From Nitrobacteraceae bacterium AZCC 2146 (GTDB lineage Bacteria; Pseudomonadota; Alphaproteobacteria; Rhizobiales; Xanthobacteraceae), in contig JBAGRP010000001.1 of NCBI GenBank assembly GCA_036924855.1, positions 2,294,001 through 2,358,000 of the forward strand: a DNA stretch of 64,000 bases. The letters run 5' to 3'. The position numbers and the translations under genes are program-made. The notes under the pieces were generated by a model that saw only the letters and a list, made by a program, of their open reading frames with translations, was not told the origin of the DNA and made no database searches. Below are positions 1 to 64,000 of the stretch, piece after piece (the first letter of the stretch is position 1; each line of letters opens with the position of its first letter).

Positions 1-102
1 GATCCGGGGCCCCGGTTTCCGCGACGAAGAAAGCGGGATCCCGGATCTGCGCAGCGTCATAAGAACGCCGCAGCGCGTCCGGGAAACGGGAACGCGCTTT
101 GA

Positions 103-903
103 CTAATAAAACCGGTGAAAATGATGCACGGGGCCGTGCCCATGGCCCACCGTGAAGCGATCGGCAGCCGCGATGGCGGAGGTGACATAGGCCTTTGCGG
201 CACGCACCGCGGTTTCCATGTCCTCGCCCCTGGCAAGGCCGGCGGCGATGGCGGAGGACAGGGTACAACCGGTACCGTGGGTGTTTGGCGTGGCGATGCG
301 CGGCGCCGGCAATGCGATGACATTCTCACGCGTAATGAGATAGTCGATGCTCTCGGCGCCGTGGCCGTGGCCACCCTTGATCAGCACCGCCTTGCAGCCC
401 AGCGTCAGCAGGCGTCGGCCCTGCTGCTCGATATCACTCTCGCTCACCGCCATCGCTTCGTCGAGCAGCGCCGCGGCTTCGGGCAGGTTCGGCGTGATGA
501 CGTCGGCAAGCGGAAGCAGCGTGGTGCGCAACGCCACGATGGCTTCGGGCGCCAGCAGCCGGTCGCCTGATGTCGCGACCATGACGGGATCGAGCACCAC
601 GTGCTTCGGTGCCCAGCGTTTGAGCCCGGCAACGATCGCGTCGATCACCTCACGCTGCGCCACCATGCCGATCTTGACGGCACCCACAGCGAGATCGTCA
701 AATACCGCGTCGATCTGCGCGGTGACGAAATTCGCCGGCACCTGATGGATTGACGTGACGCCCTGGGTATTTTGCGCCGTCAGCGCAGTGATGACCGAGG
801 CCCCGTAGACGCCGCAGGCGGCAAAAGTCTTGAGGTCGGCCTGAATGCCGGCTCCCCCAGAGGAATCCGAACCGGCGATGGTGAGCGCAATGGGCGTGGA
901 CAT
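103..903 (-). CDS. thiD: Hydroxymethylpyrimidine / phosphomethylpyrimidine kinase
   Basis: This is a 266-aa ribokinase-fold kinase that phosphorylates HMP and then HMP-P to HMP-PP for thiamine synthesis in the cytoplasm. The N-terminus carries the ThiD signature GSDSSGGAGIQ at residues 11-21, and the C-terminal anion-hole/catalytic segment reads HGTGCTLSS, with Cys213 in the family position. I chose the ATG at 903 because the frame is open further upstream to 1017 but that extension is low-complexity and runs into a perfect hairpin. From 903 the protein has normal ThiD length. It is divergent from the small RAM-domain gene at 1068. No THI-box-like leader was recognised. The assignment is secure. 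Confidence 0.93.
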   Translation of the reverse strand: MSTPIALTIAGSDSSGGAGIQADLKTFAACGVYGASVITALTAQNTQGVTSIHQVPANFVTAQIDAVFDDLAVGAVKIGMVAQREVIDAIVAGLKRWAPKHVVLDPVMVATSGDRLLAPEAIVALRTTLLPLADVITPNLPEAAALLDEAMAVSESDIEQQGRRLLTLGCKAVLIKGGHGHGAESIDYLITRENVIALPAPRIATPNTHGTGCTLSSAIAAGLARGEDMETAVRAAKAYVTSAIAAADRFTVGHGHGPVHHFHRFY

Positions 904-980
904 CGGAAAACTCGCGTCAAAACCAGCGGATACCGGCCGATGGGCAGTCCTAGCCCGGCATGCCCAAGGCGGCAACCGCG

Positions 981-1008
981 CAAGCCGGCAAGCGGGCTTG
1001 CCGGCTTG
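981..1008. repeat. Perfect inverted repeat between thiD and the RAM-domain gene
   Basis: Two 13-bp arms (caagccggcaagc / gcttgccggcttg) are separated by 2 bp, giving a perfect hairpin in the divergent intergenic region. It has no T-tract, so it is not a convincing terminator. It may be a REP-like palindrome or an operator. Confidence 0.6.
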
Positions 1009-1067
1009 CCACGGCACCTGGTTTTGGGCTTGATGGCGGCCAAATCGAACGCTTCCGGAGAAACCCG

Positions 1068-1304
1068 ATGGTCCCCTTCTTTGTCCAGTTCAAGTGCAAA
1101 CTTGGCCAGTCCTATGCCGTCGCCAATGCGCTGGCCGAAGCCGAAATCGCCTCGGAGATCTATTCCACCGCCGGCCATTACGACCTGCTGGTGAAGTTCT
1201 ACGTCGATAACGCCACCGACATCGGCCATTTCGTCAACGAAAAGGTCCAGACCATTCCGGGCATCCAGGACACCCACACCATCATTACGTTCAAGGCGTT
1301 TTGA
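1068..1304 (+). CDS. Stand-alone Lrp/AsnC ligand-binding (RAM) domain protein
   Basis: This 78-aa protein consists only of the effector-binding/oligomerisation half of Lrp/AsnC regulators (VQFKC... AGHYDLLVKF ... TIPGIQDTHT). It has no helix-turn-helix. Such SraA-like or RAM-only proteins form ring oligomers and bind amino acids, and they may modulate full-length Lrp proteins. The ATG at 1068 is preceded by GGAG at 1057-1060, which decides this start over longer open-frame starts. It is divergent from thiD, and a full-length Lrp gene lies 2.7 kb away at 3978. The family call is firm, but the ligand is unknown. Confidence 0.85.
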   Translation: MVPFFVQFKCKLGQSYAVANALAEAEIASEIYSTAGHYDLLVKFYVDNATDIGHFVNEKVQTIPGIQDTHTIITFKAF

Positions 1305-1335
1305 AGAGCCCAACGCGACCACAGACCTAGAGGTT

Positions 1336-1436
1336 GTCATGCCCGGCCAAAGCGCGAAGCGCGGCTTCGCTGGATGTGCCGGGCATCCACGTTCTTGCTG
1401 AACATCGTGGATGGCCGGGACAAGCCCGGCCATGAC
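1336..1436. repeat. Palindromic intergenic repeat, family A copy 1
   Basis: This element starts with GTCATGCCCGG and ends with CCCGGCCATGAC. It contains the internal segment ATCCACGTTCTTGCTGAACA followed by TCGTGGATGGCCGGGA. A closely similar element occurs at 40547-40623. It sits downstream of the RAM gene and downstream of the E1 gene on the opposite strand, where its folded RNA could also act as a transcription boundary. Confidence 0.75.
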
Positions 1437-1440
1437 GGCG

Positions 1441-3837
1441 CTACACCGCCATCTTCCGATGCAGCACCGGCGCGCCGACGCTGAGGCCTTCGGCGGCGTC
1501 GATGATGGCGTTGGCGTCGATGCCATGGTGGCGATAGAGATCCTGGATCGTACCGGTCTGGCCGAAGTGTTCGACCCCCAGCGCTTCCATGCGATGGCCA
1601 CAGACTGCCCCGATCCAGCCCAGCGTCGCCGGATGGCCGTCGAGCACAGTAACGATGCCGCAATCGCGCGGCAGCGGCTTCAGCAATTTCTCGATATGGC
1701 TGAGATGCTGAGGGTTGCGCTTGCCGCGGCGGATTTTTCGCGCCGCGGTCCAGCCGGCATGCAGGCGATCGGCTGAGGTGATCGCCAGCAGACCGATGTC
1801 GCGATGGCTGTCGCCGAGCAGGCCGGTGGCCTCGATCGCCTCCGGCGCCAGCGCGCCGGTATAGGCAATCACCAGATCGCAATTGGCGCCGGGCTTGCGC
1901 AACCAGTAGGCGCCGTCGGTGATGCCCTGCTGCAACTCGGGCGTCATCATCCGCTGCGGCTGCTCGATGGTACGAGTCGAGAGGCGCAGGTAGACCGAAC
2001 CGCCGGAGCGCATGCCGCTGGCCTCGTCGCCCTGCTCGCTGGATTCGCGCTGCATGTGCTGGAAGCCCCAGCCCATGATGACGGCGAGCTCATCGACAAA
2101 GGCCGGCTCGAACGACGCCAGGCCGTCCTGCGCGATGCCGATCAGCGGCGTGGCGATCGACTGATGCGCGCCGCCTTCCGGCGACAGCGTGATGCCCGAC
2201 GGCGTCGCCGCCACCATGAAGCGGGCGTCCTGATAGCAGGCGTAGTTCAGCTGATCGAGCGCGCGACTGATGAAGGGATCGTACAAAGTTGCGATCGGCA
2301 GCAGCCTGATGCCATTGATGGAATGCGACAGCCCCAGCGCCGACATCAGGATGAAGAGATTGCTCTCGGCGATGCCGAGTTCGATGTGCTGGCCCTTCGG
2401 CGAGAAGTCCCAGTTGAAGGTCGAGGGAATCTTTTCGCTGCGAAACAGATCGGCCTTTTCCGCGCGCGCAAAAAGCCCGCGGCGATTGACCCAGGCGCCC
2501 AGATTGGTCGAGACCGTCACGTCGGGCGATGCGGTGACGATGCGCGACGCCAGTTCGGTATCGCCGCGCGCCAGTTCGTTGAGCACGAGACCAAAACCCT
2601 GCTGCGTCGACATCGCCGGTGCCGGCTTGAAGGAAAAATGCGCGGGCACGTCAATGACGGGAGCGCTCAGGCGCCGCATGCCCTTGCGATTGAACGGCGC
2701 GTCTTTCAGGAACGCGTCGAGCGTCGCCGCATCCTGCGCTAGGCCTTCATACTTGTCCCACTCATGGCCGGGCCGGATGTTCTGCGCCTCGCGCCATTTC
2801 TCCATCTGCGTCGGCGTCATCAGGCCGGCATGGTTATCCTTGTGGCCCTGGAACGGCAGGCCGACGCCCTTGATGGTGTAGGCGATGAAGCACACCGGGC
2901 GATCGTGATCGATCGATTCAAAAGCCTCGATCATGCTGGCCATGTCGTGTCCGCCGAGATTGGACATCAGCGCCAGCAACTCGTCGTCGCTGCGCGCGTC
3001 GATCAGGCGCGACACCGCGCCCTGGTCGCCGATCTCATCCAGCAACCGCTTGCGGAAGGCTGCGCCACCCTGGAAGCACAGCGCCGCATACATCGCGTTC
3101 GGACAATTATCGATCCAGCGCTTCAGCGCCTCGCCGCCGGGCTCGGCAAAAGCGTTCTGCATCAGCCGGCCGTATTTCACGATCACCACGTCCCAGCCGA
3201 AATTGCGGAACATGGATTCGAACTTTTCCCACAGGCCTTCGCGGACCACGGCGTCGAGGCTCTGTCTGTTATAATCGACGATCCACCAGGTATTGCGCAG
3301 GCCGTGCTTCCAGCCTTCCAGCAACGCCTCGAAGATGTTGCCCTCGTCCATCTCGGCGTCGCCGACCAGCGAGATCATCCGGCCTTCCCGGCGATCCTTC
3401 ATCCAGCCATGGGCAGAGACGTAGTCCTGCACCAGTGAGGAGAACAGCGTCTGCGCCACGCCGAGACCGACCGAGCCGGTGGAGAAATCGACGTCGTCGA
3501 TATCCTTGGTGCGCGATGGATAGGATTGCGCGCCCTTGAAGCCGCGAAAGTTTTCCAGCTTCTCGCGGGTCTGGTGGCCAAACAGATACTGGATGGCGTG
3601 AAACACCGGGCTGGCATGCGGCTTCACCGCGACGCGGTCTTCCGGCTTCAACACCGAAAAATACAGCGCCGACATGATCGTCACCAGCGACGCCGACGAG
3701 GCCTGATGGCCGCCGACCTTGAGGCCGTCGCTGCTCGGGCGAAGATGGTTGGCGTTGTGGATGGTCCAGGACGACAGCCACAGCACCTTTCGCGCGAGCG
3801 CGGTGAGGGTTTGCAGGCGGTTGGGCTCGATCGGCAT
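1441..3837 (-). CDS. Homodimeric 2-oxoacid dehydrogenase E1 (AceE/MdeB-type)
   Basis: This 798-aa thiamine-diphosphate enzyme resembles the homodimeric pyruvate dehydrogenase E1. The TPP-binding motif GDAEMDEG is at residues 159-166 with Asn190 about 30 residues on, and candidate active-site histidines lie in GGHQASS (His44) and KPHASP (His74). The reaction would be decarboxylation of a 2-oxoacid and acetyl/acyl transfer to an E2. No E2 or E3 gene is adjacent. It is divergent from an Lrp-family regulator 140 bp away. In Pseudomonas putida the alpha-ketobutyrate dehydrogenase-like mdeB lies next to the Lrp-type mdeR, so a 2-oxobutyrate or branched 2-oxoacid substrate is plausible here, but no mdeA-like lyase is present. 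The family is secure; the substrate is inferred. Confidence 0.85.
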   Translation of the reverse strand: MPIEPNRLQTLTALARKVLWLSSWTIHNANHLRPSSDGLKVGGHQASSASLVTIMSALYFSVLKPEDRVAVKPHASPVFHAIQYLFGHQTREKLENFRGFKGAQSYPSRTKDIDDVDFSTGSVGLGVAQTLFSSLVQDYVSAHGWMKDRREGRMISLVGDAEMDEGNIFEALLEGWKHGLRNTWWIVDYNRQSLDAVVREGLWEKFESMFRNFGWDVVIVKYGRLMQNAFAEPGGEALKRWIDNCPNAMYAALCFQGGAAFRKRLLDEIGDQGAVSRLIDARSDDELLALMSNLGGHDMASMIEAFESIDHDRPVCFIAYTIKGVGLPFQGHKDNHAGLMTPTQMEKWREAQNIRPGHEWDKYEGLAQDAATLDAFLKDAPFNRKGMRRLSAPVIDVPAHFSFKPAPAMSTQQGFGLVLNELARGDTELASRIVTASPDVTVSTNLGAWVNRRGLFARAEKADLFRSEKIPSTFNWDFSPKGQHIELGIAESNLFILMSALGLSHSINGIRLLPIATLYDPFISRALDQLNYACYQDARFMVAATPSGITLSPEGGAHQSIATPLIGIAQDGLASFEPAFVDELAVIMGWGFQHMQRESSEQGDEASGMRSGGSVYLRLSTRTIEQPQRMMTPELQQGITDGAYWLRKPGANCDLVIAYTGALAPEAIEATGLLGDSHRDIGLLAITSADRLHAGWTAARKIRRGKRNPQHLSHIEKLLKPLPRDCGIVTVLDGHPATLGWIGAVCGHRMEALGVEHFGQTGTIQDLYRHHGIDANAIIDAAEGLSVGAPVLHRKMAV

Positions 3838-3977
3838 GGCGCGCTCGCTTGTCTGGGCTTGTTGATTGCCGGCATTTTAACAGTGAGGCCGGGCGAAACT
3901 TCTCAATTATAGGCGACAACGGGCTTTGGATTGGGATAAACGACTGGTTTAAACACCAAATTACCGGAATTTTTCCA
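3838..3977. promoter_or_regulatory. Divergent promoter region E1 / Lrp regulator
   Basis: This 140-bp gap is AT-richer than its surroundings and separates the divergent E1 and Lrp genes. Lrp-family regulators commonly bind such shared regions. I see no sharply defined palindrome, so the operator is inferred from gene arrangement only. Confidence 0.4.
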
Positions 3978-4439
3978 ATGCCAGCCCTTGATGCCATCGA
4001 CCGCCGGATACTCGCGGTGCTGCAAACCGACAGCCGGACCACCATGCAGGACCTCGCCGAGAAGGTCGGGCTGTCGATCTCGCCCTGCCATCGCCGGGTC
4101 AAATTGCTGGAGGAGCGCGGCGTCATCACCCGCTACATGGCGCTGGTCGATCAGAAGTCGCTGGGCCTGCATGTCAGCGTCTTCATCTCGATCAAGCTGG
4201 TCCGGCAGAAGGAAGAGGACCTCGACCGTTTTGCCAGGGCGATCTCCGGCTGGGAGGAAGTGCTGGAGTGCTATCTGATGACCGGCAATCGCGACTATCT
4301 GTTGCGCGTCGTCGCCGCCGATCTTTCTTCTTACGAAGCGTTCCTGAAGAACAAGCTCACCCGCCTCGACGGCATCGCCTCGATCGAGTCGAGCTTCGCG
4401 CTCAGCCAGGTGAAATATTCGATCGCGCTGCCGGTGTGA
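3978..4439 (+). CDS. Lrp/AsnC family transcriptional regulator
   Basis: This 153-aa protein has an N-terminal winged helix-turn-helix (DAIDRRILAVLQTDSRTT ... GLSISPCHRRVKLLE, about residues 3-55) and a C-terminal RAM effector domain ending in the typical SSFALSQVK. The ATG at 3978 gives the normal Lrp N-terminus; the upstream open frame (from 3849) lacks family similarity. It is divergent from the 2-oxoacid dehydrogenase E1, which it probably controls in response to an amino acid or 2-oxoacid, as MdeR does for mdeAB. The regulator class is secure; the target is inferred from neighbourhood. Confidence 0.9.
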   Translation: MPALDAIDRRILAVLQTDSRTTMQDLAEKVGLSISPCHRRVKLLEERGVITRYMALVDQKSLGLHVSVFISIKLVRQKEEDLDRFARAISGWEEVLECYLMTGNRDYLLRVVAADLSSYEAFLKNKLTRLDGIASIESSFALSQVKYSIALPV

Positions 4440-4456
4440 GAGGCCAGCCTGCTTCG

Positions 4457-6877
4457 TCAACTCGCCCGCTTCACCTTCACGTCACCGCCGAGTGCCGCCA
4501 CCACGCTCCGATAGTGCGCGATCGGCTGCGGCCGGCCAATCAGGTAGCCCTGGATTTCGGCGCAGCCCTCCGCGGCGAGGAAGGCCAGCTGCGCTTCGGT
4601 CTCGACACCCTCGGCGATCACAGGCAACTGCAGCGAACGGCCCAGCCCGATGATGGCGTGGACAATGGCGGCGGATTGCGGGTTGTCTTCCAGCCTGGCG
4701 ATGAAGGTCTGATCGATCTTGATCTTGTCGAATGGAAACGCCTGCAGATAGCTCAGGCTGGAATAGCCGGTGCCGAAATCATCCATCGCGACGCGGACGC
4801 CGAGCCGTTTGATCTGGCGCAGGATCGTGATGGCACGGGAAAAATCGTCGATCAGCACGCCCTCGGTGATTTCGATCTCGAGCCGCCGCGGGCTGAGGCC
4901 GGTCTCCAGCAGCACCGCCAGCAGCATCGCCGGCACGTCGCCGCGCTGGAAATCCACCGGTGAGAGGTTGATGGCGATCGACAGAGGGTTCGGCCAGGTT
5001 GCAGCCTCCCGGCAGGCCTCGCGCAGCACCCATTCGTCGAGCGCGCCAATCAGGCCGGCTTCTTCCGCGAGCGGAATGAAAACCCCCGGCGATACCATGC
5101 CCCGCTCAGGGTGATGCCAGCGGATCAGCACCTCGAAGGCGACGATAACGCCGTCCGCCGTCGCTTGCGGCTGGAAGTACAATTCGAACTGCTTGTTCTC
5201 GATGGCGGCCACCAGGTCGCGCTGCAGCAGGCGCTTGTCGCGGATCTGCTGGTCCATCGCGGCCTCGAAGAAGCGGATGGTGCCGCGATCCTCGGCCTTG
5301 GCGCGGTCCAGCGCCAGATCCGCATGCGCGATCAGGGTGTCTGCATCGGCGCCGTGCTGCGGAAAAACGCTGATGCCCATGGTGCAGCGGACCTGGATCG
5401 GCTGCCGGTCGATCTCGATGGCGTTGTCGAGCACCGCCGACAATCGCGCACAAAGATCTTCTGCGGTCTGCGGCTCGGCACCGATGAGCGACACGATGGA
5501 GAACTCATCGCCGCCGGGCCGTGCCAGGAACGCGCCATTGCAGGCCTGCTTCAACCGCTTCGCCAGTTCGACCAGCACGGCATCACCGGTGGCCTGGCCG
5601 TACATGTCGTTGATCTCCTTGAAGTGATCGATGTCGATACGAACCACCGCGAACGAACCTTGCCGGGCCGAAGCCTCGTTGAAAATCCGCGCCAGGTGTT
5701 CGTTGAAGGCGACGCGGTTCGGCAGATTGGTGACCTGATCATGCATCGCCAGATGCAGGATGCGGGCTTCGCTGTGCTTGCGGTCGGTGATGTCGGCATG
5801 GGTCGCGAGCCAGCCGCCGTTTGTCGTGGGACGATACCGGACGTTGATGGTGCGCCCATCCGGCAATTCGCCGGTCTGGCTGGCCGGCATGCGTCCTGCC
5901 TCCGTCGCACGCAGCGTCGCCACATATTGCTCGGTGTCGATGAACAGCGTGCCGGCGGCCTTGCGGGCGGCCAGCGTCTGCTCGACGGTGGCGCCGACGA
6001 ACATCTTGTCCGGTGGAATCCGGTACATACGGACGTAGCTGTCGTTCCACAATTCCAGCCGGCCCTGGGCGTCGAACATGCACAGCCCCTGCCCCATGCT
6101 GTTGAGCGCGGCGTCGAGCTGCATGTTGCGCTTGTTGATGCCGAGCCGGGTCCGGCGATCGAACATCGCCCCGATCAGGCCGGCGGCCACCACAGCCGCA
6201 GTGAAGGCGGCAATCGCCGCCGGCAGCGCGATCGGCGACAGCAAATTCGTGTCGTCGATGATCGCGGCCTGACGGACCAGGTCGATCGCCCCCATCGCCA
6301 CGAAGTGATGCAGGCTGACCGCCAGCGTGAGCAGCAGCGACGCAGCGATCACCTTCAGCGGCGTGTCGCCGTATTGCGCCACCAGCAACGCCGCGGCGCC
6401 GAGCAGAATGCCCAGCAAAACCGACACGAGCACCAGATCCGGATCCCAGACGATGACAGCGGGAATCCGCAGCGACGCCATGCCCACGTAATGCATGCAG
6501 GCGATGCCGGCGCCGATCATCGCGCCGCCGGTCAATGCCCCCTGCCGGGAGCCCATGAACAGTGCGATCGCAAAACCGGCCGTTGTCATCACGGTCGCCG
6601 CGACCAGGGAACACGCGGTGATGATCGGATCATATTGAATCGCGAAGCCCGGCGTATAGGCCAGCATGGCGATGAAATGCGTCGCCCAGACGCCACAGCC
6701 GGTGATCATGCCGGCGATGATCAGCCAGACGACACGCCGGCGATCCTCATCGACGCGCGCACGCTGAAACAGACTGACGGCTGCGAGGCTGGTGAGGAAA
6801 CACACGGCCGCCGCCAGCAGCACCAGCCGCCAGTCATGCAGCGTCTCGAGGCAGTTCCATACTCTCAGCATGACCAT
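4457..6877 (-). CDS. MHYT-PAS-GGDEF-EAL cyclic-di-GMP signalling protein
   Basis: This is an 806-aa inner-membrane protein. Residues 1 to about 240 form a seven-helix MHYT sensor with characteristic His-Tyr/His-His pairs (THFIAML, MHYVG, LHHFVAMGA), thought to bind a metal and sense gas or redox. A PAS domain follows (about 250-365), then GGDEF (GGDEF intact, in RPGGDEFSIV) and EAL (about 555-795). The EAL signature reads EVLIRW, a common variant, and DDFGTGYSSL is present, so both cyclase and phosphodiesterase activities are possible. I see no RxxD inhibitory site before GGDEF. It is convergent with the Lrp gene and monocistronic. The start could be Met1 or Met3. Confidence 0.92.
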   Translation of the reverse strand: MVMLRVWNCLETLHDWRLVLLAAAVCFLTSLAAVSLFQRARVDEDRRRVVWLIIAGMITGCGVWATHFIAMLAYTPGFAIQYDPIITACSLVAATVMTTAGFAIALFMGSRQGALTGGAMIGAGIACMHYVGMASLRIPAVIVWDPDLVLVSVLLGILLGAAALLVAQYGDTPLKVIAASLLLTLAVSLHHFVAMGAIDLVRQAAIIDDTNLLSPIALPAAIAAFTAAVVAAGLIGAMFDRRTRLGINKRNMQLDAALNSMGQGLCMFDAQGRLELWNDSYVRMYRIPPDKMFVGATVEQTLAARKAAGTLFIDTEQYVATLRATEAGRMPASQTGELPDGRTINVRYRPTTNGGWLATHADITDRKHSEARILHLAMHDQVTNLPNRVAFNEHLARIFNEASARQGSFAVVRIDIDHFKEINDMYGQATGDAVLVELAKRLKQACNGAFLARPGGDEFSIVSLIGAEPQTAEDLCARLSAVLDNAIEIDRQPIQVRCTMGISVFPQHGADADTLIAHADLALDRAKAEDRGTIRFFEAAMDQQIRDKRLLQRDLVAAIENKQFELYFQPQATADGVIVAFEVLIRWHHPERGMVSPGVFIPLAEEAGLIGALDEWVLREACREAATWPNPLSIAINLSPVDFQRGDVPAMLLAVLLETGLSPRRLEIEITEGVLIDDFSRAITILRQIKRLGVRVAMDDFGTGYSSLSYLQAFPFDKIKIDQTFIARLEDNPQSAAIVHAIIGLGRSLQLPVIAEGVETEAQLAFLAAEGCAEIQGYLIGRPQPIAHYRSVVAALGGDVKVKRAS

Positions 6878-7195
6878 ACCAACGCGTGACGATATGTCGG
6901 AACATAGCGCAACCGGTGTTCGTAATGCTTAAAGTTGAGATTAAAACATCACACAACGCGTGTTATTCTTAAATCCCGGTGAAATCAGGCGTTATTCGGT
7001 ATCATAGTCCACCGATCAGGAATGACGGTGCGACCGTATCGGATGCGGCTACCACTGCGATGACGCTGTCGGCGCTGCAAATTACCGACATCGGGAACAT
7101 CGCGTCCGACAGACCGTCCGGGGCGACGAGCGTGCGAGCGCAATCCGGGAACCCTCGCCGTGTCTTCCCGTCTGGCTGGTGACCTGAAGGGCCCC
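6878..7195. other. 318-bp gene-free interval
   Basis: This lies between the MHYT-GGDEF-EAL gene start and the EamA transporter stop. The first 100 bp (about 6900-7000) are distinctly AT-rich and presumably hold the promoter of the GGDEF-EAL gene. No convincing small gene, RNA, repeat or terminator was recognised. Confidence 0.5.
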
Positions 7196-8200
7196 TCACG
7201 CCCCCGGATACGGCTCCGCCGGCATCGCGATCTGCGCGCGGCGGACACGTTCGCGATGGGCGGTGTAGACGCCGCTGGCGATGATGATGGCGGCGCCGCC
7301 GAGCGTCCAGACATCCGGCACTTCGCCAAACATGAAGTAGCCGAGGATGCAGACCCATAGCAGCTGGCTGTAGGAGAACGGCGCCAGCACCGAAGCGTCG
7401 GCGTAGCGGAACGCCCGCACCACGATCCAGTGCCCGGTGGTCGATGATATGCCGATGGCGACGCCGATGCCGATCTCGCGCCAGCCTGGCGCTACCCAGA
7501 CCAGCGGCACCACCGCCGAGAGGACGAGGAATCCGACCAGCGCGGAAAACGCCATGGTGGTGATGGCGCTGTCGTGGCCGGTGATGCGCCGGGTCAGCAC
7601 CAGCGTGCAGGCCCAGCCCAGCGCCGAGAGGATCGGCAGCACCGCCGCAGCCTGGAACGTGGCGGTCCCCGGCCGCACGATCACCAGCACGCCAATCAGC
7701 CCGATGATGGTCGCAGCCCAGCGCCGCATGCCGACCCGTTCGCCGAGGAAGACGATCGACAGGCCGGTGACGAACACCGGCGCCACGAAAGCGGTCGAGG
7801 TCGCCTCCGCGATCGGCAGGTAGCGCAGGGCGAAGATGAAAAAGATCGACGACGACAGCATGGCGATGCCACGCAGCACCTGAACGCCCGGCCGCGTCGA
7901 ACGCATCGGGTTCGGCGACGACATCAGCACCACCGGCGCCATGATCAGCACGAACACGGCGAAGCGCAGCCAGGCGATCTCCAGCGCCGGCAGATCGCGC
8001 GAAAGGTATTTCGCCATCGCGTCCGACGACGCCAGGAAGATGGTCGAGCTCATGATCATCGCAATACCGCGAAACGGCCGGTCGGTATGGCGATGCGCCC
8101 GAGTGGCAGCAGCAAGCTTCGGCGGCGGAAAATGGCTTGTCACGAGCGGGGACCGTGTGCTGGCAATGACGCCCACACAGGTGCGCGCGAGCCGAATCAA
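7196..8200 (-). CDS. EamA/DMT-family transporter
   Basis: This is an inner-membrane protein of the drug/metabolite transporter superfamily, with two five-helix EamA repeats and about ten hydrophobic segments. A typical repeat end is seen in FLGERVGMRRWAAT followed by GVLVIVRPG. Such proteins export amino acids, metabolites or drugs; no substrate can be read from the sequence. The frame opens with TTG at 8200, which gives 334 aa. A GTG at 8143 or the Met just before the first helix (near 8062) are credible alternatives and would remove an arginine-rich leader. It stands alone, with no regulator beside it. Confidence 0.8.
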   Translation of the reverse strand: MIRLARTCVGVIASTRSPLVTSHFPPPKLAAATRAHRHTDRPFRGIAMIMSSTIFLASSDAMAKYLSRDLPALEIAWLRFAVFVLIMAPVVLMSSPNPMRSTRPGVQVLRGIAMLSSSIFFIFALRYLPIAEATSTAFVAPVFVTGLSIVFLGERVGMRRWAATIIGLIGVLVIVRPGTATFQAAAVLPILSALGWACTLVLTRRITGHDSAITTMAFSALVGFLVLSAVVPLVWVAPGWREIGIGVAIGISSTTGHWIVVRAFRYADASVLAPFSYSQLLWVCILGYFMFGEVPDVWTLGGAAIIIASGVYTAHRERVRRAQIAMPAEPYPGA

Positions 8201-8343
8201 AGACGCTCAGCACAAAACGACGATCACGATCACGCGACAAGTGCCGATATCAGGACACGGATATGCACGAGCCGGTGAAAGCCGGCCGCTGCCGCTACTG
8301 ACATCCGGATGTCATCATGCAGTGCAGCATATTGCCCGCGCAA

Positions 8344-9183
8344 TCACAGCATCGGCAGGCTGGAAGGTTCGCGTCCCAGCGGAAATGCCTTGTCGATGTC
8401 CGCCAGATCGCTCTCGCCGAGGATCAGCGCCCCGGCCGCAGCATTGTCGGCGGCATGGGCTGCCGATGACGCCTTTGGAATCGCGAATACCGATGGCCGT
8501 CGCGTCAGGAAAGCCAGCGCGACCTGTCGCGGCGTAGCTTGGTGCGCATCGGCAATCTGCTGCAACAGCTTGCCGGCCTGCGAGCGCGACGCCGGAAAAT
8601 CGTTGTGGCCGAACGGCGAATAGGCCACCACGGCGACGCCGTGCTTCTCGCACCAGGGAATGACGCGGTGCTCGATCGCGCGCTCCTGCAGGTGGTAGAG
8701 CACCTGATTGCAGGCGATGGCGCCCTTGCCCGCGACTTTCAGCAAGGCGCCGAGATCGTCGGCATCGAAATTACTGACGCCCCATGACCGGATCTTGCCG
8801 GCACTCTTCAGTTCCTCGAAAGCGGCGACGGTCTCCGCCAGCGGCGTCTGTCCGCGCCAGTGCAGCAGATAGCCATCGAGACTGTCGGTGTTGAGCCGCT
8901 TCAACGAGCGCTCGCAGGCCGCAATGGTGCCGCGCCGCGAGGCGTTGCTCGGCAACACCTTCGAGACCAGGAACACCTCGTCGCGCCGCCCCGCGATGGC
9001 GTCGGCAACCACGGGTTCCGCGTCGCCATACATTTCAGCGGTATCGATATGGGTCATGCCGAGATCGAGGCCACGGCGCAGCGCCGTCACGGCCGCGGCG
9101 CGGTCGCCATGGTCGATGTACCAGGTGCCCTGTCCGATCACGGACACGTCCGGCCCATGAGTGCCAAATGTGTACTGCCGCAC
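8344..9183 (-). CDS. Aldo/keto reductase
   Basis: This 279-aa TIM-barrel NADPH-dependent oxidoreductase has the full catalytic tetrad: Asp47 and Tyr52 (HIDTAEMYGDAE), Lys75 (LVSKVLP) and His108 (YLLHW). The C-terminal cofactor-binding segment AIPKASS is present. It resembles the prokaryotic DkgA/YeaE-like aldo/keto reductases that reduce small aldehydes or ketones. It is transcribed alone. The physiological substrate cannot be deduced. Confidence 0.9.
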   Translation of the reverse strand: MRQYTFGTHGPDVSVIGQGTWYIDHGDRAAAVTALRRGLDLGMTHIDTAEMYGDAEPVVADAIAGRRDEVFLVSKVLPSNASRRGTIAACERSLKRLNTDSLDGYLLHWRGQTPLAETVAAFEELKSAGKIRSWGVSNFDADDLGALLKVAGKGAIACNQVLYHLQERAIEHRVIPWCEKHGVAVVAYSPFGHNDFPASRSQAGKLLQQIADAHQATPRQVALAFLTRRPSVFAIPKASSAAHAADNAAAGALILGESDLADIDKAFPLGREPSSLPML

Positions 9184-9286
9184 GATTGTCCCTACTCCGC
9201 GCGCGCTGCCGGTGTTCGGCGGCGGGGATCAGCTTCTAGCGGATTTTTCCATGGATGTCGCGGCAAGCGATCCCTGTCTAACCCTC

Positions 9287-9410
9287 GTCATTCCGGGGCG
9301 GATGTCAGACGGCGCAGCCGGCTGGCATCCGAACCCGGAATCCGGAAATGTTCATCATGTCGGGATTCCGGGTTCGCGCCCGCCCAGAGGCGTGCGCGCC
9401 CCGGAATGAC
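9287..9410. repeat. Nested palindromic intergenic element, family B
   Basis: Perfect 14-bp terminal inverted repeats (GTCATTCCGGGGCG at 9287-9300 and its complement at 9397-9410) bound a second internal inverted repeat built on CGAACCCGGAATCC. The 124-bp element lies between the aldo/keto reductase start and fmdB. It has the look of a REP/MITE-like palindrome; no coding potential is seen. Confidence 0.7.
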
Positions 9411-9435
9411 GGTGGCAGCGATCGCCAGTTCGATC

Positions 9436-9774
9436 TCAGTGGCTGATCATCCAAGGTCGTGCCGTCGGAAAACTCTTCGCGCCGCTCTTGGTCTGTTTGA
9501 TCAGGCGTGACGGCTTCGTCGAGCAGCAGCCGCAGCCGGCGCCATGCGAAGCCTTGTATTCGGCCACAGTCTTCGGCGCGTTGGAACTACGTTCGTTGGT
9601 GGCGTGGGCCTTGCGCTTGTCGGAAGGCATGCAAAAAAACGCTGGCGCGGTCAGGATCACGCGCGGCGCCTCGGCGTCGCACTGCGGGCAATCATGCGGC
9701 TCGTCGCACTCCGCCATCGGCCGCATCTCGGTGAACGGGCCGCAATCGTTGCAGAGATATTCATAGACCGGCAT
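9436..9774 (-). CDS. fmdB: FmdB-type zinc-ribbon protein
   Basis: This 112-aa protein starts with the FmdB signature MPVYEYLCNDCG. A zinc ribbon is formed by Cys8-x2-Cys11 and Cys29-x2-Cys32, and the C-terminal part holds another cysteine cluster (GAGCGCCS). In Methylophilus methylotrophus, FmdB is encoded with formamidase and was proposed as a regulator of amide genes; its biochemical role is still uncertain. Here it is the last gene of the amide cluster, separated from fmdA by a strong terminator-like hairpin, so it may be expressed less or independently. Confidence 0.88.
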   Translation of the reverse strand: MPVYEYLCNDCGPFTEMRPMAECDEPHDCPQCDAEAPRVILTAPAFFCMPSDKRKAHATNERSSNAPKTVAEYKASHGAGCGCCSTKPSRLIKQTKSGAKSFPTARPWMISH

Positions 9775-9802
9775 GGGGTTCTTTCAGATCGTTCGCATCG
9801 TT

Positions 9803-9848
9803 GAAGAAAAAAGAGGCTGCGGGACGGTGACAGTTTTGTCCCGCAGCC
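9803..9848 (-). terminator. Rho-independent terminator after fmdA
   Basis: On the minus strand an 11-bp GC-rich perfect stem (ggctgcgggac / gtcccgcagcc) with a 12-nt loop is followed by TCTTTTTTCTTC. It lies just past the fmdA stop and before fmdB, so it should end or attenuate the transporter-fmdA transcript. Confidence 0.85.
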
Positions 9849-9860
9849 CAAGGTCCGGTG

Positions 9861-11090
9861 TTACTTGTCCTGCGACAGCGGCATCTGGATGTCACCGCTG
9901 ATGTGCTTGATCGGGCCCAGCGAGGACGGATTGATGTCGAAGTCGAAGATTTCCGTCGGCAGCCACAGCGTCGCGCAGGCGTTGGGCACATCGACCACGC
10001 CGGAGATATGGCCCTGGCACGGCGCGGTGCCGAGGATCGAATAGGCCTGGGCGCCGGAATAGCCGAACTTCTTCAGATATTCGATCGCGTTCAGGCAGGC
10101 CTGCCGGTAGGCGATGTGGACATCGAGATAATGCTGCTTGCCGGCTTCATCGACCGAGATGCCTTCGAAGATCAGATAGTCCTTGTAGTTCGGCGTCATC
10201 GGCGACGGCTTGAAGACGGGGTTCTTGATGCCGTATTTCGCCACGCCGTCCTTGATGACGTCGACCTTGATGTGCAGCCAGCCGGCCATTTCGATGGCGC
10301 CGCAGAAGGTGATCTCGCCGTCGCCCTGGCTGAAATGCAGATCGCCCATCGAGAGACCGCCGCCGGGCACATAGACCGGGAAGTACACTTTCGAGCCGCG
10401 CGACAGATCCTTGATGTCGCAATTGCCGCCATGTTCGCGCGGCGGCACGGTGCGTGCGCCTTCGGCGGCGGCCTTCTCTTTCGCTTCACCTTTCAGTCGG
10501 CCCATATGCGCGGTCGGGCCGAACGGCGGATTGGCGAGACCGGGCACGCGGGTCGGATTGGTGGCAATCAGTGCGGTCTCGCGCTCGTTCCAGGTCGCCA
10601 GCAATTTCGGATCCGGCAGGCAGCCGATCAGTCCGGGATGAATCAGGCCGGCAAAGTTCACACCCGGAATGTGCCGGGACGAGGTGTACATGCCCTTGAA
10701 GTCCCAGATCGATTTCTGCGCCAGCGGGAAGTGATCGGTGAGGAAGCCGCCGCCATTCTGCTTGGAGAAGAAGCCGTTGAAGCCCCACAGCGAATCTTTC
10801 ATCGGGCCGACATCGAGCAGGTCCACCACGAGGAGATCACCGGGTTCGGCGCCCTTGACGCCGATCGGACCGGACAGGAAGTGCACGATCGACAGATCGA
10901 TGTCGCGGACGTCATCGGCGGAATCGTTGTTCTTGATGAAGCCGCCGGTCCAGTCATAGGTCTCGACGATGAAGTCATCGCCCGGATTGACCCAGGCCAC
11001 CATGGGGATGTCGGAATGCCAGCGGTTGTGGATCATATCGTTGTCGTAGGCCGATTGCGTAAGATCGACCTTGATCAGTGTCTCTGGCAT
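9861..11090 (-). CDS. fmdA: Formamidase (acetamidase/formamidase family)
   Basis: This 409-aa cytoplasmic enzyme hydrolyses formamide to formate and ammonia. It matches the FmdA_AmdA family end to end, with segments such as FTMK-like start PETLIKVDLTQS, ATNPTRVPGL, EHGGNCDIKDL, GGGLSMGDLHFSQGDGE and QAYSILG. The family length of about 410 aa is preserved. The ATG at 11090 has GGGAG upstream; a TTG one codon earlier is less likely. It is the last gene of a unit with the urea/amide ABC transporter upstream, the same logic as the M. methylotrophus fmd cluster, so the imported amide is hydrolysed for nitrogen. Closely related enzymes also take acetamide. Confidence 0.93.
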   Translation of the reverse strand: MPETLIKVDLTQSAYDNDMIHNRWHSDIPMVAWVNPGDDFIVETYDWTGGFIKNNDSADDVRDIDLSIVHFLSGPIGVKGAEPGDLLVVDLLDVGPMKDSLWGFNGFFSKQNGGGFLTDHFPLAQKSIWDFKGMYTSSRHIPGVNFAGLIHPGLIGCLPDPKLLATWNERETALIATNPTRVPGLANPPFGPTAHMGRLKGEAKEKAAAEGARTVPPREHGGNCDIKDLSRGSKVYFPVYVPGGGLSMGDLHFSQGDGEITFCGAIEMAGWLHIKVDVIKDGVAKYGIKNPVFKPSPMTPNYKDYLIFEGISVDEAGKQHYLDVHIAYRQACLNAIEYLKKFGYSGAQAYSILGTAPCQGHISGVVDVPNACATLWLPTEIFDFDINPSSLGPIKHISGDIQMPLSQDK

Positions 11091-11134
11091 CAAATGCTCC
11101 CTGGGTTACAAGTCTTGGTTACGAGTCGTGGTAA

Positions 11135-11824
11135 TCAAACCGACAGATACTTGGCGATCTGCGCCGCATCGATGCCGTCGCGCGCCTCGTCGCGGACGAT
11201 CTCGCCGTTCTCGATCACCAGCACGCGGTCGGCGACATCGAGCGCGAAGCTCAGCACCTGTTCGGAAACGATGATCGACAAGCCCTTGGTGTCGCGGATC
11301 CGCTTCAGCGTGCGCGCCATCTCCTTGATGATCGACGGCTGGATGCCTTCGGTGGGCTCGTCCAGCAGCAGCACTTTCGGTTTGGTGGCGAGCGCACGCG
11401 CGATCGCCAGCTGCTGCTGCTGGCCGCCGGAGAGATTGCCGCCGCGGCGGCCCTTCATCTCCAGCAGCACCGGAAACAGCTCGTAGAGATCGCCGGGCAC
11501 TTCCTTGTCGCCGGAGACCACCAGACCGGTCTCGATGTTTTCCTTCACTGTCATGTGCGAAAAGATCATGCGACCCTGCGGCACGTAAGCGAGGCCTTTT
11601 GCGACGCGCTCATAGCTCTTCAGTCCGTTGATCTCGCTGCCTTGCATGGTCACCGAACCGCTCCTGGTCGGCACGATGCCCATCAGCGATTTCATCAGCG
11701 TGGTCTTGCCCATGCCGTTGCGGCCCATGATCGCCACGATCTCGTTGGGCGCCACGGAAACATTGAGCCCGTGCAGCACCTCGCTCTGGCCGTAGGCAAC
11801 ATGGAGATCGTTAATGGCAAGCAT
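11135..11824 (-). CDS. urtE: Urea/short-chain amide ABC transporter ATPase, UrtE-type
   Basis: This 229-aa ATPase is of the branched-chain amino acid (LivF) class. Walker A reads GRNGMGKTT, the signature is LSGGQQQQ, and Walker B is LLLDEPTEG. It couples ATP hydrolysis to import together with UrtD and the UrtB/UrtC permeases. It is the fifth gene of the transporter set, followed by fmdA. The presence of fmdA rather than urease nearby suggests short-chain amides (formamide, acetamide) as well as urea as substrates. The family is certain; the substrate is inferred from context. Confidence 0.9.
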   Translation of the reverse strand: MLAINDLHVAYGQSEVLHGLNVSVAPNEIVAIMGRNGMGKTTLMKSLMGIVPTRSGSVTMQGSEINGLKSYERVAKGLAYVPQGRMIFSHMTVKENIETGLVVSGDKEVPGDLYELFPVLLEMKGRRGGNLSGGQQQQLAIARALATKPKVLLLDEPTEGIQPSIIKEMARTLKRIRDTKGLSIIVSEQVLSFALDVADRVLVIENGEIVRDEARDGIDAAQIAKYLSV

Positions 11825-11853
11825 GGCTGATCCTTCGGTTCACGGCCGGCTCC

Positions 11854-11940
11854 GTCATTGCGAGAAGCCCTTGCGACGAAGCAATCCAGTCTTGCCTTGT
11901 GGCTTCTGGATTGCCGCGTCGCTTCGCTCCTCGCAACGAC
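11854..11940. repeat. Palindromic intergenic repeat, family C
   Basis: This 87-bp element lies between urtE and urtD. Its ends are GTCATTGCGAG and CTCGCAACGAC (one mismatch), with an inner inverted repeat gcgacgaagcaatccag versus ctggattgccgcgtcgc. Elements of this appearance are common between genes of Bradyrhizobium-type genomes. Confidence 0.7.
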
Positions 11941-11971
11941 GGCTGCAATTCCTGCATTTGCTGCTGCATCC

Positions 11972-12727
<756 letters not shown>

Positions 12728-12736
12728 GATCGTCTC

Positions 12737-13879
12737 CTATTCCGCCGGGGCGCCGTCGGCGACGGACGAGTCGGTCCAGCCGTTCTTCGAACTCTTCTTG
12801 CGCATCAGCCGATCGATGCGCGGCTGCACGTAGTCGCTCCAGATGCCGGCAAGGCCATTCGGGAAGGCCAGCACCACGGCGATGAACAACCCGCCGAGGC
12901 CAAACAACCACAGCTCGGGAAAGGATTCCGAGAAGCTGGTCTTGGCGAAGTTCACCAGCAGCGTGCCGTAGACCGCGCCGAGGATCGACAGCCGACCACC
13001 GACCGCGGTGTAGATCACCATCTCGATCGACGGCACGATGCCGACGAAGGACGGCGACATGAAGCCCACCTGCAGCGCGAACATGGCGCCGCCGATCGCC
13101 GCGAAGATCGCCGCGACGCAGAAGGCAAAGATCTTGAAGTTGGCGACGCTGTAGCCGGAGAACCGCACCCGGTCCTCCTTGTCGCGCATCGCCACCAGGA
13201 TGCGGCCAAGCTTGGAGCGGCGGATGAACTGCGCGATGAAGATGCAGCCGAACAGGCAGGCCACCTCAAAGAAGTACAGCACGATCTTGGCGTGGTCCGG
13301 GCGGATATCCCAGCCCTTCAGGGTGCGCAGGTCGGTCATGCCGTTGATGCCGCCGGTGTAGCCCTGCTGGCCGACGATCAGGATGGTAAGGATCGCCGCC
13401 ACCGCCTGGGTGATGATGGCGAAGTAGGTGCCGCCGACGCGGCGCTTGAACATCGCGGCGCCGATGATGAAGGCGAAGAACGCCGGCACCACGATGATGG
13501 CGATCACGGTGAAGGTCAGGCTGTGGAACGGCTTCCAGAAAAACGGCAGCGAAGTGATCTGATTCCAGTCCATGAAATCCGGGATACCGGGGGTCGACTG
13601 GATCTTGGTGTTCTCCGGGCTCGAGGCTTCGAGCTTGAGGAACATCGCCATGCAATAGCCGCCGAGGCCGAAGAACACGCCCTGCCCCAGGCTGAGAATG
13701 CCGCCATAGCCCCAGCAGATCACCAGCCCCACCGCCACGAACGCATAAGTGAGATATTTAGCGACCAGGTTGAGCCGGAATACATCGAGGCACAGCGGCA
13801 GGATCACCACCAGGAGAACGGCGAGCGCGAGAATGCCGAGAAGCTCGGGCCGGTTTACGAGGCGTGCATTGTCGGACAT
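12737..13879 (-). CDS. urtC: Urea/short-chain amide ABC transporter permease, UrtC-type
   Basis: This 380-aa LivM-class inner-membrane permease has about nine to ten hydrophobic segments, with family segments such as GYGGILSLGQGVFFGLGGYC and the cytoplasmic ATPase-coupling stretch MRDKEDRVRFSGYSV. It pairs with UrtB to form the pore. The gene is 13 bp downstream of urtB and 9 bp upstream of urtD, so the genes are clearly one operon. The extended C-terminus ends in a soluble basic/acidic tail. Confidence 0.9.
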   Translation of the reverse strand: MSDNARLVNRPELLGILALAVLLVVILPLCLDVFRLNLVAKYLTYAFVAVGLVICWGYGGILSLGQGVFFGLGGYCMAMFLKLEASSPENTKIQSTPGIPDFMDWNQITSLPFFWKPFHSLTFTVIAIIVVPAFFAFIIGAAMFKRRVGGTYFAIITQAVAAILTILIVGQQGYTGGINGMTDLRTLKGWDIRPDHAKIVLYFFEVACLFGCIFIAQFIRRSKLGRILVAMRDKEDRVRFSGYSVANFKIFAFCVAAIFAAIGGAMFALQVGFMSPSFVGIVPSIEMVIYTAVGGRLSILGAVYGTLLVNFAKTSFSESFPELWLFGLGGLFIAVVLAFPNGLAGIWSDYVQPRIDRLMRKKSSKNGWTDSSVADGAPAE

Positions 13880-13892
13880 GGCTTGAGCCCTT

Positions 13893-14837
13893 TTATTTGC
13901 GGACCTTGAGGGCGAACAGCCCCTGCGGCCGCAGCATCAGAATTCCGACAATGGCGAGCAGCGTGAGAACCTTGGCCATCGACCCCGACATGAAGAATTC
14001 CATGGTCGATTGCGCCTGCGAGATGGTGAAGGCGGAAGCGATGGTACCGACCAGGCTCGCCGCGCCGCCGAACACCACGACCAGGAACGTATCGACGATG
14101 TAGAGCTGGCCGGAGGTCGGACCGGTCGATCCGATCATGGTGAAGGCTGACCCGGCGATGCCGGCAATGCCGCAGCCGAGACCGAAGGTGTAGCAATCGA
14201 CCCGTTCGGTATTGATGCCGACGGCGCCGGCCATCACGCGGTTCTGCACGACGGCGCGAACCTGGCGGCCCCAGCGCGATTTGTACATGATGTAGGCGAC
14301 CGCCATGGTGATCAGCAACGTCAAGCACATCACGAAGATGCCGTTGATCGGCACTTCGATGCTGTCGGTGATCTGCTTCGATCCCATCATCCATTGCGGC
14401 AGTTCGACGCCGACTTCACGCGCGCCGAAGATCGAGCGATAGGCCTGCTGCAGGATCAGGCTGAGGCCCCATGTGGCGAGCAGCGTATCGAGCGGGCGCT
14501 TGTAGAGATGCCGGATCAGCGCCCATTCCACCAGCATCCCCAGCGCACCGGCGGCGATGAAGGCCAGTATCATCGCGACGAAGAAGTAGCCGGAGAACAG
14601 CGACGGCAGAAAGGCCTGGAAGAAGTTCGAGGTCAGCCAGGTCACGTAGGCGCCGAGGATCATGAACTCGCCATGGGCCATGTTGATGACGCCCATCTGG
14701 CCGAAGATGATCGCCAGTCCCAGCGCCATCAGCACGTAGACCGAGAACAGGATCAGCCCCGCAAAGCCCTGCATCGCGAAGATGGCGCCGAGGTCGCCAA
14801 TCGAATAGTCGCCGAACATCGGTCCGTCCTCCGTCAA
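13893..14837 (-). CDS. urtB: Urea/short-chain amide ABC transporter permease, UrtB-type
   Basis: This 314-aa LivH-class permease has eight or more predicted membrane helices. Typical segments are FGQMGVINMAHGEFMILGAY near the N-terminus and RAVVQNRVMAGAVGINTERV in the cytoplasmic coupling loop. Some UrtB proteins carry a long periplasmic N-terminal extension; this one is the short form. It is the second gene of the operon, 78 bp after urtA. Confidence 0.9.
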   Translation of the reverse strand: MTEDGPMFGDYSIGDLGAIFAMQGFAGLILFSVYVLMALGLAIIFGQMGVINMAHGEFMILGAYVTWLTSNFFQAFLPSLFSGYFFVAMILAFIAAGALGMLVEWALIRHLYKRPLDTLLATWGLSLILQQAYRSIFGAREVGVELPQWMMGSKQITDSIEVPINGIFVMCLTLLITMAVAYIMYKSRWGRQVRAVVQNRVMAGAVGINTERVDCYTFGLGCGIAGIAGSAFTMIGSTGPTSGQLYIVDTFLVVVFGGAASLVGTIASAFTISQAQSTMEFFMSGSMAKVLTLLAIVGILMLRPQGLFALKVRK

Positions 14838-14915
14838 GGAAAGGGCCCGCGTCGCGAACGACGCGGGGTTGTGTTTCGCGGATAGGTCGTCCGCGCAGGG
14901 AGAGGTTCGCCAGGC

Positions 14916-16175
14916 TTACTGGTAGCCTTTGGGGAACGGATCCGGCTCGACCAGGTCGGCGGTCTCGAACACCAACTCGAACTGGCCATCGAGCTTGGCC
15001 TTGCCGACGCGGGTCTTCGACCACAAGTGATGGTTCGGATGGATCCGAACGTAACCTTCCGGCGCGCCCTTGAATTCGACATCCGGCGAAGCCGCCGCAA
15101 TCTTGTCGACGTCGAAGGAGCCGGCCTTCTCAACCGTCGCTTTCCACAACCACGGGCCGAGATAGGCCGCCTGGGTAACGTCGCCAATCACGGTCTTTTC
15201 GCCCCACATCTTGTGGAACGCAGCCACGAACTTCTCGTTGTTCGGGTTCTTCAGGGACTGGAAGTACTTCATGCAGGCATAGGCGCCCGCAATGTTCTCG
15301 CCGCCGATGCCGTCGATTTCGTCCTCGGTCACCGAGATCGTGAGCAACGTCTGCTTGGCCAGGTCGATACCGGCCGCCTTGAGCTGCTTGTAGAAGGCGA
15401 CGTTGGAGCCACCGACCACGTCGGTGAAGATCACGTCGGGCTTGGTCAGCTTGATCTTGTTGATGACCGAGTTGAACTGGGTGTGGCCGAGCGGGAAGTA
15501 TTCTTCACCGACCACCTTGAGCTTGAGCATGTTCTCGATGTGCTTGCGCGCGATCTTGTTGGAGGTGCGCGGCCAGATGTAGTCGGAACCGATGAAGTAG
15601 AACGACTTGGCATTCTTCTCCTTGGCGATCCAGTTGATGCCGGCCAAAATCTGCTGCGTGGCTTCCTGGCCGGTATAGATCACGTTCTTGGACTGCTCGA
15701 GGCCTTCATAGAACGTCGGATAATACAGCATGCCGTTGTACTGTTCGACGACCGGCAGCACCGCCTTGCGCGAGGCCGAGGTCCAGCAGCCCATGATCGC
15801 CGCGACCTTGTCGTTGACGAGCAACTTCTTGGCCTTCTCGGCGAAAGTCGGCCAGTCCGACGCGCCGTCTTCCTGGATGAACTTGATCTTGCGGCCAAGC
15901 ACGCCGCCCATGGCGTTGATCTGCTCGATGGCGAGCTTTTCGGCCTGGATCGATCCGGTTTCCGAAATCGCCATGGTGCCGGTGGCGGAATGCAGGATGC
16001 CGACGGTGACTTCGGTGTCGGTGACCGCCAGACCCGTGGTATTGATGGCCGAGGTGGCCGGAGCCTGCGCAAAAGATGGGCGCGGCATCATCGTCAGGGC
16101 GGGCAGCGCGGCCATCCCCATCAGCAGTTTTCGCCGCAACGGCGACTGTAAGCCCGGTTTCTTCTCGTCTGACAT
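14916..16175 (-). CDS. urtA: Urea/amide-binding periplasmic protein, UrtA/FmdD-type
   Basis: This 419-aa periplasmic substrate-binding protein resembles UrtA/FmdD. The N-terminus has a twin-arginine-like or Sec leader (PLRRKLLMGMAALPALTMM ... SFAQAP). The mature part begins TVGILHSATGTMAISE and contains GCWTSASRKAVLPVVE and LYYPTFYEGLEQS, characteristic of the urea/amide branch of the amino-acid-binding family. The ATG at 16175 gives the correct signal peptide, so the longer open frame to 16379 is rejected. It is first in the operon and divergent from the NCS1-kinase; the 160-bp gap holds a large palindrome. Confidence 0.9.
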   Translation of the reverse strand: MSDEKKPGLQSPLRRKLLMGMAALPALTMMPRPSFAQAPATSAINTTGLAVTDTEVTVGILHSATGTMAISETGSIQAEKLAIEQINAMGGVLGRKIKFIQEDGASDWPTFAEKAKKLLVNDKVAAIMGCWTSASRKAVLPVVEQYNGMLYYPTFYEGLEQSKNVIYTGQEATQQILAGINWIAKEKNAKSFYFIGSDYIWPRTSNKIARKHIENMLKLKVVGEEYFPLGHTQFNSVINKIKLTKPDVIFTDVVGGSNVAFYKQLKAAGIDLAKQTLLTISVTEDEIDGIGGENIAGAYACMKYFQSLKNPNNEKFVAAFHKMWGEKTVIGDVTQAAYLGPWLWKATVEKAGSFDVDKIAAASPDVEFKGAPEGYVRIHPNHHLWSKTRVGKAKLDGQFELVFETADLVEPDPFPKGYQ

Positions 16176-16231
16176 TTCTACCCCACTGGTTTCGAGTACG
16201 CCTATTGGTGAGGCAAGAATTGCTGAGTTTG

Positions 16232-16272
16232 TGCGGTGCACAGATACGCGAGATCGCGTATACTGCACCGCA
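16232..16272. promoter_or_regulatory. Nested 41-bp palindrome between urtA and the NCS1-histidine kinase
   Basis: The outer arms TGCGGTGCA (16232-16240) and TGCACCGCA (16264-16272) are perfect 9-bp complements. The inner arms ATACGCGA (16244-16251) and TCGCGTAT (16254-16261) are perfect 8-bp complements around GA. It lies 57 bp from the urtA start and 64 bp from the kinase start. The position and two-fold symmetry fit an operator for a dimeric or tetrameric regulator, possibly the LuxR-type response regulator at 19697. Confidence 0.6.
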
Positions 16273-16335
16273 AAATGGCGACGTAGGTTTTTACGGCGCG
16301 CAGCATGCGTAGTCGGACGGGTCAGGAGCGAAAGA

Positions 16336-19300
16336 GTGGCAGGGCGGCAGCGCATCGACCGTGTCAGGCGCCAGTACAATCAATGGGTCGCCAACCAGAC
16401 ACTGGAAGACTACGCACTGCGCTTCACCGCGAAGAGCGCGCGGCGCTGGTCCGCGGCCCGCGTCGCCAACACCGCGCTGGGTGCGATCTCCTTCCTCGCG
16501 CTGGAAGCCATCGGCGGCACCATCACCATCAACTACGGCGTCACCAACGCCGCCGCCGCGATCCTCGTGGTCAGCGTCATCATCTTCTTTTGCGGCCTGC
16601 CGATCGCCTACCATGCCGCAAAATGCGGCATCGACATCGACCTGCTGACCCGCGGCGCCGGTTTCGGCTATATTGGCTCAACGATTACGTCGCTGATTTA
16701 CGCGTCCTTCACCTTCATCTTCTTTGCCATCGAGGCGGTCATCCTCGCGGTGGCGCTGGAGATGTGCTTCGATATCCCGCGACCGATCGGCTATTTGATC
16801 AGCGCGGTCATCATCATCCCGCTGGTCACCCACGGCATCACGCTGATCAGCCGCTTCCAGCTGTGGACCCAGCCGATCTGGCTGGTGCTCAACCTGCTGC
16901 CCTTCGCGGCCATCGGCTATGCCAGCCGGCATTCCTTCGTCGAGTGGACCAAATTTCCCGGCGAGCACGGCAATCCCGCCGGCCACCTCGATCTGCTGCT
17001 GTTCGGAACAGCAGCCTCCGTGGTGTTCGCGCTGGTGGCGCAGATCGGCGAACAGGTCGACTTCCTGCGCTTCCTGCCGCGCGACCGCCGCAGCTCGAAG
17101 ACCTCGTGGTGGGTCGCGCTGCTGTGCGCAGGACCCGGCTGGATCATCGTCGGCGCGGTCAAATTGCTGGCAGGGTCCTTCCTCGCCTTCTTCGCGCTGA
17201 CCCACGGCGTTTCCGCAGAACACGCTGCCGAGCCGGCGCATATGTATCTCGAGGCGTTCAGGTATGTATTGTCCCAGCCGGATCTGGCGCTGGCGCTGAC
17301 CGGCACTTTCGTCATTCTCTCGCAGATCAAGATCAACGTCACCAACGCCTATGCCGGCTCGATCGCCTGGTCGAACTTCTTCTCCCGCCTCACCCACAGC
17401 CATCCCGGCCGCGTCGTCTGGCTGGTGTTCAACGTGCTGGTGGCGCTGCTGCTGATGGAGATCGGCGTCTACAAGGCGCTGGAGCAGACGCTGGCGCTGT
17501 ATTCCAACGTCGCCATCGCCTGGGTCGGCACGCTGGTGGCGGACCTCGTGATCAACAAGCCGCTCGGGCTGCGCCCGCAGCACATCGAGTTCAAGCGCGC
17601 GCATCTCTACGACATCAACCCGGTCGGCGTCGGCGCCATGCTGGCCGCCACCGTGATGTCGATCAGCGCGTTCTACGGCCTGTTCGGGCCGACCGCGAAG
17701 GCGCTGTCGCCGTTCGTGGCGCTGATCGCCGCGCTGGTTACCGCGCCCCTGATCGCCTGGGCGACCGACGGCAAATACTACATCGCGCGAAAACCGCGGC
17801 GCGCGTGGCAGAACCTGCCGGCGATCCAGTGCTGTATCTGCGAGCATTCGTTCGAGCCGGAGGACATGGCCTCCTGCCCGGCCTATGCCGGCCCAATCTG
17901 CTCGCTGTGCTGCTCGCTCGACGCGCGCTGCCACGACCTCTGCAAGCCGCATGCGCGGATTCAGGCGCAGGTCTCCGCGACGCTGGGCAAGCTGCTGCCG
18001 GAGCCGATCTACGCCCGCATCAATTCGCAGCTCGGCCATTACCTCGGCGTGTTTGCGCTATCCGCCGGACTGGTCGGCCTGACGCTGGGCATGATCTATC
18101 TGCAGACGTCGGCGGCTGACCCCTCCGACAGCCCGCAACTGGCCGACGTGCTGTGGAAGGTGTTCTTCGCACTCACCATCATCATCGGCGTCGTCGCCTG
18201 GCTGTTCGTGCTGGCCAAGCAAAGCCGCCGCGCCGCCGAAGCCGAGACCGTCAGGCAAACCGCGCTGTTGATGCAGGAGATCGTTGCCCACAAGCGCACC
18301 GACGCCGAACTGCAGCGCGCCAAGGAAGTCGCGGAATCCGCCAACCTCGCCAAGAGCCGCTATGTGGTCGGCCTCAGCCACGAGCTGCGCTCGCCGCTCA
18401 ACGCCATCAGCGGCTACGCGCAATTGCTGGAGCAGGATTCCAGCCTGCAGATGAAACCGCGCGACCAGGTCCGCGTCGTCCGCCGCAGTGCCGATCATTT
18501 GTCCGGCCTGATCGACGGCATCTTGGACATCTCGAAGATCGAGGCCGGCCGGCTGTATCTATCGCGCGACGAGGTGCGTCTCACCGACTTCCTCGATCAG
18601 CTGGTCGGCATGTTCCGCCTGCAGGCCGCCGCCAAGGGCATCGACTTCGTGTTCCGACGGCCGAACGTGCTGCCGGTCGTGGTCTATGCCGACGAGAAGC
18701 GGCTGCGCCAGATTCTGATCAACCTGCTGTCGAACGCGATCAAGTTCACGCAGACCGGCAGCGTGCAGTTCGTCATCCATTATCGCAGCCCGGTGGCGGA
18801 ATTCGAAGTGATCGACACCGGCCCGGGCATTCGCGCCGACGATCTGGAGCGCATCTTCGCGCCGTTCGAACGCGGCGCGCTTGGCGTATCGCAGCCGCAC
18901 ACCGGAACTGGTTTGGGCCTCACCATCAGCAAACTGTTGGCGGGCGTGATGGGCGGTGACATCCGCGTCACCAGCACGGTGGGCATCGGCAGCACGTTTC
19001 GCGTCAAGATGCTGCTGTCGGAGGTCACCAACCCGACCCGGATCGCGCCGGTGGATGCGCCGATCTTCGGCTATCATGGCGCGCGAAAAACCATCCTGGT
19101 CACCGACGACGATCCGACCCAGCGCGACCTGCTGCGCGAAGTGCTGACGCCGCTCGGCTTCATCCTGCTCAGCGCGCCGGACGGGCTGGCGTGCCTGAGC
19201 CTCGCCCAGCATTGCCGGCCCGACCTGTTCCTGCTCGATATCTCGATGGCCGGGATGGATGGATGGACGGTGGCGGAAACCCTGCGCTCGACGGGGCATC

Positions 19301-19696
19301 ATCAGGCGCGCATCCTGATGGTGTCGGCGAGCGCGCTGGAAGCCCACGGCACGCCGCTGGCTCAGCCGTTCCACGACGGCTACCTGATGAAGCCGATCGA
19401 CATTCCCCGCCTGCTTGAGCTGATCGGACAACTTCTCAAGATCGAATGGCAATATGAGCGCGACGACGAGATCGTGGCACCGCAATGGACGCCGAGCGGA
19501 TTGCGGCCACCGGTGCAGCATGTCGAGGACCTGATCAGCCTGGGGCAGATGGGTCACATCCGCGCCATCCAGCTCAAGCTCGACGAGATCGGCGGCGACT
19601 ATCCCGAGCACGCCGACTTCGTGGCGCAGATGCGCTCGCTGATCGACCGCTTCGATCTCGACCAGTACATGGCCACGCTCAAGACATTGTACAGCT

Positions 19697-19707
<11 letters not shown>
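16336..19707 (+). CDS. NCS1 permease-histidine kinase-receiver fusion protein
   Basis: This is a 1123-aa membrane sensor. Residues 1 to about 490 are a full NCS1-type (purine/cytosine/allantoin) permease-like domain with about twelve hydrophobic segments. Residues 499-539 are a cysteine-rich module (nine Cys, three His). Two more membrane helices (about 570-630) follow, then HisKA with His682 in LSHELRSPLNA, HATPase_c (NLLSNAIKFT, DTGPGI, GTGLGLTISK), and a receiver domain with VTDDDP and phospho-acceptor Asp968 in LLDISMAGMDG. The GTG at 16336 has AGGAG seven bases upstream, which decides the start. It overlaps the response regulator gene by 11 bp and is divergent from the amide transporter. 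The likely role is sensing a transported nitrogen compound; whether the permease half still transports is unknown. Confidence 0.88.
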
Positions 19708-20626
<919 letters not shown>

Positions 20627-20645
20627 GGCCGAGGCCTCTCCACCT

Positions 20646-20763
20646 GTCGTCCCCGCGAAAGCGGGGACCCATGACCCCTGGCTTCTCAATCGAAAGAAGG
20701 CCTCCACCACATTGCCGAAACGAGGCGACACGGCGTATGGGTCCCGGCCTTCGCCGGGACGAT
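20646..20763. repeat. Palindromic intergenic repeat, family D
   Basis: Two hairpin-forming blocks (gtccccgcgaaagcggggac at the left and gtcccggccttcgccgggac at the right) face each other with ACCCAT/TATGGGT junctions. The element lies downstream of the response regulator, in the 281-bp gap before the next ABC operon. No gene is seen in this gap. Confidence 0.7.
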
Positions 20764-20907
20764 AAATTGAGAAGCTCCCGCTTCCCCTTCGTCGATCTTG
20801 TCCCGCTTCCGAAGCATGCTATGACTCGTGCAGGCGCTTCTCCGGTTCAACGGGGCTGATGACCATATAATCACCGCCATCCAAGGCGGCCTGAGGGAGG
20901 ATGACAC

Positions 20908-22233
20908 ATGGCCCATTTCGGCCCGACTCGCCGTGCCCTGTTGAAGGGGACGCTCGCCACCGGGGCACTTGGCCTCACCGGATTTCCCGCTTTCGCCGAT
21001 CCCGCCTGGAAGAAGTATGCGGGCACCTCGATCGAGGCGAACCTGATCAAAGGGCCGCGTGGCGAACTGCTGCAGCGCCACGAGAAGGAATTCACTGAGC
21101 TCACCGGCATCAAGGTGTCGTCGGAGCTGATCCCGGAACAGCAGCAGCGCCAGAAGGCGGTGATCGAGCTGACCTCCGGCCGGCCGAATTTCGACGTCGT
21201 CCACGTCAGCTATCACGTGCAGAAACGACAGTTCGACAAGGCCGGCTGGCTCGCGGATTTCTCGGGCTTCATCAAGGACCCGAACCTCACCACCTCCGAC
21301 CTGACCAAGAACGATTTCTCCGCGGCCGGGCAGACCTACGCCACCACGGCGCAGGGACAGTTGCGCTCGCTGCCGTGGTCGGTCGATTACTTCATGGTCT
21401 ATTACAACAAGGAATTGTTCGCGAAGAAGAACCTGCCCTATCCCGACACGATCGAGGAGATGATCAAGGCCGCGGAAATCCTCAACGATCCCAAGGAAGG
21501 CATTTCCGGATTCGTCGGCCGCGGCTTGCGCAACGCCAACCTGCCGATGTGGGCCAGCATCTATCTCGGCTATGGCCTCGACTTCATCGACGACAAGGGC
21601 AACCTGCTCACCGACAGCCCGGAGGCGATCGAGGCCACCAAGCAGTATCAGTATCTGCTCACCAAGGCCGGCCCTCCCGGCGTCGCCGGCTTCAACTGGA
21701 TGGAATGCCAGGCCGCCTTCATTCAGGGCCGCGCCGCCATGTGGCTCGACGGCATCGGCTGGGCGCCGCCGCTGGAAGACCCGACCCGCTCCCGTGTCGT
21801 CGGCAAGGTCGGCTACGGCCTGATCCCGAAGGGACCGAAGGTCCGGGCCTCGCCGACCTATGGCGACGGCATCGGCGTCGCCGAAACCAGCAAGAACAAG
21901 GAAGCCGCCTATCTCTACTGCGAATGGGCGGTGTCGAAGCTGATGGGTGCGCGGCTGCTGCAGGCCGGCGGCGGCGTGCCGTTCCGCAATTCGGTGATCG
22001 ACGATCCCGCAACCCGCGCCGGCGTCAAGATGCCGAAGGAATGGCTGGACTGCGCGATCGAGTCGGCCAAGGTCAGCAAGCTCGGCCTGCCCGTGATCGT
22101 GCCGGTGGCGGAATTCCGCGACGTCATCGGCGCGGCGCTCACGGCCACATTGTCCGGCGCCGATCCCGCCACCGAGCTGAAGAAGGCCACCGAGCAGTTC
22201 AAGCCGATCCTGGAACGCAGCGAAAAGGCATGA
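20908..22233 (+). CDS. ABC transporter substrate-binding protein, family 1 (sugar-type)
   Basis: This 441-aa periplasmic binding protein has a twin-arginine leader (TRRALLKGTLATGALGL, cleavage after about FPAFA). The mature part has features of the extracellular solute-binding family 1, such as FDVVHVSYHVQKRQ, VYYNKELFAKKNLPYPDT, AAFIQGRAAMWLDG and a C-terminal AEFRDVIGAALTATLSG. The likely ligand is a sugar, polyol or related compound. Its stop overlaps the permease start (ATGA), so it is the first gene of a three-gene operon. A good RBS (GGGAGGA) lies upstream. Confidence 0.88.
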   Translation: MAHFGPTRRALLKGTLATGALGLTGFPAFADPAWKKYAGTSIEANLIKGPRGELLQRHEKEFTELTGIKVSSELIPEQQQRQKAVIELTSGRPNFDVVHVSYHVQKRQFDKAGWLADFSGFIKDPNLTTSDLTKNDFSAAGQTYATTAQGQLRSLPWSVDYFMVYYNKELFAKKNLPYPDTIEEMIKAAEILNDPKEGISGFVGRGLRNANLPMWASIYLGYGLDFIDDKGNLLTDSPEAIEATKQYQYLLTKAGPPGVAGFNWMECQAAFIQGRAAMWLDGIGWAPPLEDPTRSRVVGKVGYGLIPKGPKVRASPTYGDGIGVAETSKNKEAAYLYCEWAVSKLMGARLLQAGGGVPFRNSVIDDPATRAGVKMPKEWLDCAIESAKVSKLGLPVIVPVAEFRDVIGAALTATLSGADPATELKKATEQFKPILERSEKA

Positions 22234-23171
22234 GTCGTCTCACTTTAACCGGCGCGGCGGAGAAACCCGCCGCGCCTTCGTCGCCCAAAAGAGAATGGCG
22301 GCCGCCGACCTACTGGCCGTTCGTGCTGCCGGCGGTCATCGTGGTGGTCGGCATCATCATCTTCCCCTGGGTGTTCACCATCTGGATGAGCGGACAGGAA
22401 TGGAAGGTCGGCCAGGCGCCGAGCTTCGTCGGCTTTTCGAACTATACGCGGATGCTGACCGACACCCGCTTCATCGAATCCGCGATCCACACCATCATCT
22501 ACACCGGCCTCGCCGTGGTGCTGCCGCTGCTGCTGGGCACCATCGCCGCCTTGATTTTTCACAGCCGCTTTCCCGGCCGCGGGCTGCTGCGCGCGATCTT
22601 CGTGATGCCGATGATGGCGACGCCGGTGGCGATCGCTTTGGTCTGGACCATGATGTTTCATCCGCAGCTCGGCGTGATGAACTACCTGCTCTCGCTGGTG
22701 GGAATCCCCGCGCAGCTGTGGATCTTCCATCCGGCCACGGTGATCCCCTCTCTGGTGCTGGTGGAGACCTGGCAATGGACGCCGCTGGTGATGCTGATCC
22801 TGCTCGGCGGCCTCGCGGCGATCCCCACAGAGCCCTATGAGAGCGCGCAGATCGATGGCGCCACGCCGTGGCAGATGTTCCGCCACATCACGTTGCCGAT
22901 GCTGGCGCCGTTCATGCTGGTGGCGGCGATGATCCGCACCATCGACGCCGTGAAAAGCTTCGACATCATCTTTGCGATGACGCAAGGCGGTCCCGGCACG
23001 GCGTCGGAGACCATCAACCTCTATCTCTATTCGGTGGCCTTCGTTTACTACGATGTCGGCTACGGCTCGGCGATCGCCATCGTCTTCTTCGCGCTGGTGG
23101 TCGGCCTGTCGGTGCTGCTGCTTTTCCTGCGCCGCCGCACCCAATGGATGGAAGCGGGGACAGCCGCATGA
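22230..23171 (+). CDS. ABC transporter permease, MalF/UgpA-type
   Basis: This 313-aa inner-membrane permease has six predicted helices and the EAA coupling loop (EPYESAQIDGATPWQMFRHI, with ITLPML following). The start ATG overlaps the stop of the binding-protein gene by 4 bp. It forms the pore with the following MalG-type permease. The longer open frame upstream overlaps the binding-protein gene in another frame and is rejected. Confidence 0.9.
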   Translation: MSRLTLTGAAEKPAAPSSPKREWRPPTYWPFVLPAVIVVVGIIIFPWVFTIWMSGQEWKVGQAPSFVGFSNYTRMLTDTRFIESAIHTIIYTGLAVVLPLLLGTIAALIFHSRFPGRGLLRAIFVMPMMATPVAIALVWTMMFHPQLGVMNYLLSLVGIPAQLWIFHPATVIPSLVLVETWQWTPLVMLILLGGLAAIPTEPYESAQIDGATPWQMFRHITLPMLAPFMLVAAMIRTIDAVKSFDIIFAMTQGGPGTASETINLYLYSVAFVYYDVGYGSAIAIVFFALVVGLSVLLLFLRRRTQWMEAGTAA

Positions 23172-23983
23172 TCCGCAATCCCTTGCAGAGTCTCGGCCTG
23201 CTGTTTGCCGCGGTCATGCTGGTGTCGCCCGCGATTTTGTTTTTCATCTGGATGCTGTCGCTGTCGCTGAAATTCGAGATCGACAACTCCGCCTATCCGC
23301 CGATCCTGATCCCCAGCCAGGTGACGTGGCAGAACTACGCCCAGGTGATCGAGTCCAACCGCTTCGGGCAGTATTTTCTCAACAGCCTGATCGTGACGGG
23401 ATCGGCCACTTTGCTCGGCCTTGCCGTTGGCGTCCCCGCCGGCTACGGCATCGCGCGGATGAAGGCGATGAGATCCGCTTTCGTGGTTCTGATCGCGCGG
23501 ATGACGCCCGGCCTGTCCTATCTGATCCCGCTGTTCCTGCTGTTTCAGTGGCTCGGCCTGATGGGCACGTTGCTGCCGCAGATCCTGATCCACCTCGTCA
23601 TCACCGTGCCGATCGTGATCTACATCATGATCAGCTATTTCGAGACCACGCCGATGGAGCTGGAGGAAGCCGCCATCATCGATGGCGCCACCCGCTGGCA
23701 GGTGTTCCGCCACGTCGCGCTGCCGATCGCCAAGCCGGGCATCGCGGTGTCCTTCATCCTCGCGGTGATCTTCTCCTGGAACAACTTTGCGTTCGGCATC
23801 GTGCTGGCCGGCCGCGAGACCCGCACGCTGCCCGTCGCGGTCTACAACATGATCTCGTTCGATCAGCTGAGCTGGGGGCCGCTCGCCGCGGCGGCCTTGA
23901 TCGTCACGCTGCCGGTGCTGTTGCTGACGATGTTCGCGCAGCGGCAGATCGTGGCTGGGCTGACCGCAGGTGCGGTGAAGTAG
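23168..23983 (+). CDS. ABC transporter permease, MalG/UgpE-type
   Basis: This 271-aa permease has six helices and the EAA loop (MELEEAAIIDGATRWQVFRH). It overlaps the preceding permease by 4 bp. The operon ends here without an ATPase gene; an MsmK/UgpC-like ATPase encoded elsewhere must serve it. A palindromic repeat follows directly, possibly acting as transcript end. The substrate is unknown. Confidence 0.9.
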   Translation: MIRNPLQSLGLLFAAVMLVSPAILFFIWMLSLSLKFEIDNSAYPPILIPSQVTWQNYAQVIESNRFGQYFLNSLIVTGSATLLGLAVGVPAGYGIARMKAMRSAFVVLIARMTPGLSYLIPLFLLFQWLGLMGTLLPQILIHLVITVPIVIYIMISYFETTPMELEEAAIIDGATRWQVFRHVALPIAKPGIAVSFILAVIFSWNNFAFGIVLAGRETRTLPVAVYNMISFDQLSWGPLAAAALIVTLPVLLLTMFAQRQIVAGLTAGAVK

Positions 23984-23985
23984 CG

Positions 23986-24095
23986 CTGGCCCCTCATGGT
24001 GAGGAGCGCGTCTTCGCGCGTCTCGAACCATGAGGATGCTCAGCTCATCCTTCGAGACGCCGCGCAAACGCGCGGCTCCTCAGGATGAGGGCCAG
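23986..24095. repeat. Palindromic intergenic repeat, family E
   Basis: This is a 110-bp element with imperfect terminal inverted repeats (CTGGCCCCTCATG ... GGATGAGGGCCAG) and internal paired blocks around gagcgcg/cgcgcggctc and tctcgaa/ttcgaga. It separates the convergent ABC operon and nitrate reductase gene and may act as a two-way transcript boundary. Confidence 0.7.
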
Positions 24096-24096
24096 T

Positions 24097-26808
24097 TCAA
24101 TTCGCCACTGCCAGCCGCTGCTGCTCATCCGGCGCACTCACCTCCGCCTGCGCGATCAGCCGCTTCAATTCGGGAATGCAGGAGCCGCAATTGGTGCCGG
24201 CCTTGAGCTGCGCGCCGATCGCGGCAGCCGAGCCCGCGCCCGCCGCGATGGCATCGCAGATCGTATTGCGGCCGATGCCGAAACATGCGCAGACGATCGG
24301 CCCCGCGCCAGCGTGACCATCGGCGGATTTTCCTGACAGCAGCATGCGGCGCTGCTCGTCACTGAGCGCGTCGGCAGCAAACAGCGCCTTGACGGCATCC
24401 CAATCGATTCCGTCCTGCGCCGGACCGATGAACAGGCAGGCCTCGATCCGGTCGTCGACAAACGACGCCGCGCGAAAAACACCGCGGCCGGCATCTTCGA
24501 ACTCCGCCACGTCGTCGCCGAGCAGCGGCTGCAGCCACGACCGCCAACTCGCGAGATCTGAATTGTCCGCCAGCAGATAGCCGATGCCGCCGGTGACGGC
24601 GACACGCGCCCACCATGCCTGCTTCGGCAATGCGAGCGGCTTGCGTGACAGCACAAAGCCGCGCTGCGCGTAAGTGTGCGGCACGATCGAGACCGGCGTC
24701 GCCTTGTTCTCAGGCTGGCCGGAGAACGGATCGATGAACGGCGCCACCAGCGCCCCGACCCGTGCGGTGGAGGCGGTCTCGTCGTTCCAGTGGATCGGCG
24801 CGAACAGCATGCCGCGCTGCTGCCGCTCGCCCACGACCACCTTGAGAATGCAGTGGCCGTAGTCGGTAGCGAGGCGCGCATAGCCGCCATCGACGACACC
24901 GGCCTTCGCGGCATCGTCGGGATGGATTTCGACAAAGGGTTCCGGCAGATGCTGGCCGAGCCGCGGGCTCATGCCAGTGCGCGTCATGGTGTGCCACTGG
25001 TCGCGGACGCGGCCGGTGTTCAGCCGCAGCGGCCTCGCCGCGGAAACGTCGCTGCGCAGCGCCGGAACCTCCGGCGCGATGAAGCGTGCGCGGCGATCAT
25101 GGGCGTAGAAACGCCCGTCGGCGAAGAAGCGCGCGCGCGGCTGCGCCGTGCCCTCGCGGACCGGCCACAGCACCGGCGCCATCGCGTCGAAAGCGTCGTC
25201 GGACACCTTCATCAGCCCGCCGATGTCGAAATCGCGGTTGCCGTTGTTTTCGAACGCCGAGAGGCTGGCGTGCTCGCGGAAGATATCCGCTGCGGAATTG
25301 TAAGAAAATGACGTGCCGAAGCCCAAACGCCTGGCGACCTCGCTGACGATCCACCAATCCGGCCTGGCTTCGCCGGGCGCTTTCAGGAAGGAACGCTGCC
25401 GCGACACCCGGCGCTCCGAATTCGTTACCGTTCCGGATTTCTCGCCCCAGGCCTGCGCCGGCAGCAGCACATGGGCGCCGGCGTTCACGGTGTCGTTGGA
25501 CAGTACGTTCTCCGAGACCACGAACAGCTCGAGCTTCGCCATCGCCGCACGCACCGCATCGGCGTCGGGCAGCGACACCACCGGATTGGTACCCATCACC
25601 CACAACGCCTTGATCTCGCCGCGCGCGATCGCCTCGAACATCTGCACCGCCTTCAGCCCCTCATGGGTGGCGATGTGAGGCGCCTTCCAGAAGCGGCGGA
25701 CGCGATCGATGTCCGGCGGCGTGAAGCCCATATGGGCGGCGAGCTGGTTGGCAAGGCCGCCGACCTCGCGGCCGCCCATGGCATTGGGCTGTCCGGTCAG
25801 CGAAAACGGTGACGCGCCGATCTTGCCGATCCGCCCGGTGGCGAGATGGCAATTGATAATGGCGTTGACCTTGTCGGTGCCCTGCGCCGACTGGTTGACG
25901 CCTTGGGAATACAGCGTGACCACGCGCGGCGTTTGCCGGAACATCTGGAAGAAGGTCGCGACGTCAGCTTCGGCAAGCCCCGTCGCCAGCGCGGTCGCGG
26001 CGACGCTGCCGGCGATGCTTTTCGCCCGTACCAGCGCCTCGTCAAATCCAGCCGTGTGCTGATCGATATAGTTTTGATCCAGCGCGCCATGCTCGGCGAG
26101 ATGCGCGAACAGACCGCTGAACAAAGCCGTGTCGGTGCCGGGCTTCAGCCCGAGAAACAGATCGGCATCGCCTGAGGTGTCGGTGCGGCGCGGATCGATG
26201 ACGACGATGCGGGCGCCGCGCTTTTGTTTGTTGGCCAGCATGCGCTGGAACAGCACCGGATGGCACCAGGCGGCGTTGGAGCCGACCAGCACCAGCAGAT
26301 CGGCTTCGTCGAGATCCTCGTAGCAGCCGGGCACGGTGTCGGCGCCGAAGGCGCGGCGATGGCCGGCCACCGACGAGGCCATGCAAAGCCGCGAATTGGT
26401 GTCGACATTGGCACTGCCGATGAAGCCCTTCATCAGCTTGTTGGCGACGTAATAATCCTCGGTCAGCAGCTGCCCGGACAGATAGAACGCCACGGAGTCC
26501 GGCCCGTGCTCGGCAATGACCTGCCGAAAGCGATCCGCGACATGGTCGAGCGCGGTGTTCCACGCCACCTGCTGCATCGCACCGGTGCTGCTGCGGATCA
26601 TCGGATGCAGCAGGCGCTCACTCAGGCCCAGCGTCTCGCCGAGCGCGGAGCCTTTCGAACACAGCCGTCCCAGATTGGCGGGATGCTCGGGATCGCCAGA
26701 TATCGCCGCACCGCCGCTGCCATCCGGCGTCGCCAGCACACCGCAGCCGACGCCACAGTAGGGACAGGTGGTGCGGGTCGTGCGCAAAGCGGGATCGATG
26801 GCGGTCAT
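24097..26808 (-). CDS. nasC: Assimilatory nitrate reductase catalytic subunit
   Basis: This 903-aa cytoplasmic molybdopterin (bis-MGD) enzyme reduces nitrate to nitrite. The N-terminal [4Fe-4S] ligands are in CPYCGVGCGV (Cys15, 18, 22) and RLCSKG. The C-terminus carries an extra BFD-like [2Fe-2S] domain (CACFGIG ... TNCGSCIPELKRL), as in NasA/NasC proteins that take electrons from a flavoprotein. The start ATG is joined to the preceding flavoprotein stop as TGATG. It is last in the operon, after two globins and the flavoprotein, the same order as bjgb-flp-nasC in Bradyrhizobium diazoefficiens. No nitrite reductase gene follows here. Confidence 0.94.
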   Translation of the reverse strand: MTAIDPALRTTRTTCPYCGVGCGVLATPDGSGGAAISGDPEHPANLGRLCSKGSALGETLGLSERLLHPMIRSSTGAMQQVAWNTALDHVADRFRQVIAEHGPDSVAFYLSGQLLTEDYYVANKLMKGFIGSANVDTNSRLCMASSVAGHRRAFGADTVPGCYEDLDEADLLVLVGSNAAWCHPVLFQRMLANKQKRGARIVVIDPRRTDTSGDADLFLGLKPGTDTALFSGLFAHLAEHGALDQNYIDQHTAGFDEALVRAKSIAGSVAATALATGLAEADVATFFQMFRQTPRVVTLYSQGVNQSAQGTDKVNAIINCHLATGRIGKIGASPFSLTGQPNAMGGREVGGLANQLAAHMGFTPPDIDRVRRFWKAPHIATHEGLKAVQMFEAIARGEIKALWVMGTNPVVSLPDADAVRAAMAKLELFVVSENVLSNDTVNAGAHVLLPAQAWGEKSGTVTNSERRVSRQRSFLKAPGEARPDWWIVSEVARRLGFGTSFSYNSAADIFREHASLSAFENNGNRDFDIGGLMKVSDDAFDAMAPVLWPVREGTAQPRARFFADGRFYAHDRRARFIAPEVPALRSDVSAARPLRLNTGRVRDQWHTMTRTGMSPRLGQHLPEPFVEIHPDDAAKAGVVDGGYARLATDYGHCILKVVVGERQQRGMLFAPIHWNDETASTARVGALVAPFIDPFSGQPENKATPVSIVPHTYAQRGFVLSRKPLALPKQAWWARVAVTGGIGYLLADNSDLASWRSWLQPLLGDDVAEFEDAGRGVFRAASFVDDRIEACLFIGPAQDGIDWDAVKALFAADALSDEQRRMLLSGKSADGHAGAGPIVCACFGIGRNTICDAIAAGAGSAAAIGAQLKAGTNCGSCIPELKRLIAQAEVSAPDEQQRLAVAN

Positions 26809-28016
26809 CACGCCGCCTCGGCGAGCGAGCGGCCGAACATCATGTCGGCGCGAATGCCATCAACCGGCGCCGCGCTGCGGATCAATTCGAGATACCACAG
26901 CGCATCCTGGGTATCGCCAACCAGCACCGCGCCAGTGAGACGGCCATTGGCGATCACCAGCTTCTTGTAGGTACCGCGGCGGACATCGTTCAGCAGGATC
27001 GTCTCGCTGCCTTCGGCCGCCATGAAATCACCGGCGGAGAACACACTGACGCCGGACACTTTCAGGTTGGTGGCCAGCACGCTGCCAGTATAGGCCGCAG
27101 CGCCGCCGGCGAGATGCCGTGCCAGCACCTTCGCCTGTTCGTAAGCCGGCTCGACGAGGCCATAGCAGGTGCCGCGATGCTCGGCGCATTCGCCGAGCGC
27201 GAAGATATCTTCCGTGCCGGTCGCCATCTGATCGTTGACGACGATGCCGCGATTGACCGGGACGCCGGCGTCCTTTGCCAAGGAGATGTTGGGCCGAATG
27301 CCGGCGGCAAAGATCACCGCATCGGCGTCGAGTGTGCGGCCATCGGCCAGCTCGACGCTTTCGACATTCGTCTCGCCGTGAATTTTTGCGGTGTTGGCGT
27401 TGAGCAGGACGTTAACACCCTTGCGTTCGACCAGCGTCTTCAGCAGCGCCGCGGCAGAAGCATCGAGTTGTCGCTCCATCAAGCGATCCATCAGATGGAT
27501 CAGCGTTACCGAGGCGCCGGCCTTGGCGAGGCCATAGGCCGCCTCAAGCCCGAGCAACCCGCCGCCGACCACAACGACGCGCTTCTTCTGCGCGGCGAGG
27601 TCAAGCAGCAGATCGACATCGCGGCTGTCGCGAAACGTATGCACGCCGGCGAGATCGCCGCCCGGCACCGGCAACCGCAGCGCCGACGAGCCCGTCGCCA
27701 GCACCAGCTTCGAAAACGCCACGCGCTTGCCGTTGGCGATCCTGACCTCGCGCGCGGCCATATCGATTTCCGTGGCCATCGAGCCATATTTCAAGGTCAC
27801 GCCGCGGTCGCGCCACCAGGAGGCCGAGCGTAACTCGATCTCTTCGGAAGTCGCCTCGCCGGCCAGCACCGACGACAGCAGCACGCGATTGTAAGCGAGC
27901 CGCGGCTCGTCGCCGATCACGGCAATCGCATAGCGGCCGAGCGCGCATTTGGCGAGTTCGTCGACCAGCCGCGCCGCCGCCATTCCATTGCCAATGATCA
28001 CCAGCGGCTCGCTCAC
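26808..28016 (-). CDS. FAD-dependent NAD(P)H reductase for nitrate assimilation (Flp-like)
   Basis: This 402-aa flavoprotein belongs to the pyridine nucleotide-disulphide oxidoreductase family. FAD-binding GNGMAAAR is near the N-terminus, the NAD(P)-binding motif is VVVGGGLLGLEAAYGL, and the second FAD motif is IFALGECAEHRG. It corresponds to the N-terminal reductase half of NirB/NasB but lacks the sirohaem part, so it is an electron donor rather than a nitrite reductase. In B. diazoefficiens, Flp feeds electrons to NasC and the globin Bjgb. It is 9 bp downstream of the first globin gene and overlaps nasC. Confidence 0.9.
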   Translation of the reverse strand: MSEPLVIIGNGMAAARLVDELAKCALGRYAIAVIGDEPRLAYNRVLLSSVLAGEATSEEIELRSASWWRDRGVTLKYGSMATEIDMAAREVRIANGKRVAFSKLVLATGSSALRLPVPGGDLAGVHTFRDSRDVDLLLDLAAQKKRVVVVGGGLLGLEAAYGLAKAGASVTLIHLMDRLMERQLDASAAALLKTLVERKGVNVLLNANTAKIHGETNVESVELADGRTLDADAVIFAAGIRPNISLAKDAGVPVNRGIVVNDQMATGTEDIFALGECAEHRGTCYGLVEPAYEQAKVLARHLAGGAAAYTGSVLATNLKVSGVSVFSAGDFMAAEGSETILLNDVRRGTYKKLVIANGRLTGAVLVGDTQDALWYLELIRSAAPVDGIRADMMFGRSLAEAA

Positions 28017-28025
28017 GATAATTCC

Positions 28026-28451
28026 TTACTCGGCGGCTTGCGCGTTGTCGTAGGCTTCGGAAATCATGTAGCCGGACAGCGTGCCATAGGCCGCGGTCCA
28101 GGCTGCGGCGAGTTCGGGATTCCAGGCCTCGCCGAGCCCCTTCTCCAGCGTCCACAGCAGCGCCGCGCCGACGATCGGATAATGCGCGGCCTTGACGCCG
28201 TAGCCGACGTGCTTCTTCGCCAGCGCGCTGGCGGCGGGCAATACGGTTTCGAGTTTCGTCAGGCCGGTGACGACGACACCCAACGTCGCCATCAGCTTGC
28301 GGCGCTGCTCCGCCATGTCGCCGTGAAACATCGACCTTACCTGCGGGGCAACTTCGAATAACCGGTCGTAGAACAACACCGCAGCCTGGTCGGCGATCGG
28401 CGCGACTTTCGCAAAGCTTTCCTGAACCAATGTGATCTGTGACGGATTCAT
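28026..28451 (-). CDS. Single-domain haemoglobin (Bjgb-like)
   Basis: This 141-aa globin resembles the haem domain of flavohaemoglobins and Vitreoscilla haemoglobin. The proximal His81 is in KKHVGYGVKAAHY and the expected B/CD-region segment LFYDRLFEVAP is present. No reductase domain is attached; the neighbouring flavoprotein can supply electrons. In B. diazoefficiens the homologous Bjgb protects against nitric oxide formed during nitrate assimilation. A strong RBS (AGGAGG) precedes the ATG. This is one of two globin genes in tandem. Confidence 0.92.
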   Translation of the reverse strand: MNPSQITLVQESFAKVAPIADQAAVLFYDRLFEVAPQVRSMFHGDMAEQRRKLMATLGVVVTGLTKLETVLPAASALAKKHVGYGVKAAHYPIVGAALLWTLEKGLGEAWNPELAAAWTAAYGTLSGYMISEAYDNAQAAE

Positions 28452-28536
28452 AGCAACTCTCCTCCTGTGTGAAGATGAGCCTGTGTGTCGCGCCGCGTGA
28501 ACAAGGGTTCACCACGTGGACAAATGCGATGCGCGC

Positions 28537-28962
28537 TTATTGATAGGCCGCGGAAATCATTCGCGCGGAGAGGAAGGCGTAGACCTTCTGCCAGGCCTCT
28601 TCGACGTCCGGCGTCCAGTGCGGGCCGAGCCCCTGCTCCAGACTCCAGAACAGCGCCTCGCCGACCGGTGCGTAATGCGTTTCCAGCACGCCATAGTGCA
28701 CGTGGTCTTTCGCGAGCTTGCCGATCACCGACAACAGGCCGGTGATATTGTCGAGGCTGCCGACGATCACCGCCAGCGTCGCGATGAACTTGTGCTTGAG
28801 CTGCACCATGTCGCCGCGAAACATCGGTCGCGTTTCCGGCAATATCTCGAACAGCCGATCGTAGAACAGATCGACCATGACCGCGGATCGCGGCCACATC
28901 CGGTCGAACGAAGTCTGCACGCGGGTGATTTCTTCGCGTGTCAGGTCGGTCGAACGATTCAT
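28537..28962 (-). CDS. Second single-domain haemoglobin
   Basis: This 141-aa globin is homologous to the downstream globin but clearly diverged: it opens NRSTDLTREEITRVQTSFDR, has LFYDRLFEILPETRPMF, and His87 in KDHVHYGVLETHY is the proximal ligand. The ATG at 28962 matches the start of the paralogue; an in-frame ATG at 28995 would add 11 residues and cannot be excluded. An 85-bp gap with a small hairpin (28497-28512) separates it from the next globin. It probably also handles nitric oxide or oxygen in nitrate assimilation. Confidence 0.9.
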   Translation of the reverse strand: MNRSTDLTREEITRVQTSFDRMWPRSAVMVDLFYDRLFEILPETRPMFRGDMVQLKHKFIATLAVIVGSLDNITGLLSVIGKLAKDHVHYGVLETHYAPVGEALFWSLEQGLGPHWTPDVEEAWQKVYAFLSARMISAAYQ

Positions 28963-29036
28963 GATCTGCAGCTGTCTGGAAACTCTGAGCCGCATTCATT
29001 CGTTTTGTCCCTGGAAGTCAAGAGGTAATGAGATGC

Positions 29037-29831
29037 CTACGCTGCCTCGACGAAGCGATGCCGTTCGTAGAGGAATTCGAGCACGCGCTGGCGGCACTTC
29101 AGGTATTGCGCGTTTGTCGCCAACTCGAGCCGCTTGCGCGGCCGCGCCAAAGGCACGTCAAGCACCTCGCCGATGGTCGCGCTCGGGCCGTTGGTCATCA
29201 TCACAATGCGATCCGACAGCAGCACGGCTTCATCGACGTCGTGGGTGATCATGACGATGGTGTTGCCGAGCTTCTGATGCAGCGCCATCACCGAATCCTG
29301 CAGATGCGCGCGGGTCAGCGCGTCCAGCGCGCCGAACGGCTCATCAAGCAGCAGCACCTTCGGCTCCATCGCCAGCGCACGGGCAATGCCGACACGCTGC
29401 TTCATGCCGCCGGAGATTTCCGATGGCCGCTTGTCCTTGGCGTGGGTCATCTGCACGAGATTGAGATTGTGCATGATCCAGGCGTCGCGCTCCGCTCTGG
29501 TCTTGGATTTGGCGAACACCTTGTCGACGCCGAGCTGGACGTTTTGATACACGGTGAGCCACGGCAGCAGGCTGTGGTTCTGGAAAACCACCGCGCGATC
29601 CGGTCCGGGCGAATTGACCTCGCGGTCTTCCAGCAGCACGCAGCCGACCGATGCGGTGGTGAGGCCGGCGACGATGTTGAGCATCGTCGATTTGCCGCAG
29701 CCGGAATGGCCGATGATCGAGACGTATTCGCCCTTGCCGATGTTGAGGTTGATGTCCTTCAGCACCTCGGTGGTCGCGGCCCCGCGGGTAAAGGTCTTGT
29801 CGATGTGGTCGAGCTTCAGATACGGCTTCAT
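29037..29831 (-). CDS. nrtD: Nitrate ABC transporter ATPase (NrtD-like)
   Basis: This 264-aa ATPase is of the nitrate/sulfonate/taurine class. Walker A is GHSGCGKST, the signature SGGMKQR and Walker B LLLDEPFGALD, and NHSLLPWLTVYQNV is typical of Nrt/Ssu/Tau ATPases. It is single-domain, without the regulatory binding domain fused in cyanobacterial NrtC. It follows nrtB by 11 bp. Nitrate or nitrite specificity is inferred from the operon. Confidence 0.9.
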   Translation of the reverse strand: MKPYLKLDHIDKTFTRGAATTEVLKDINLNIGKGEYVSIIGHSGCGKSTMLNIVAGLTTASVGCVLLEDREVNSPGPDRAVVFQNHSLLPWLTVYQNVQLGVDKVFAKSKTRAERDAWIMHNLNLVQMTHAKDKRPSEISGGMKQRVGIARALAMEPKVLLLDEPFGALDALTRAHLQDSVMALHQKLGNTIVMITHDVDEAVLLSDRIVMMTNGPSATIGEVLDVPLARPRKRLELATNAQYLKCRQRVLEFLYERHRFVEAA

Positions 29832-29842
29832 GACATGATCCC

Positions 29843-30736
29843 TTATTGCGCCGAGGTGCCGTGGGTGACCAGGTGCCCGAGGCCCGCGATGGTGCGGTCG
29901 AGCACAAAGCCGATGATGCCGACATAGAACAGCGCCAGGATGATTTCGCTGATGTGCGAGGAATTCCAGGCATCCCAGATGAAGAAGCCGATGCCGACGC
30001 CGCCGATCAGCATTTCAGCGGCGATGATGGCCAGCCAGGACAGGCCGATACCGATGCGCAAGCCGGTGAAGATGTAGGGCGCGGCCGAGGGGATCATCAC
30101 CTTCCAGAAGAATTCCAGCGGATTGAGCTGTACCACCGCGGCAACGTTGCGATAATCCTGCGGGATGTTGCGGATGCCCACCGCGGTGTTGATGATGATC
30201 GGCCAGATCGAGGTGATGAAGATCACGAAGATCGCCGAGGGCTGACCGTCGCGGAAAGCGGCGAGCGCCAGCGGCAGCCAGGCCAGCGGCGGGATCGTGC
30301 GCAGCACCTGGAAGATCGGATCGAGCCCGCGCATCGCCCAGACGGATTGTCCGATCAGCGTACCCAGCGCGACGCCCGCCACCGCGGCCAGCGAGTAGCC
30401 GAACGCGACGCGCTGCAGGCTGGCGGAGAGATGCCAGAACAGGCCCTTGTCGATGCCGCCATGATCGAAGAACGGATCGAAAATCAGTTCCTTGGTGTCC
30501 TTGTAGACCTTGGACGGCGGCGGCAGGGTCGAACCAGCACGCCGGCACACCAGCTCCCAGAAGATCATCAGCAGTGCAAACACGATCAGCGGCGGAATCA
30601 CGCGGACCGCGACCTCCTTGGCCGCCTTGGTGTATTTGTCGAGGCTCGGGGGCCGCTTCGGAGCGAGCGCGATGACGGGCGCCGGCGAATTTGCCAGCGC
30701 CGTTGCGGGCTCGGTCTTGATGGCTTGCACATTCAT
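29843..30736 (-). CDS. nrtB: Nitrate ABC transporter permease
   Basis: This 297-aa inner-membrane permease has a hydrophilic N-terminal stretch of about 50 residues, then six hydrophobic segments. The cytoplasmic loop is YRNVAAVVQLNPLEFFWKVM, leading into the IPSAAPYIFTGLRIGIGLSW stretch typical of the NrtB/TauC family. The ATG at 30736, with GGAG upstream, is preferred to an in-frame start at 30781. It lies between nrtA and the ATPase gene. Confidence 0.9.
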   Translation of the reverse strand: MNVQAIKTEPATALANSPAPVIALAPKRPPSLDKYTKAAKEVAVRVIPPLIVFALLMIFWELVCRRAGSTLPPPSKVYKDTKELIFDPFFDHGGIDKGLFWHLSASLQRVAFGYSLAAVAGVALGTLIGQSVWAMRGLDPIFQVLRTIPPLAWLPLALAAFRDGQPSAIFVIFITSIWPIIINTAVGIRNIPQDYRNVAAVVQLNPLEFFWKVMIPSAAPYIFTGLRIGIGLSWLAIIAAEMLIGGVGIGFFIWDAWNSSHISEIILALFYVGIIGFVLDRTIAGLGHLVTHGTSAQ

Positions 30737-30782
30737 TGCATTGTTCTCCGTGATCGAAGCATGGCCCCCGCGCATCAACATC

Positions 30783-32096
30783 TCAGGCGTCGACGCGCTT
30801 GATGGCGAGCGACTTCAGGTAGGCGGCGGGATTTTCCGGATCGAACACCTTGCCGTCGAAGAAGGTCTCCTTGCCGCGCGACGTCGAGGCCGGAATGTCG
30901 GCCGCGGCAACGCCGAACGCCTTGGCGGCATCGCGCCAGATGTCCTCGCGATTGACCTTGTCGATCAGAGCCTTGGAATCGAAGCCGGCATCGTATTTGC
31001 CCCAGCGGATGTCCTCGGTCATGAACCAAAGATCGTGGCTCTTGAACGGATAGGAGGCGTGGTCCTGCCAGTACTTCATGACGTGCGGGCTGTTCTCGAC
31101 CACCTTGCCAGTGCCGTAGTCGAACTTGCCGCGGGCGCGATCAAGGATGTCCTCGACCGGGCAGTTGATCCACTGCCGCTTGCCCATGATGGTCGCGAGT
31201 TCTTCCTTGTTCTCCATCTTGTCGGCCCACTGCTGCGCCTCCATCACCGCCATGGTGATGGCCTTCGCCGCCATCGGGTTCTTGTCGACCCAGGCCGCGC
31301 GCATGCCGAGCGACTTCTCCGGATGCTTGTTCCAGATCTCGCCGGTGTTCACCGCGGTGTAGCCGATCTGCTGATGGACGAGCTGGCTGTTCCAGGGCTC
31401 GCCGACGCAGAAACAGTCCATGGTGCCAACCTTCATGTTGGCGACCATCTGCGGCGGCGGCACCACGATGGTTTCGATGTCCTTGTCGGGATCGATGCCG
31501 CCGGCAGCGAGCCAGTAGCGGATCCACAGGTCGTGGGTGCCGCCCGGGAAGGTCATCGCGGCCTTGACCGACTTGCCGTCGGCCTTCTTCTTGTCGAGCG
31601 CCACCTTGAACGGCTTGGCGTCGAGGCCGACCTTGAGATCGGCATATTCCTTGGAGACCGAGATGCACTGCGCATCGAGGTTAAGCCGCGCCAGGATGTA
31701 CATCGGCGTCGGCACGTTGTTCTGGGTCACCTTGCCGGCGGAGATCAGGTAGGGCATCGGCGTCAGGATATGCGCGCCATCGATGCCGTTGCCTTCGGAA
31801 CCGAGCACGAGGTTGTCGCGCGTGGTGCCCCACGACGCCTGCTTCAGCACTTCGACATCCGGCATGCCGTGCTTGGCAAAGAAGCCCTTGTCCTTGGCGA
31901 CGAACAGCGGACCGGCATCGCTGAGCGCGATGAAGCCGAGTTTTGCGCCCTTCACTTCGGGGCCAGCGCCCTGCGCGAACGCGCCGGCGGGAAAATTCAG
32001 CTTGGCGGCGGCGAGCAGCGCCGCGGTCCCGGCGCCGGCCTTCAGAAGCTGGCGGCGGCTCAATTTGCGGGGCATGGGGGTCTCTGACTTCGTCAT
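30783..32096 (-). CDS. nrtA: Nitrate-binding protein (NrtA-like)
   Basis: This 437-aa periplasmic protein has a twin-arginine leader (LSRRQLLKAGAGTAALLAA, cleavage after FPAGAFAQ). The mature part has CmpA/NrtA family features: KLGFIALSDAGPLFVAKDKGFF, GSEGNGIDGAHILTPMPYL, and CVGEPWNSQLVHQQIGYTAV. These proteins bind nitrate or bicarbonate; nitrate is preferred because the downstream genes encode nitrate reductase. It is the first gene of the seven-gene operon and has an upstream leader of roughly 170 bp after a possible sigma-54 promoter. Confidence 0.9.
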   Translation of the reverse strand: MTKSETPMPRKLSRRQLLKAGAGTAALLAAAKLNFPAGAFAQGAGPEVKGAKLGFIALSDAGPLFVAKDKGFFAKHGMPDVEVLKQASWGTTRDNLVLGSEGNGIDGAHILTPMPYLISAGKVTQNNVPTPMYILARLNLDAQCISVSKEYADLKVGLDAKPFKVALDKKKADGKSVKAAMTFPGGTHDLWIRYWLAAGGIDPDKDIETIVVPPPQMVANMKVGTMDCFCVGEPWNSQLVHQQIGYTAVNTGEIWNKHPEKSLGMRAAWVDKNPMAAKAITMAVMEAQQWADKMENKEELATIMGKRQWINCPVEDILDRARGKFDYGTGKVVENSPHVMKYWQDHASYPFKSHDLWFMTEDIRWGKYDAGFDSKALIDKVNREDIWRDAAKAFGVAAADIPASTSRGKETFFDGKVFDPENPAAYLKSLAIKRVDA

Positions 32097-32242
32097 CTCT
32101 GCTGTCGTCCTTTCGTGCCTCGTGCGGCCGGCATCGCCACCCCCGCCTCACGTCGCAGCGCGCTTCAGAACCCGAAGGCGAACGGACATAGCGGCGCGTC
32201 TGGGGAAGCCCCATGATGGCAGTGCTGGCTGGTGATTGATTG

Positions 32243-32262
32243 TGACGGCTTCAATGGCGTCA
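32243..32262 (-). promoter_or_regulatory. Leader hairpin with six-base loop, possible NasT (ANTAR) target
   Basis: Read on the minus strand, TGACGCC and GCCGTCA pair with one C-C mismatch and enclose the hexaloop ATTGAA, which has the A1 and G4 expected of ANTAR-protein RNA targets. It falls at about the predicted 5' end of the nrtA transcript. A second matching hairpin and a U-tract terminator were not found, so this is tentative. Confidence 0.25.
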
Positions 32263-32272
32263 GTAAGAACTA

Positions 32273-32288
32273 TTCAAAGTTCGTGCCA
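32273..32288 (-). promoter_or_regulatory. Possible sigma-54 promoter of the nitrate operon
   Basis: The minus strand reads TGGCAC-GAACT-TTGAA. The -24 box is perfect and the spacing is right, but the -12 box has A for the usual C. It lies 177 bp upstream of nrtA. Nitrogen-regulated (NtrC/RpoN) control of nitrate assimilation is well known in related bacteria. Confidence 0.35.
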
Positions 32289-32517
32289 AATCGCTCTGGC
32301 GCGATAATCTGAATATTTACAGATAGTTAAGACTTAGCCCGGCACGGCGCGCTAGCTGGCGGCCGCATTCAAAACTTGCGCGGCGCTTATTTATTGTGCG
32401 ACGCACTCGAAATGAGCAGACGCGGTGACGGTGCTATTTTACTTTCCACGACTGGCCAAACCAGCGGGGAATCGGTGCTACGAACGGGTTCAGAAGACAG
32501 CCGAGCGGACGCGATGC

Positions 32518-33048
32518 ATGCCCAAAATCCTGGTGAATACCGAGTTGGTTTCAGCCGCGCTGAAGGCGGTAGCGACCACGCTCAAGGCGGGGGTCGTGGT
32601 CTCCGCCGCGGCAATCCTGTCGCAGGCCAAAGGCGACCTGGAAGCCAATGCGGCGGCGGCGGTGACCCATCTGGACGAATTCAGCCAGAAGCTCCACGCC
32701 GTCCGCAACGGCATGCTTCAACAAAATGCCGTCGCGTCGGCCATCATCTCAAATGCCCACACGGCTGAGATCGATGTTGATGCCCTCCACGAGAAGATCG
32801 GCACCGTCGACGATCAGATCGAAAGCACCAAGGAGGCACTGTTTGAGATCGTCGGCAGCGCCGAGCGCGACGGTCTCGATGTCTTTGCCGAGCGTGTCGG
32901 TGCCCTCGGCCGTGCCCTGCAGGACGTGATGGCGCTCGCCGCGGGCGACCGGCTCGCCGCCGCGCCGCCTTTTATGTTCGACCAGTTCTTTCTGGAGACG
33001 ATGCACGATCTCTCACAACGAGACTGGAGCGCTCCGGACGAGGCGTAA
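32518..33048 (+). CDS. Hypothetical helical protein
   Basis: This 176-aa protein is not recognised as any family. It starts MPKILVNTELVSAALKAV and is rich in Ala, Glu and Asp with heptad-like spacing of hydrophobics (about residues 10-130), suggesting a mostly alpha-helical, perhaps coiled-coil, soluble protein. There is no signal peptide or cysteine. The ATG at 32518 follows GAGCGGA; a longer frame from 32425 exists. It is divergent from nrtA, and its last 36 bp overlap the 3' end of the dioxygenase gene on the other strand. No function can be assigned. Confidence 0.6.
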   Translation: MPKILVNTELVSAALKAVATTLKAGVVVSAAAILSQAKGDLEANAAAAVTHLDEFSQKLHAVRNGMLQQNAVASAIISNAHTAEIDVDALHEKIGTVDDQIESTKEALFEIVGSAERDGLDVFAERVGALGRALQDVMALAAGDRLAAAPPFMFDQFFLETMHDLSQRDWSAPDEA

Positions 33049-33987
33049 GGACGTCCTGTCAAAAGCCCGCGCCCCTCCCGCCTCTTCCTTCTCCGGCATC
33101 ATCGGCTGCGGCACGATCCCCGTTCCCGGCTTCATGCGGAAATTATAGGTCATCAGATGCCACGGGCCGCTCGCCGGCTGGCCATCCGGCATCGTCGCAT
33201 CCTTGCGGTGCTCGATAGTTGAAATCAGATCGTCCTTGACCCCGAACACGACGTCGGAATCCAGATACTTGTCGCCCTCGATGAAGACGTGGGTGATCAG
33301 CGGCTCGTGGCCGGGGGCATCGACCAGAAAGTGGATGTGAGCCGGCCGCATCGCATGGCGGTTGGTCTGCACGATCATCTCGCCGACAGGGCCGTCGGTG
33401 GGGATCGGATAGCTGCACGGCAGAATGGTGCGGAAGAACAGCCGGCCGTCGGCATCGGTGACGAAGCGTGCCCGCGACGACGGCCCCTCTGTCGCATACG
33501 AAGCCTTCTGCGAATCGTAGAAGCCGTCATCGTCGGCATGCCAGACATCGACCGGTACGCCGGCCAGCGGCTTGCCTTCCAGATTGGTCACCCGGCTCTG
33601 CACGAACATCCGGTCGCCTTCGAGGCCCGGCGAAATATCGGCGCCATGCGGCATCGGTCTGTGCTCGCCAACATAGAACGGGCCGAGCACCGTGGTCTCC
33701 GTCGCGCCGTCGCGTTCGCGGTGGTTGACGGCATCGACCAGCATCGAGACGCCCAGCACGTCCGACAGCAGGATGAACTCCTGCCGGATCGCCGTGCATT
33801 TCTGCCCGGTACGGGTCAGGAAATCGATGGCGTATTCCCACTCGCCAAAAGTCAGGTCGGTCTTGCGGACGTATTCGTGCAGCGATTTCACCAATTCCTG
33901 CAGCAGGAATTTGGCCCGAGGATCCGGCGTGTTGTCAAAACTCTCGATCACGGCGGCGGTCAGTTCGGTGTCGTTGAATTGGGTCAT
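33013..33987 (-). CDS. Intradiol ring-cleavage dioxygenase
   Basis: This 324-aa non-haem Fe(III) dioxygenase has the N-terminal helical dimerisation domain of catechol and hydroxyquinol 1,2-dioxygenases. All four iron ligands are visible: Tyr157 (DGFYDSQ), Tyr193 (CSYPIP), His217 and His219 (RPAHIHF). LGPFYVG opens the catalytic domain. It would cleave catechol, hydroxyquinol or a derivative to a muconate. No muconate pathway genes are adjacent, though a carboxymuconolactone decarboxylase-like gene lies at 46055. The ATG at 33987 is chosen from family alignment. Confidence 0.9.
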   Translation of the reverse strand: MTQFNDTELTAAVIESFDNTPDPRAKFLLQELVKSLHEYVRKTDLTFGEWEYAIDFLTRTGQKCTAIRQEFILLSDVLGVSMLVDAVNHRERDGATETTVLGPFYVGEHRPMPHGADISPGLEGDRMFVQSRVTNLEGKPLAGVPVDVWHADDDGFYDSQKASYATEGPSSRARFVTDADGRLFFRTILPCSYPIPTDGPVGEMIVQTNRHAMRPAHIHFLVDAPGHEPLITHVFIEGDKYLDSDVVFGVKDDLISTIEHRKDATMPDGQPASGPWHLMTYNFRMKPGTGIVPQPMMPEKEEAGGARAFDRTSLRLVRSAPVSL

Positions 33988-34139
33988 GAATCGGTCCCGC
34001 AAGGTGCTACGCAATTTCAGCGTCGACGATACATCAATCGATCGGGCGGAGTAAGATCGTGGCGTCGCAAATCCAGCTCGACAGGGGCCGACTTCCCTCC
34101 CTAAAACGTCCTGTGCCAACACATCGGAGTGATGCTGCA

Positions 34140-35393
34140 ATGCCGTCCCAAGACCTCAGCCCCTCCTCCGCCGCGCCCGAAGCTGCCGGCATGTCGAGCG
34201 CCGCTCTGGGCCGCGTCGAGGATCATCTGAAGCGACGCTACGTCGAGGCCGGCCGCTTCCCGGGCACGCAGCTTCTGGTCTATCGCCGCGGCCAGATCGT
34301 GCATAGCGCCGTGCAGGGCCTTGCCGATGTCGAACGCAAGGTCGCGGTGACGAACGACACCATCTTCCGCATCTATTCCATGACCAAGCCGATCACCACG
34401 GTGGCCTTCATGATGCTGGTGGAGGAAGGCCGCGTTGCGCTCGACGAGCCCGTGCACAAGTACATCCCGGAATGGACGGGCCTCGGCGTGTTCCAGGCCG
34501 GCGTGGCGCCGCCGTTCCTGACCCGACCGCCGGCGCGGCCGATGCTGATCATCGACCTGCTGCGCCACACCTCCGGGCTGACCTACGGATTCCAGCAGCG
34601 CACCAATGTGGATGCCGCCTATCGGGCCATGAAAATCGGCGAGGTCGAAAAGGCCGGCACGCTGGCCTCGATGATCGCCGATCTCGCGAAAATCCCGCTG
34701 GAGTTTTCGCCCGGCGAGGCCTGGAATTATTCCGTGTCCACCGATGTGGTCGGCTATCTCGTGGAGAAGATCAGCGGCATGCCGTTCGAGCAATTCCTGA
34801 AAGACCGCATCTTCGATCCACTGGGAATGGTCGACACCGGCTTCTTCGTCCCCGCCGAGAAGGCGCACCGCCTCGCCGCCTGCTATGCCGCCGACGGCAA
34901 GGGCGGCATGACACTGCAGGACGATCCCGCCACCAGTTCGTTCCTGACACCGCCTTCGATGATCTCCGGCGGCGGCGGCCTGTGTTCGACCGCGGCGGAC
35001 TATCTCACCTTCTGCCGCGCGCTGCTGAATTCAGGCGAACTCGGCGGCATCCGCCTGCTTGGCCCGAAGACGCTGGCGCTGATGACCAGCAACCACCTGC
35101 CCGGCGGCCGCGACCTCACGGAAATGTCGAAGTCGATGTTCAGCGAAGCCAGCTATGCCGGGATCGGGTACGGGCTCGGTTTCTCGGTGACGATGGCCCC
35201 GGCGAAGGCCATGATTCCCGGCAGCGCCGGCGAATATGCCTGGGGCGGCGCGGCCAGCACCGCGTTCTGGATCGACCCGGCGGAAGACCTGATCGCGATC
35301 TTCATGACCCAGTTGCTGCCGTCCAGCGCCTATCCGGTGCGCCGCGAACTGCGCACCATGATCTATTCGGCAATCACCGACAGCAATCTATAG
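34140..35393 (+). CDS. Serine hydrolase of the class C beta-lactamase fold
   Basis: This 417-aa hydrolase has the nucleophile motif SMTK (Ser80, Lys83) and the second motif in GEAWNYSVSTDVVG (Tyr197). Such proteins act as esterases, peptidases or penicillin-recognising enzymes rather than true beta-lactamases in most cases. No signal peptide is seen, so it is probably cytoplasmic. The ATG at 34140 follows GGAG. It is convergent with the small gene at 35399, with only 5 bp between stops. The substrate is unknown. Confidence 0.87.
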   Translation: MPSQDLSPSSAAPEAAGMSSAALGRVEDHLKRRYVEAGRFPGTQLLVYRRGQIVHSAVQGLADVERKVAVTNDTIFRIYSMTKPITTVAFMMLVEEGRVALDEPVHKYIPEWTGLGVFQAGVAPPFLTRPPARPMLIIDLLRHTSGLTYGFQQRTNVDAAYRAMKIGEVEKAGTLASMIADLAKIPLEFSPGEAWNYSVSTDVVGYLVEKISGMPFEQFLKDRIFDPLGMVDTGFFVPAEKAHRLAACYAADGKGGMTLQDDPATSSFLTPPSMISGGGGLCSTAADYLTFCRALLNSGELGGIRLLGPKTLALMTSNHLPGGRDLTEMSKSMFSEASYAGIGYGLGFSVTMAPAKAMIPGSAGEYAWGGAASTAFWIDPAEDLIAIFMTQLLPSSAYPVRRELRTMIYSAITDSNL

Positions 35394-35398
35394 TGCTC

Positions 35399-35698
35399 TC
35401 ACGAGCCACGATCCGAGGCCTTCGAAACGTCGGCACTATCGTCCGGCTTCGGCATCATGGCATCGCAGAGCGCTTTCAGTTCGGCGTCGCCGATGTGATG
35501 CAGCCGCATCCGCAGCTGCAGTATCGCCATCGCGACCAATTGCGCGGTGTCGCGTTCGCCGACATCAGCGAGCACCATCTGGCATTCCTCGAGCCGGGAC
35601 ATCACCGATCGCAAACGCTCGTTGATATCAGACACCGGTTTGCGTCCCGTGCCCGAGCTTGCGAGGTAGAGTCGAGGCGATCCATTCGCGCGTTTCAT
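35399..35698 (-). CDS. Small hypothetical protein downstream of cysteine hydrolase
   Basis: This 99-aa protein is not recognised. It begins MKRANGSPRLYLASS and has a helical central part (SDINERLRSVMSRLEECQMV ... QLVAMAILQLRMRLHHIG) and a charged tail. The start lies within the last 71 bp of the cysteine hydrolase gene, with GGAG before the ATG; two in-frame ATGs at 35704 and 35710 are alternatives. The overlap implies translational coupling as the third gene of the GNAT-hydrolase operon. It may be an accessory or regulatory subunit, but that is only inference. Confidence 0.65.
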   Translation of the reverse strand: MKRANGSPRLYLASSGTGRKPVSDINERLRSVMSRLEECQMVLADVGERDTAQLVAMAILQLRMRLHHIGDAELKALCDAMMPKPDDSADVSKASDRGS

Positions 35699-36233
35699 AG
35701 ACATCTCCATACAGAGCTGAAATTCTTGCAACGGCGCGATGAATGTCGTCCGCGGAGACGTCATCAAGCCGGTGGCTGGCCGACGCATCATGAAGAAAGA
35801 CGGCCTTGTGATTGCGGTGGTGCGCCTCGACCAGGGTCGACAGGCATGCGGATTCACCGGCAAAGCCGGCGAGCACAAACCCGCCGCGGCTCTGGTTCAT
35901 CAGCGCGGTGAAGGAGTCGCAGGCATAACAGGATGGACTGCTGCGCTCGAAGATCATCTCGTTGCGCTGCGGCTCAAACCCTTCGATCCAGCGCGCGAAC
36001 GGCGTCGCCCGGTTGAAATAAGCCGAATTGTCGAGGAAGCGCATGAATGCGATCGGCAGGCCGACGCTGCGGCAGTGATCGAGCAGGCTCCGGCAGTTCT
36101 CCAGCGCGGCATCGATATCGGGAATCGCTAGCATCCGCGGCGCTGCCAGATATTCCTGCTGCATGTCGACGAACACGACGATGGGGACGCTGGACGAGTT
36201 CGCAAGCGTCCGCAGGCTGACGACCGACGTCAC
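35628..36233 (-). CDS. Isochorismatase-family cysteine hydrolase
   Basis: This 201-aa protein has the isochorismatase/nicotinamidase fold. The catalytic Asp is in VFVDMQQEY and the nucleophile Cys in GFAGESACLSTLVEA. At the position where the family usually has a catalytic Lys the sequence reads IFERSS, so Lys appears replaced by Arg. It starts at GTG 36233, overlapping the GNAT stop by 4 bp (GTGA). Family members hydrolyse nicotinamide, ureidoacrylate, N-carbamoyl compounds or isochorismate; the substrate here is unknown and activity may be altered. Confidence 0.82.
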   Translation of the reverse strand: MTSVVSLRTLANSSSVPIVVFVDMQQEYLAAPRMLAIPDIDAALENCRSLLDHCRSVGLPIAFMRFLDNSAYFNRATPFARWIEGFEPQRNEMIFERSSPSCYACDSFTALMNQSRGGFVLAGFAGESACLSTLVEAHHRNHKAVFLHDASASHRLDDVSADDIHRAVARISALYGDVYETREWIASTLPRKLGHGTQTGV

Positions 36234-37483
36234 GCGGCGCCTCTTTCGATTGACGGCCGCGTCACCGCACGCGCGCGTGATTGATCGAGAACGCCTGCCC
36301 GGTGCCACTGGCCTTCGGGCCGGATGATCAGATAGGGATCGATACCGATGGTGATGGCATTGGGCCGCCGCTCGGTAGTCAACTGCATTTCGACATAGTC
36401 GAAATCCGAGAACACCAGTTCCTGCCCGCCCTCGAAGGTGGTGAAGCCGAACTGCGACCAGAATTTTACCAGGCGCTTCTGGGCATGGCCGTAGAGCCGC
36501 TGATATCCCTTGGCACGGCACAGCTCGATCGCAGCCTCCACCACTTGCAGCGTGATCCGCTGCTTGCGGAATTCCTTGCGTACGGCGAGACGCTCGATCT
36601 TGGCGAAATCGGCGAAGTAGCGGATTCGCAGACAGGCGACGGGCTCGTTGCCGATATAGCCGAGCAGATGCGTCGAACTGAAATCGTTGCCGTCGAACTC
36701 CTCGAGATAGGGGCACTCCTGCTCGCCGATATAGACGGCGCTGCGGATGGCAATCACCCGCATCAGGTCTTCGATCGAACGCGCCACCGTGACCGCAACC
36801 GCCCGCTCCGGGCTGCGACCGTGATAACGATCATAGAGCGGCACATCGGGCTCATGGACGCCGGAGCGCGGCAGACTGTGCAGTCCGGGATTGGTGAGAT
36901 TTTCGAAGACGGCGCCAGGACGAAATCCCATGGTCTCCAGCAGCCGCTTGCCATCCTGCGTGACAGCGCGCGCGTAGAGGTCGGCATCCTCATAGAGCGG
37001 CGTGAACATCTTCTCGAAGGCCAGCGGAATGCCGGCGACGAGATTATTGCGAGCCCACATCGCCCATAGATAGATACCAGCGGGCTTCTCGTTCTGAGCA
37101 CACAGCAACGCGTTATCAGGATCGCTGGCGTCGAACGTGCCTGCGACCAGCTGCCGCAAGCCCTGCTCGTTGAGCATCAGAAATCCGACGAAGCCCTGCG
37201 GAGCCGCTGCGCCGCTGGTATAGTCCGCACGCTTGGCAATGCCCCAGATCGAATCCGGATTGTGCGCCATCACGCGCAACACGGCTTGCTGTGAAGCGAG
37301 CCCCGGCAGGTCGATCTCCGCCGACTTCATCAACCGGTCGAGATCGCCCGCGGCTAGCGTGAACACCACCACGTTACCGGCGAAGGCCTCGAGGTTGTCT
37401 GCCGGAAGCGGATGCTTGGCGGGATGGACTGCCGGCGGATAGGTCGGCGTGGCGCTCGTGATCGTCGGATAGTGCGCTGTCAT
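36230..37483 (-). CDS. GNAT-family N-acetyltransferase with N-terminal extra domain
   Basis: This 417-aa protein has a C-terminal GNAT domain (about residues 225-380) with acyl-CoA-binding features (CLRIRYFADFAKIERLAVRK and KQRITLQVVEAAIELCRAKG). The N-terminal 200 residues look like a second, diverged GNAT-like unit (GFVGFLMLNEQ ... MFTPLYEDADLYARAV). The ATG at 37483 is preferred to a long low-quality extension. It is the first gene of an operon with the cysteine hydrolase and small protein, divergent from a LysR gene 63 bp away. The acceptor substrate is unknown. Confidence 0.82.
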   Translation of the reverse strand: MTAHYPTITSATPTYPPAVHPAKHPLPADNLEAFAGNVVVFTLAAGDLDRLMKSAEIDLPGLASQQAVLRVMAHNPDSIWGIAKRADYTSGAAAPQGFVGFLMLNEQGLRQLVAGTFDASDPDNALLCAQNEKPAGIYLWAMWARNNLVAGIPLAFEKMFTPLYEDADLYARAVTQDGKRLLETMGFRPGAVFENLTNPGLHSLPRSGVHEPDVPLYDRYHGRSPERAVAVTVARSIEDLMRVIAIRSAVYIGEQECPYLEEFDGNDFSSTHLLGYIGNEPVACLRIRYFADFAKIERLAVRKEFRKQRITLQVVEAAIELCRAKGYQRLYGHAQKRLVKFWSQFGFTTFEGGQELVFSDFDYVEMQLTTERRPNAITIGIDPYLIIRPEGQWHRAGVLDQSRARAVTRPSIERGAA

Positions 37484-37509
37484 GGCAAGCCCAAGTTGTG
37501 GAGCCGTCG

Positions 37510-37527
37510 ATATTCTGGCAAGAATAT
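37510..37527. promoter_or_regulatory. LysR-type operator candidate
   Basis: ATATTC-TGGCAA-GAATAT is a perfect 6-bp inverted repeat with a 6-bp spacer in the 63-bp gap between the divergent GNAT operon and LysR gene. Dyads of this kind are typical LysR recognition sites, and LysR genes are usually divergent from their target. Confidence 0.5.
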
Positions 37528-37546
37528 TTGGCAGGAGGACCAGCGT

Positions 37547-38584
37547 ATGCGTCAAACGGCGGAAAGGGGTGTTCCGCAGCAAGAACACTTTGCGGGTACT
37601 CTCAACCCTTTGACGGATTGGGATGCCGCCCGGGTTTTTCTTGAAGTCGTGCGCTGTGGAAGCTTCCGGTCCGCGGCCGAGAGGCTCGGTCAGTCGATCA
37701 ATCTGGTACGCCGGCGCATCGATGATTTCGAACGCCAGATCGGCGCAACCCTCTTCACCCGCGACGTCCACGGCACCCGGCTGACCGACGAAGGCGCTTT
37801 GGTAGTATCAGCAGTCGAGCGCATGGAAGCCGCGTCGTTCGACCTGCTGCGCGCGCGCAGTTCGGTCACCCAAACCCTCTCCGGTGAAGTCCGCGTCGCT
37901 ATCACCGAAGGTCTCGGCACGTTCTGGCTGGCGCCGCGGCTCGTTGAATTTCAGCAGGCGTATCCGAACATTCTCGTCGATCTCCACTGCGCCATGCGGT
38001 CCGCCGATGTGCAGCGGCACGAGGCGGATGTCGCGATCCAGCTCTCAAGGCCGACCGCGCTTGACACCAAGATGGTCAAACTTGGCCGCATGCATGTGAT
38101 GTTTTTCGCGAGTGAGAAATACATTGAAACGTTCGGCGCCCCTAAAACCTATCAGGAACTGATCAGGCACCGGGTCGTCATGCAGTTCGCTGACCAGACT
38201 GGCGCGAAGGAGATTTTCGACAGTTGGTTTCCTGGCATACCACAGCAGGATCTTCTGGTGATGCGAACCAATGTCAGCAGCGCCAACTACTGGGCTGTAC
38301 TAAAAGGAGCAGGCATTGGATTACTCCCGACGTATGCTTCCTCTCTGGGTTCCAAAATTGTACCGTTGGAGATCGATTTGCAGCGTTCGTTCGACATCTG
38401 GCTGTCCTACCACCCGGACAGCAACAGGATACCGCGCGTACGCCGCATGATCGACTGGATTGTCGAATCGTTTAGCCCAGTTAAATTTCCGTGGTTTAGG
38501 GATGAATTCATCCATCCTAACGATCTGAAGGATGTATATAAGGGGGAACCCTTGATAAATCAGTTCGAGGGTTTTTCGAGCTGA
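37547..38584 (+). CDS. LysR-family transcriptional regulator
   Basis: This 345-aa regulator has an N-terminal winged helix-turn-helix (AARVFLEVVRCGSFRSAAER ... LVRRRIDDFERQIGATLFTR, about residues 25-85) and a periplasmic-binding-protein-like effector domain. It is somewhat longer at both ends than typical 300-aa LysR proteins. AGGAGG precedes the ATG at 37547. It probably controls the divergent GNAT/cysteine-hydrolase operon through the dyad in the intergenic region. The effector is unknown. Confidence 0.9.
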   Translation: MRQTAERGVPQQEHFAGTLNPLTDWDAARVFLEVVRCGSFRSAAERLGQSINLVRRRIDDFERQIGATLFTRDVHGTRLTDEGALVVSAVERMEAASFDLLRARSSVTQTLSGEVRVAITEGLGTFWLAPRLVEFQQAYPNILVDLHCAMRSADVQRHEADVAIQLSRPTALDTKMVKLGRMHVMFFASEKYIETFGAPKTYQELIRHRVVMQFADQTGAKEIFDSWFPGIPQQDLLVMRTNVSSANYWAVLKGAGIGLLPTYASSLGSKIVPLEIDLQRSFDIWLSYHPDSNRIPRVRRMIDWIVESFSPVKFPWFRDEFIHPNDLKDVYKGEPLINQFEGFSS

Positions 38585-38642
38585 AAAGCTTTAATCAAAA
38601 AAACACAGCAATCCCCGTATCAACCAAACTGAGTGGTGACGA

Positions 38643-39014
38643 ATGAAGCAACGTAGCGCCGGCAAACCCGATATCGAGATGGGCAAGAGAATCCGTCTTC
38701 GTCGTGTTGAGCAAAAAATCTCACAGGCGGATTTGGGCGAACAATTGGGCGTCAGTTTCCAGCAGGTCCAGAAGTACGAAAAGGGTGTCAACCGTGTCGG
38801 CGCCGCCCGTCTGCAGCAGATTGCGACCGCGCTCGATGTACCGGTCACATTCTTCTACGACGGCGATGGCAAGACCCGCGAAGTCGAGAGCCTGCTGTTT
38901 CTCGACAGCGCATTCAGTCTGCGGTTGCTGCGGGCCTATAGCCGCATCAAGAGCCAGACCGTGCAGCGCCAGATGGTTGTCCTGATGGAAGCGATCGCCG
39001 ACGAAGACAAGTAG
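38643..39014 (+). CDS. XRE-family helix-turn-helix regulator
   Basis: This 123-aa DNA-binding protein has a Cro/C1-type helix-turn-helix at about residues 15-70 (GKRIRLRRVEQKISQADLGE, VSFQQVQKYEKGVNRV, ALDVPVTFFY). The C-terminal half is helical. This form is widespread in Rhizobiales as small stand-alone regulators. It lies 58 bp after the LysR gene on the same strand, so co-transcription is possible. The target is unknown. Confidence 0.88.
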   Translation: MKQRSAGKPDIEMGKRIRLRRVEQKISQADLGEQLGVSFQQVQKYEKGVNRVGAARLQQIATALDVPVTFFYDGDGKTREVESLLFLDSAFSLRLLRAYSRIKSQTVQRQMVVLMEAIADEDK

Positions 39015-39140
39015 TCTTCTCGTCCTCGGCAGGCGCCGGAGCGGCCCGGTCGCCCATCGGCAGATTCGTCAATCTCATCTGATGAGAACACGTTCCACGC
39101 TGGCTTCGGCGGGGTTGTGCACGCCTGCACTCTATTTTTT

Positions 39141-39156
39141 TGGCACAGTTGTTGCT
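39141..39156 (+). promoter_or_regulatory. Sigma-54 (-24/-12) promoter of dctA
   Basis: TGGCAC-AGTTG-TTGCT matches the RpoN consensus TGGCAC-N5-TTGCW exactly. It lies 33 bp upstream of the dctA start and a strong AGGAGG RBS. In rhizobia, dctA is transcribed by RpoN under DctB/DctD control; no dctBD genes are in this window. Confidence 0.88.
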
Positions 39157-39188
39157 GGGATCTTCCTGAATTCAAAGGAGGAGTGCTC

Positions 39189-40508
39189 ATGTCCACAACA
39201 ACGGCCACTATCGAGATCGCACGCAAGCCACTGTATCATTCGCTGTTCGTTCAGGTGCTGGTTGCCCTGGTGCTGGGCATCCTGCTCGGGGTCACGGTCC
39301 CCGACTTTGCCGTCGGCCTGAAGATCTTCAGCGACGCCTTCCTCAAGCTGATTTCCATGATCGTGGCACCGATCGTGTTCTGCGTGGTGGTGCACGGCAT
39401 CGCCGGCGCCGGCGACCTCAAGAAGGTCGGCCGCGTCGGGGTCAAGGCGCTGGTGTATTTCGAGGTGATGACGACGGTGGCGCTGATCGTCGGCCTGCTG
39501 CTCGCCTATCTGTTCGGGCCCGGCCACGGCATGAACATCGACACCGCGACGCTGGATGGCAAGGCGCTGAGCAACTACGCCGACAATGCGCACAAGCTGC
39601 AGGGCGGCGGCATTGGCAGCTTCCTGCTAAACATCGTGCCAAGCACGTCGTTTGACGCGCTGGCGCGCAACGATGTGCTGCAGGTGCTGTTCTTCGCCAT
39701 CATTTTCGGCACCAGCCTGGCGCTGGTCGGCGGCGAGAAGGGCGAGAAAATCACGTCGTTCATCGACGCGATCTCGACCGTGCTGTTTCGCGCGATGGGG
39801 CTGATCGTTCGCGTCGCTCCGCTCGGCGTGCTCGGTGCTGTCGCCTACACCGTCGGCAAATACGGCGTTGGCTCTCTGAAGCAGCTCGCCTCGCTGGTGT
39901 TCCTGTTTTACGTCTCGGTGGCAATCTTCGTGTTCGGCGTCCTCGGCGGCGTGATGGCGCTGGCCGGGCTGAACATCGTCAAATTCCTCAACTACCTGCG
40001 CGAGGAACTGACCATCGTGCTGGCCACCGCGTCGTCGGACGCGGTGCTGCCGCAGATCATGCGCAAGCTGGAGCGGCTTGGCGTCAAGGATTCCGTGGTC
40101 GGCCTGGTGATCCCCACCGGCTACTCGTTCAACCTCGATGCGTTCTCGATCTACCTGACGCTGGCCGTGGTGTTCATCGCCCAGGCCACCAACACGCCGC
40201 TGTCGTTTGGCGACCTGCTGCTGGTACTCGGGGTGTCGCTGATCACGTCGAAAGGCGCCCATGGCGTGCCAGGCTCGGCGATCGTCATCCTCGCCGCCAC
40301 GCTCAACGCGGTGCCGAGCATCCCCGCCATCGGCCTGGTGCTGGTGCTGTCGGTGGACTGGTTCATCGGCATGGCCCGCGCGCTCGGCAACCTGATCGGC
40401 AACTGCGTCGCCACCGTCGTCGTCGGTGCCTGGGAAGGCGACCTCGATCGCGCCAAGGCGCGGCGGGTGCTCGATGGCGAGGAACTGGTGGATGTGACCG
40501 CGGGGTAG
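39189..40508 (+). CDS. dctA: C4-dicarboxylate:cation symporter
   Basis: This 439-aa inner-membrane secondary transporter is of the DAACS family and takes up succinate, fumarate and malate. Family motifs are visible: FLKLISMIVAPIVFCVVVHG, the serine-rich-loop-like region, ATASSDAVLPQIMRKLE, and VIPTGYSFNLDAFSIYLTL. The ATG at 39189 is preceded by AAAGGAGG and by a perfect sigma-54 promoter. A family-A palindromic repeat follows the stop and may end the transcript. Confidence 0.95.
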   Translation: MSTTTATIEIARKPLYHSLFVQVLVALVLGILLGVTVPDFAVGLKIFSDAFLKLISMIVAPIVFCVVVHGIAGAGDLKKVGRVGVKALVYFEVMTTVALIVGLLLAYLFGPGHGMNIDTATLDGKALSNYADNAHKLQGGGIGSFLLNIVPSTSFDALARNDVLQVLFFAIIFGTSLALVGGEKGEKITSFIDAISTVLFRAMGLIVRVAPLGVLGAVAYTVGKYGVGSLKQLASLVFLFYVSVAIFVFGVLGGVMALAGLNIVKFLNYLREELTIVLATASSDAVLPQIMRKLERLGVKDSVVGLVIPTGYSFNLDAFSIYLTLAVVFIAQATNTPLSFGDLLLVLGVSLITSKGAHGVPGSAIVILAATLNAVPSIPAIGLVLVLSVDWFIGMARALGNLIGNCVATVVVGAWEGDLDRAKARRVLDGEELVDVTAG

Positions 40509-40546
40509 AGGGCGGCCAATCCGCAGCGCGGACGGACTATAGGATC

Positions 40547-40623
40547 GTCATGCCCGGCGTTATGCCGGGCATCCACGTTCTCGCAGAACATCGTGGATGG
40601 CCGGGAAGAAACCCGGCCATGAC
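40547..40623. repeat. Palindromic intergenic repeat, family A copy 2
   Basis: This is the second copy of the element at 1336-1436, shorter at the left end. It shares GTCATGCCCGG, ATCCACGTTCT, AGAACATCGTGGATGGCCGG and CCCGGCCATGACG. It lies between the convergent dctA and alcohol dehydrogenase genes. Confidence 0.75.
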
Positions 40624-40643
40624 GAACGCGAAGTCTGCGTCTG

Positions 40644-41708
40644 TTACGGCGTCAGCACCGCGCGGCCGACCAGCTTGCCGTGCTTCAGATCGTTGAGCGC
40701 ATCATTGGCCTTGGCGAACGGCATCGGGGTCACCGGGATCGGCGCGATCTTCTTCGCGCGCACCAGATCGAGCAATTCCTTGGTCTCGCGGAGGTTGCCG
40801 ACATAGCTGCCCTGGATGGTCAGCGCCTTGATCGGGATCAGCGGCAAGGCCCAGGTCGCGCCGCCGCCGAACAGGCCGACGATCACCAGCTTGCCGCCCT
40901 TGGAAAGGCAATCGAAGCCGAGCTGCGTGGTCGCGGCATTGCCGACCAGATCGATGACGGAAAGAATCGGGCCGCCGGCCTTCTTCGCCAGCTGCTCCAG
41001 CGCATCGGGCGCCGCGCCATCGACGGTGCCGAGCGCGCCGGCCTTCTCCGCCGCCTCGCGCTTGCGGGCATCGATATCGACGACGATGGCGCCCTTGCCG
41101 CCCATCGCCTTCAGCAGGCTCAGCGCCATCAGGCCGAGACCGCCGGCGCCGAAGATCACGATCGGATTGCCGAGGTCGTGCTCGACCTTCTTCAGCGCGC
41201 TGTAGGTGGTGACGCCCGAACAGGCGTAGGGCGCTGCGGTGACGGGATCGAGGCCCTCAAGGTCGAGCAGGTAGCGCGGATGCGGCACCAGCATGTGGTC
41301 GGCATAGCCGCCGTCGCAATGCACGCCGAGCGAATTGGGCTTCAGGCACATGTTCTCGTCGCCGGCGAGGCAGACCGCGCATTTGCCGCAGCCGAGCCAG
41401 GGATAGACCAGCGCGACATCGCCGACCTTGACGCCGCCGGGCTCACCTTTGGCATCCGGGCCGAACGCCAGCACTTCGCCGACGGTCTCATGGCCCATGG
41501 TGCGCGGCAGCGACACGCCGCGCTCCTTCAGCGACAGCGGCTTGCGGCCGTGGCCGAGATCGTAGCCGCCTTCCCAGATATGCAGGTCGCTGTGGCAGAC
41601 GCCGGCAGCCTTGACGCGGATCAGCACCTGCGTGCCGGTCGGCTGCGGCGTCTGGACGTCGACTTCCTGCAAGGGAGCGTTGAAATCGGTGACCTTGTAG
41701 CTCTTCAT
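40644..41708 (-). CDS. Zinc-dependent alcohol dehydrogenase
   Basis: This 354-aa medium-chain dehydrogenase has catalytic zinc ligands Cys38 (AGVCHSD) and His73-Glu74 (GHETVGEV). The structural zinc ligands are Cys107, 110, 113 and 121, and the NAD-binding motif is GAGGLG. It oxidises an alcohol or reduces an aldehyde in the cytoplasm. It lies downstream of the CoxL-like gene on the same strand with a 91-bp gap, so a shared alcohol-aldehyde-acid route is possible. The substrate is unknown. Confidence 0.92.
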   Translation of the reverse strand: MKSYKVTDFNAPLQEVDVQTPQPTGTQVLIRVKAAGVCHSDLHIWEGGYDLGHGRKPLSLKERGVSLPRTMGHETVGEVLAFGPDAKGEPGGVKVGDVALVYPWLGCGKCAVCLAGDENMCLKPNSLGVHCDGGYADHMLVPHPRYLLDLEGLDPVTAAPYACSGVTTYSALKKVEHDLGNPIVIFGAGGLGLMALSLLKAMGGKGAIVVDIDARKREAAEKAGALGTVDGAAPDALEQLAKKAGGPILSVIDLVGNAATTQLGFDCLSKGGKLVIVGLFGGGATWALPLIPIKALTIQGSYVGNLRETKELLDLVRAKKIAPIPVTPMPFAKANDALNDLKHGKLVGRAVLTP

Positions 41709-41722
41709 GGCGCTGTTCTCCC

Positions 41723-41750
41723 GTTTGTTGTTTCTTGTTTGTTGTTTCTT
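41723..41750. repeat. Tandem 14-bp direct repeat
   Basis: Two exact copies of gttgtt-type unit gtttgttgtttctt stand head to tail in the gap between the CoxL-like and alcohol dehydrogenase genes. Each is AT-rich against a GC-rich background. It may be a slippage product; no function is evident. Confidence 0.6.
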
Positions 41751-41799
41751 GTACGCGCCGCCTCTGTTTTGAGGCGACGCGTTTGTTTGTCGTTCGATC

Positions 41800-44124
41800 T
41801 CAAGCCTGCGCTGAAGCGCCCTGGATCGCCTTCCAGACTTTCAGCGGCGACAGCGGCGTGTTGAGCTGGGTGATGCCCAGCGAGCTCAACGCGTCCATCA
41901 CGCCGTTGGTGATGCAGGGCGGGCCACCGATCGCGCCGGATTCGCCACAGCCCTTGGCGCCCAGCGGATTGGTGACGCAGGGCGCCGAGCCATCGAGCGT
42001 GACTTCGATCGGCGGCACATCGCTGGCGCGCGGGATGCAGTAGTCCTGATAGCTCGCGGTCAGCAACTGACCCTCGGCATCGTAGAACACACCTTCATAC
42101 AGCGCCTGGCCAATGCCCTGTACCACACCGCCATGAACCTGACCGGTGACCAGCATCGGATTCACTGCGACGCCGACATCGTCGACCGTGGTGTAGCGCA
42201 CCACATTGGTGATACCGGTTTCCGGATCGATCTCGACTTCGCAGATATGCGTGCCGTTCGGCCAGGTCGGTCCGTCGGCCTCGCCGGTGGAATCAACGCT
42301 GAGCCGCGCGCCTTTTTCCGCCTTGGCGATTTCGAACAGACCAACGCGCTTGTCGGTACCGACCACGGTGAGGAAACCGCCGGCATATTCGATATCCTCG
42401 ATCGAGGCTTCCAGCATGTTGGCGGCCTTTTCACGCGCCTTGGCGATCAGGTCCACCGCCGAAACCACCGCCGCGGTGCCGCCGACAAACAGCGAGCGCG
42501 AGCCGACGCTGCCGAGACCGACGATGACGTCGGTGTCGCCCTGGATGACATCGATCTTGTCGATGCCGATGCCGAGCGATTCAGCAACCAACTGCGAATA
42601 GGCCGTCTGCAGGCCCTGCCCCATCGCCTGGGTCCCGGAATGCAGGATGATGCGGCCCTCGGCGGTGGCATGCAGGCTCACGGTCTCCTTGGTGCCGGGG
42701 CCGCCGGTCCATTCGATATAGCTGGTCAGGCCACGGCCATAGAGCAGGCCCTTCTTCTTCGCGGCCTTCTTGCGCGCGGCGAAGCCGTCCCAGTCCGACA
42801 GTTCGCAGGCGCGGTCGAGCATGTGCGCGAAGGCGCCACTGTCATAGGTCTGGCCGACGGCGTTCTTGTAGGGAAACTGCGTCGGCTTGATGTAGTTGAC
42901 CTTGCGAATGGCGCGCGGGTCCATGCCGATCTGGCGGGCGGCGGCATCCATCAGGCGTTCGATGATGAAGACGGCCTCCGGCCGCCCGGCACCGCGATAG
43001 GCGCCGACCGGCGCCGTATGCGTCATCACCGCCTTGATATCGTAGTGCACCAGTTGGAGATCGTAGACGCTGGTCTGCACGAACGGACCCAGCACCAGCG
43101 GAATGATGACACCGGTCCCCGACATGTAGGCGCCGGTGCCGCCGAGCGAACGGACGCGGTAGGCCTGGATGCGGCCCTTGGCGTCGAGTGCGATTTCCGC
43201 CGTCGAGGCCAGGTCGCGGCCATGGGTGCCGCCGACGAAGTCGTCGGTGCGGTCGCCGCGCCAGCGGATCTTGCGGCCGAGCTTGACCGCCGCATAGGCG
43301 ACAATGCCGTCTTCCGGATACAGGCTGGTCTTCTGGCCGAAGCCGCCACCGATGTCGCCGACCACCACGCGGATGCTGTCCTTCGGCCGCTTCAGGATCG
43401 CATCGGCGAGAATGTCGCGGGTCGAAGCCGGCGTTTGCGACTGCACATGCAGCGTCAGCCGGCCGGACTTCTTGTCGATGTCGGCAATGGTGCTGCGCGG
43501 CTCCATCGCCGACGGAATCAGGCGCTGGCTGACGATGTCGAGCGAGACCACATGCTTGGCCGCGGCAAAGGCGGCGTCCACCTTGGCAGCGTCGCCATAA
43601 CTCATGGCGGCGACGATATTGTCCGGCGCGGCCGGCCACACCGTGGGCGCCCCCGGCGCCACGGCAGCGGCGGGATCGACCACCGCGGGCATCACTTCGA
43701 ATTGCACATCGATCGCTTCGGCAGCCAGTTGCGCGGCCGCCCGCGAGGTCGCGACAATGGCGGCCACCGACTCGCCGGCGAAGCGCACGATCTCGTGCGC
43801 CAGCAGCCGGCGCGGCGGAAAGGTCGCCGCCGAGCCGTCCGGCCGTTTGAAGATCGGCAGCGTCGGCAGCGTGCCGACATCTTCGGCGACCAGGTCGGCG
43901 CCGGTGTAGATCGCTTCAACGCCCGGCATCGCCTTGGCGGCGGCCGTATCGATGGAGGTGATCCTGGCGTGGGCATGCGGCGAGCGCAGCACATGCAGCC
44001 ACAGCGCGCCGTCTTCCGGCTTGTCGTCGATGAAGAGGCCCTGTCCGGTGAGAAGTCGCTGGTCTTCGAGACGTTTGGGAGAAAGACCCGCGCCGAAGCG
44101 CATGTTGCCGGGCAGAATATTCAT
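41800..44124 (-). CDS. Molybdopterin-binding aldehyde oxidase/CoxL form II-like large subunit
   Basis: This 774-aa enzyme is of the xanthine oxidase family (molybdopterin cytosine dinucleotide type). The active-site loop reads AYRGAGR (residues 375-381), the form II CoxL motif, not the AYxCSFR of true CO dehydrogenase. GGGFGQK and the terminal GCGESGAIG with the catalytic Glu are present. The usual [2Fe-2S] (CoxS) and FAD (CoxM) partners are not adjacent. It probably oxidises an aldehyde or heterocycle with subunits encoded elsewhere. The next gene downstream is a zinc alcohol dehydrogenase. Confidence 0.88.
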   Translation of the reverse strand: MNILPGNMRFGAGLSPKRLEDQRLLTGQGLFIDDKPEDGALWLHVLRSPHAHARITSIDTAAAKAMPGVEAIYTGADLVAEDVGTLPTLPIFKRPDGSAATFPPRRLLAHEIVRFAGESVAAIVATSRAAAQLAAEAIDVQFEVMPAVVDPAAAVAPGAPTVWPAAPDNIVAAMSYGDAAKVDAAFAAAKHVVSLDIVSQRLIPSAMEPRSTIADIDKKSGRLTLHVQSQTPASTRDILADAILKRPKDSIRVVVGDIGGGFGQKTSLYPEDGIVAYAAVKLGRKIRWRGDRTDDFVGGTHGRDLASTAEIALDAKGRIQAYRVRSLGGTGAYMSGTGVIIPLVLGPFVQTSVYDLQLVHYDIKAVMTHTAPVGAYRGAGRPEAVFIIERLMDAAARQIGMDPRAIRKVNYIKPTQFPYKNAVGQTYDSGAFAHMLDRACELSDWDGFAARKKAAKKKGLLYGRGLTSYIEWTGGPGTKETVSLHATAEGRIILHSGTQAMGQGLQTAYSQLVAESLGIGIDKIDVIQGDTDVIVGLGSVGSRSLFVGGTAAVVSAVDLIAKAREKAANMLEASIEDIEYAGGFLTVVGTDKRVGLFEIAKAEKGARLSVDSTGEADGPTWPNGTHICEVEIDPETGITNVVRYTTVDDVGVAVNPMLVTGQVHGGVVQGIGQALYEGVFYDAEGQLLTASYQDYCIPRASDVPPIEVTLDGSAPCVTNPLGAKGCGESGAIGGPPCITNGVMDALSSLGITQLNTPLSPLKVWKAIQGASAQA

Positions 44125-44272
44125 CAGGGGATCCTTTGGCGGGCAAGACTGGTTCGACCGGTTCTAGCCCATAAGCCGCGGATCAGCCAACAGGCCTTCC
44201 AACAACGCAGAAAGGCCTGGTTGCATGGGATATTTCGCTGCCCATTCGCCCGTCTGGTTGCCCACAACGCGG

Positions 44273-45148
44273 TCAGCCGACCTCCCGTAACAACGCCTCG
44301 ATCACCTTGCGCTCATCCGCCGTCAGCGCGGCCTGCGGCGCCAGGGGATCGCCGACCTCATAGCCCTGGATGGCCAGGCCGGTCTTGATGCAGGCGGCGA
44401 GATTGTAGCGCGCGAAGGCCTCGTTGAGGCGCCACAGCCGGCCTTGCAGAGCCATCGCCTCGTCCCAGCGATGCGCCTTGCACAGATTGTACAGTTCGAC
44501 GCTCTGCCGCGGTACCACACAGGCCGGCCCCGCCATCCAGCCGACGCCGCCGATCAGCATCACCGCCGCCGGAATATGAGCGGAAGCGGCGAACACCTGC
44601 AGGTCGCCGCCGCAGCGGTTGATGATCGACAGCAACCGCCCGGTATTGGTCGAAGCGTCCTTGATGTAGCGAATCCGCGGATGCTCGGCGAGCCGCGCGA
44701 CGACATCGAGGGTGAGATCGGAGCGCTGAAATTGCGGATTGGTGTAGATCACCACGGGAATATCGACCGCGTCCGCGATGGCGCGAAAATAGGATTCGAT
44801 CTGCGCATCCTTGAGCGGAAAATACGCTTCCAGAATTGCCAGAATGCCGTCGGCGCCGAACTTTTGATATGATTTCGCCTGCGCCACCGCATCGACGGTC
44901 GAAGTCGAGGCGACGCCGGCGACGACGGGGATGCGGCCCCTGGCGGCGTCGATCGTGGTCTGCACCACGATCTTGCGCTGCTCGCGACCGAGATAGGCGA
45001 ACTCACCGGTAGAGCCCAGCGGCGTCAGGCCATGCACGCCGGCGGTGATGAGATCGTCGCAGAGACGGCCGAGCACATCGGTGCGGACGTGCCCCGCCGC
45101 GTCGGTCGGCGAGACCAGATAGGGAAACACGCCGTGAAAATCTGCCAT
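44273..45148 (-). CDS. DapA/NanA-family aldolase (dihydrodipicolinate synthase-like)
   Basis: This 291-aa TIM-barrel lyase has the Schiff-base Lys163 (YIKDAS), the catalytic Tyr135 (VIYTNP) and GSTGEF in place of the usual GTTGE. The true lysine-pathway dapA is normally elsewhere; this copy sits in a catabolic operon with a hydroxyisobutyrate dehydrogenase-like enzyme and a CMD-family protein. A 2-keto acid aldolase or dehydratase role (for example on a sugar acid) is likelier than lysine synthesis. The start lies 7 bp after the preceding gene. Confidence 0.88.
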
Positions 45149-45155
45149 CGCTGCA

Positions 45156-46058
45156 TCAGACCTTTTCGCCGAGGGTGACGCCGGCCAGCTTCTCGCTCAG
45201 TTTCGCGATGGCGGTGTGATCCTGGCCCTTGCCGAGCATCGTCGAAGCGCTGGCCCACATCTCGCGGCACAAAGCGGCAAACGGTGTCGGTGCCGCATTG
45301 TCGCGGCCGACTTCGAGCGCAATCGACAAATCCTTGACCATCAGATCGAGCCCAAACCCGCTGTCGAATTTGCGCGACAGCACGAACTGCTTGAGCTTCT
45401 TCTGGGTAGTGTTGTTCATGCCGGTGGAGGCATTGAGCACGTCGGTCATCACAGCCGGATCGAGCCCGAACTGCTGGCCGATCACCAGCGCCTCGACGGC
45501 GATCAGAAATCCGCCGGCGGAGACCAGGTTGTTGAGCGCCTTCATCGCCTGCCCCGCGCCGACCGGACCGATGCGGTGGATCGTGGTGCCCATGGCGCGC
45601 AGCACGGGATCGACGCGATCCAGCGCCGCCACCTCGCCGCCGCTCATGATCGCGAGTTCGCCGGTGACCGCGCGCGACACGCCGCCGCTGACCGGCGCAT
45701 CGAGCACGATGACACCGATCGATTCCAGATCTTTGGCGATCTTCTGTGTCGCTGCTGGCGCGCCCGAACTCATGTCGATGAGGATTTGTCTGGCCCTGAG
45801 ACTGCCGCGGATCTCATCGACCACCGTGGCCACATGCGCTGATGTCGGCAGCATGGTGATGACAACATCTGCGGCCTTGGCGGCCTCCGGCAAGTTCGCC
45901 ACCGCGGAGCCGCCGACCCGATCGACAAAATCCTTCGCACGCCCCGTCACCGCGTCGGTGACAGAAACCTCGAAGCCGGCCTTCAGCAATCGCGCGGCCA
46001 TCGGCCAGCCCATATTGCCGATGCCGATGAAGCAGACGCGCTTGATGGCGGCGCTCAT
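45156..46058 (-). CDS. 3-hydroxyisobutyrate/tartronate-semialdehyde dehydrogenase-like
   Basis: This 300-aa beta-hydroxyacid dehydrogenase has the N-terminal dinucleotide motif [12 protein letters not shown] (residues 10-21), the substrate motif [11 protein letters not shown], and catalytic Lys173 in [11 protein letters not shown]. It would interconvert a beta-hydroxyacid and its semialdehyde with NAD(P). The start overlaps the stop of the preceding CMD-family gene by 4 bp, so the operon is tightly coupled. Reduction of tartronate semialdehyde or oxidation of hydroxyisobutyrate are both possible. Confidence 0.9.
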
Positions 46059-46462
46059 TCGGCAGCGCCTGCGGTCTTGTTGAGGGCGCCTTCGGCCTTC
46101 AGCACTTCATGCGCGGCCTTGAAGGCCTCGAGCCCGGCCGGAATGCCGCAATACACGGTGGCATGGAGCAGGATCTCCTTGATCTCCTCGACGGTGACGC
46201 CATTGGTCAGCGCGCCCTTGACGTGCAGCTTGAGCTCGTTGGGCGCCTTCAGCGCCGTCAGCATCGCCAGATTGAGCATGCTGCGGGTCTTGCGGTCGAG
46301 ACCGGGTCGCGTCCAGGCATAGCCCCAGCACCATTCGGTGGTGATATTCTGGAACGCCATCATGAAATCGTCGGCCTTGGCGATGCTGCCATCGACATAG
46401 TCCTTGCCCAGCACATCGCGCCGCACTTCCAGGCCTTCTTTGAAAATCTTGCTGTCGCTCAT
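46055..46462 (-). CDS. Carboxymuconolactone decarboxylase family protein
   Basis: This 135-aa protein of the CMD/AhpD fold resembles PcaC: VRRDVLGKDYVDGSIAKADD near the start, then TRSMLNLAMLTAL and EIKEILLHATVYCGIPAG. A single Cys in VYCG and the absence of a CxxC pair argue against a peroxidase and for a decarboxylase-like role. GGAGG lies before the ATG at 46462. It is the first gene of the three-gene operon. No other protocatechuate pathway genes are nearby, so the exact reaction is uncertain. Confidence 0.87.
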   Translation of the reverse strand: MSDSKIFKEGLEVRRDVLGKDYVDGSIAKADDFMMAFQNITTEWCWGYAWTRPGLDRKTRSMLNLAMLTALKAPNELKLHVKGALTNGVTVEEIKEILLHATVYCGIPAGLEAFKAAHEVLKAEGALNKTAGAAE

Positions 46463-46592
46463 GATGTCCTCCGGTTTTTGAAGTCTTGTTGCCGTGACCT
46501 TCTGAATCCGGCGGACTTTTGTCAACGGCCGGCGGAGAACGGCAGACCCGCAAATCGGGATTAGTGCGCGGCACGGAATGCGGCGGAGGCGG

Positions 46593-47861
46593 CTAGGCCT
46601 TCGGCTTGAAATTCTCGATCAACCGCAGCAGCACGCGCGCGCCGGCGTCGGCGTCGGCGTCTTCGACATGCTCGTCGGGGTGGTGGCTGATGCCACCGCG
46701 GCAGCGCACGAACAGCATCGCCACATCAGCAATGTCGATCATCGCCATGCCGTCATGGCCGGCACCGCTCGGCAGTTCGAACACGCGATAGCCCTCGGCT
46801 TTCACAGCGTCGGCGACTTGCTGCTGCAGCCACGGCGCGCAGGGCACGGTGCGGTTCTCATGGGTAACGTTGATTTCCAGCTTGAGATTCCGCCGCTTCA
46901 CGATCTCTTCGATATGACGGACGATGTCGGCGACCGCCAGCTTGCGATAGGAATCCCGGGCGGTGCGGATGTCGATGGTGAACGACACCATGCCCGGAAT
47001 CACATTGGTGGCGCCGGGCATCGCGTTGATGTAGCCGACGGTGCCGACCAGCCCGTCGCGATCGGTGCAGCAGAATTCCTCGATGGCGACGATGCATTCG
47101 GCCGCCCCCGCCAGCGCGTCGCGGCGCAGCGCCATCGGCACGGTGCCGGCATGGCCGGCCATGCCGCGCAATTCCACCGCCAGCCGCGTCGCGCCGGAGA
47201 TCGCGGTGACCACACCGACCGGCAGCTTCTCGGCCTCGAGCACTGGGCCCTGCTCGATGTGCAACTCAACATAGGCCAGCAATTCGCTGGGCGCACGGGC
47301 GGCGGCGCCGATATGGTCGGGGTCGAGCCCGAACAGCACCAGCGCCTGGCGCATGATGGTGCCCGCTTTGTCCCTGCTGCCGAGTACACTTTCGTCGAAG
47401 GTGCCGGCGATGGCGCGGCTGCCGAGCAAGGTGGAGGCGAAGCGGACGCCCTCCTCGTCGGCGAAGCCGGTGACCTCGATGGCGAATGGCAGCCGCCGCC
47501 CGCGGCGATTGAGATCGCCGACGCAGGAAATCGCGGTGATCAGGCCGAGCGGCCCATCCCATCGGCCGGCGTCGCGCACGGTGTCGTAATGCGACCCCAG
47601 CATCAGGCACGGCAGGCCGGGCCGCTCGCCTTCGTAGCGGCCGCAGACATTGCCGATCGCGTCAAGATGCGCCTGCATGCCGGCGTCGCGCATCCAGGTC
47701 ATCAGCAGATCGGCGGCGGCGCGATGTTCCGGCGTCAGGAAAATCCGCGTCAGATGCTCTGACGTCTCCGAGATCGCGGCGAGCGCGTTGATGCGCCCGA
47801 CGATCTCATCGCCGAGCGACATGCTGACAGGCCCGGCGACTTTCGCTTCCATCGCAATCAT
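46593..47861 (-). CDS. allC: Allantoate amidohydrolase / N-carbamoyl amino-acid hydrolase
   Basis: This 422-aa M20-family metallohydrolase has metal ligands in GSHYDTV (His91), WDGPLG (Asp102), ADEEG (Glu136/137), LHIEQGP (His201) and a C-terminal SGAGHDGM segment. Family members hydrolyse allantoate, ureidoglycolate or N-carbamoyl amino acids, releasing ammonia and CO2. Because the window holds urate oxidase, 5-hydroxyisourate hydrolase and xanthine dehydrogenase genes, allantoate is the most likely substrate. It is divergent from the CDA-fold guanine deaminase. An alternative start is Met4 at 47852. Confidence 0.85.
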   Translation of the reverse strand: MIAMEAKVAGPVSMSLGDEIVGRINALAAISETSEHLTRIFLTPEHRAAADLLMTWMRDAGMQAHLDAIGNVCGRYEGERPGLPCLMLGSHYDTVRDAGRWDGPLGLITAISCVGDLNRRGRRLPFAIEVTGFADEEGVRFASTLLGSRAIAGTFDESVLGSRDKAGTIMRQALVLFGLDPDHIGAAARAPSELLAYVELHIEQGPVLEAEKLPVGVVTAISGATRLAVELRGMAGHAGTVPMALRRDALAGAAECIVAIEEFCCTDRDGLVGTVGYINAMPGATNVIPGMVSFTIDIRTARDSYRKLAVADIVRHIEEIVKRRNLKLEINVTHENRTVPCAPWLQQQVADAVKAEGYRVFELPSGAGHDGMAMIDIADVAMLFVRCRGGISHHPDEHVEDADADAGARVLLRLIENFKPKA

Positions 47862-47994
47862 GCTTCTTTATTGAACCGCGGCGCTGTCGCGGAGTGAAAC
47901 TGGTATCGTCCGGCAATCCTAATTCGGCGCGCCTGTTCTGGCGAATCTATGCGGCGCATCCAAATCTGGCAAATTCCGGCGACAAGGAGCGGCG

Positions 47995-48501
47995 ATGGAC
48001 GAAAATGCAAAACCGGGCGCAACCGGGCGCGACGAGCTGTTTCTGCGCCGCTCGTTCGATGCCGGCCGCCGCGCGGCCGCCCACGGCAACCATCCGTTCG
48101 GCGCGATCCTGGTCGATGCGAACGGCAAGGTGCTGCTGGAAGCCGAGAACGCCTATATGCCGTCCCATGACGGCACCGCGCATGCCGAGCGGCTGCTCTG
48201 CACGCAGGCCTCAACGACCTATGGCGAAGACGTCCTGAAGCGCAGCACGCTGTATTCGTCCGCCGAACCCTGCGCCATGTGCGCCGGCGCGATCTACTGG
48301 ACCGGCATCGGGCGCGTGGTCTACGGCCTCGGCGAGCTCAGACTGAAATCGATCACCGGCGACCATCCGGAAAACCCGACCCTGGACCTGCCCTGCCGCA
48401 CCGTGTTCGCTAGTGGCCAGAAGGCGATCGAGGTCATCGGTCCGCTGCTGGAAGACGAGGCCGCGGCACTGCATGAAGGATTTTGGGCGGAGAAAGATTA
48501 G
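47995..48501 (+). CDS. Nucleoside/guanine deaminase of the cytidine deaminase fold
   Basis: This 168-aa zinc deaminase has the motif HAE at residues 63-65 and PCAMC (Cys93, Cys96), which bind zinc and activate water. Its length and sequence (SSAEPCAMCAGAIYWTGIGR, VVYGLGE) resemble bacterial GuaD-type guanine deaminases more than tRNA-specific TadA. Guanine to xanthine fits the purine-degradation setting. GGAG is placed before the ATG at 47995. A second, unrelated deaminase of the amidohydrolase fold lies at 55082. Confidence 0.85.
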   Translation: MDENAKPGATGRDELFLRRSFDAGRRAAAHGNHPFGAILVDANGKVLLEAENAYMPSHDGTAHAERLLCTQASTTYGEDVLKRSTLYSSAEPCAMCAGAIYWTGIGRVVYGLGELRLKSITGDHPENPTLDLPCRTVFASGQKAIEVIGPLLEDEAAALHEGFWAEKD

Positions 48502-48538
48502 TCTCGTCGTCCCTGCGTTTGCTGGGACGGCTCGTAGA

Positions 48539-48569
48539 AATGGCGCCGCGAGGACATCGCGGCGCCATT
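48539..48569 (-). terminator. Strong hairpin, probable terminator between convergent genes
   Basis: A perfect 13-bp stem (AATGGCGCCGCGA / TCGCGGCGCCATT) with loop GGACA lies between the deaminase and the outer-membrane protein stops. On the minus strand it is followed by a short T-rich run (TTTCT), so it would best terminate the outer-membrane gene. Confidence 0.55.
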
Positions 48570-48592
48570 CAGCATTTGGAGATTAGCTCAGC

Positions 48593-49639
48593 TCAGAACT
48601 TGACGGTGATGCCCGAATACAGCGAGTTCTCGGTGCACGATCCCGGCGCAAACGTCGTGCAGGCCAAGCTGGCGTTGTGATCGAGGCCGAACTTGTTCCT
48701 CCAGAGACGGTACGCCACCCAGACGTCGACGTTATGGGTGTACTTCTCACCCCAGACCGCCTTGCTGGCGTCGAACGTCAGACGGATCGGCTCGGCGTTG
48801 ATTTCGGTCTTGGTCGCCGTTCCGAGGATCTGGCCATTCTCCGAGCCCTTCGGCCCGTAGAAGCCGGCGCGGCCGCTGATGGCGAAGTACTGCAGGTTCG
48901 GCGGCAGGAAGCCGAGGTCCATGTAGTAGTTCATTTCAACGGCCCAGGTCGGATCGAACTTGCGGTTGCCATCGCTGTTGCAGGAAACACCGGGGACCTG
49001 TCCCGGAGCGCCGGCGTAGCCGCACTGGGTGAACGTGCTGCGGTTGGCGAATTCGTAGTAGAACAACGGATTGACGTTGAAGAAGCCCTTGTAGGGAAGG
49101 TCGAAGGCGAATTGCAGACCGGCAACGACGTCACGCTTTGACGCAGAGAAGAAACGGTTTTCCGTGCTGCCGTCGGCGCCGACGACCAGCGATACGTTGC
49201 GCAGCGGGCCGTAGGAGAAGGACTTGGTGTTGAAGATCTCGTTGAAGCCAAAGGTGCTGCGGATCAGGCCATAGATTTCCGTGGCGCCTTCGCAACCGCT
49301 GATGGGACGCAGCGGGTCCGCGCAGGGATTGGCCGGGCTGGCGTGATCGGCCTTCTCGAGACCGATGTTGAAGAAGTTGGTGCCGTAAGCCCAGACGTCG
49401 AAGTGGGTGAAGGCATAGACCTGCTTGGCGGTCTTGTTGGTCACGCCCGGATCGACGCCATTGAACTGGTAGGCGAAGGTGACGCGGTTGTCGTTCACCA
49501 GGAAGAACGGCAGATCGGCGATCGGCTTGGCCTTGACCGGAAACGGCGCCAGATCGGCGGCGCTGGCCTGGCTGATCGGTGCGAGTGCGGCAAGTGACAG
49601 CATGGTCGCAGCTGCAATTGCTCGGTAACTGTAGGACAT
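48593..49639 (-). CDS. Outer-membrane beta-barrel protein, possible nucleoside channel
   Basis: This 348-aa protein has a clear signal peptide (SYRAIAAATMLSLAALAPIS, cleavage after QASA). Alternating aromatic/hydrophobic strands follow (RVTFAYQFNG, HFDVWAYGTNFF, YGLIRSTFGF), and the final residue is Phe in SGITVKF, the usual beta-barrel assembly signal. The general layout recalls Tsx/OmpK-like nucleoside channels, and it neighbours a nucleoside ABC transporter, but I cannot confirm that family. The ATG at 49639 is chosen from the signal peptide. It is divergent from the ABC operon. Confidence 0.78.
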   Translation of the reverse strand: MSYSYRAIAAATMLSLAALAPISQASAADLAPFPVKAKPIADLPFFLVNDNRVTFAYQFNGVDPGVTNKTAKQVYAFTHFDVWAYGTNFFNIGLEKADHASPANPCADPLRPISGCEGATEIYGLIRSTFGFNEIFNTKSFSYGPLRNVSLVVGADGSTENRFFSASKRDVVAGLQFAFDLPYKGFFNVNPLFYYEFANRSTFTQCGYAGAPGQVPGVSCNSDGNRKFDPTWAVEMNYYMDLGFLPPNLQYFAISGRAGFYGPKGSENGQILGTATKTEINAEPIRLTFDASKAVWGEKYTHNVDVWVAYRLWRNKFGLDHNASLACTTFAPGSCTENSLYSGITVKF

Positions 49640-50225
49640 CAGAAATTCCCCCAAGTTGCATACAATGATGATCGCGGTCTTGATCAGACACTTGCCGCAA
49701 TCATTCACACTGAGAAGCCTCAACTTTCTCCAGTGGTTGCCGTAAGTTTCATCAAGAAATGCAATGAGATCAGGGTTTTCGCGAGATATCGTCGACAAGC
49801 GGGGGGATCGGAGCGCGCTGATACAGCTCACACGAATGTGTAGTTAGAGCTTGTAAAGATTGAGCTTTCGCGACGTTCTGACGCACCGGGCTGTCACAAT
49901 TCAACAGGCGGCTTAGACGGTCGTGCTTTGGCCAAACGCGGCGAAAACCGCTGCACATCTTCTCGGCAGATGAGAATGAAGCCGTTCTGATTTGTCAGAA
50001 GCCGTAACAATTCTGCAACATATTTTCGAATGAGGCACCTCGACACCGCCATTTCAAGGCTTTTGCGAAGCCGAGCAGGCGTGCGCGGGAAAAATTCGCG
50101 GGAATCACGCTAAACGGGATAACTGCCGAAACGCTGGGCAAACGTTGGCGCTTTTTCGAGATTTACGCTGCATTCCAATTCGGCACACAATTGACGTAAT
50201 CCTCCCTCTCACGCGTGGGTAGCGA
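49640..50225. other. 586-bp gene-free interval between divergent purine-uptake genes
   Basis: This lies between the outer-membrane protein and the nucleoside ABC operon. It is AT-richer than average, as expected for back-to-back promoters with long leaders. I found no convincing sigma-54 site, riboswitch, repeat or small gene; short open frames here look random. Confidence 0.5.
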
Positions 50226-51797
50226 ATGTTAGATCCGACGCCTTCCGACCCGCGTGCCGGCCAGACGCCCCTGCTGCAGACCATCGGTCTGACCAAGCGT
50301 TACGGCAGCTTTCTCGCCAACGATTCCATCGACATCGAAATCTGGCCGCAGGAAATCCACGCGTTGCTCGGCGAAAACGGCGCCGGCAAATCGACGCTGG
50401 TGAAAACCATCTACGGCCTGATCCAGCCGAGCGAAGGCGACATGCTGTGGCAGGGCGAGAAGATGGTGCTGTCAGGCCCGCACGACGCCCGCGCGCGCGG
50501 CATCGGCATGGTGTTTCAGCACTTCTCGCTGTTCGACAATCTCACCGTCGCGGAAAATGTCGCGCTTGGCCTCGACGGCAAGGAATCCTTCAAGGATATG
50601 TCGGCGCGGCTGGAGGAAGTCTCCCATGTCTACGGGCTTCCGCTCGATCCCAAGCGCGAGGTCTGGCAGTTGTCCGTAGGCGAGCGCCAGCGGATCGAAA
50701 TCGTCCGCGTGCTGATGCAGAATCCGAAATTCCTGATCCTCGACGAGCCGACCGCGGTGCTGACGCCGCAGGAAGCCGATCAGCTGTTCATCGTGCTGGA
50801 TCGTCTGAAGTCGGAAGGCCGCTCGATCCTCTATATCAGCCACAAGCTGGACGAGGTGAAGCGGCTCTGCGACACCGCCACCATCCTGCGCGGCGGCAAG
50901 AAGATCTCGACCTGCATCCCGCAGCAGGAGACCGCCGCGTCGCTGGCGCGGATGATGGTCGGCGCCGACATCAAGCAGGTGAAGGCCGCAGTCGGGCGCA
51001 AGACCACCGTGCCGCGGCTCGTCGTCAACGATCTCAACCTCGAGCCCGACGACCCGCACGGCGTCCGGCTGCAGGGCATCTCGCTGGAGTTGAAGGGGGG
51101 AGAAATTCTGGGCATCGCCGGCGTCGCCGGCAATGGCCAGGACGAATTATTCGCCGCGCTGTCGGGCGAGCGTCTCGCAAAAGATCCCGGCACCATCGTG
51201 ATCGACGGCCAGGCCGCCGGACATCTCTCTATAACCGCGCGACGAAAACTCGGCGCCGCCTTCGTGCCGGAAGAACGCCTCGGCCACGGCACCGCGCCAC
51301 GGATGCGGCTGTCGGAAAACGCCTTGCTCACCGGCCACGCCGCCAGCGGCATGGTGCAGCACGGCTTTGTGAACACGGCGGCCACGCTGTCGACCGTCGA
51401 TCGCGCCACAAAGGCCTTCGACGTCCGCAAGGCCAAGCGCGATCCGGAAGCCGCCAGCCTGTCCGGCGGCAACTTGCAGAAATTCATCGTCGGCCGCGAG
51501 ATCCTGCGCAACCCGGTGGTACTGGTGGTCAGCCAGCCGACCTGGGGCGTCGATGCCGGCGCCGCCGCCGTCATTCGCCAGGCTCTGCTCGATCTCGCCG
51601 CCGAAGGCTGCGCGGTGCTGGTGACCAGCCAGGACCTCGACGAACTCGCCGAGATCACCGACCGCATCGCCGTGATGTTCCACGGCCATCTTTCGGAGCC
51701 GCTGGCCACCGCCGACGCCAACCGCGAAAAGCTCGGCCTGTTGATGGGCGGCAGCAGTCTGACGCAGAAGGAAGTGGCCGATGCAGTTGGTGCTTGA
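50226..51797 (+). CDS. Nucleoside ABC transporter ATPase (double NBD)
   Basis: This 523-aa ATPase has two nucleotide-binding domains, like NupO/YufO of BMP-type nucleoside importers. The first has Walker A GENGAGKST, signature LSVGERQRIE and Walker B LILDEPTAVL. The second has the variant Walker A GVAGNGQDEL, signature LSGGNLQKF and VVSQPTWGVD in place of a DEP Walker B, which is normal for this class and leaves one competent site. It is first in the operon; it overlaps the next gene by 17 bp. Confidence 0.9.
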   Translation: MLDPTPSDPRAGQTPLLQTIGLTKRYGSFLANDSIDIEIWPQEIHALLGENGAGKSTLVKTIYGLIQPSEGDMLWQGEKMVLSGPHDARARGIGMVFQHFSLFDNLTVAENVALGLDGKESFKDMSARLEEVSHVYGLPLDPKREVWQLSVGERQRIEIVRVLMQNPKFLILDEPTAVLTPQEADQLFIVLDRLKSEGRSILYISHKLDEVKRLCDTATILRGGKKISTCIPQQETAASLARMMVGADIKQVKAAVGRKTTVPRLVVNDLNLEPDDPHGVRLQGISLELKGGEILGIAGVAGNGQDELFAALSGERLAKDPGTIVIDGQAAGHLSITARRKLGAAFVPEERLGHGTAPRMRLSENALLTGHAASGMVQHGFVNTAATLSTVDRATKAFDVRKAKRDPEAASLSGGNLQKFIVGREILRNPVVLVVSQPTWGVDAGAAAVIRQALLDLAAEGCAVLVTSQDLDELAEITDRIAVMFHGHLSEPLATADANREKLGLLMGGSSLTQKEVADAVGA

Positions 51798-52872
51798 AAA
51801 GCGCGCGGAGCGATCGGCCACCATCGCGCTGGTCTCGCCTGTCATCGCGATCGGCCTGACCATCGTGACCATGAGCATCCTGTTCGCGATCCTCGGCAAG
51901 AACCCGATCTCGGCCCTCGCCGTCTATTTCATCACGCCGCTCACCGACAGCTATTCGCTGCAGGAGATCGCGGTAAAGGCAGCGCCGTTGGTAATGATCG
52001 CGATCGGCCTGTCGCTCTGCTATCTCGCCAATGTCTGGAACATCGGCGCCGAAGGCCAGTTCCTGGTCGGCGCCGTCGCCGGCAGCTGGCTGGCGGTGAA
52101 AACGCAAGGCAACGATGCCGGTGTCTGGGTGATGCCGACGATGCTGCTGATGGGCGCCATCGCCGGCGCGCTCTATGCTCTGATACCGGCGATCTGCAAG
52201 GTCCGGTTCGGCGCCAGCGAGATCCTCGTCAGCCTGATGCTGGTCTATGTGGCCGAACTGTTTCTCGACTATCTGGTGCGCGGACCGTGGCGCGATCCCG
52301 CCGGCTTCAACTTTCCGACCACCGCGGAGTTCGATCCCGTCGCTACCGTGCCGCTGCTGATCGAAGGCGGCCGCCTGCATCTTGGCGTGGCGATCACGCT
52401 GCTGGTGGTGGCGGCGGCGGCGATCCTGCTCGGCCGCACCATCAAGGGCTTTGAAATCCGCGTCGTCGGCGCGGCACCGCGCGCGGCGCGGTTCGGCGGC
52501 TTCAAGTCCAACCGGCTGATCCTGCTGACCTTCGCAATCTCCGGCGCGCTCGCCGGGCTTGCTGGCATCATCGAAGTCGCCGGGCCGATCGGACACCTGC
52601 AGCCGGGCATTTCGCCGGGCTACGGCTTCACCGCGATCATCGTTGCATTCCTCGGCCGGCTCAATCCGGTTGGAATATTAATTGCAGGGCTCTTCCTGGC
52701 GCTGACCTTCATCGGCGGCGAACAGGCCCAGATCGCAATGAAGATTCCGCTCGATATGACCAAGGTATTCCAGGGCATCCTGCTGTTCTACGTGCTGGCC
52801 TGCGACTCGCTCATTCTGTACCGGATCAAGCTGATCATGCCGCAGCGAAAGGCCGCCGATGGGATTGCTTGA
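51781..52872 (+). CDS. Nucleoside ABC transporter permease 1
   Basis: This 363-aa inner-membrane permease of the BPD_transp_2 class has about nine hydrophobic segments. Family segments are NIGAEGQFLVGAVAGSW, RFGASEILVSLMLVYVA and GFEIRVVGAAPRAARFGGF. It overlaps both neighbours (17 bp upstream, 14 bp downstream). It pairs with the following permease and imports nucleosides or related purine compounds; the substrate is inferred from the BMP-type set and purine genes nearby. Confidence 0.9.
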   Translation: MQLVLEKRAERSATIALVSPVIAIGLTIVTMSILFAILGKNPISALAVYFITPLTDSYSLQEIAVKAAPLVMIAIGLSLCYLANVWNIGAEGQFLVGAVAGSWLAVKTQGNDAGVWVMPTMLLMGAIAGALYALIPAICKVRFGASEILVSLMLVYVAELFLDYLVRGPWRDPAGFNFPTTAEFDPVATVPLLIEGGRLHLGVAITLLVVAAAAILLGRTIKGFEIRVVGAAPRAARFGGFKSNRLILLTFAISGALAGLAGIIEVAGPIGHLQPGISPGYGFTAIIVAFLGRLNPVGILIAGLFLALTFIGGEQAQIAMKIPLDMTKVFQGILLFYVLACDSLILYRIKLIMPQRKAADGIA

Positions 52873-53776
52873 AGCCATCATCCTGGCGGTGCTGGCGGCC
52901 TCGACGCCGCTATTGATCGCGGCTACCGGCGAGCTGATCACCGAGCGCGCCGGCGTGCTCAATCTCGGCGTCGAAGGCATGATGATCATGGGCGCGGCCT
53001 GCGGCTTCGGCGGCGCGCTCTACACCGGCTCGATCTTTATCGGCGCGCTGTGCGGCATCGTCGCCGGCGTGGCGCTGTCTTTGGTATTCGCGGTGATGAC
53101 GCTGGGCCTCGCGGTCAACCAGGTCGCCACCGGCCTCGCGCTGACGATTCTGGGCATCGGCCTGTCCGGCCTGATCGGCGCCGGCTTCGTCGGCGAGCGC
53201 ATCACCCCGGCGGCGCATCTCTACATTCCCGGGCTGACCGACATTCCGCTGGTCGGGCGCATCCTGTTTGGCGAAGACGCGTTTGTGTATCTGTCGCTGC
53301 TGCTGGTGGTGGCCGTCTGGCTGTTCCTGTACCGCACCCGTTCCGGATTGATCCTGCGCGCCGCCGGCGACAACCACACCTCGGCCCATGCGCTGGGCTA
53401 TCCCGTGCTGAAGATCCGCATGTATGCGGTGATGTTCGGCGGCGCCTGCGCCGGCCTCGCCGGCGCCTATCTGCCGCTCGCCTATACGCCGTTTTTCATT
53501 CCCGGCATGACCGCCGGTCGCGGCTGGATCGCTCTGGCGCTGGTGGTGTTTTCGTCATGGCGGCCGGGCCGCCTCGTCGTCGGCGCCTATCTGTTCGGTG
53601 CTGTGACCATCCTGCAGCTGCATGCGCAGGGCTGGGGCGTCGGCGTTCCCTCGCAACTGATGTCGGCGCTGCCTTATCTCGCGACCGTCATCGTGCTCGT
53701 TCTGATTTCGCGCGCCAGGACCGGTGGTTCGACCGCGCCCGCGGCATTGGGAACGGTGTTCGTTCCCGATCGATAG
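52859..53776 (+). CDS. Nucleoside ABC transporter permease 2
   Basis: This 305-aa permease has eight or nine hydrophobic segments. Typical stretches are LITERAGVLNLGVEGMMIMG, NQVATGLALTILGIGLSGLI and LILRAAGDNHTSAHALGYPV. It is homologous to NupQ/YufQ of nucleoside importers. Its start overlaps the end of the first permease gene by 14 bp. The periplasmic binding protein follows after 72 bp. Confidence 0.9.
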   Translation: MGLLEAIILAVLAASTPLLIAATGELITERAGVLNLGVEGMMIMGAACGFGGALYTGSIFIGALCGIVAGVALSLVFAVMTLGLAVNQVATGLALTILGIGLSGLIGAGFVGERITPAAHLYIPGLTDIPLVGRILFGEDAFVYLSLLLVVAVWLFLYRTRSGLILRAAGDNHTSAHALGYPVLKIRMYAVMFGGACAGLAGAYLPLAYTPFFIPGMTAGRGWIALALVVFSSWRPGRLVVGAYLFGAVTILQLHAQGWGVGVPSQLMSALPYLATVIVLVLISRARTGGSTAPAALGTVFVPDR

Positions 53777-53848
53777 CTACCCGAAGCGTGCGATGGGGAG
53801 CGCGCGCTCAGGAATTGATAGTCCACCCCTGTGTAACCGGAGAGACCT

Positions 53849-54928
53849 ATGAAAAAGATTGTCTTGGCTGCGACGGCGGTGTTCCTCACCGCGGCGGCCG
53901 GCCTGTGCGGCGCCAGTGCCGCCGAAAAACTCAAGGTTGGTTTCATCTATCTCGGCCCGATCGGCGATCTCGGCTGGACCTACCAGCACGATCTGGCGCG
54001 CCTCGCCATGGTCAAGGAATTCGGCGACAAGGTGGAGACCACCTATCTCGAGAACGTCAGCGAAGGCCCGGACTCCGAGCGTTCGATCGAACAGCTGGCG
54101 CGCGCCGGCAACAAGCTGATCTTCACGACCTCGTTCGGCTACATGGAGCCGACGCTGAAAGTCGCGAAGAAATATCCCAACGTGCATTTCGAGCACGCCA
54201 CCGGCTACAAGCGCGACAAGAACATGTCGACCTATTCCGGCCGCTTCTATGAGGGCCGCTACATCCAGGGCATCATCGCCGGCAAGATGTCGAAGTCGGG
54301 CGTGCTCGGCTACATCGGCTCGTTCCCGATCCCGGAAGTCATCTCCGGCATCAACGCCACCATCCTGGGCGCGCAGACCATCAACCCCAACATCAAGGTC
54401 AAGATCATCTGGGCGAACACCTGGTTCGATCCGGGCAAGGAAGCCGACGCCGCCAAGGCGCTGCTCGACCAGGGTGCCGACGTGATCATGCAGCACACCG
54501 ACAGCCCGGCGCCGATGCAGATCGCCTCCGAGCGCGGCAAGCTCGCTTTCGGCCAGGATTCCGAAATGATCAAGTTCGGCCCGAAGACCCAGCTGACCTC
54601 GATCATCGATAACTGGGCGCCCTACTACATCGCCCGCGTCAAGGCCGAACTCGACGGCACCTGGAAGTCGGAAGACACCTGGGACGGCCTGAAGGAAAAG
54701 ATGGTGGTGATGGCGCCCTACACCAACATGCCCGACGACGTAAAGAAGCTGGCCATGGACACCGAAGCCGCCATCATCGCCGGCACGCTGAAGCCGTTCA
54801 AATGCCCGGTGCTGGGCCAGGACGGCAAGGAAGTCGAATGCAAGGGCGGCGACCATCTCGCCGACGGCCAGGTGCTCGGCATGAATTTCTATGTGAAGGG
54901 CATCGACGACAAGATCCCCGGCAAGTAA
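53849..54928 (+). CDS. BMP-family nucleoside-binding periplasmic protein
   Basis: This 359-aa substrate-binding protein is of the BMP/PnrA-like family. It has a cleavable signal peptide (KKIVLAATAVFLTAAAGL, cleavage after GASA), not a lipobox. KVGFIYLGPIGDLGWTYQHD is the classic start of the domain, and NVHFEHATGYKR, GYIGSFPIPEVISGINA and NTWFDPGKEADAAKALLDQG follow. PnrA-type proteins bind purine nucleosides. It is the last gene of the operon, followed by a strong terminator. Confidence 0.92.
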   Translation: MKKIVLAATAVFLTAAAGLCGASAAEKLKVGFIYLGPIGDLGWTYQHDLARLAMVKEFGDKVETTYLENVSEGPDSERSIEQLARAGNKLIFTTSFGYMEPTLKVAKKYPNVHFEHATGYKRDKNMSTYSGRFYEGRYIQGIIAGKMSKSGVLGYIGSFPIPEVISGINATILGAQTINPNIKVKIIWANTWFDPGKEADAAKALLDQGADVIMQHTDSPAPMQIASERGKLAFGQDSEMIKFGPKTQLTSIIDNWAPYYIARVKAELDGTWKSEDTWDGLKEKMVVMAPYTNMPDDVKKLAMDTEAAIIAGTLKPFKCPVLGQDGKEVECKGGDHLADGQVLGMNFYVKGIDDKIPGK

Positions 54929-54956
54929 CCGCCGGGTACTCCCGAGAGACTATCGG

Positions 54957-54984
54957 GTCCGGGCAGCAATGCCCGGACTTTTTT
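54957..54984 (+). terminator. Rho-independent terminator of the nucleoside ABC operon
   Basis: A perfect 9-bp GC-rich stem (GTCCGGGCA / TGCCCGGAC) with loop GCAA is followed directly by TTTTTT. It lies 28 bp after the binding-protein stop. Confidence 0.92.
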
Positions 54985-55020
54985 GTGGAGTGTAGTTAGA
55001 AGCCGCAAGCGCAGCGCTTC

Positions 55021-55080
55021 CTTCCCCTCTCCCCTTGTGGGAGAGGGTGCCTGAGCGAAGCGAAGGCGGGAGAGGGGAAG
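55021..55080. repeat. Palindromic repeat, family F
   Basis: This 60-bp element has ends CTTCCCCTCTCCC and GGGAGAGGGGAAG that are inverted copies, with a centre containing gcctgagcgaagcgaaggc. A related sequence occurs near 62617. It lies between the nucleoside operon terminator and the amidohydrolase stop. Confidence 0.65.
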
Positions 55081-55081
55081 A

Positions 55082-56443
55082 TCACCTCGCCTGCATCGCC
55101 TTCGCCGCAGCGCTGTGACGCCGGATCAGGTCCGGCACATCGAGCCCGGGGATGGCGCCGTCGATCACCCGCCACGCCCCGCCGACCATCACGCGGTCAG
55201 CGCGATATGCACCGCACAGCACCAGTGCCGCCAGCGCATCGCCGTGGCCGGAGAAGCGCAGCTCGTCGAGCTTGAACAGTGCCAGATCCGCCATCTTGCC
55301 GACCGCGATCTCGCCCAATTCAGGACGGCCGACGCAGGCCGCGGAGCCTTTGGTGGCCCAGCGCAGCGCATCGGTATGGCTGACGCGGGTGACGCCATAG
55401 CGCGCCCGCTGCAGCAGGAACGCGGCGCGCACCTCCTGCATCAGGTTGGAGCCGTCATTCGACGCCGAACCGTCGACGCCGAGCCCGATGGCCACGCCGG
55501 CATCTTCCATGTCGCAGACCGGGCAGCAACCGGAGGCCAGCAGCTGGTTGCTGCAGGAGCAATGGCTGATGCTGGTGCCGGCCTTGCCGAGCCGCTTCAT
55601 CTCCGGCGCATTGAAATGAATGCCATGCGCCAGCCAGGTCCGCTGGTTGAGCCAGCCGGTCTGTTCGAGATAATCCAGAGGGCGGCAGCCATAGATCTGT
55701 TCGCAGAATTTGTTCTCGTCCTCGGTCTCGCCGAGATGGGTGTGCATGCGGACGTCGAGCCTGTCGGCCAGCACAGCCGTGTTCTTCATCAGCGACGTGG
55801 TCACCGAGAACGGCGAACACGGCGCCAGCGCGATCTGCACCATGGCGTCGTCGCCGCGCTGATGGAATTTCCCCACCACGCGCTCGCTGTCGGCCAGGAT
55901 CGTATCCTCGTCCTGCACCACGCTGTCTGGCGGCAGGCCGCCATCGCGCTGCGAACGGTTCATCGATCCCCGTGTCAGCAGCACGCGAACGCCGAGCCGT
56001 TTGGCGACCGCCACCTCGATATCGACCGCCTCCTCCAGTCCTGCCGGAAACACATAATGATGGTCTGTCGTGGTAGTGCAGCCGGACAGCAGCAGTTCCG
56101 ACATCGCCACGTTGACGCCGAGATCGAGCGATTCCGGCGTCAGCCGCGCCCAGACCGGGTACAGCGCCTGCAGCCACGGAAACAGCTCGCGCCCCAGTGC
56201 TGCCGGCAGCGCCCGGGTCAGGGTCTGGTAGAAATGGTGGTGGGTATTGATCAGCCCCGGCAGCACCACATGGGCTGACGCGTCGTACACAGCGACCTCG
56301 GCCGTGGCCGGCTTGCCGCCGGCCGGCACCAGTTCGACGATCCGGCCGCCCTTGACGACGATGCCACGTTCGGCGCCGTCGGCGAAAATGGCGAGCGGGT
56401 CCTTGATCCAAATGGCCTGGGTCGTCGCCTGCGTTGCGGTCAT
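55082..56443 (-). CDS. 8-oxoguanine/guanine deaminase-like amidohydrolase
   Basis: This 453-aa metal-dependent amidohydrolase is of the TrzA/AtzB-like group. Metal ligands are visible: NTHHHFYQT (His68, His70), MHTHLGETEDE, LAHGIHF and GLGVDGSASNDGSN. The close match in layout to 8-oxoguanine deaminases (TTTDHHYVFP, CSPFSVTTSLM) suggests deamination of 8-oxoguanine, guanine or isocytosine-type bases. The ATG at 56443 follows AGGAG; an ATG at 56455 is possible. It is divergent from the xanthine dehydrogenase-type genes, which would oxidise its product. Confidence 0.87.
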   Translation of the reverse strand: MTATQATTQAIWIKDPLAIFADGAERGIVVKGGRIVELVPAGGKPATAEVAVYDASAHVVLPGLINTHHHFYQTLTRALPAALGRELFPWLQALYPVWARLTPESLDLGVNVAMSELLLSGCTTTTDHHYVFPAGLEEAVDIEVAVAKRLGVRVLLTRGSMNRSQRDGGLPPDSVVQDEDTILADSERVVGKFHQRGDDAMVQIALAPCSPFSVTTSLMKNTAVLADRLDVRMHTHLGETEDENKFCEQIYGCRPLDYLEQTGWLNQRTWLAHGIHFNAPEMKRLGKAGTSISHCSCSNQLLASGCCPVCDMEDAGVAIGLGVDGSASNDGSNLMQEVRAAFLLQRARYGVTRVSHTDALRWATKGSAACVGRPELGEIAVGKMADLALFKLDELRFSGHGDALAALVLCGAYRADRVMVGGAWRVIDGAIPGLDVPDLIRRHSAAAKAMQAR

Positions 56444-56501
56444 GGCTTCAATCATCTCCTTCAGCGGCACTGCGCGGCCAACCTTGCAGTTCCAAGCATC
56501 T

Positions 56502-56517
56502 TGCAATTCAGAGTCCA
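56502..56517 (-). promoter_or_regulatory. Weak sigma-54-like site upstream of the amidohydrolase
   Basis: The minus strand reads TGGACT-CTGAA-TTGCA: the -12 box is perfect but the -24 box matches only at TGG. It lies 58 bp upstream of the amidohydrolase start. It is listed because a better site faces the opposite way 13 bp further on. Confidence 0.2.
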
Positions 56518-56529
56518 GCCACGAATACT

Positions 56530-56545
56530 TGGCGTCGGTCTTGCA
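56530..56545 (+). promoter_or_regulatory. Sigma-54-like promoter of the xanthine dehydrogenase genes
   Basis: TGGCGT-CGGTC-TTGCA has the invariant GG and GC at correct spacing and a perfect -12 box; the -24 box differs in its last two bases. It lies 46 bp upstream of the FAD-subunit start, as expected for a promoter. Confidence 0.5.
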
Positions 56546-56591
56546 AGACTCCTTACAGGATCGGCGGCGGGTTGAAAGCACAAGCGTACCC

Positions 56592-57413
56592 ATGGATCTG
56601 AATACGGTCACGTCAATTGCCCGCCCGCAGGCGCGGGACGAACTGCCCAATTGGACGGCAGGCGATGCGTGGCTCGCGGGCGGCACCTGGCTATTCTCGG
56701 AGCCGCAGGCGCATCTCACCCGGCTGATCGATCTCGCCGAGCTGAAATGGCCGGCGCTTGCGATCACCGATACCGAACTGCAGATCGCCGCGACATGCAC
56801 GGTGGCGCAACTCGACGCCCTGCTTTGCCCGCCGGACTGGATCGCCGCGCCGCTGATCAACCAGTGCTGCCGCGCCTTCCTCGCTTCGTTCAAGATCTGG
56901 AAAACCGCCACCGTCGGCGGCAATCTCTGCATGTCATTGCCGGCAGGTCCGATGATCGCACTCACTGCGGCGCTGGAAGGCGTCTGCACGATCTGGAAGG
57001 CCGATGGCAGCGAAGCACGCATTCTCGTCGCGGACTTCGTCACCGGCAATCAAAGCAACGTGCTGCATTCGGGCGACCTGTTGCGCAGCATCGCCATCCC
57101 GCTCGCCGCGCTCAGACGCCGCTCTGCCTTCCGGCAGATTTCGCTGACGCCGGTCGGCCGCTCCGCCGCACTGCTGATCGGCAGCATCAGGAGCGACGGG
57201 CTGTTACTGACAGTGACAGGCGCGACGGTGCGGCCGATACAACTGTCGTTTCCAACCATGCCGTCGGCCGACGAACTGCACGAGGCGATCCTGCACAACA
57301 TTCCCGACGGTCTCTATCACAACGACGTCCACGGCAAGCCGGCATGGCGCAAGCAGATGACGCTGCGGCTCGCCGAAGAGATCCGCGCCGAACTGAGTGT
57401 GATCAGGCCATGA
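56592..57413 (+). CDS. Xanthine dehydrogenase-type FAD-binding subunit
   Basis: This 273-aa protein matches the medium (FAD) subunit of molybdenum hydroxylases. The FAD-binding segments are AGGTWLFSE near the N-terminus and TATVGGNLCMSLPAGPM in the middle, and a CO_deh_flav_C-like end follows. It transfers electrons from the iron-sulphur clusters to NAD. It is the first gene of the pair; its stop overlaps the next start by 4 bp (ATGA). A sigma-54-like site precedes it. Confidence 0.88.
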   Translation: MDLNTVTSIARPQARDELPNWTAGDAWLAGGTWLFSEPQAHLTRLIDLAELKWPALAITDTELQIAATCTVAQLDALLCPPDWIAAPLINQCCRAFLASFKIWKTATVGGNLCMSLPAGPMIALTAALEGVCTIWKADGSEARILVADFVTGNQSNVLHSGDLLRSIAIPLAALRRRSAFRQISLTPVGRSAALLIGSIRSDGLLLTVTGATVRPIQLSFPTMPSADELHEAILHNIPDGLYHNDVHGKPAWRKQMTLRLAEEIRAELSVIRP

Positions 57414-60133
57414 GCTATCAGATCAACGGCCACGAATTCTCAGAGCATCCGCAGGCGGGCCAGTGCCTGCGCACTTTTCTCCGCCAGCTCGGCCATTTCG
57501 GTGTCAAGAAGGGCTGCGACGCCGGCGACTGCGGCGCCTGCACGGTGCTGCTCGACGGCGAGCCCGTGCACAGCTGCATCATCCCCGCGTTTCGCGCCGA
57601 CGGCCACGCTATCACCACCATCGAAGGCCTCGCACCCGATGGCGGCATCCATCCGATGCAGCAGGCATTCCTGGATGCGCAGGCGTTCCAGTGCGGCTTC
57701 TGCACCTCCGGCATGATCATGACCTGCGCCTCGCTGAACCAGGCGCAGCGCCAGGATCTCGGCGCCGCGCTAAAAGGCAATCTGTGCCGCTGCACCGGCT
57801 ATCGCGCCATTGAAGATGCACTCGACGGCACGACCAACGTGCAGGACGCTGCCGCCGGCACCGCCTTCGGCCGCAGCCTGCCCGCGCCCGCCGGCCCGCA
57901 AGTCGTGAAGGGCGCTGCTCGCTACACGTTTGACGTGGCGATGGAAGGCACGCTGCACATCAAGATGCTGCGCTCCCCGCATGCGCATGCCAATATCGTT
58001 TCGATCGACACGCGTGCGGCGCTGGCGGTGCCCGGTGTGCATGCGGTGCTGACCCACGAGGACGCACCACAAACGCTGTTCTCCACCGCGCGGCATGAAC
58101 GCGACTTCATGGATGCCGACGACACCCGCGTGCTCGACACCGTGGTGCGTTTCATCGGCCAGAAGATCGCCGCCGTCGTCGCCGAGACCGAGGCCGCCGC
58201 CGAGGAAGCCTGCCGCCGCATCAAGATCGTCTACGACGTCCTGCCGGCCGTGTTCGATCCCGCCGATGCCATTGCAGAGGGCGCACCCGTCATCCATCCC
58301 GACAAGACCCCCGGGCATCGCATCAGCAACGCGTCGCGTAATATCGTCGCCGAGACCCACGGCGAATTCGGCGATGTCGCCGCGGCGCTGGCGGCTTCGG
58401 CCGTCACCTATGAGGGCACGTTCACCACCCAGCGGGTCCAGCACGGCCATCTCGAAACCCATGGCGGCATGGCCTGGGTCGATGCGACGGGCATTCTCAA
58501 CGTCCGCTCCAGCACGCAGACGCCCTATCTGACGCGACGCGCGCTGGCCGATCTGTTCAAGCTGGCGCCGGACCAGGTGCGGGTATTCTGCGAACGCGTC
58601 GGCGGCGGCTTCGGCGGCAAGCAGGAAATGTTCGTCGAGGATATTCTGGCATTGGCCGCGCTGAAGACGGGCCGCCCGGTGAAACTCGAACTCACCCGCG
58701 AAGAGCAGTTCATCGCCACCTCGACGCGGCATCCGATGCGCGTCACTGTGAAGGCCGGCGCCGATGCCAACGGAAAGCTCACCGCGCTGCAGCTCGACGT
58801 ACTCTCCAACACCGGTGCCTATGGCAACCACGCGGGGCCAGTGCTGTTTCACGCCTGCGGCGAATGCCTCGGGGTCTACAATTGCGATAACAAGAAGGTT
58901 GACGCCGTCGTCGCCTATACCAACACCGTGCCGGCCGGCGCCTTCCGCGGCTACGGCCTGCCGCAAACGCTGTTTGCCGTGGAAGCCGCGATCGACGAAC
59001 TCGCCGCGCAATTGGGCATCAGCCCCTACGACTTCCGCCGCCGCAATGTCGTCAAGCCCGGCGATGCCATGCTGTCGCCGGCCGGCAAGCATTATGACGA
59101 CGTGTTCTATGGCAGCTATGGCCTCGACCAGTGCCTCGATCTCGTCGAGCGCGCTATGCAGGCCGAGACGCAGCAACACGATCTTTCCGACGACTGGCTG
59201 ATCGGCGAAGGCATCGCGCTGACCATGATCGACACCGTGCCGCCGGAGGGGCACATCGCCGAGACCAAGATCTCGCTGCGCGACGACGGCGGTTTCGAAC
59301 TCGTGGTCGGCACCGCCGAATTCGGCAACGGCACCAGCACCGTGCATCGCCAGATCGCTGCCACCGCGCTGGCGACGACGGTCGATCAGATCAGACTGCT
59401 GCAATCCGACACCGCGAACGGCGGCCACGACACCGGCGCCTATGGCAGCGCCGGGACGTTTGTCGCGGGGCTCGCGACAAGTGTTGCGGCGGAAAATCTC
59501 GCCAACGATCTCAAGGTGTTTGCGGCCACCGCGGCGAAGTCCGATCCAGACACCTGCGTGCTGGAAAGTGACGCCGCCGTCTGCGGCGCGCAGCGCCTGC
59601 CCTATGCCGCATTGGCCGAGTCCGCCCGCGCGCAGGGCCAGACGCTGAGCGCGAGCGGGACTTCAGGCGGTACGCCACGTTCGGTCGCCTTCAACGTCCA
59701 GGGCTTTCGCGTCGCGGTGAACAAGGGCACCGGCGAGATCAAGATACTCAAAAGCGTGCAGGCCGCCGATGCCGGCGCCGTCGCCAATCCGATGCAGCTG
59801 CGCGGCCAGATCGAAGGCGGTGTCGCGCAGTCGCTCGGCGCCACGCTGTACGAGGAAATGGTGATCGATGACGGCGGCCGCGTGATCAATCCAAAATTTC
59901 GCGATTATCACCTGCCGTCCTTCGCCGACGTGCCGCGCACCGACGTGTATTTCGCCGACACCCATGATTCATTGGGTCCGATGGGCGCCAAGTCGATGAG
60001 CGAAAGCCCCTACAACCCCGTCGCCGCCGCCATGGGAAATGCGCTGGCCAACGCCACCGGCATCCGCTTCACACAGGTGCCGTTCAAGCCCGACCGGATC
60101 TTTCCGGCGCTATATGCGAAGTATGGGAAGTAG
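57410..60133 (+). CDS. Xanthine dehydrogenase-type fused [2Fe-2S]/molybdopterin subunit
   Basis: This 907-aa fusion carries the iron-sulphur small subunit and the molybdenum large subunit of the xanthine oxidase family. Residues 1 to about 135 bind two [2Fe-2S] clusters: Cys36, 41, 44, 56 (plant-type) and Cys95, 98, 126, 128. The rest is the Mo domain, with GGGFGGKQE, AFRGYGLPQ and catalytic Glu865 in GAKSMSES. FAD is on the separate upstream subunit. Xanthine to urate is the likely reaction because urate oxidase and a purine permease follow. No XdhC maturation factor is in the window. Confidence 0.9.
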   Translation: MSYQINGHEFSEHPQAGQCLRTFLRQLGHFGVKKGCDAGDCGACTVLLDGEPVHSCIIPAFRADGHAITTIEGLAPDGGIHPMQQAFLDAQAFQCGFCTSGMIMTCASLNQAQRQDLGAALKGNLCRCTGYRAIEDALDGTTNVQDAAAGTAFGRSLPAPAGPQVVKGAARYTFDVAMEGTLHIKMLRSPHAHANIVSIDTRAALAVPGVHAVLTHEDAPQTLFSTARHERDFMDADDTRVLDTVVRFIGQKIAAVVAETEAAAEEACRRIKIVYDVLPAVFDPADAIAEGAPVIHPDKTPGHRISNASRNIVAETHGEFGDVAAALAASAVTYEGTFTTQRVQHGHLETHGGMAWVDATGILNVRSSTQTPYLTRRALADLFKLAPDQVRVFCERVGGGFGGKQEMFVEDILALAALKTGRPVKLELTREEQFIATSTRHPMRVTVKAGADANGKLTALQLDVLSNTGAYGNHAGPVLFHACGECLGVYNCDNKKVDAVVAYTNTVPAGAFRGYGLPQTLFAVEAAIDELAAQLGISPYDFRRRNVVKPGDAMLSPAGKHYDDVFYGSYGLDQCLDLVERAMQAETQQHDLSDDWLIGEGIALTMIDTVPPEGHIAETKISLRDDGGFELVVGTAEFGNGTSTVHRQIAATALATTVDQIRLLQSDTANGGHDTGAYGSAGTFVAGLATSVAAENLANDLKVFAATAAKSDPDTCVLESDAAVCGAQRLPYAALAESARAQGQTLSASGTSGGTPRSVAFNVQGFRVAVNKGTGEIKILKSVQAADAGAVANPMQLRGQIEGGVAQSLGATLYEEMVIDDGGRVINPKFRDYHLPSFADVPRTDVYFADTHDSLGPMGAKSMSESPYNPVAAAMGNALANATGIRFTQVPFKPDRIFPALYAKYGK

Positions 60134-60152
60134 CGCGAACGAGCATGGCGCT

Positions 60153-60187
60153 CTTAACCTCTCCCGGCCTTGCGGGAAGAGGTTAAG
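60153..60187. terminator. Hairpin between convergent xanthine dehydrogenase and uricase genes
   Basis: CTTAACCTCTCCCG and GCGGGAAGAGGTTAAG form a nearly perfect stem in the 68-bp gap between the two stops. It lacks a clear U-tract on either strand, so two-way termination is possible but unproven. It shares CTTAACCTCTCCCG with the repeat at 62617. Confidence 0.45.
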
Positions 60188-60201
60188 AAAGCGCTCTCGT
60201 C

Positions 60202-61038
60202 CTACCTTCCCACCGTGCATTCGATCTGGCCATGCGGCTCGTCGGTCGGCAAAAACACGTCGTTGTTGTTGTCCAGGCCGAATGCCGACAGGTTCATCAG
60301 GATGTAGTGGATGTTCGGGCACGCCATGCTGATCTCGGAAATCTCCGGGACGGCCGCCAGCGCCGCTTCGCCCATGTGGTACAGGCTGTTCTGCACGCTC
60401 GGACTGTAGGTGGTGGAAAACACCTTGAGCAGCGTTTCGAGGATCTTGGCGTTGGCGGCGGCGTAGCTCGCCGGCTTGCCCGACCATTTCCACGATGCCA
60501 CCATGCTGGTGGCGCACATCCGGTCATTGGTCGGCTGTATCGTCGAATATTTGTCCGTGTAGTAGTTTTCCCAACCGGACTGGGTCGACTTCATGAACGT
60601 AAAACTGTCGAGACCCGAACTCATCGACAGGCCGCCGCGGGTCGCGGATATTTCGACGAAGGGCTTGCCGTTGCTGTCGAGCGTAAAGCTATGTGGATGC
60701 GGCGTGCCGTCGATGCTGAGCCGGCTCCACTTGGTCTCATGCGCGGTGATGCTCACCGAGCTGGCCTGCGGATAGAGGTCGAGGTAACGCTTCGCAAGCA
60801 CCTGGCAGAACTCTTCGGTGGACAGCCCGGTGTTTTCCCGGGCAGTGACATTGACGATGTTCTTGATGGTATCGGTCGAGGTCGAGGTCGAGTTGTCGCC
60901 GTCAGTATAGGCCCGGGCGAAATCGCCCTCGAGCATCGCCTTGATGCTGAGCTGGCTGACTTCGTGCTTGTCGCCGTCGCGATGAATCCGCATGATGCGA
61001 ACACGGCCTTTTCCATAGCGGTTCTTGATAAGCGGCAC
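60202..61038 (-). CDS. pucL: Urate oxidase (factor-independent urate hydroxylase)
   Basis: This 278-aa cofactor-free uricase converts urate to 5-hydroxyisourate. The catalytic residues fit fungal uricase numbering: Lys10 (NRYGKGRV) and Thr57 (STDTIKN), with the active-site His at 244 (PNIHYILMNLS). The GTG at 61038 is the likely start because TGGAGG stands seven bases before it and the protein then begins at the conserved LIKNRYGKGRVRI. A longer open frame to 61155 lacks family similarity. It is divergent from the purine permease and feeds the 5-hydroxyisourate hydrolase at the window end. Confidence 0.95.
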   Translation of the reverse strand: MPLIKNRYGKGRVRIMRIHRDGDKHEVSQLSIKAMLEGDFARAYTDGDNSTSTSTDTIKNIVNVTARENTGLSTEEFCQVLAKRYLDLYPQASSVSITAHETKWSRLSIDGTPHPHSFTLDSNGKPFVEISATRGGLSMSSGLDSFTFMKSTQSGWENYYTDKYSTIQPTNDRMCATSMVASWKWSGKPASYAAANAKILETLLKVFSTTYSPSVQNSLYHMGEAALAAVPEISEISMACPNIHYILMNLSAFGLDNNNDVFLPTDEPHGQIECTVGR

Positions 61039-61149
61039 GCGGTGACCTCCAGCAGCTTCAGCGGGCGATGAAGGGAATTCGATCGCCGCGCAAGTCCATA
61101 ACGAGCAACCTTCATGCCATCGGTCAATACGCAAGTGCAGCAAGACTTC

Positions 61150-61165
61150 TGGCACGGGGCTTGTA
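61150..61165 (+). promoter_or_regulatory. Sigma-54-like promoter of the purine permease
   Basis: TGGCAC-GGGGC-TTGTA has a perfect -24 box and correct spacing; the -12 box has T for the usual C. It lies 51 bp upstream of the permease ATG, in the gap shared with the divergent uricase gene. Confidence 0.4.
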
Positions 61166-61216
61166 TCTATCGATCATAATGCCATGCGATTTCAGTAGGG
61201 ATAGGGGGCTAGATCA

Positions 61217-62614
61217 ATGACTTCAACCATTCACCCGGTCGACGAGCTATTGCCGACCCCGCGCCTGCTGGCGCTGGGCCTTCAACATGTGCTGGTGATG
61301 TATGCCGGCGCCGTCGCGGTCCCGCTGATCATCGGCCGCGCCCTCAAGCTGCCGCCGCAGGATGTCGCCTTCCTGATCTCGGCCGACCTGTTCGCCTGCG
61401 GCCTTGCGACTTTAGTCCAGTGCATCGGCTTCCCCGGCGTCGGCATCCGCCTGCCGGTCATGATGGGCGTCACCTTCGCCTCGGTCGGCCCGATGCTGTC
61501 GATGGCCGTCGCGCCGGAGATCGGCCTGCTCGGCATCTACGGCTCGGTGATCGCTGCCGGAATTTTCGGCATTCTTGTCGCGCCTTTCATCAGCCGGCTG
61601 CTGCCGCTGTTTCCGCCCGTGGTCACCGGCACCATCATCATGGTGATCGGCATTTCGCTGATGCGGGTCGGCATCAACTGGGCCGGTGGAGGATTACCGA
61701 CCCTGACCAAGATGGTCGACGGTGTACCCGGCGCGTTTCCCAATCCCGGCTACGCGCAATTGCAGGGGCTCGGCATCGCGCTGTTCGTGCTGCTGGTGAT
61801 CCTTGCGCTGATCAAATGGGGCACCGGCTTCCTCGCTAACGTGTCAGTGCTGCTCGGCATTATCGCCGGCGCCATTCTCGCCAGCGTGCTCGGCGTGATG
61901 CATTTCGAGAAGGTGGCGACCGCCCCATGGGCGGACATCGTCGTGCCCTTCCGTTTCGGCGTGCCGCAATTTCATCTCGTGCCGATCGTCACCATGTGCA
62001 TCGTCATGATCGTTGTGATGATCGAATCGCTGGGCATGTTCCTGGCGCTTGGCGAGATCACCGGCAAGACCATCGACCGCGATGCGCTGACCCGCGGCTT
62101 GCGCGCCGACGGCGTCGGCACCGTGCTCGGCGGCATCTTCAACACCTTCCCCTACACCTCGTTCTCGCAGAATGTCGGCCTGGTCGGCATCACCGGCGTA
62201 CGCTCGCGCTGGGTCACCATCGCCGGCGGCGCCATCATGCTGGTGCTCGGCCTGCTGCCGAAGATGGCGGCGCTGGTGGAAGCCGTGCCGCTGGTGGTGC
62301 TTGGCGGCGCCGGCCTGGTGATGTTTGGCATGGTCGCCGCAACCGGCGCCCGCATCCTCACCGCGGTGGATTTCAAGACCAACCAGCGCAATCTGTTCGT
62401 GGTGGCGATCTCGGTGGGCTTCGGCCTGATCCCGCTGGTGGCGCCGAATTTCTTCAAGAACCTGCCGCATGACCTGCAGCCGCTGCTGGAGTCCGGCATT
62501 TTGCTTTGCGCGCTGGTCGCGGTGTTGCTCAACGCCTTCTTCAACGGTGTCGGCAGTGCGGCGGAAGCGGAAGCCGACGCCGCTGGGGTGGCATCGGCCG
62601 CGCAGCATGTGTGA
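61217..62614 (+). CDS. NCS2 family purine (xanthine/urate) permease
   Basis: This 465-aa inner-membrane symporter is of the nucleobase:cation symporter-2 family, with about fourteen helices. LGLQHVLVMYAGAVAVPLII at the start and SFSQNVGLVGITGVRSRWVT in the later part are signature segments of the xanthine/urate branch (XanQ, PucK, UacT). The neighbouring uricase and xanthine dehydrogenase genes support urate or xanthine as substrate. It is preceded by a sigma-54-like site and followed by palindromic repeats. Confidence 0.93.
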   Translation: MTSTIHPVDELLPTPRLLALGLQHVLVMYAGAVAVPLIIGRALKLPPQDVAFLISADLFACGLATLVQCIGFPGVGIRLPVMMGVTFASVGPMLSMAVAPEIGLLGIYGSVIAAGIFGILVAPFISRLLPLFPPVVTGTIIMVIGISLMRVGINWAGGGLPTLTKMVDGVPGAFPNPGYAQLQGLGIALFVLLVILALIKWGTGFLANVSVLLGIIAGAILASVLGVMHFEKVATAPWADIVVPFRFGVPQFHLVPIVTMCIVMIVVMIESLGMFLALGEITGKTIDRDALTRGLRADGVGTVLGGIFNTFPYTSFSQNVGLVGITGVRSRWVTIAGGAIMLVLGLLPKMAALVEAVPLVVLGGAGLVMFGMVAATGARILTAVDFKTNQRNLFVVAISVGFGLIPLVAPNFFKNLPHDLQPLLESGILLCALVAVLLNAFFNGVGSAAEAEADAAGVASAAQHV

Positions 62615-62616
62615 GG

Positions 62617-62790
62617 ACTTAACCTCTCCCGACTTGCGGGGAGAGGTCGATGCCTGAGCGCAGCGAAGGCGTCGGATGAGGGGAGTTCGTGAGTCTCTCT
62701 AGCTCCCCCTCACCCGACGCAACAAGCTACGCTTGTCGCGCCACCCTCTCCCCGCCTAGCGAAGCTTTGCTTCGCGGGGCGGGACGAGGG
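62617..62790. repeat. Compound palindromic repeat region, families F/G
   Basis: The gap between the permease and the ModA-like gene is filled by hairpin-forming blocks: cttaacctctcccgacttgc...gggagaggtc, gcctgagcgcagcgaaggcg, ctccccctcacccgacgc and ccccgcctagcgaagctttg with gcttcgcggggcggg. The pieces resemble the repeats at 55021 and 60153, as if several copies had inserted side by side. No coding potential is seen. Confidence 0.6.
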
Positions 62791-62803
62791 AAGCAAGCTT
62801 TCA

Positions 62804-63577
62804 TTACTTCACCTTCGGCTCGAGCCCGCTCGCCACAATCACCGGCGCAGCCTGCTTCGAGGCCAGGAACGCAATCAGCGCCTTGCCGGCGTCCGGCTGC
62901 GGCGCGGCGCTGGCGAGGCCTGCGGAGAACACCGTGATCTGCTGCAAGGCCGGCGGCAACGGGCCAACGATGTCGATGCCGGCGACCGGCTTGAGTTCGC
63001 TGATCTGCTGGAAGCCGATCTCGGCCATGCCCTGGGCCACGACCTCACCGACCGGGGTCGCCGGGATCTTGCGGGCCTTGCCCTGCATCTGTTCGACAAT
63101 CCCCAGCTTCTGAAACATTTCAGTGCTGACATAGACGCCGCTGGCACTGTCGGAATAGGCAATCGTCGGCGCCGCGAGCAACGCGGCCTTCAGCGTGTCC
63201 GGCGACGAGAGATCGGGCCGCGGGGCGCCCGCCTTCACCGCGACGCCGATCGGCGAATCAGCGAGATCGACGCGGCTGTCGGCGACGACCTTCCCCTTGC
63301 CGACGAGATCGCCAAGCGCATAGCCGACCATGATCAGCACATCGGCCGGCTCGCCGCGCGACAGCCGCATCGGGATCGCCTGCGGCGTCTCGCCCATCGA
63401 CGGCCCATAGGCAGTGACCACGGTGTTGCCCGTCGCCTTCTCGAACTGCGGCACCAGCTCCTTGTAGGCCGCGGTGAAGCCACCGGAGATCATCACCTTG
63501 ACCTCAGCGGCGAACGCGCTTTGCGCCGTGACGAATGTGAACCCTGCAAGCAGCAGCGTGCGAATGATGCGACGCAT
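62804..63577 (-). CDS. ModA-like substrate-binding protein
   Basis: This 257-aa periplasmic protein has a signal peptide (RRIIRTLLLAGFTFVTAQSA, cleavage after AFA). The mature part begins EVKVMISGGFTAAYKELVPQ, and segments PADVLIMVGYALGDLV, YSDSASGVY and GFQQISELKPVAGIDIVGPL match molybdate-type (ModA/WtpA) binding proteins. No modB/modC genes are adjacent in the window. The true ligand is unknown; molybdate for the xanthine dehydrogenase or a purine-derived anion are both guesses. The ATG at 63577 follows GGGAGGA. It lies 127 bp downstream of the hydrolase gene. Confidence 0.85.
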   Translation of the reverse strand: MRRIIRTLLLAGFTFVTAQSAFAAEVKVMISGGFTAAYKELVPQFEKATGNTVVTAYGPSMGETPQAIPMRLSRGEPADVLIMVGYALGDLVGKGKVVADSRVDLADSPIGVAVKAGAPRPDLSSPDTLKAALLAAPTIAYSDSASGVYVSTEMFQKLGIVEQMQGKARKIPATPVGEVVAQGMAEIGFQQISELKPVAGIDIVGPLPPALQQITVFSAGLASAAPQPDAGKALIAFLASKQAAPVIVASGLEPKVK

Positions 63578-63704
63578 GACGTCCTCCCGTTTCTTTTGAT
63601 CGCGCCACCATGTGGCAGCAATCGCCCACCGTTGCGGCGGTGCGGATCTAGCGTAGCTCAGGATGGCTAAGCGCGCCATGCCAGGCGCGCGGGGGTCGCC
63701 TGCG

Positions 63705-64000
63705 TCAGCTTCCCCGATAGGTCGCATAGCTCCACGGCGTCACCAGCAAGGGCACGTGGAGATGGCCTTCGGGGTCGGACACCGAAAACCGCAGCGGGAT
63801 CTGGTCGAGGAATGGCGGATCGGACATCGGCACGCCCTGCTCGGAAAAATAGCTGCCGACCTTGAAGGTCAGCTCATAGCGCCCGATCGGCACCGGGCGG
63901 CCGCCGATCAAAGGCACATCGGTGCGGCCATCCTGGTTGGTCACGGCGCGCGCGATGACGCGGCTGGCGCCCAAGTCTGACAGTTCCACCAGTTCGACCG
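63705..64000 (-). CDS. uraH: 5-hydroxyisourate hydrolase (transthyretin-like), 5' part outside window
   Basis: The visible 98 codons are the C-terminal part of a transthyretin-like protein that opens 5-hydroxyisourate to OHCU. Diagnostic features are the C-terminal tetrapeptide YRGS, HVPLLVTPWSYATYRGS, and TNQDGRTD followed by YELTFKVGSYF. The frame stays open to the window edge, so the start lies beyond 64000; a typical protein has 110-120 residues. It acts directly after urate oxidase and is read toward the ModA-like gene. Confidence 0.93.
   Translation of the reverse strand, partial: VELVELSDLGASRVIARAVTNQDGRTDVPLIGGRPVPIGRYELTFKVGSYFSEQGVPMSDPPFLDQIPLRFSVSDPEGHLHVPLLVTPWSYATYRGS

Follow-up and report, generated by a model that had tools for sequence, protein, structure and literature searches.

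What does a histidine kinase sense when its N-terminal part resembles a permease and its gene lies beside an amide/urea importer? The question is raised by one gene in a 64,000-nucleotide stretch of DNA (the window). Transporter-built sensor kinases have been described for few transporter types. Judged from the DNA and its translations, we consider it reasonably probable that this kinase is a receptor derived from an NCS1-type permease, which would sense urea or a short amide and induce importer and hydrolase genes through a partner regulator and a palindromic site.

The kinase chain and its membrane domain

The kinase gene (16336..19707, + strand) was one intact frame of 1123 amino acids, with a GTG start at 16336, preceded by a ribosome-binding site, and a stop at 19707. 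On the same strand it encoded an NCS1-fold membrane domain (about residues 22–485, 16399..17790; range from the alignment to CodB, 22..479), an eight-Cys segment (about residues 498–540, 17827..17955), two long helices (residues 565–594 and 596–669, 18028..18342), HisKA (18352..18549), HATPase_c (18691..19014) and a receiver domain (19093..19425). The last three were identified with Pfam and retained their phospho-residues (His682 at 18379–18381 and Asp968), a hybrid histidine kinase layout. An earlier note on this DNA had described the same parts in a single transporter–kinase chain. This was confirmed, and no frameshift separated permease and kinase, which form one protein. Between the membrane domain and HisKA, the predicted model placed the Cys segment, two short helices and the two long helices, the second of which extended towards HisKA; the helices were read from the model. 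A Pfam scan of the protein detected no PAS or other sensor domain. The eight-Cys segment had no Pfam match, and a fold search with it gave nothing significant (best E 0.33; RING, LIM and PHD chains only at E 1.7 or worse). The 3' end of the kinase gene shared 11 bases with the gene of the partner response regulator (19697..20626, + strand), which contained a receiver and a LuxR-type helix-turn-helix according to Pfam.

Structure comparison identified the membrane domain as the NCS1 variant of the LeuT fold. The nearest solved chains were NCS1 proteins, and SSS chains, e.g. 5nva (22.8) and CHT1 (23.7), ranked among other LeuT-fold proteins. The Pfam SSF model did not match the kinase, and thus no N-terminal SLC5 (SSS) domain was recognized. 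The Pfam NCS1 model (PF02133) matched 2 of 46 alignment members and not the window kinase, and direct PDB sequence searches with the fused domain were empty, even when a profile was used and E values as high as 10 were accepted. The NCS1 assignment therefore rests on profile–profile comparison and on the fold.

The alignment with Mhp1 suggested in the earlier note had a divided outcome. Asn318 of Mhp1 was kept as Asn337, whereas Gln121 was replaced by Glu133 and, in two separate profile alignments, the Na2-site residues Ser312 and Thr313 by Lys332 and Ile333. The profile alignment also paired Trp117 with Phe129; Trp220 and the TM1 residues mapped inconsistently from one alignment to another, or not at all, and were set aside. 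While the NCS1 fold stood, the description of the domain as a 'complete' permease was overstated, since the Na2 residues and Gln121 are replaced and the sequence has diverged too far for the Pfam NCS1 model to match. By these replacements and by its fusion, the kinase differs from the unfused NCS1 transporters CodB and Mhp1. The predicted pocket residues E133, K332 and N337 were invariant in 161 aligned proteins (the window protein, 80 close relatives and 80 from genome samples, in which the same gene may appear twice), as were N334, Q236, E239, Q240, D242, K276, Q330 and the eight cysteines. With Lys332 in place of Ser312, sodium coupling is unlikely; the lysine points to a domain that either couples to protons or has lost transport. 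Sodium coupling is not universal among NCS1 members.

Like the window kinase, CbrA, CrbS/MxtR and RpuS are reported to combine a histidine kinase with a transporter domain of LeuT fold, and CrbS and RpuS are likewise hybrid kinases with LuxR-type partner regulators (PMC5715377, PMC9100948, PMC13022988). CbrA also shares the lysine in the Na2 site (PMC13022988). The SLC5 domain of this group is followed by STAC and PAS, whereas in the window kinase the eight-Cys segment and the pair of long helices came after an NCS1-fold domain and Pfam showed no PAS. The ligands given for the group are acetate, histidine and pyruvate, in contrast to the urea or short amides proposed here. Ks-Amt5 is described as an ammonium sensor kinase whose transporter part was converted to nitrogen sensing (PMC5764959), as we propose for the window protein. 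It differs in having an Amt fold and a single kinase and none of the window kinase's linkers. Searches of an open-access library turned up no description of an NCS1–kinase fusion. JGI product names already couple 'histidine kinase' with 'purine-cytosine permease-like protein', so the fusion has been met by automatic annotation.

Amide and urea genes at the kinase locus

Upstream of the kinase gene and divergent from it lay fmdA-urtEDCBA, all on the − strand: a urtA-type substrate-binding protein (14916..16175; the frame opens at 16379 and the start at 16175 was picked by conservation), urtB-type (13893..14837) and urtC-type (12737..13879) permeases, urtD-type (11972..12727) and urtE-type (11135..11824) ATPases and the formamidase fmdA (9861..11093). 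Each gene scored above its NCBIfam cut-off, and fmdA was also matched by Pfam. According to a 2026 paper, formamide may be what urtABCDE imports when it lies next to fmdA (PMC13209695). The response regulator gene was followed by a sugar-type ABC importer (SBP_bac_1 and permeases, 20908–23983). Assimilatory-nitrate-type genes at 24097–30781 (− strand) encoded a molybdopterin reductase ending in Fer2_BFD, a NirB-like FAD protein, a protein resembling haemoglobin and an ABC permease of the nitrate type, and place the sensor kinase in a nitrogen-assimilation neighbourhood.

The kinase family was present in 53 of 398 sampled Pseudomonadota genomes, counting its own genome and one copy that was a fragment; 56 genomes matched at E ≤ 1e-5, and three with distant permeases only were left out. 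Flanks were read for 79 loci. These comprised a set of 59 (57 loci of the other 52 genomes and two from the order sample) and 20 further loci, taken from the 22 loci L115–L136 (L118 and L132 omitted); order-sample matches without a locus identifier were not taken. The flanks were searched for urt, fmdA and urease genes only, and fmdA, urt-type or urease genes were nearby in 76 of the 79 loci. The remaining three (L184, L197 and L198) were truncated by contig ends, and L184 still contained the start of urtA. A locus was classed as amide if fmdA was present or UrtB had at least 58% identity. Within the 59-locus set, 56 loci had such genes: 39 amide (four with fmdA and no urt), six urease, six urea ABC, four urease plus urea ABC and one mixed. 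All 20 further loci had them as well (7 amide, 13 urea). The placement of an NCS1-type sensor beside an amide/urea importer, to which the earlier note had drawn attention, thus recurs across Pseudomonadota and argues for a receptor.

Canonical fmdA (E < 1e-160) was found in 40 of the 398 genomes, 39 of which encoded the kinase (exception G114), compared with 14 of the other 358; these counts are descriptive because related genomes are not independent. Co-occurrence with nitrogen genes, a check named in the earlier note, was strong in loci and genomes alike, and the genome counts also point to a receptor. So do four genomes with two kinase copies (G158, G225, G246 and G379), in each of which one copy was at an amide cluster and the other at urease genes. 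A tree built from 57 proteins required four changes to account for urea linkage, at least three of them forced by supported branches, and the constancy of E133, K332 and N337 despite these changes is further evidence for a receptor. None of the single residues tested accounted for the difference between amide and urea linkage. Residue 398, predicted beforehand as a discriminator, was right for 4/4 loci predicted as urea and for 7/16 predicted as amide, was wrong for the other 9/16 and was rejected. T336M, chosen afterwards, was consistent in the same 20 loci (M in 13/13 urea, T in 7/7 amide), while 16 other urea loci had T (8), M (5) or A (3).

The earlier note had listed allantoin, a purine, a hydantoin or an amide as possible ligands. 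The amide was retained, and the list was narrowed to urea and short amides by the fmdA, urt-type and urease genes for which the flanks were searched and by an AmiS/UreI gene (L142). Gene linkage cannot separate urea, formamide and acetamide. Better-known NCS1 transporters have purine, allantoin or hydantoin substrates. A ligand of this kind would agree with the family's substrates, with a distant unfused relative that adjoins Hydantoinase_A and AmiC/AmiR-type genes (L138) and with a xanthine dehydrogenase/aldehyde oxidase family gene in the window (41800–44124, 22 kb from the kinase gene). It is nonetheless very unlikely, given that the neighbours recurring at 76 of 79 loci were those amide and urea genes, for which the flanks were searched, and that Gln121 and Trp117 of Mhp1 are Glu133 and Phe129 here. 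The AmiC/AmiR system resembles the role proposed for the kinase in its amide-responsive control of an amidase cluster (PMC13209695), and differs in using a soluble binding protein and antitermination with no kinase; it was found only beside the L138 relative.

Among 72,556 plasmid records, 532 also contained the family, and Klebsiella accounted for 342 of these. The one such plasmid locus that was read, on a Klebsiella pneumoniae conjugative plasmid (L224), had fmdA-urtEDCBA beside the sensor kinase. Some plasmid records label the kinase ArcB. Two records labelled Acinetobacter phage (CAKLQH020000001.1 and CAKLQF020000001.1) carried the kinase at 53% identity and may be host sequence filed as phage.

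A palindrome between urtA and the kinase gene

The palindrome TACGCGAGATCGCGTA (16245..16260), of the form TACG-N8-CGTA, lay between the divergent urtA and kinase genes. The intergenic DNA was conserved across 79 sequences and contained the palindrome. Of 78 loci (window counted), 46 had TACG-N8-CGTA no more than 350 bases ahead of the kinase gene, compared with a mean of 0.27 in 100 block shuffles and with 0 or 1 for the other spacings from 2 to 15. Across all 79 loci there were 70 sites, and 66 of these fell between −40 and 450 bases from a tested start (kinase, urtA, urtB, fmdA or ureC). The 66 sites belonged to 57 loci, made up of 36 of the 42 amide loci that have urt, 20 of the 29 urea loci, none of four fmdA-only loci and one locus from the cut or mixed group. 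For five control patterns, 0 to 7 sites were near these starts, out of 2 to 109 sites, and the difference supports the proposed receptor. The loci without the site, among them 9 urea loci, 6 amide loci with urt and every fmdA-only locus, weigh against it. Where urtA was distant from the kinase gene, the palindrome stayed at urtA (L164, L187, L191, L209 and L214).

By its position, the palindrome is a candidate site for the partner LuxR-type regulator. CrbR, a LuxR-type regulator that works with an SLC5 kinase, is reported to require an inverted repeat (PMC5715377). The strict palindrome occurred three times in the window's own genome, one of the other two copies lying after an aconitase-like frame and before the frame that follows, and the second within a frame; no wider regulon was found there with the strict form. 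In rhizobia and many other Pseudomonadota, the kinase system would supply urea and amide use with a candidate regulator and its predicted DNA site. A tractable host is Sinorhizobium meliloti, where the homologue on pSymB has urtABCDE, dctD and a gene for a dicarboxylate symporter in its vicinity.

Unfused relatives and the proposed signalling route

At four loci (L141–L143 and L199), the sensor protein was shorter, about 890 amino acids, and near fmdA. The one scanned with Pfam (L142) had HisKA and HATPase_c and no receiver, and both an OmpR-type regulator gene and the AmiS/UreI gene were close by; L143 had a separate receiver-kinase gene. That the sensor is still near fmdA when placed on a different kinase again argues for a receptor.

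Among the best 120 of 413 distant unfused relatives, E133, N334 and N337 were each present in 120/120, position 332 was Arg in 112 and Lys in 8, and differences were observed at E57, Q236, E239, Q240 and K276. CxxC..CxxC, four of the eight cysteines, was present in 116 of these 120, so those cysteines are not kinase-specific. This bears on the alternative that the signal is cytoplasmic, e.g. metal or redox state read by the eight-Cys segment, with the permease-like domain as anchor or modulator. The invariance of the eight cysteines in 161 proteins fits such a role, as does the CbrA transporter domain, which is reported not to be essential for perception (PMC9100948). We consider this alternative unlikely, as the pocket residues vary no more than the cysteines do, four of the latter occur in unfused proteins and Pfam showed no PAS or other sensor domain.

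A closer unfused relative was found on a Tsukamurella plasmid (L225:8947–10635; 43% identity over 91%; annotated as hypothetical protein). It had the same pocket residues, including Q236, E239, Q240 and K276, with Phe at position 57 and one of the eight cysteines. Its gene was near genes annotated as zinc ribbon protein and formamidase, from which a single HNH endonuclease gene separated it, and the relative is a candidate amide transporter. In this comparison, which is of one locus, the pocket accompanies amide genes, whereas E57 and all eight cysteines accompany the kinase. A pocket kept near formamidase is in line with a receptor for amides. It would also suit a true transceptor, in which urea or amides would still pass through the NCS1-fold domain and kinase activity would follow flux, not binding: the pocket is identical in the Tsukamurella protein, presumably a transporter, and the CbrA domain is reported to transport histidine and to have Lys in its Na2 site (PMC13022988). 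A transceptor is improbable, as a dedicated ABC importer adjoins the kinase gene, position 57 is E in fused proteins and F, V, L, M or I in unfused ones, and Ks-Amt5 reportedly lost transport on becoming a sensor (PMC5764959).

For a receptor, we infer the ligand, the direction of signalling, the phosphotransfer route and regulator binding from the observed domain order, fold, invariant residues, gene linkage and position of the palindrome. Urea or a short amide, formamide for example, would bind in the central pocket and shift the permease-like bundle as in a transport cycle. Reading on from the anatomy of the protein, the eight-Cys segment and helix pair may relay the shift to the coiled long helix above HisKA and thus to the kinase, and the phosphoryl group would pass to the LuxR-type regulator. 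Bound at TACG-N8-CGTA, the regulator would turn on importer and hydrolase genes, i.e. urt-fmdA here and urea importer or urease genes elsewhere. A more detailed version is plausible, if slightly less likely than not: an additional class of receptors descended from transporters, here an NCS1-derived receptor for urea or short amides with Lys at the sodium site, in which a four-Cys knuckle would have become an eight-Cys, possibly two-metal, relay. By way of one regulator and one palindrome, the receptor would control two different nitrogen operons and would have moved at least three times from one to the other. The same pocket occurs fused and unfused, at amide and at urea genes and sometimes at both in one genome, which makes the transporter-to-receptor step testable. 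Distant unfused NCS1 relatives with a four-Cys tail were also seen at L138:3923–5566 and L139:4657–6300.
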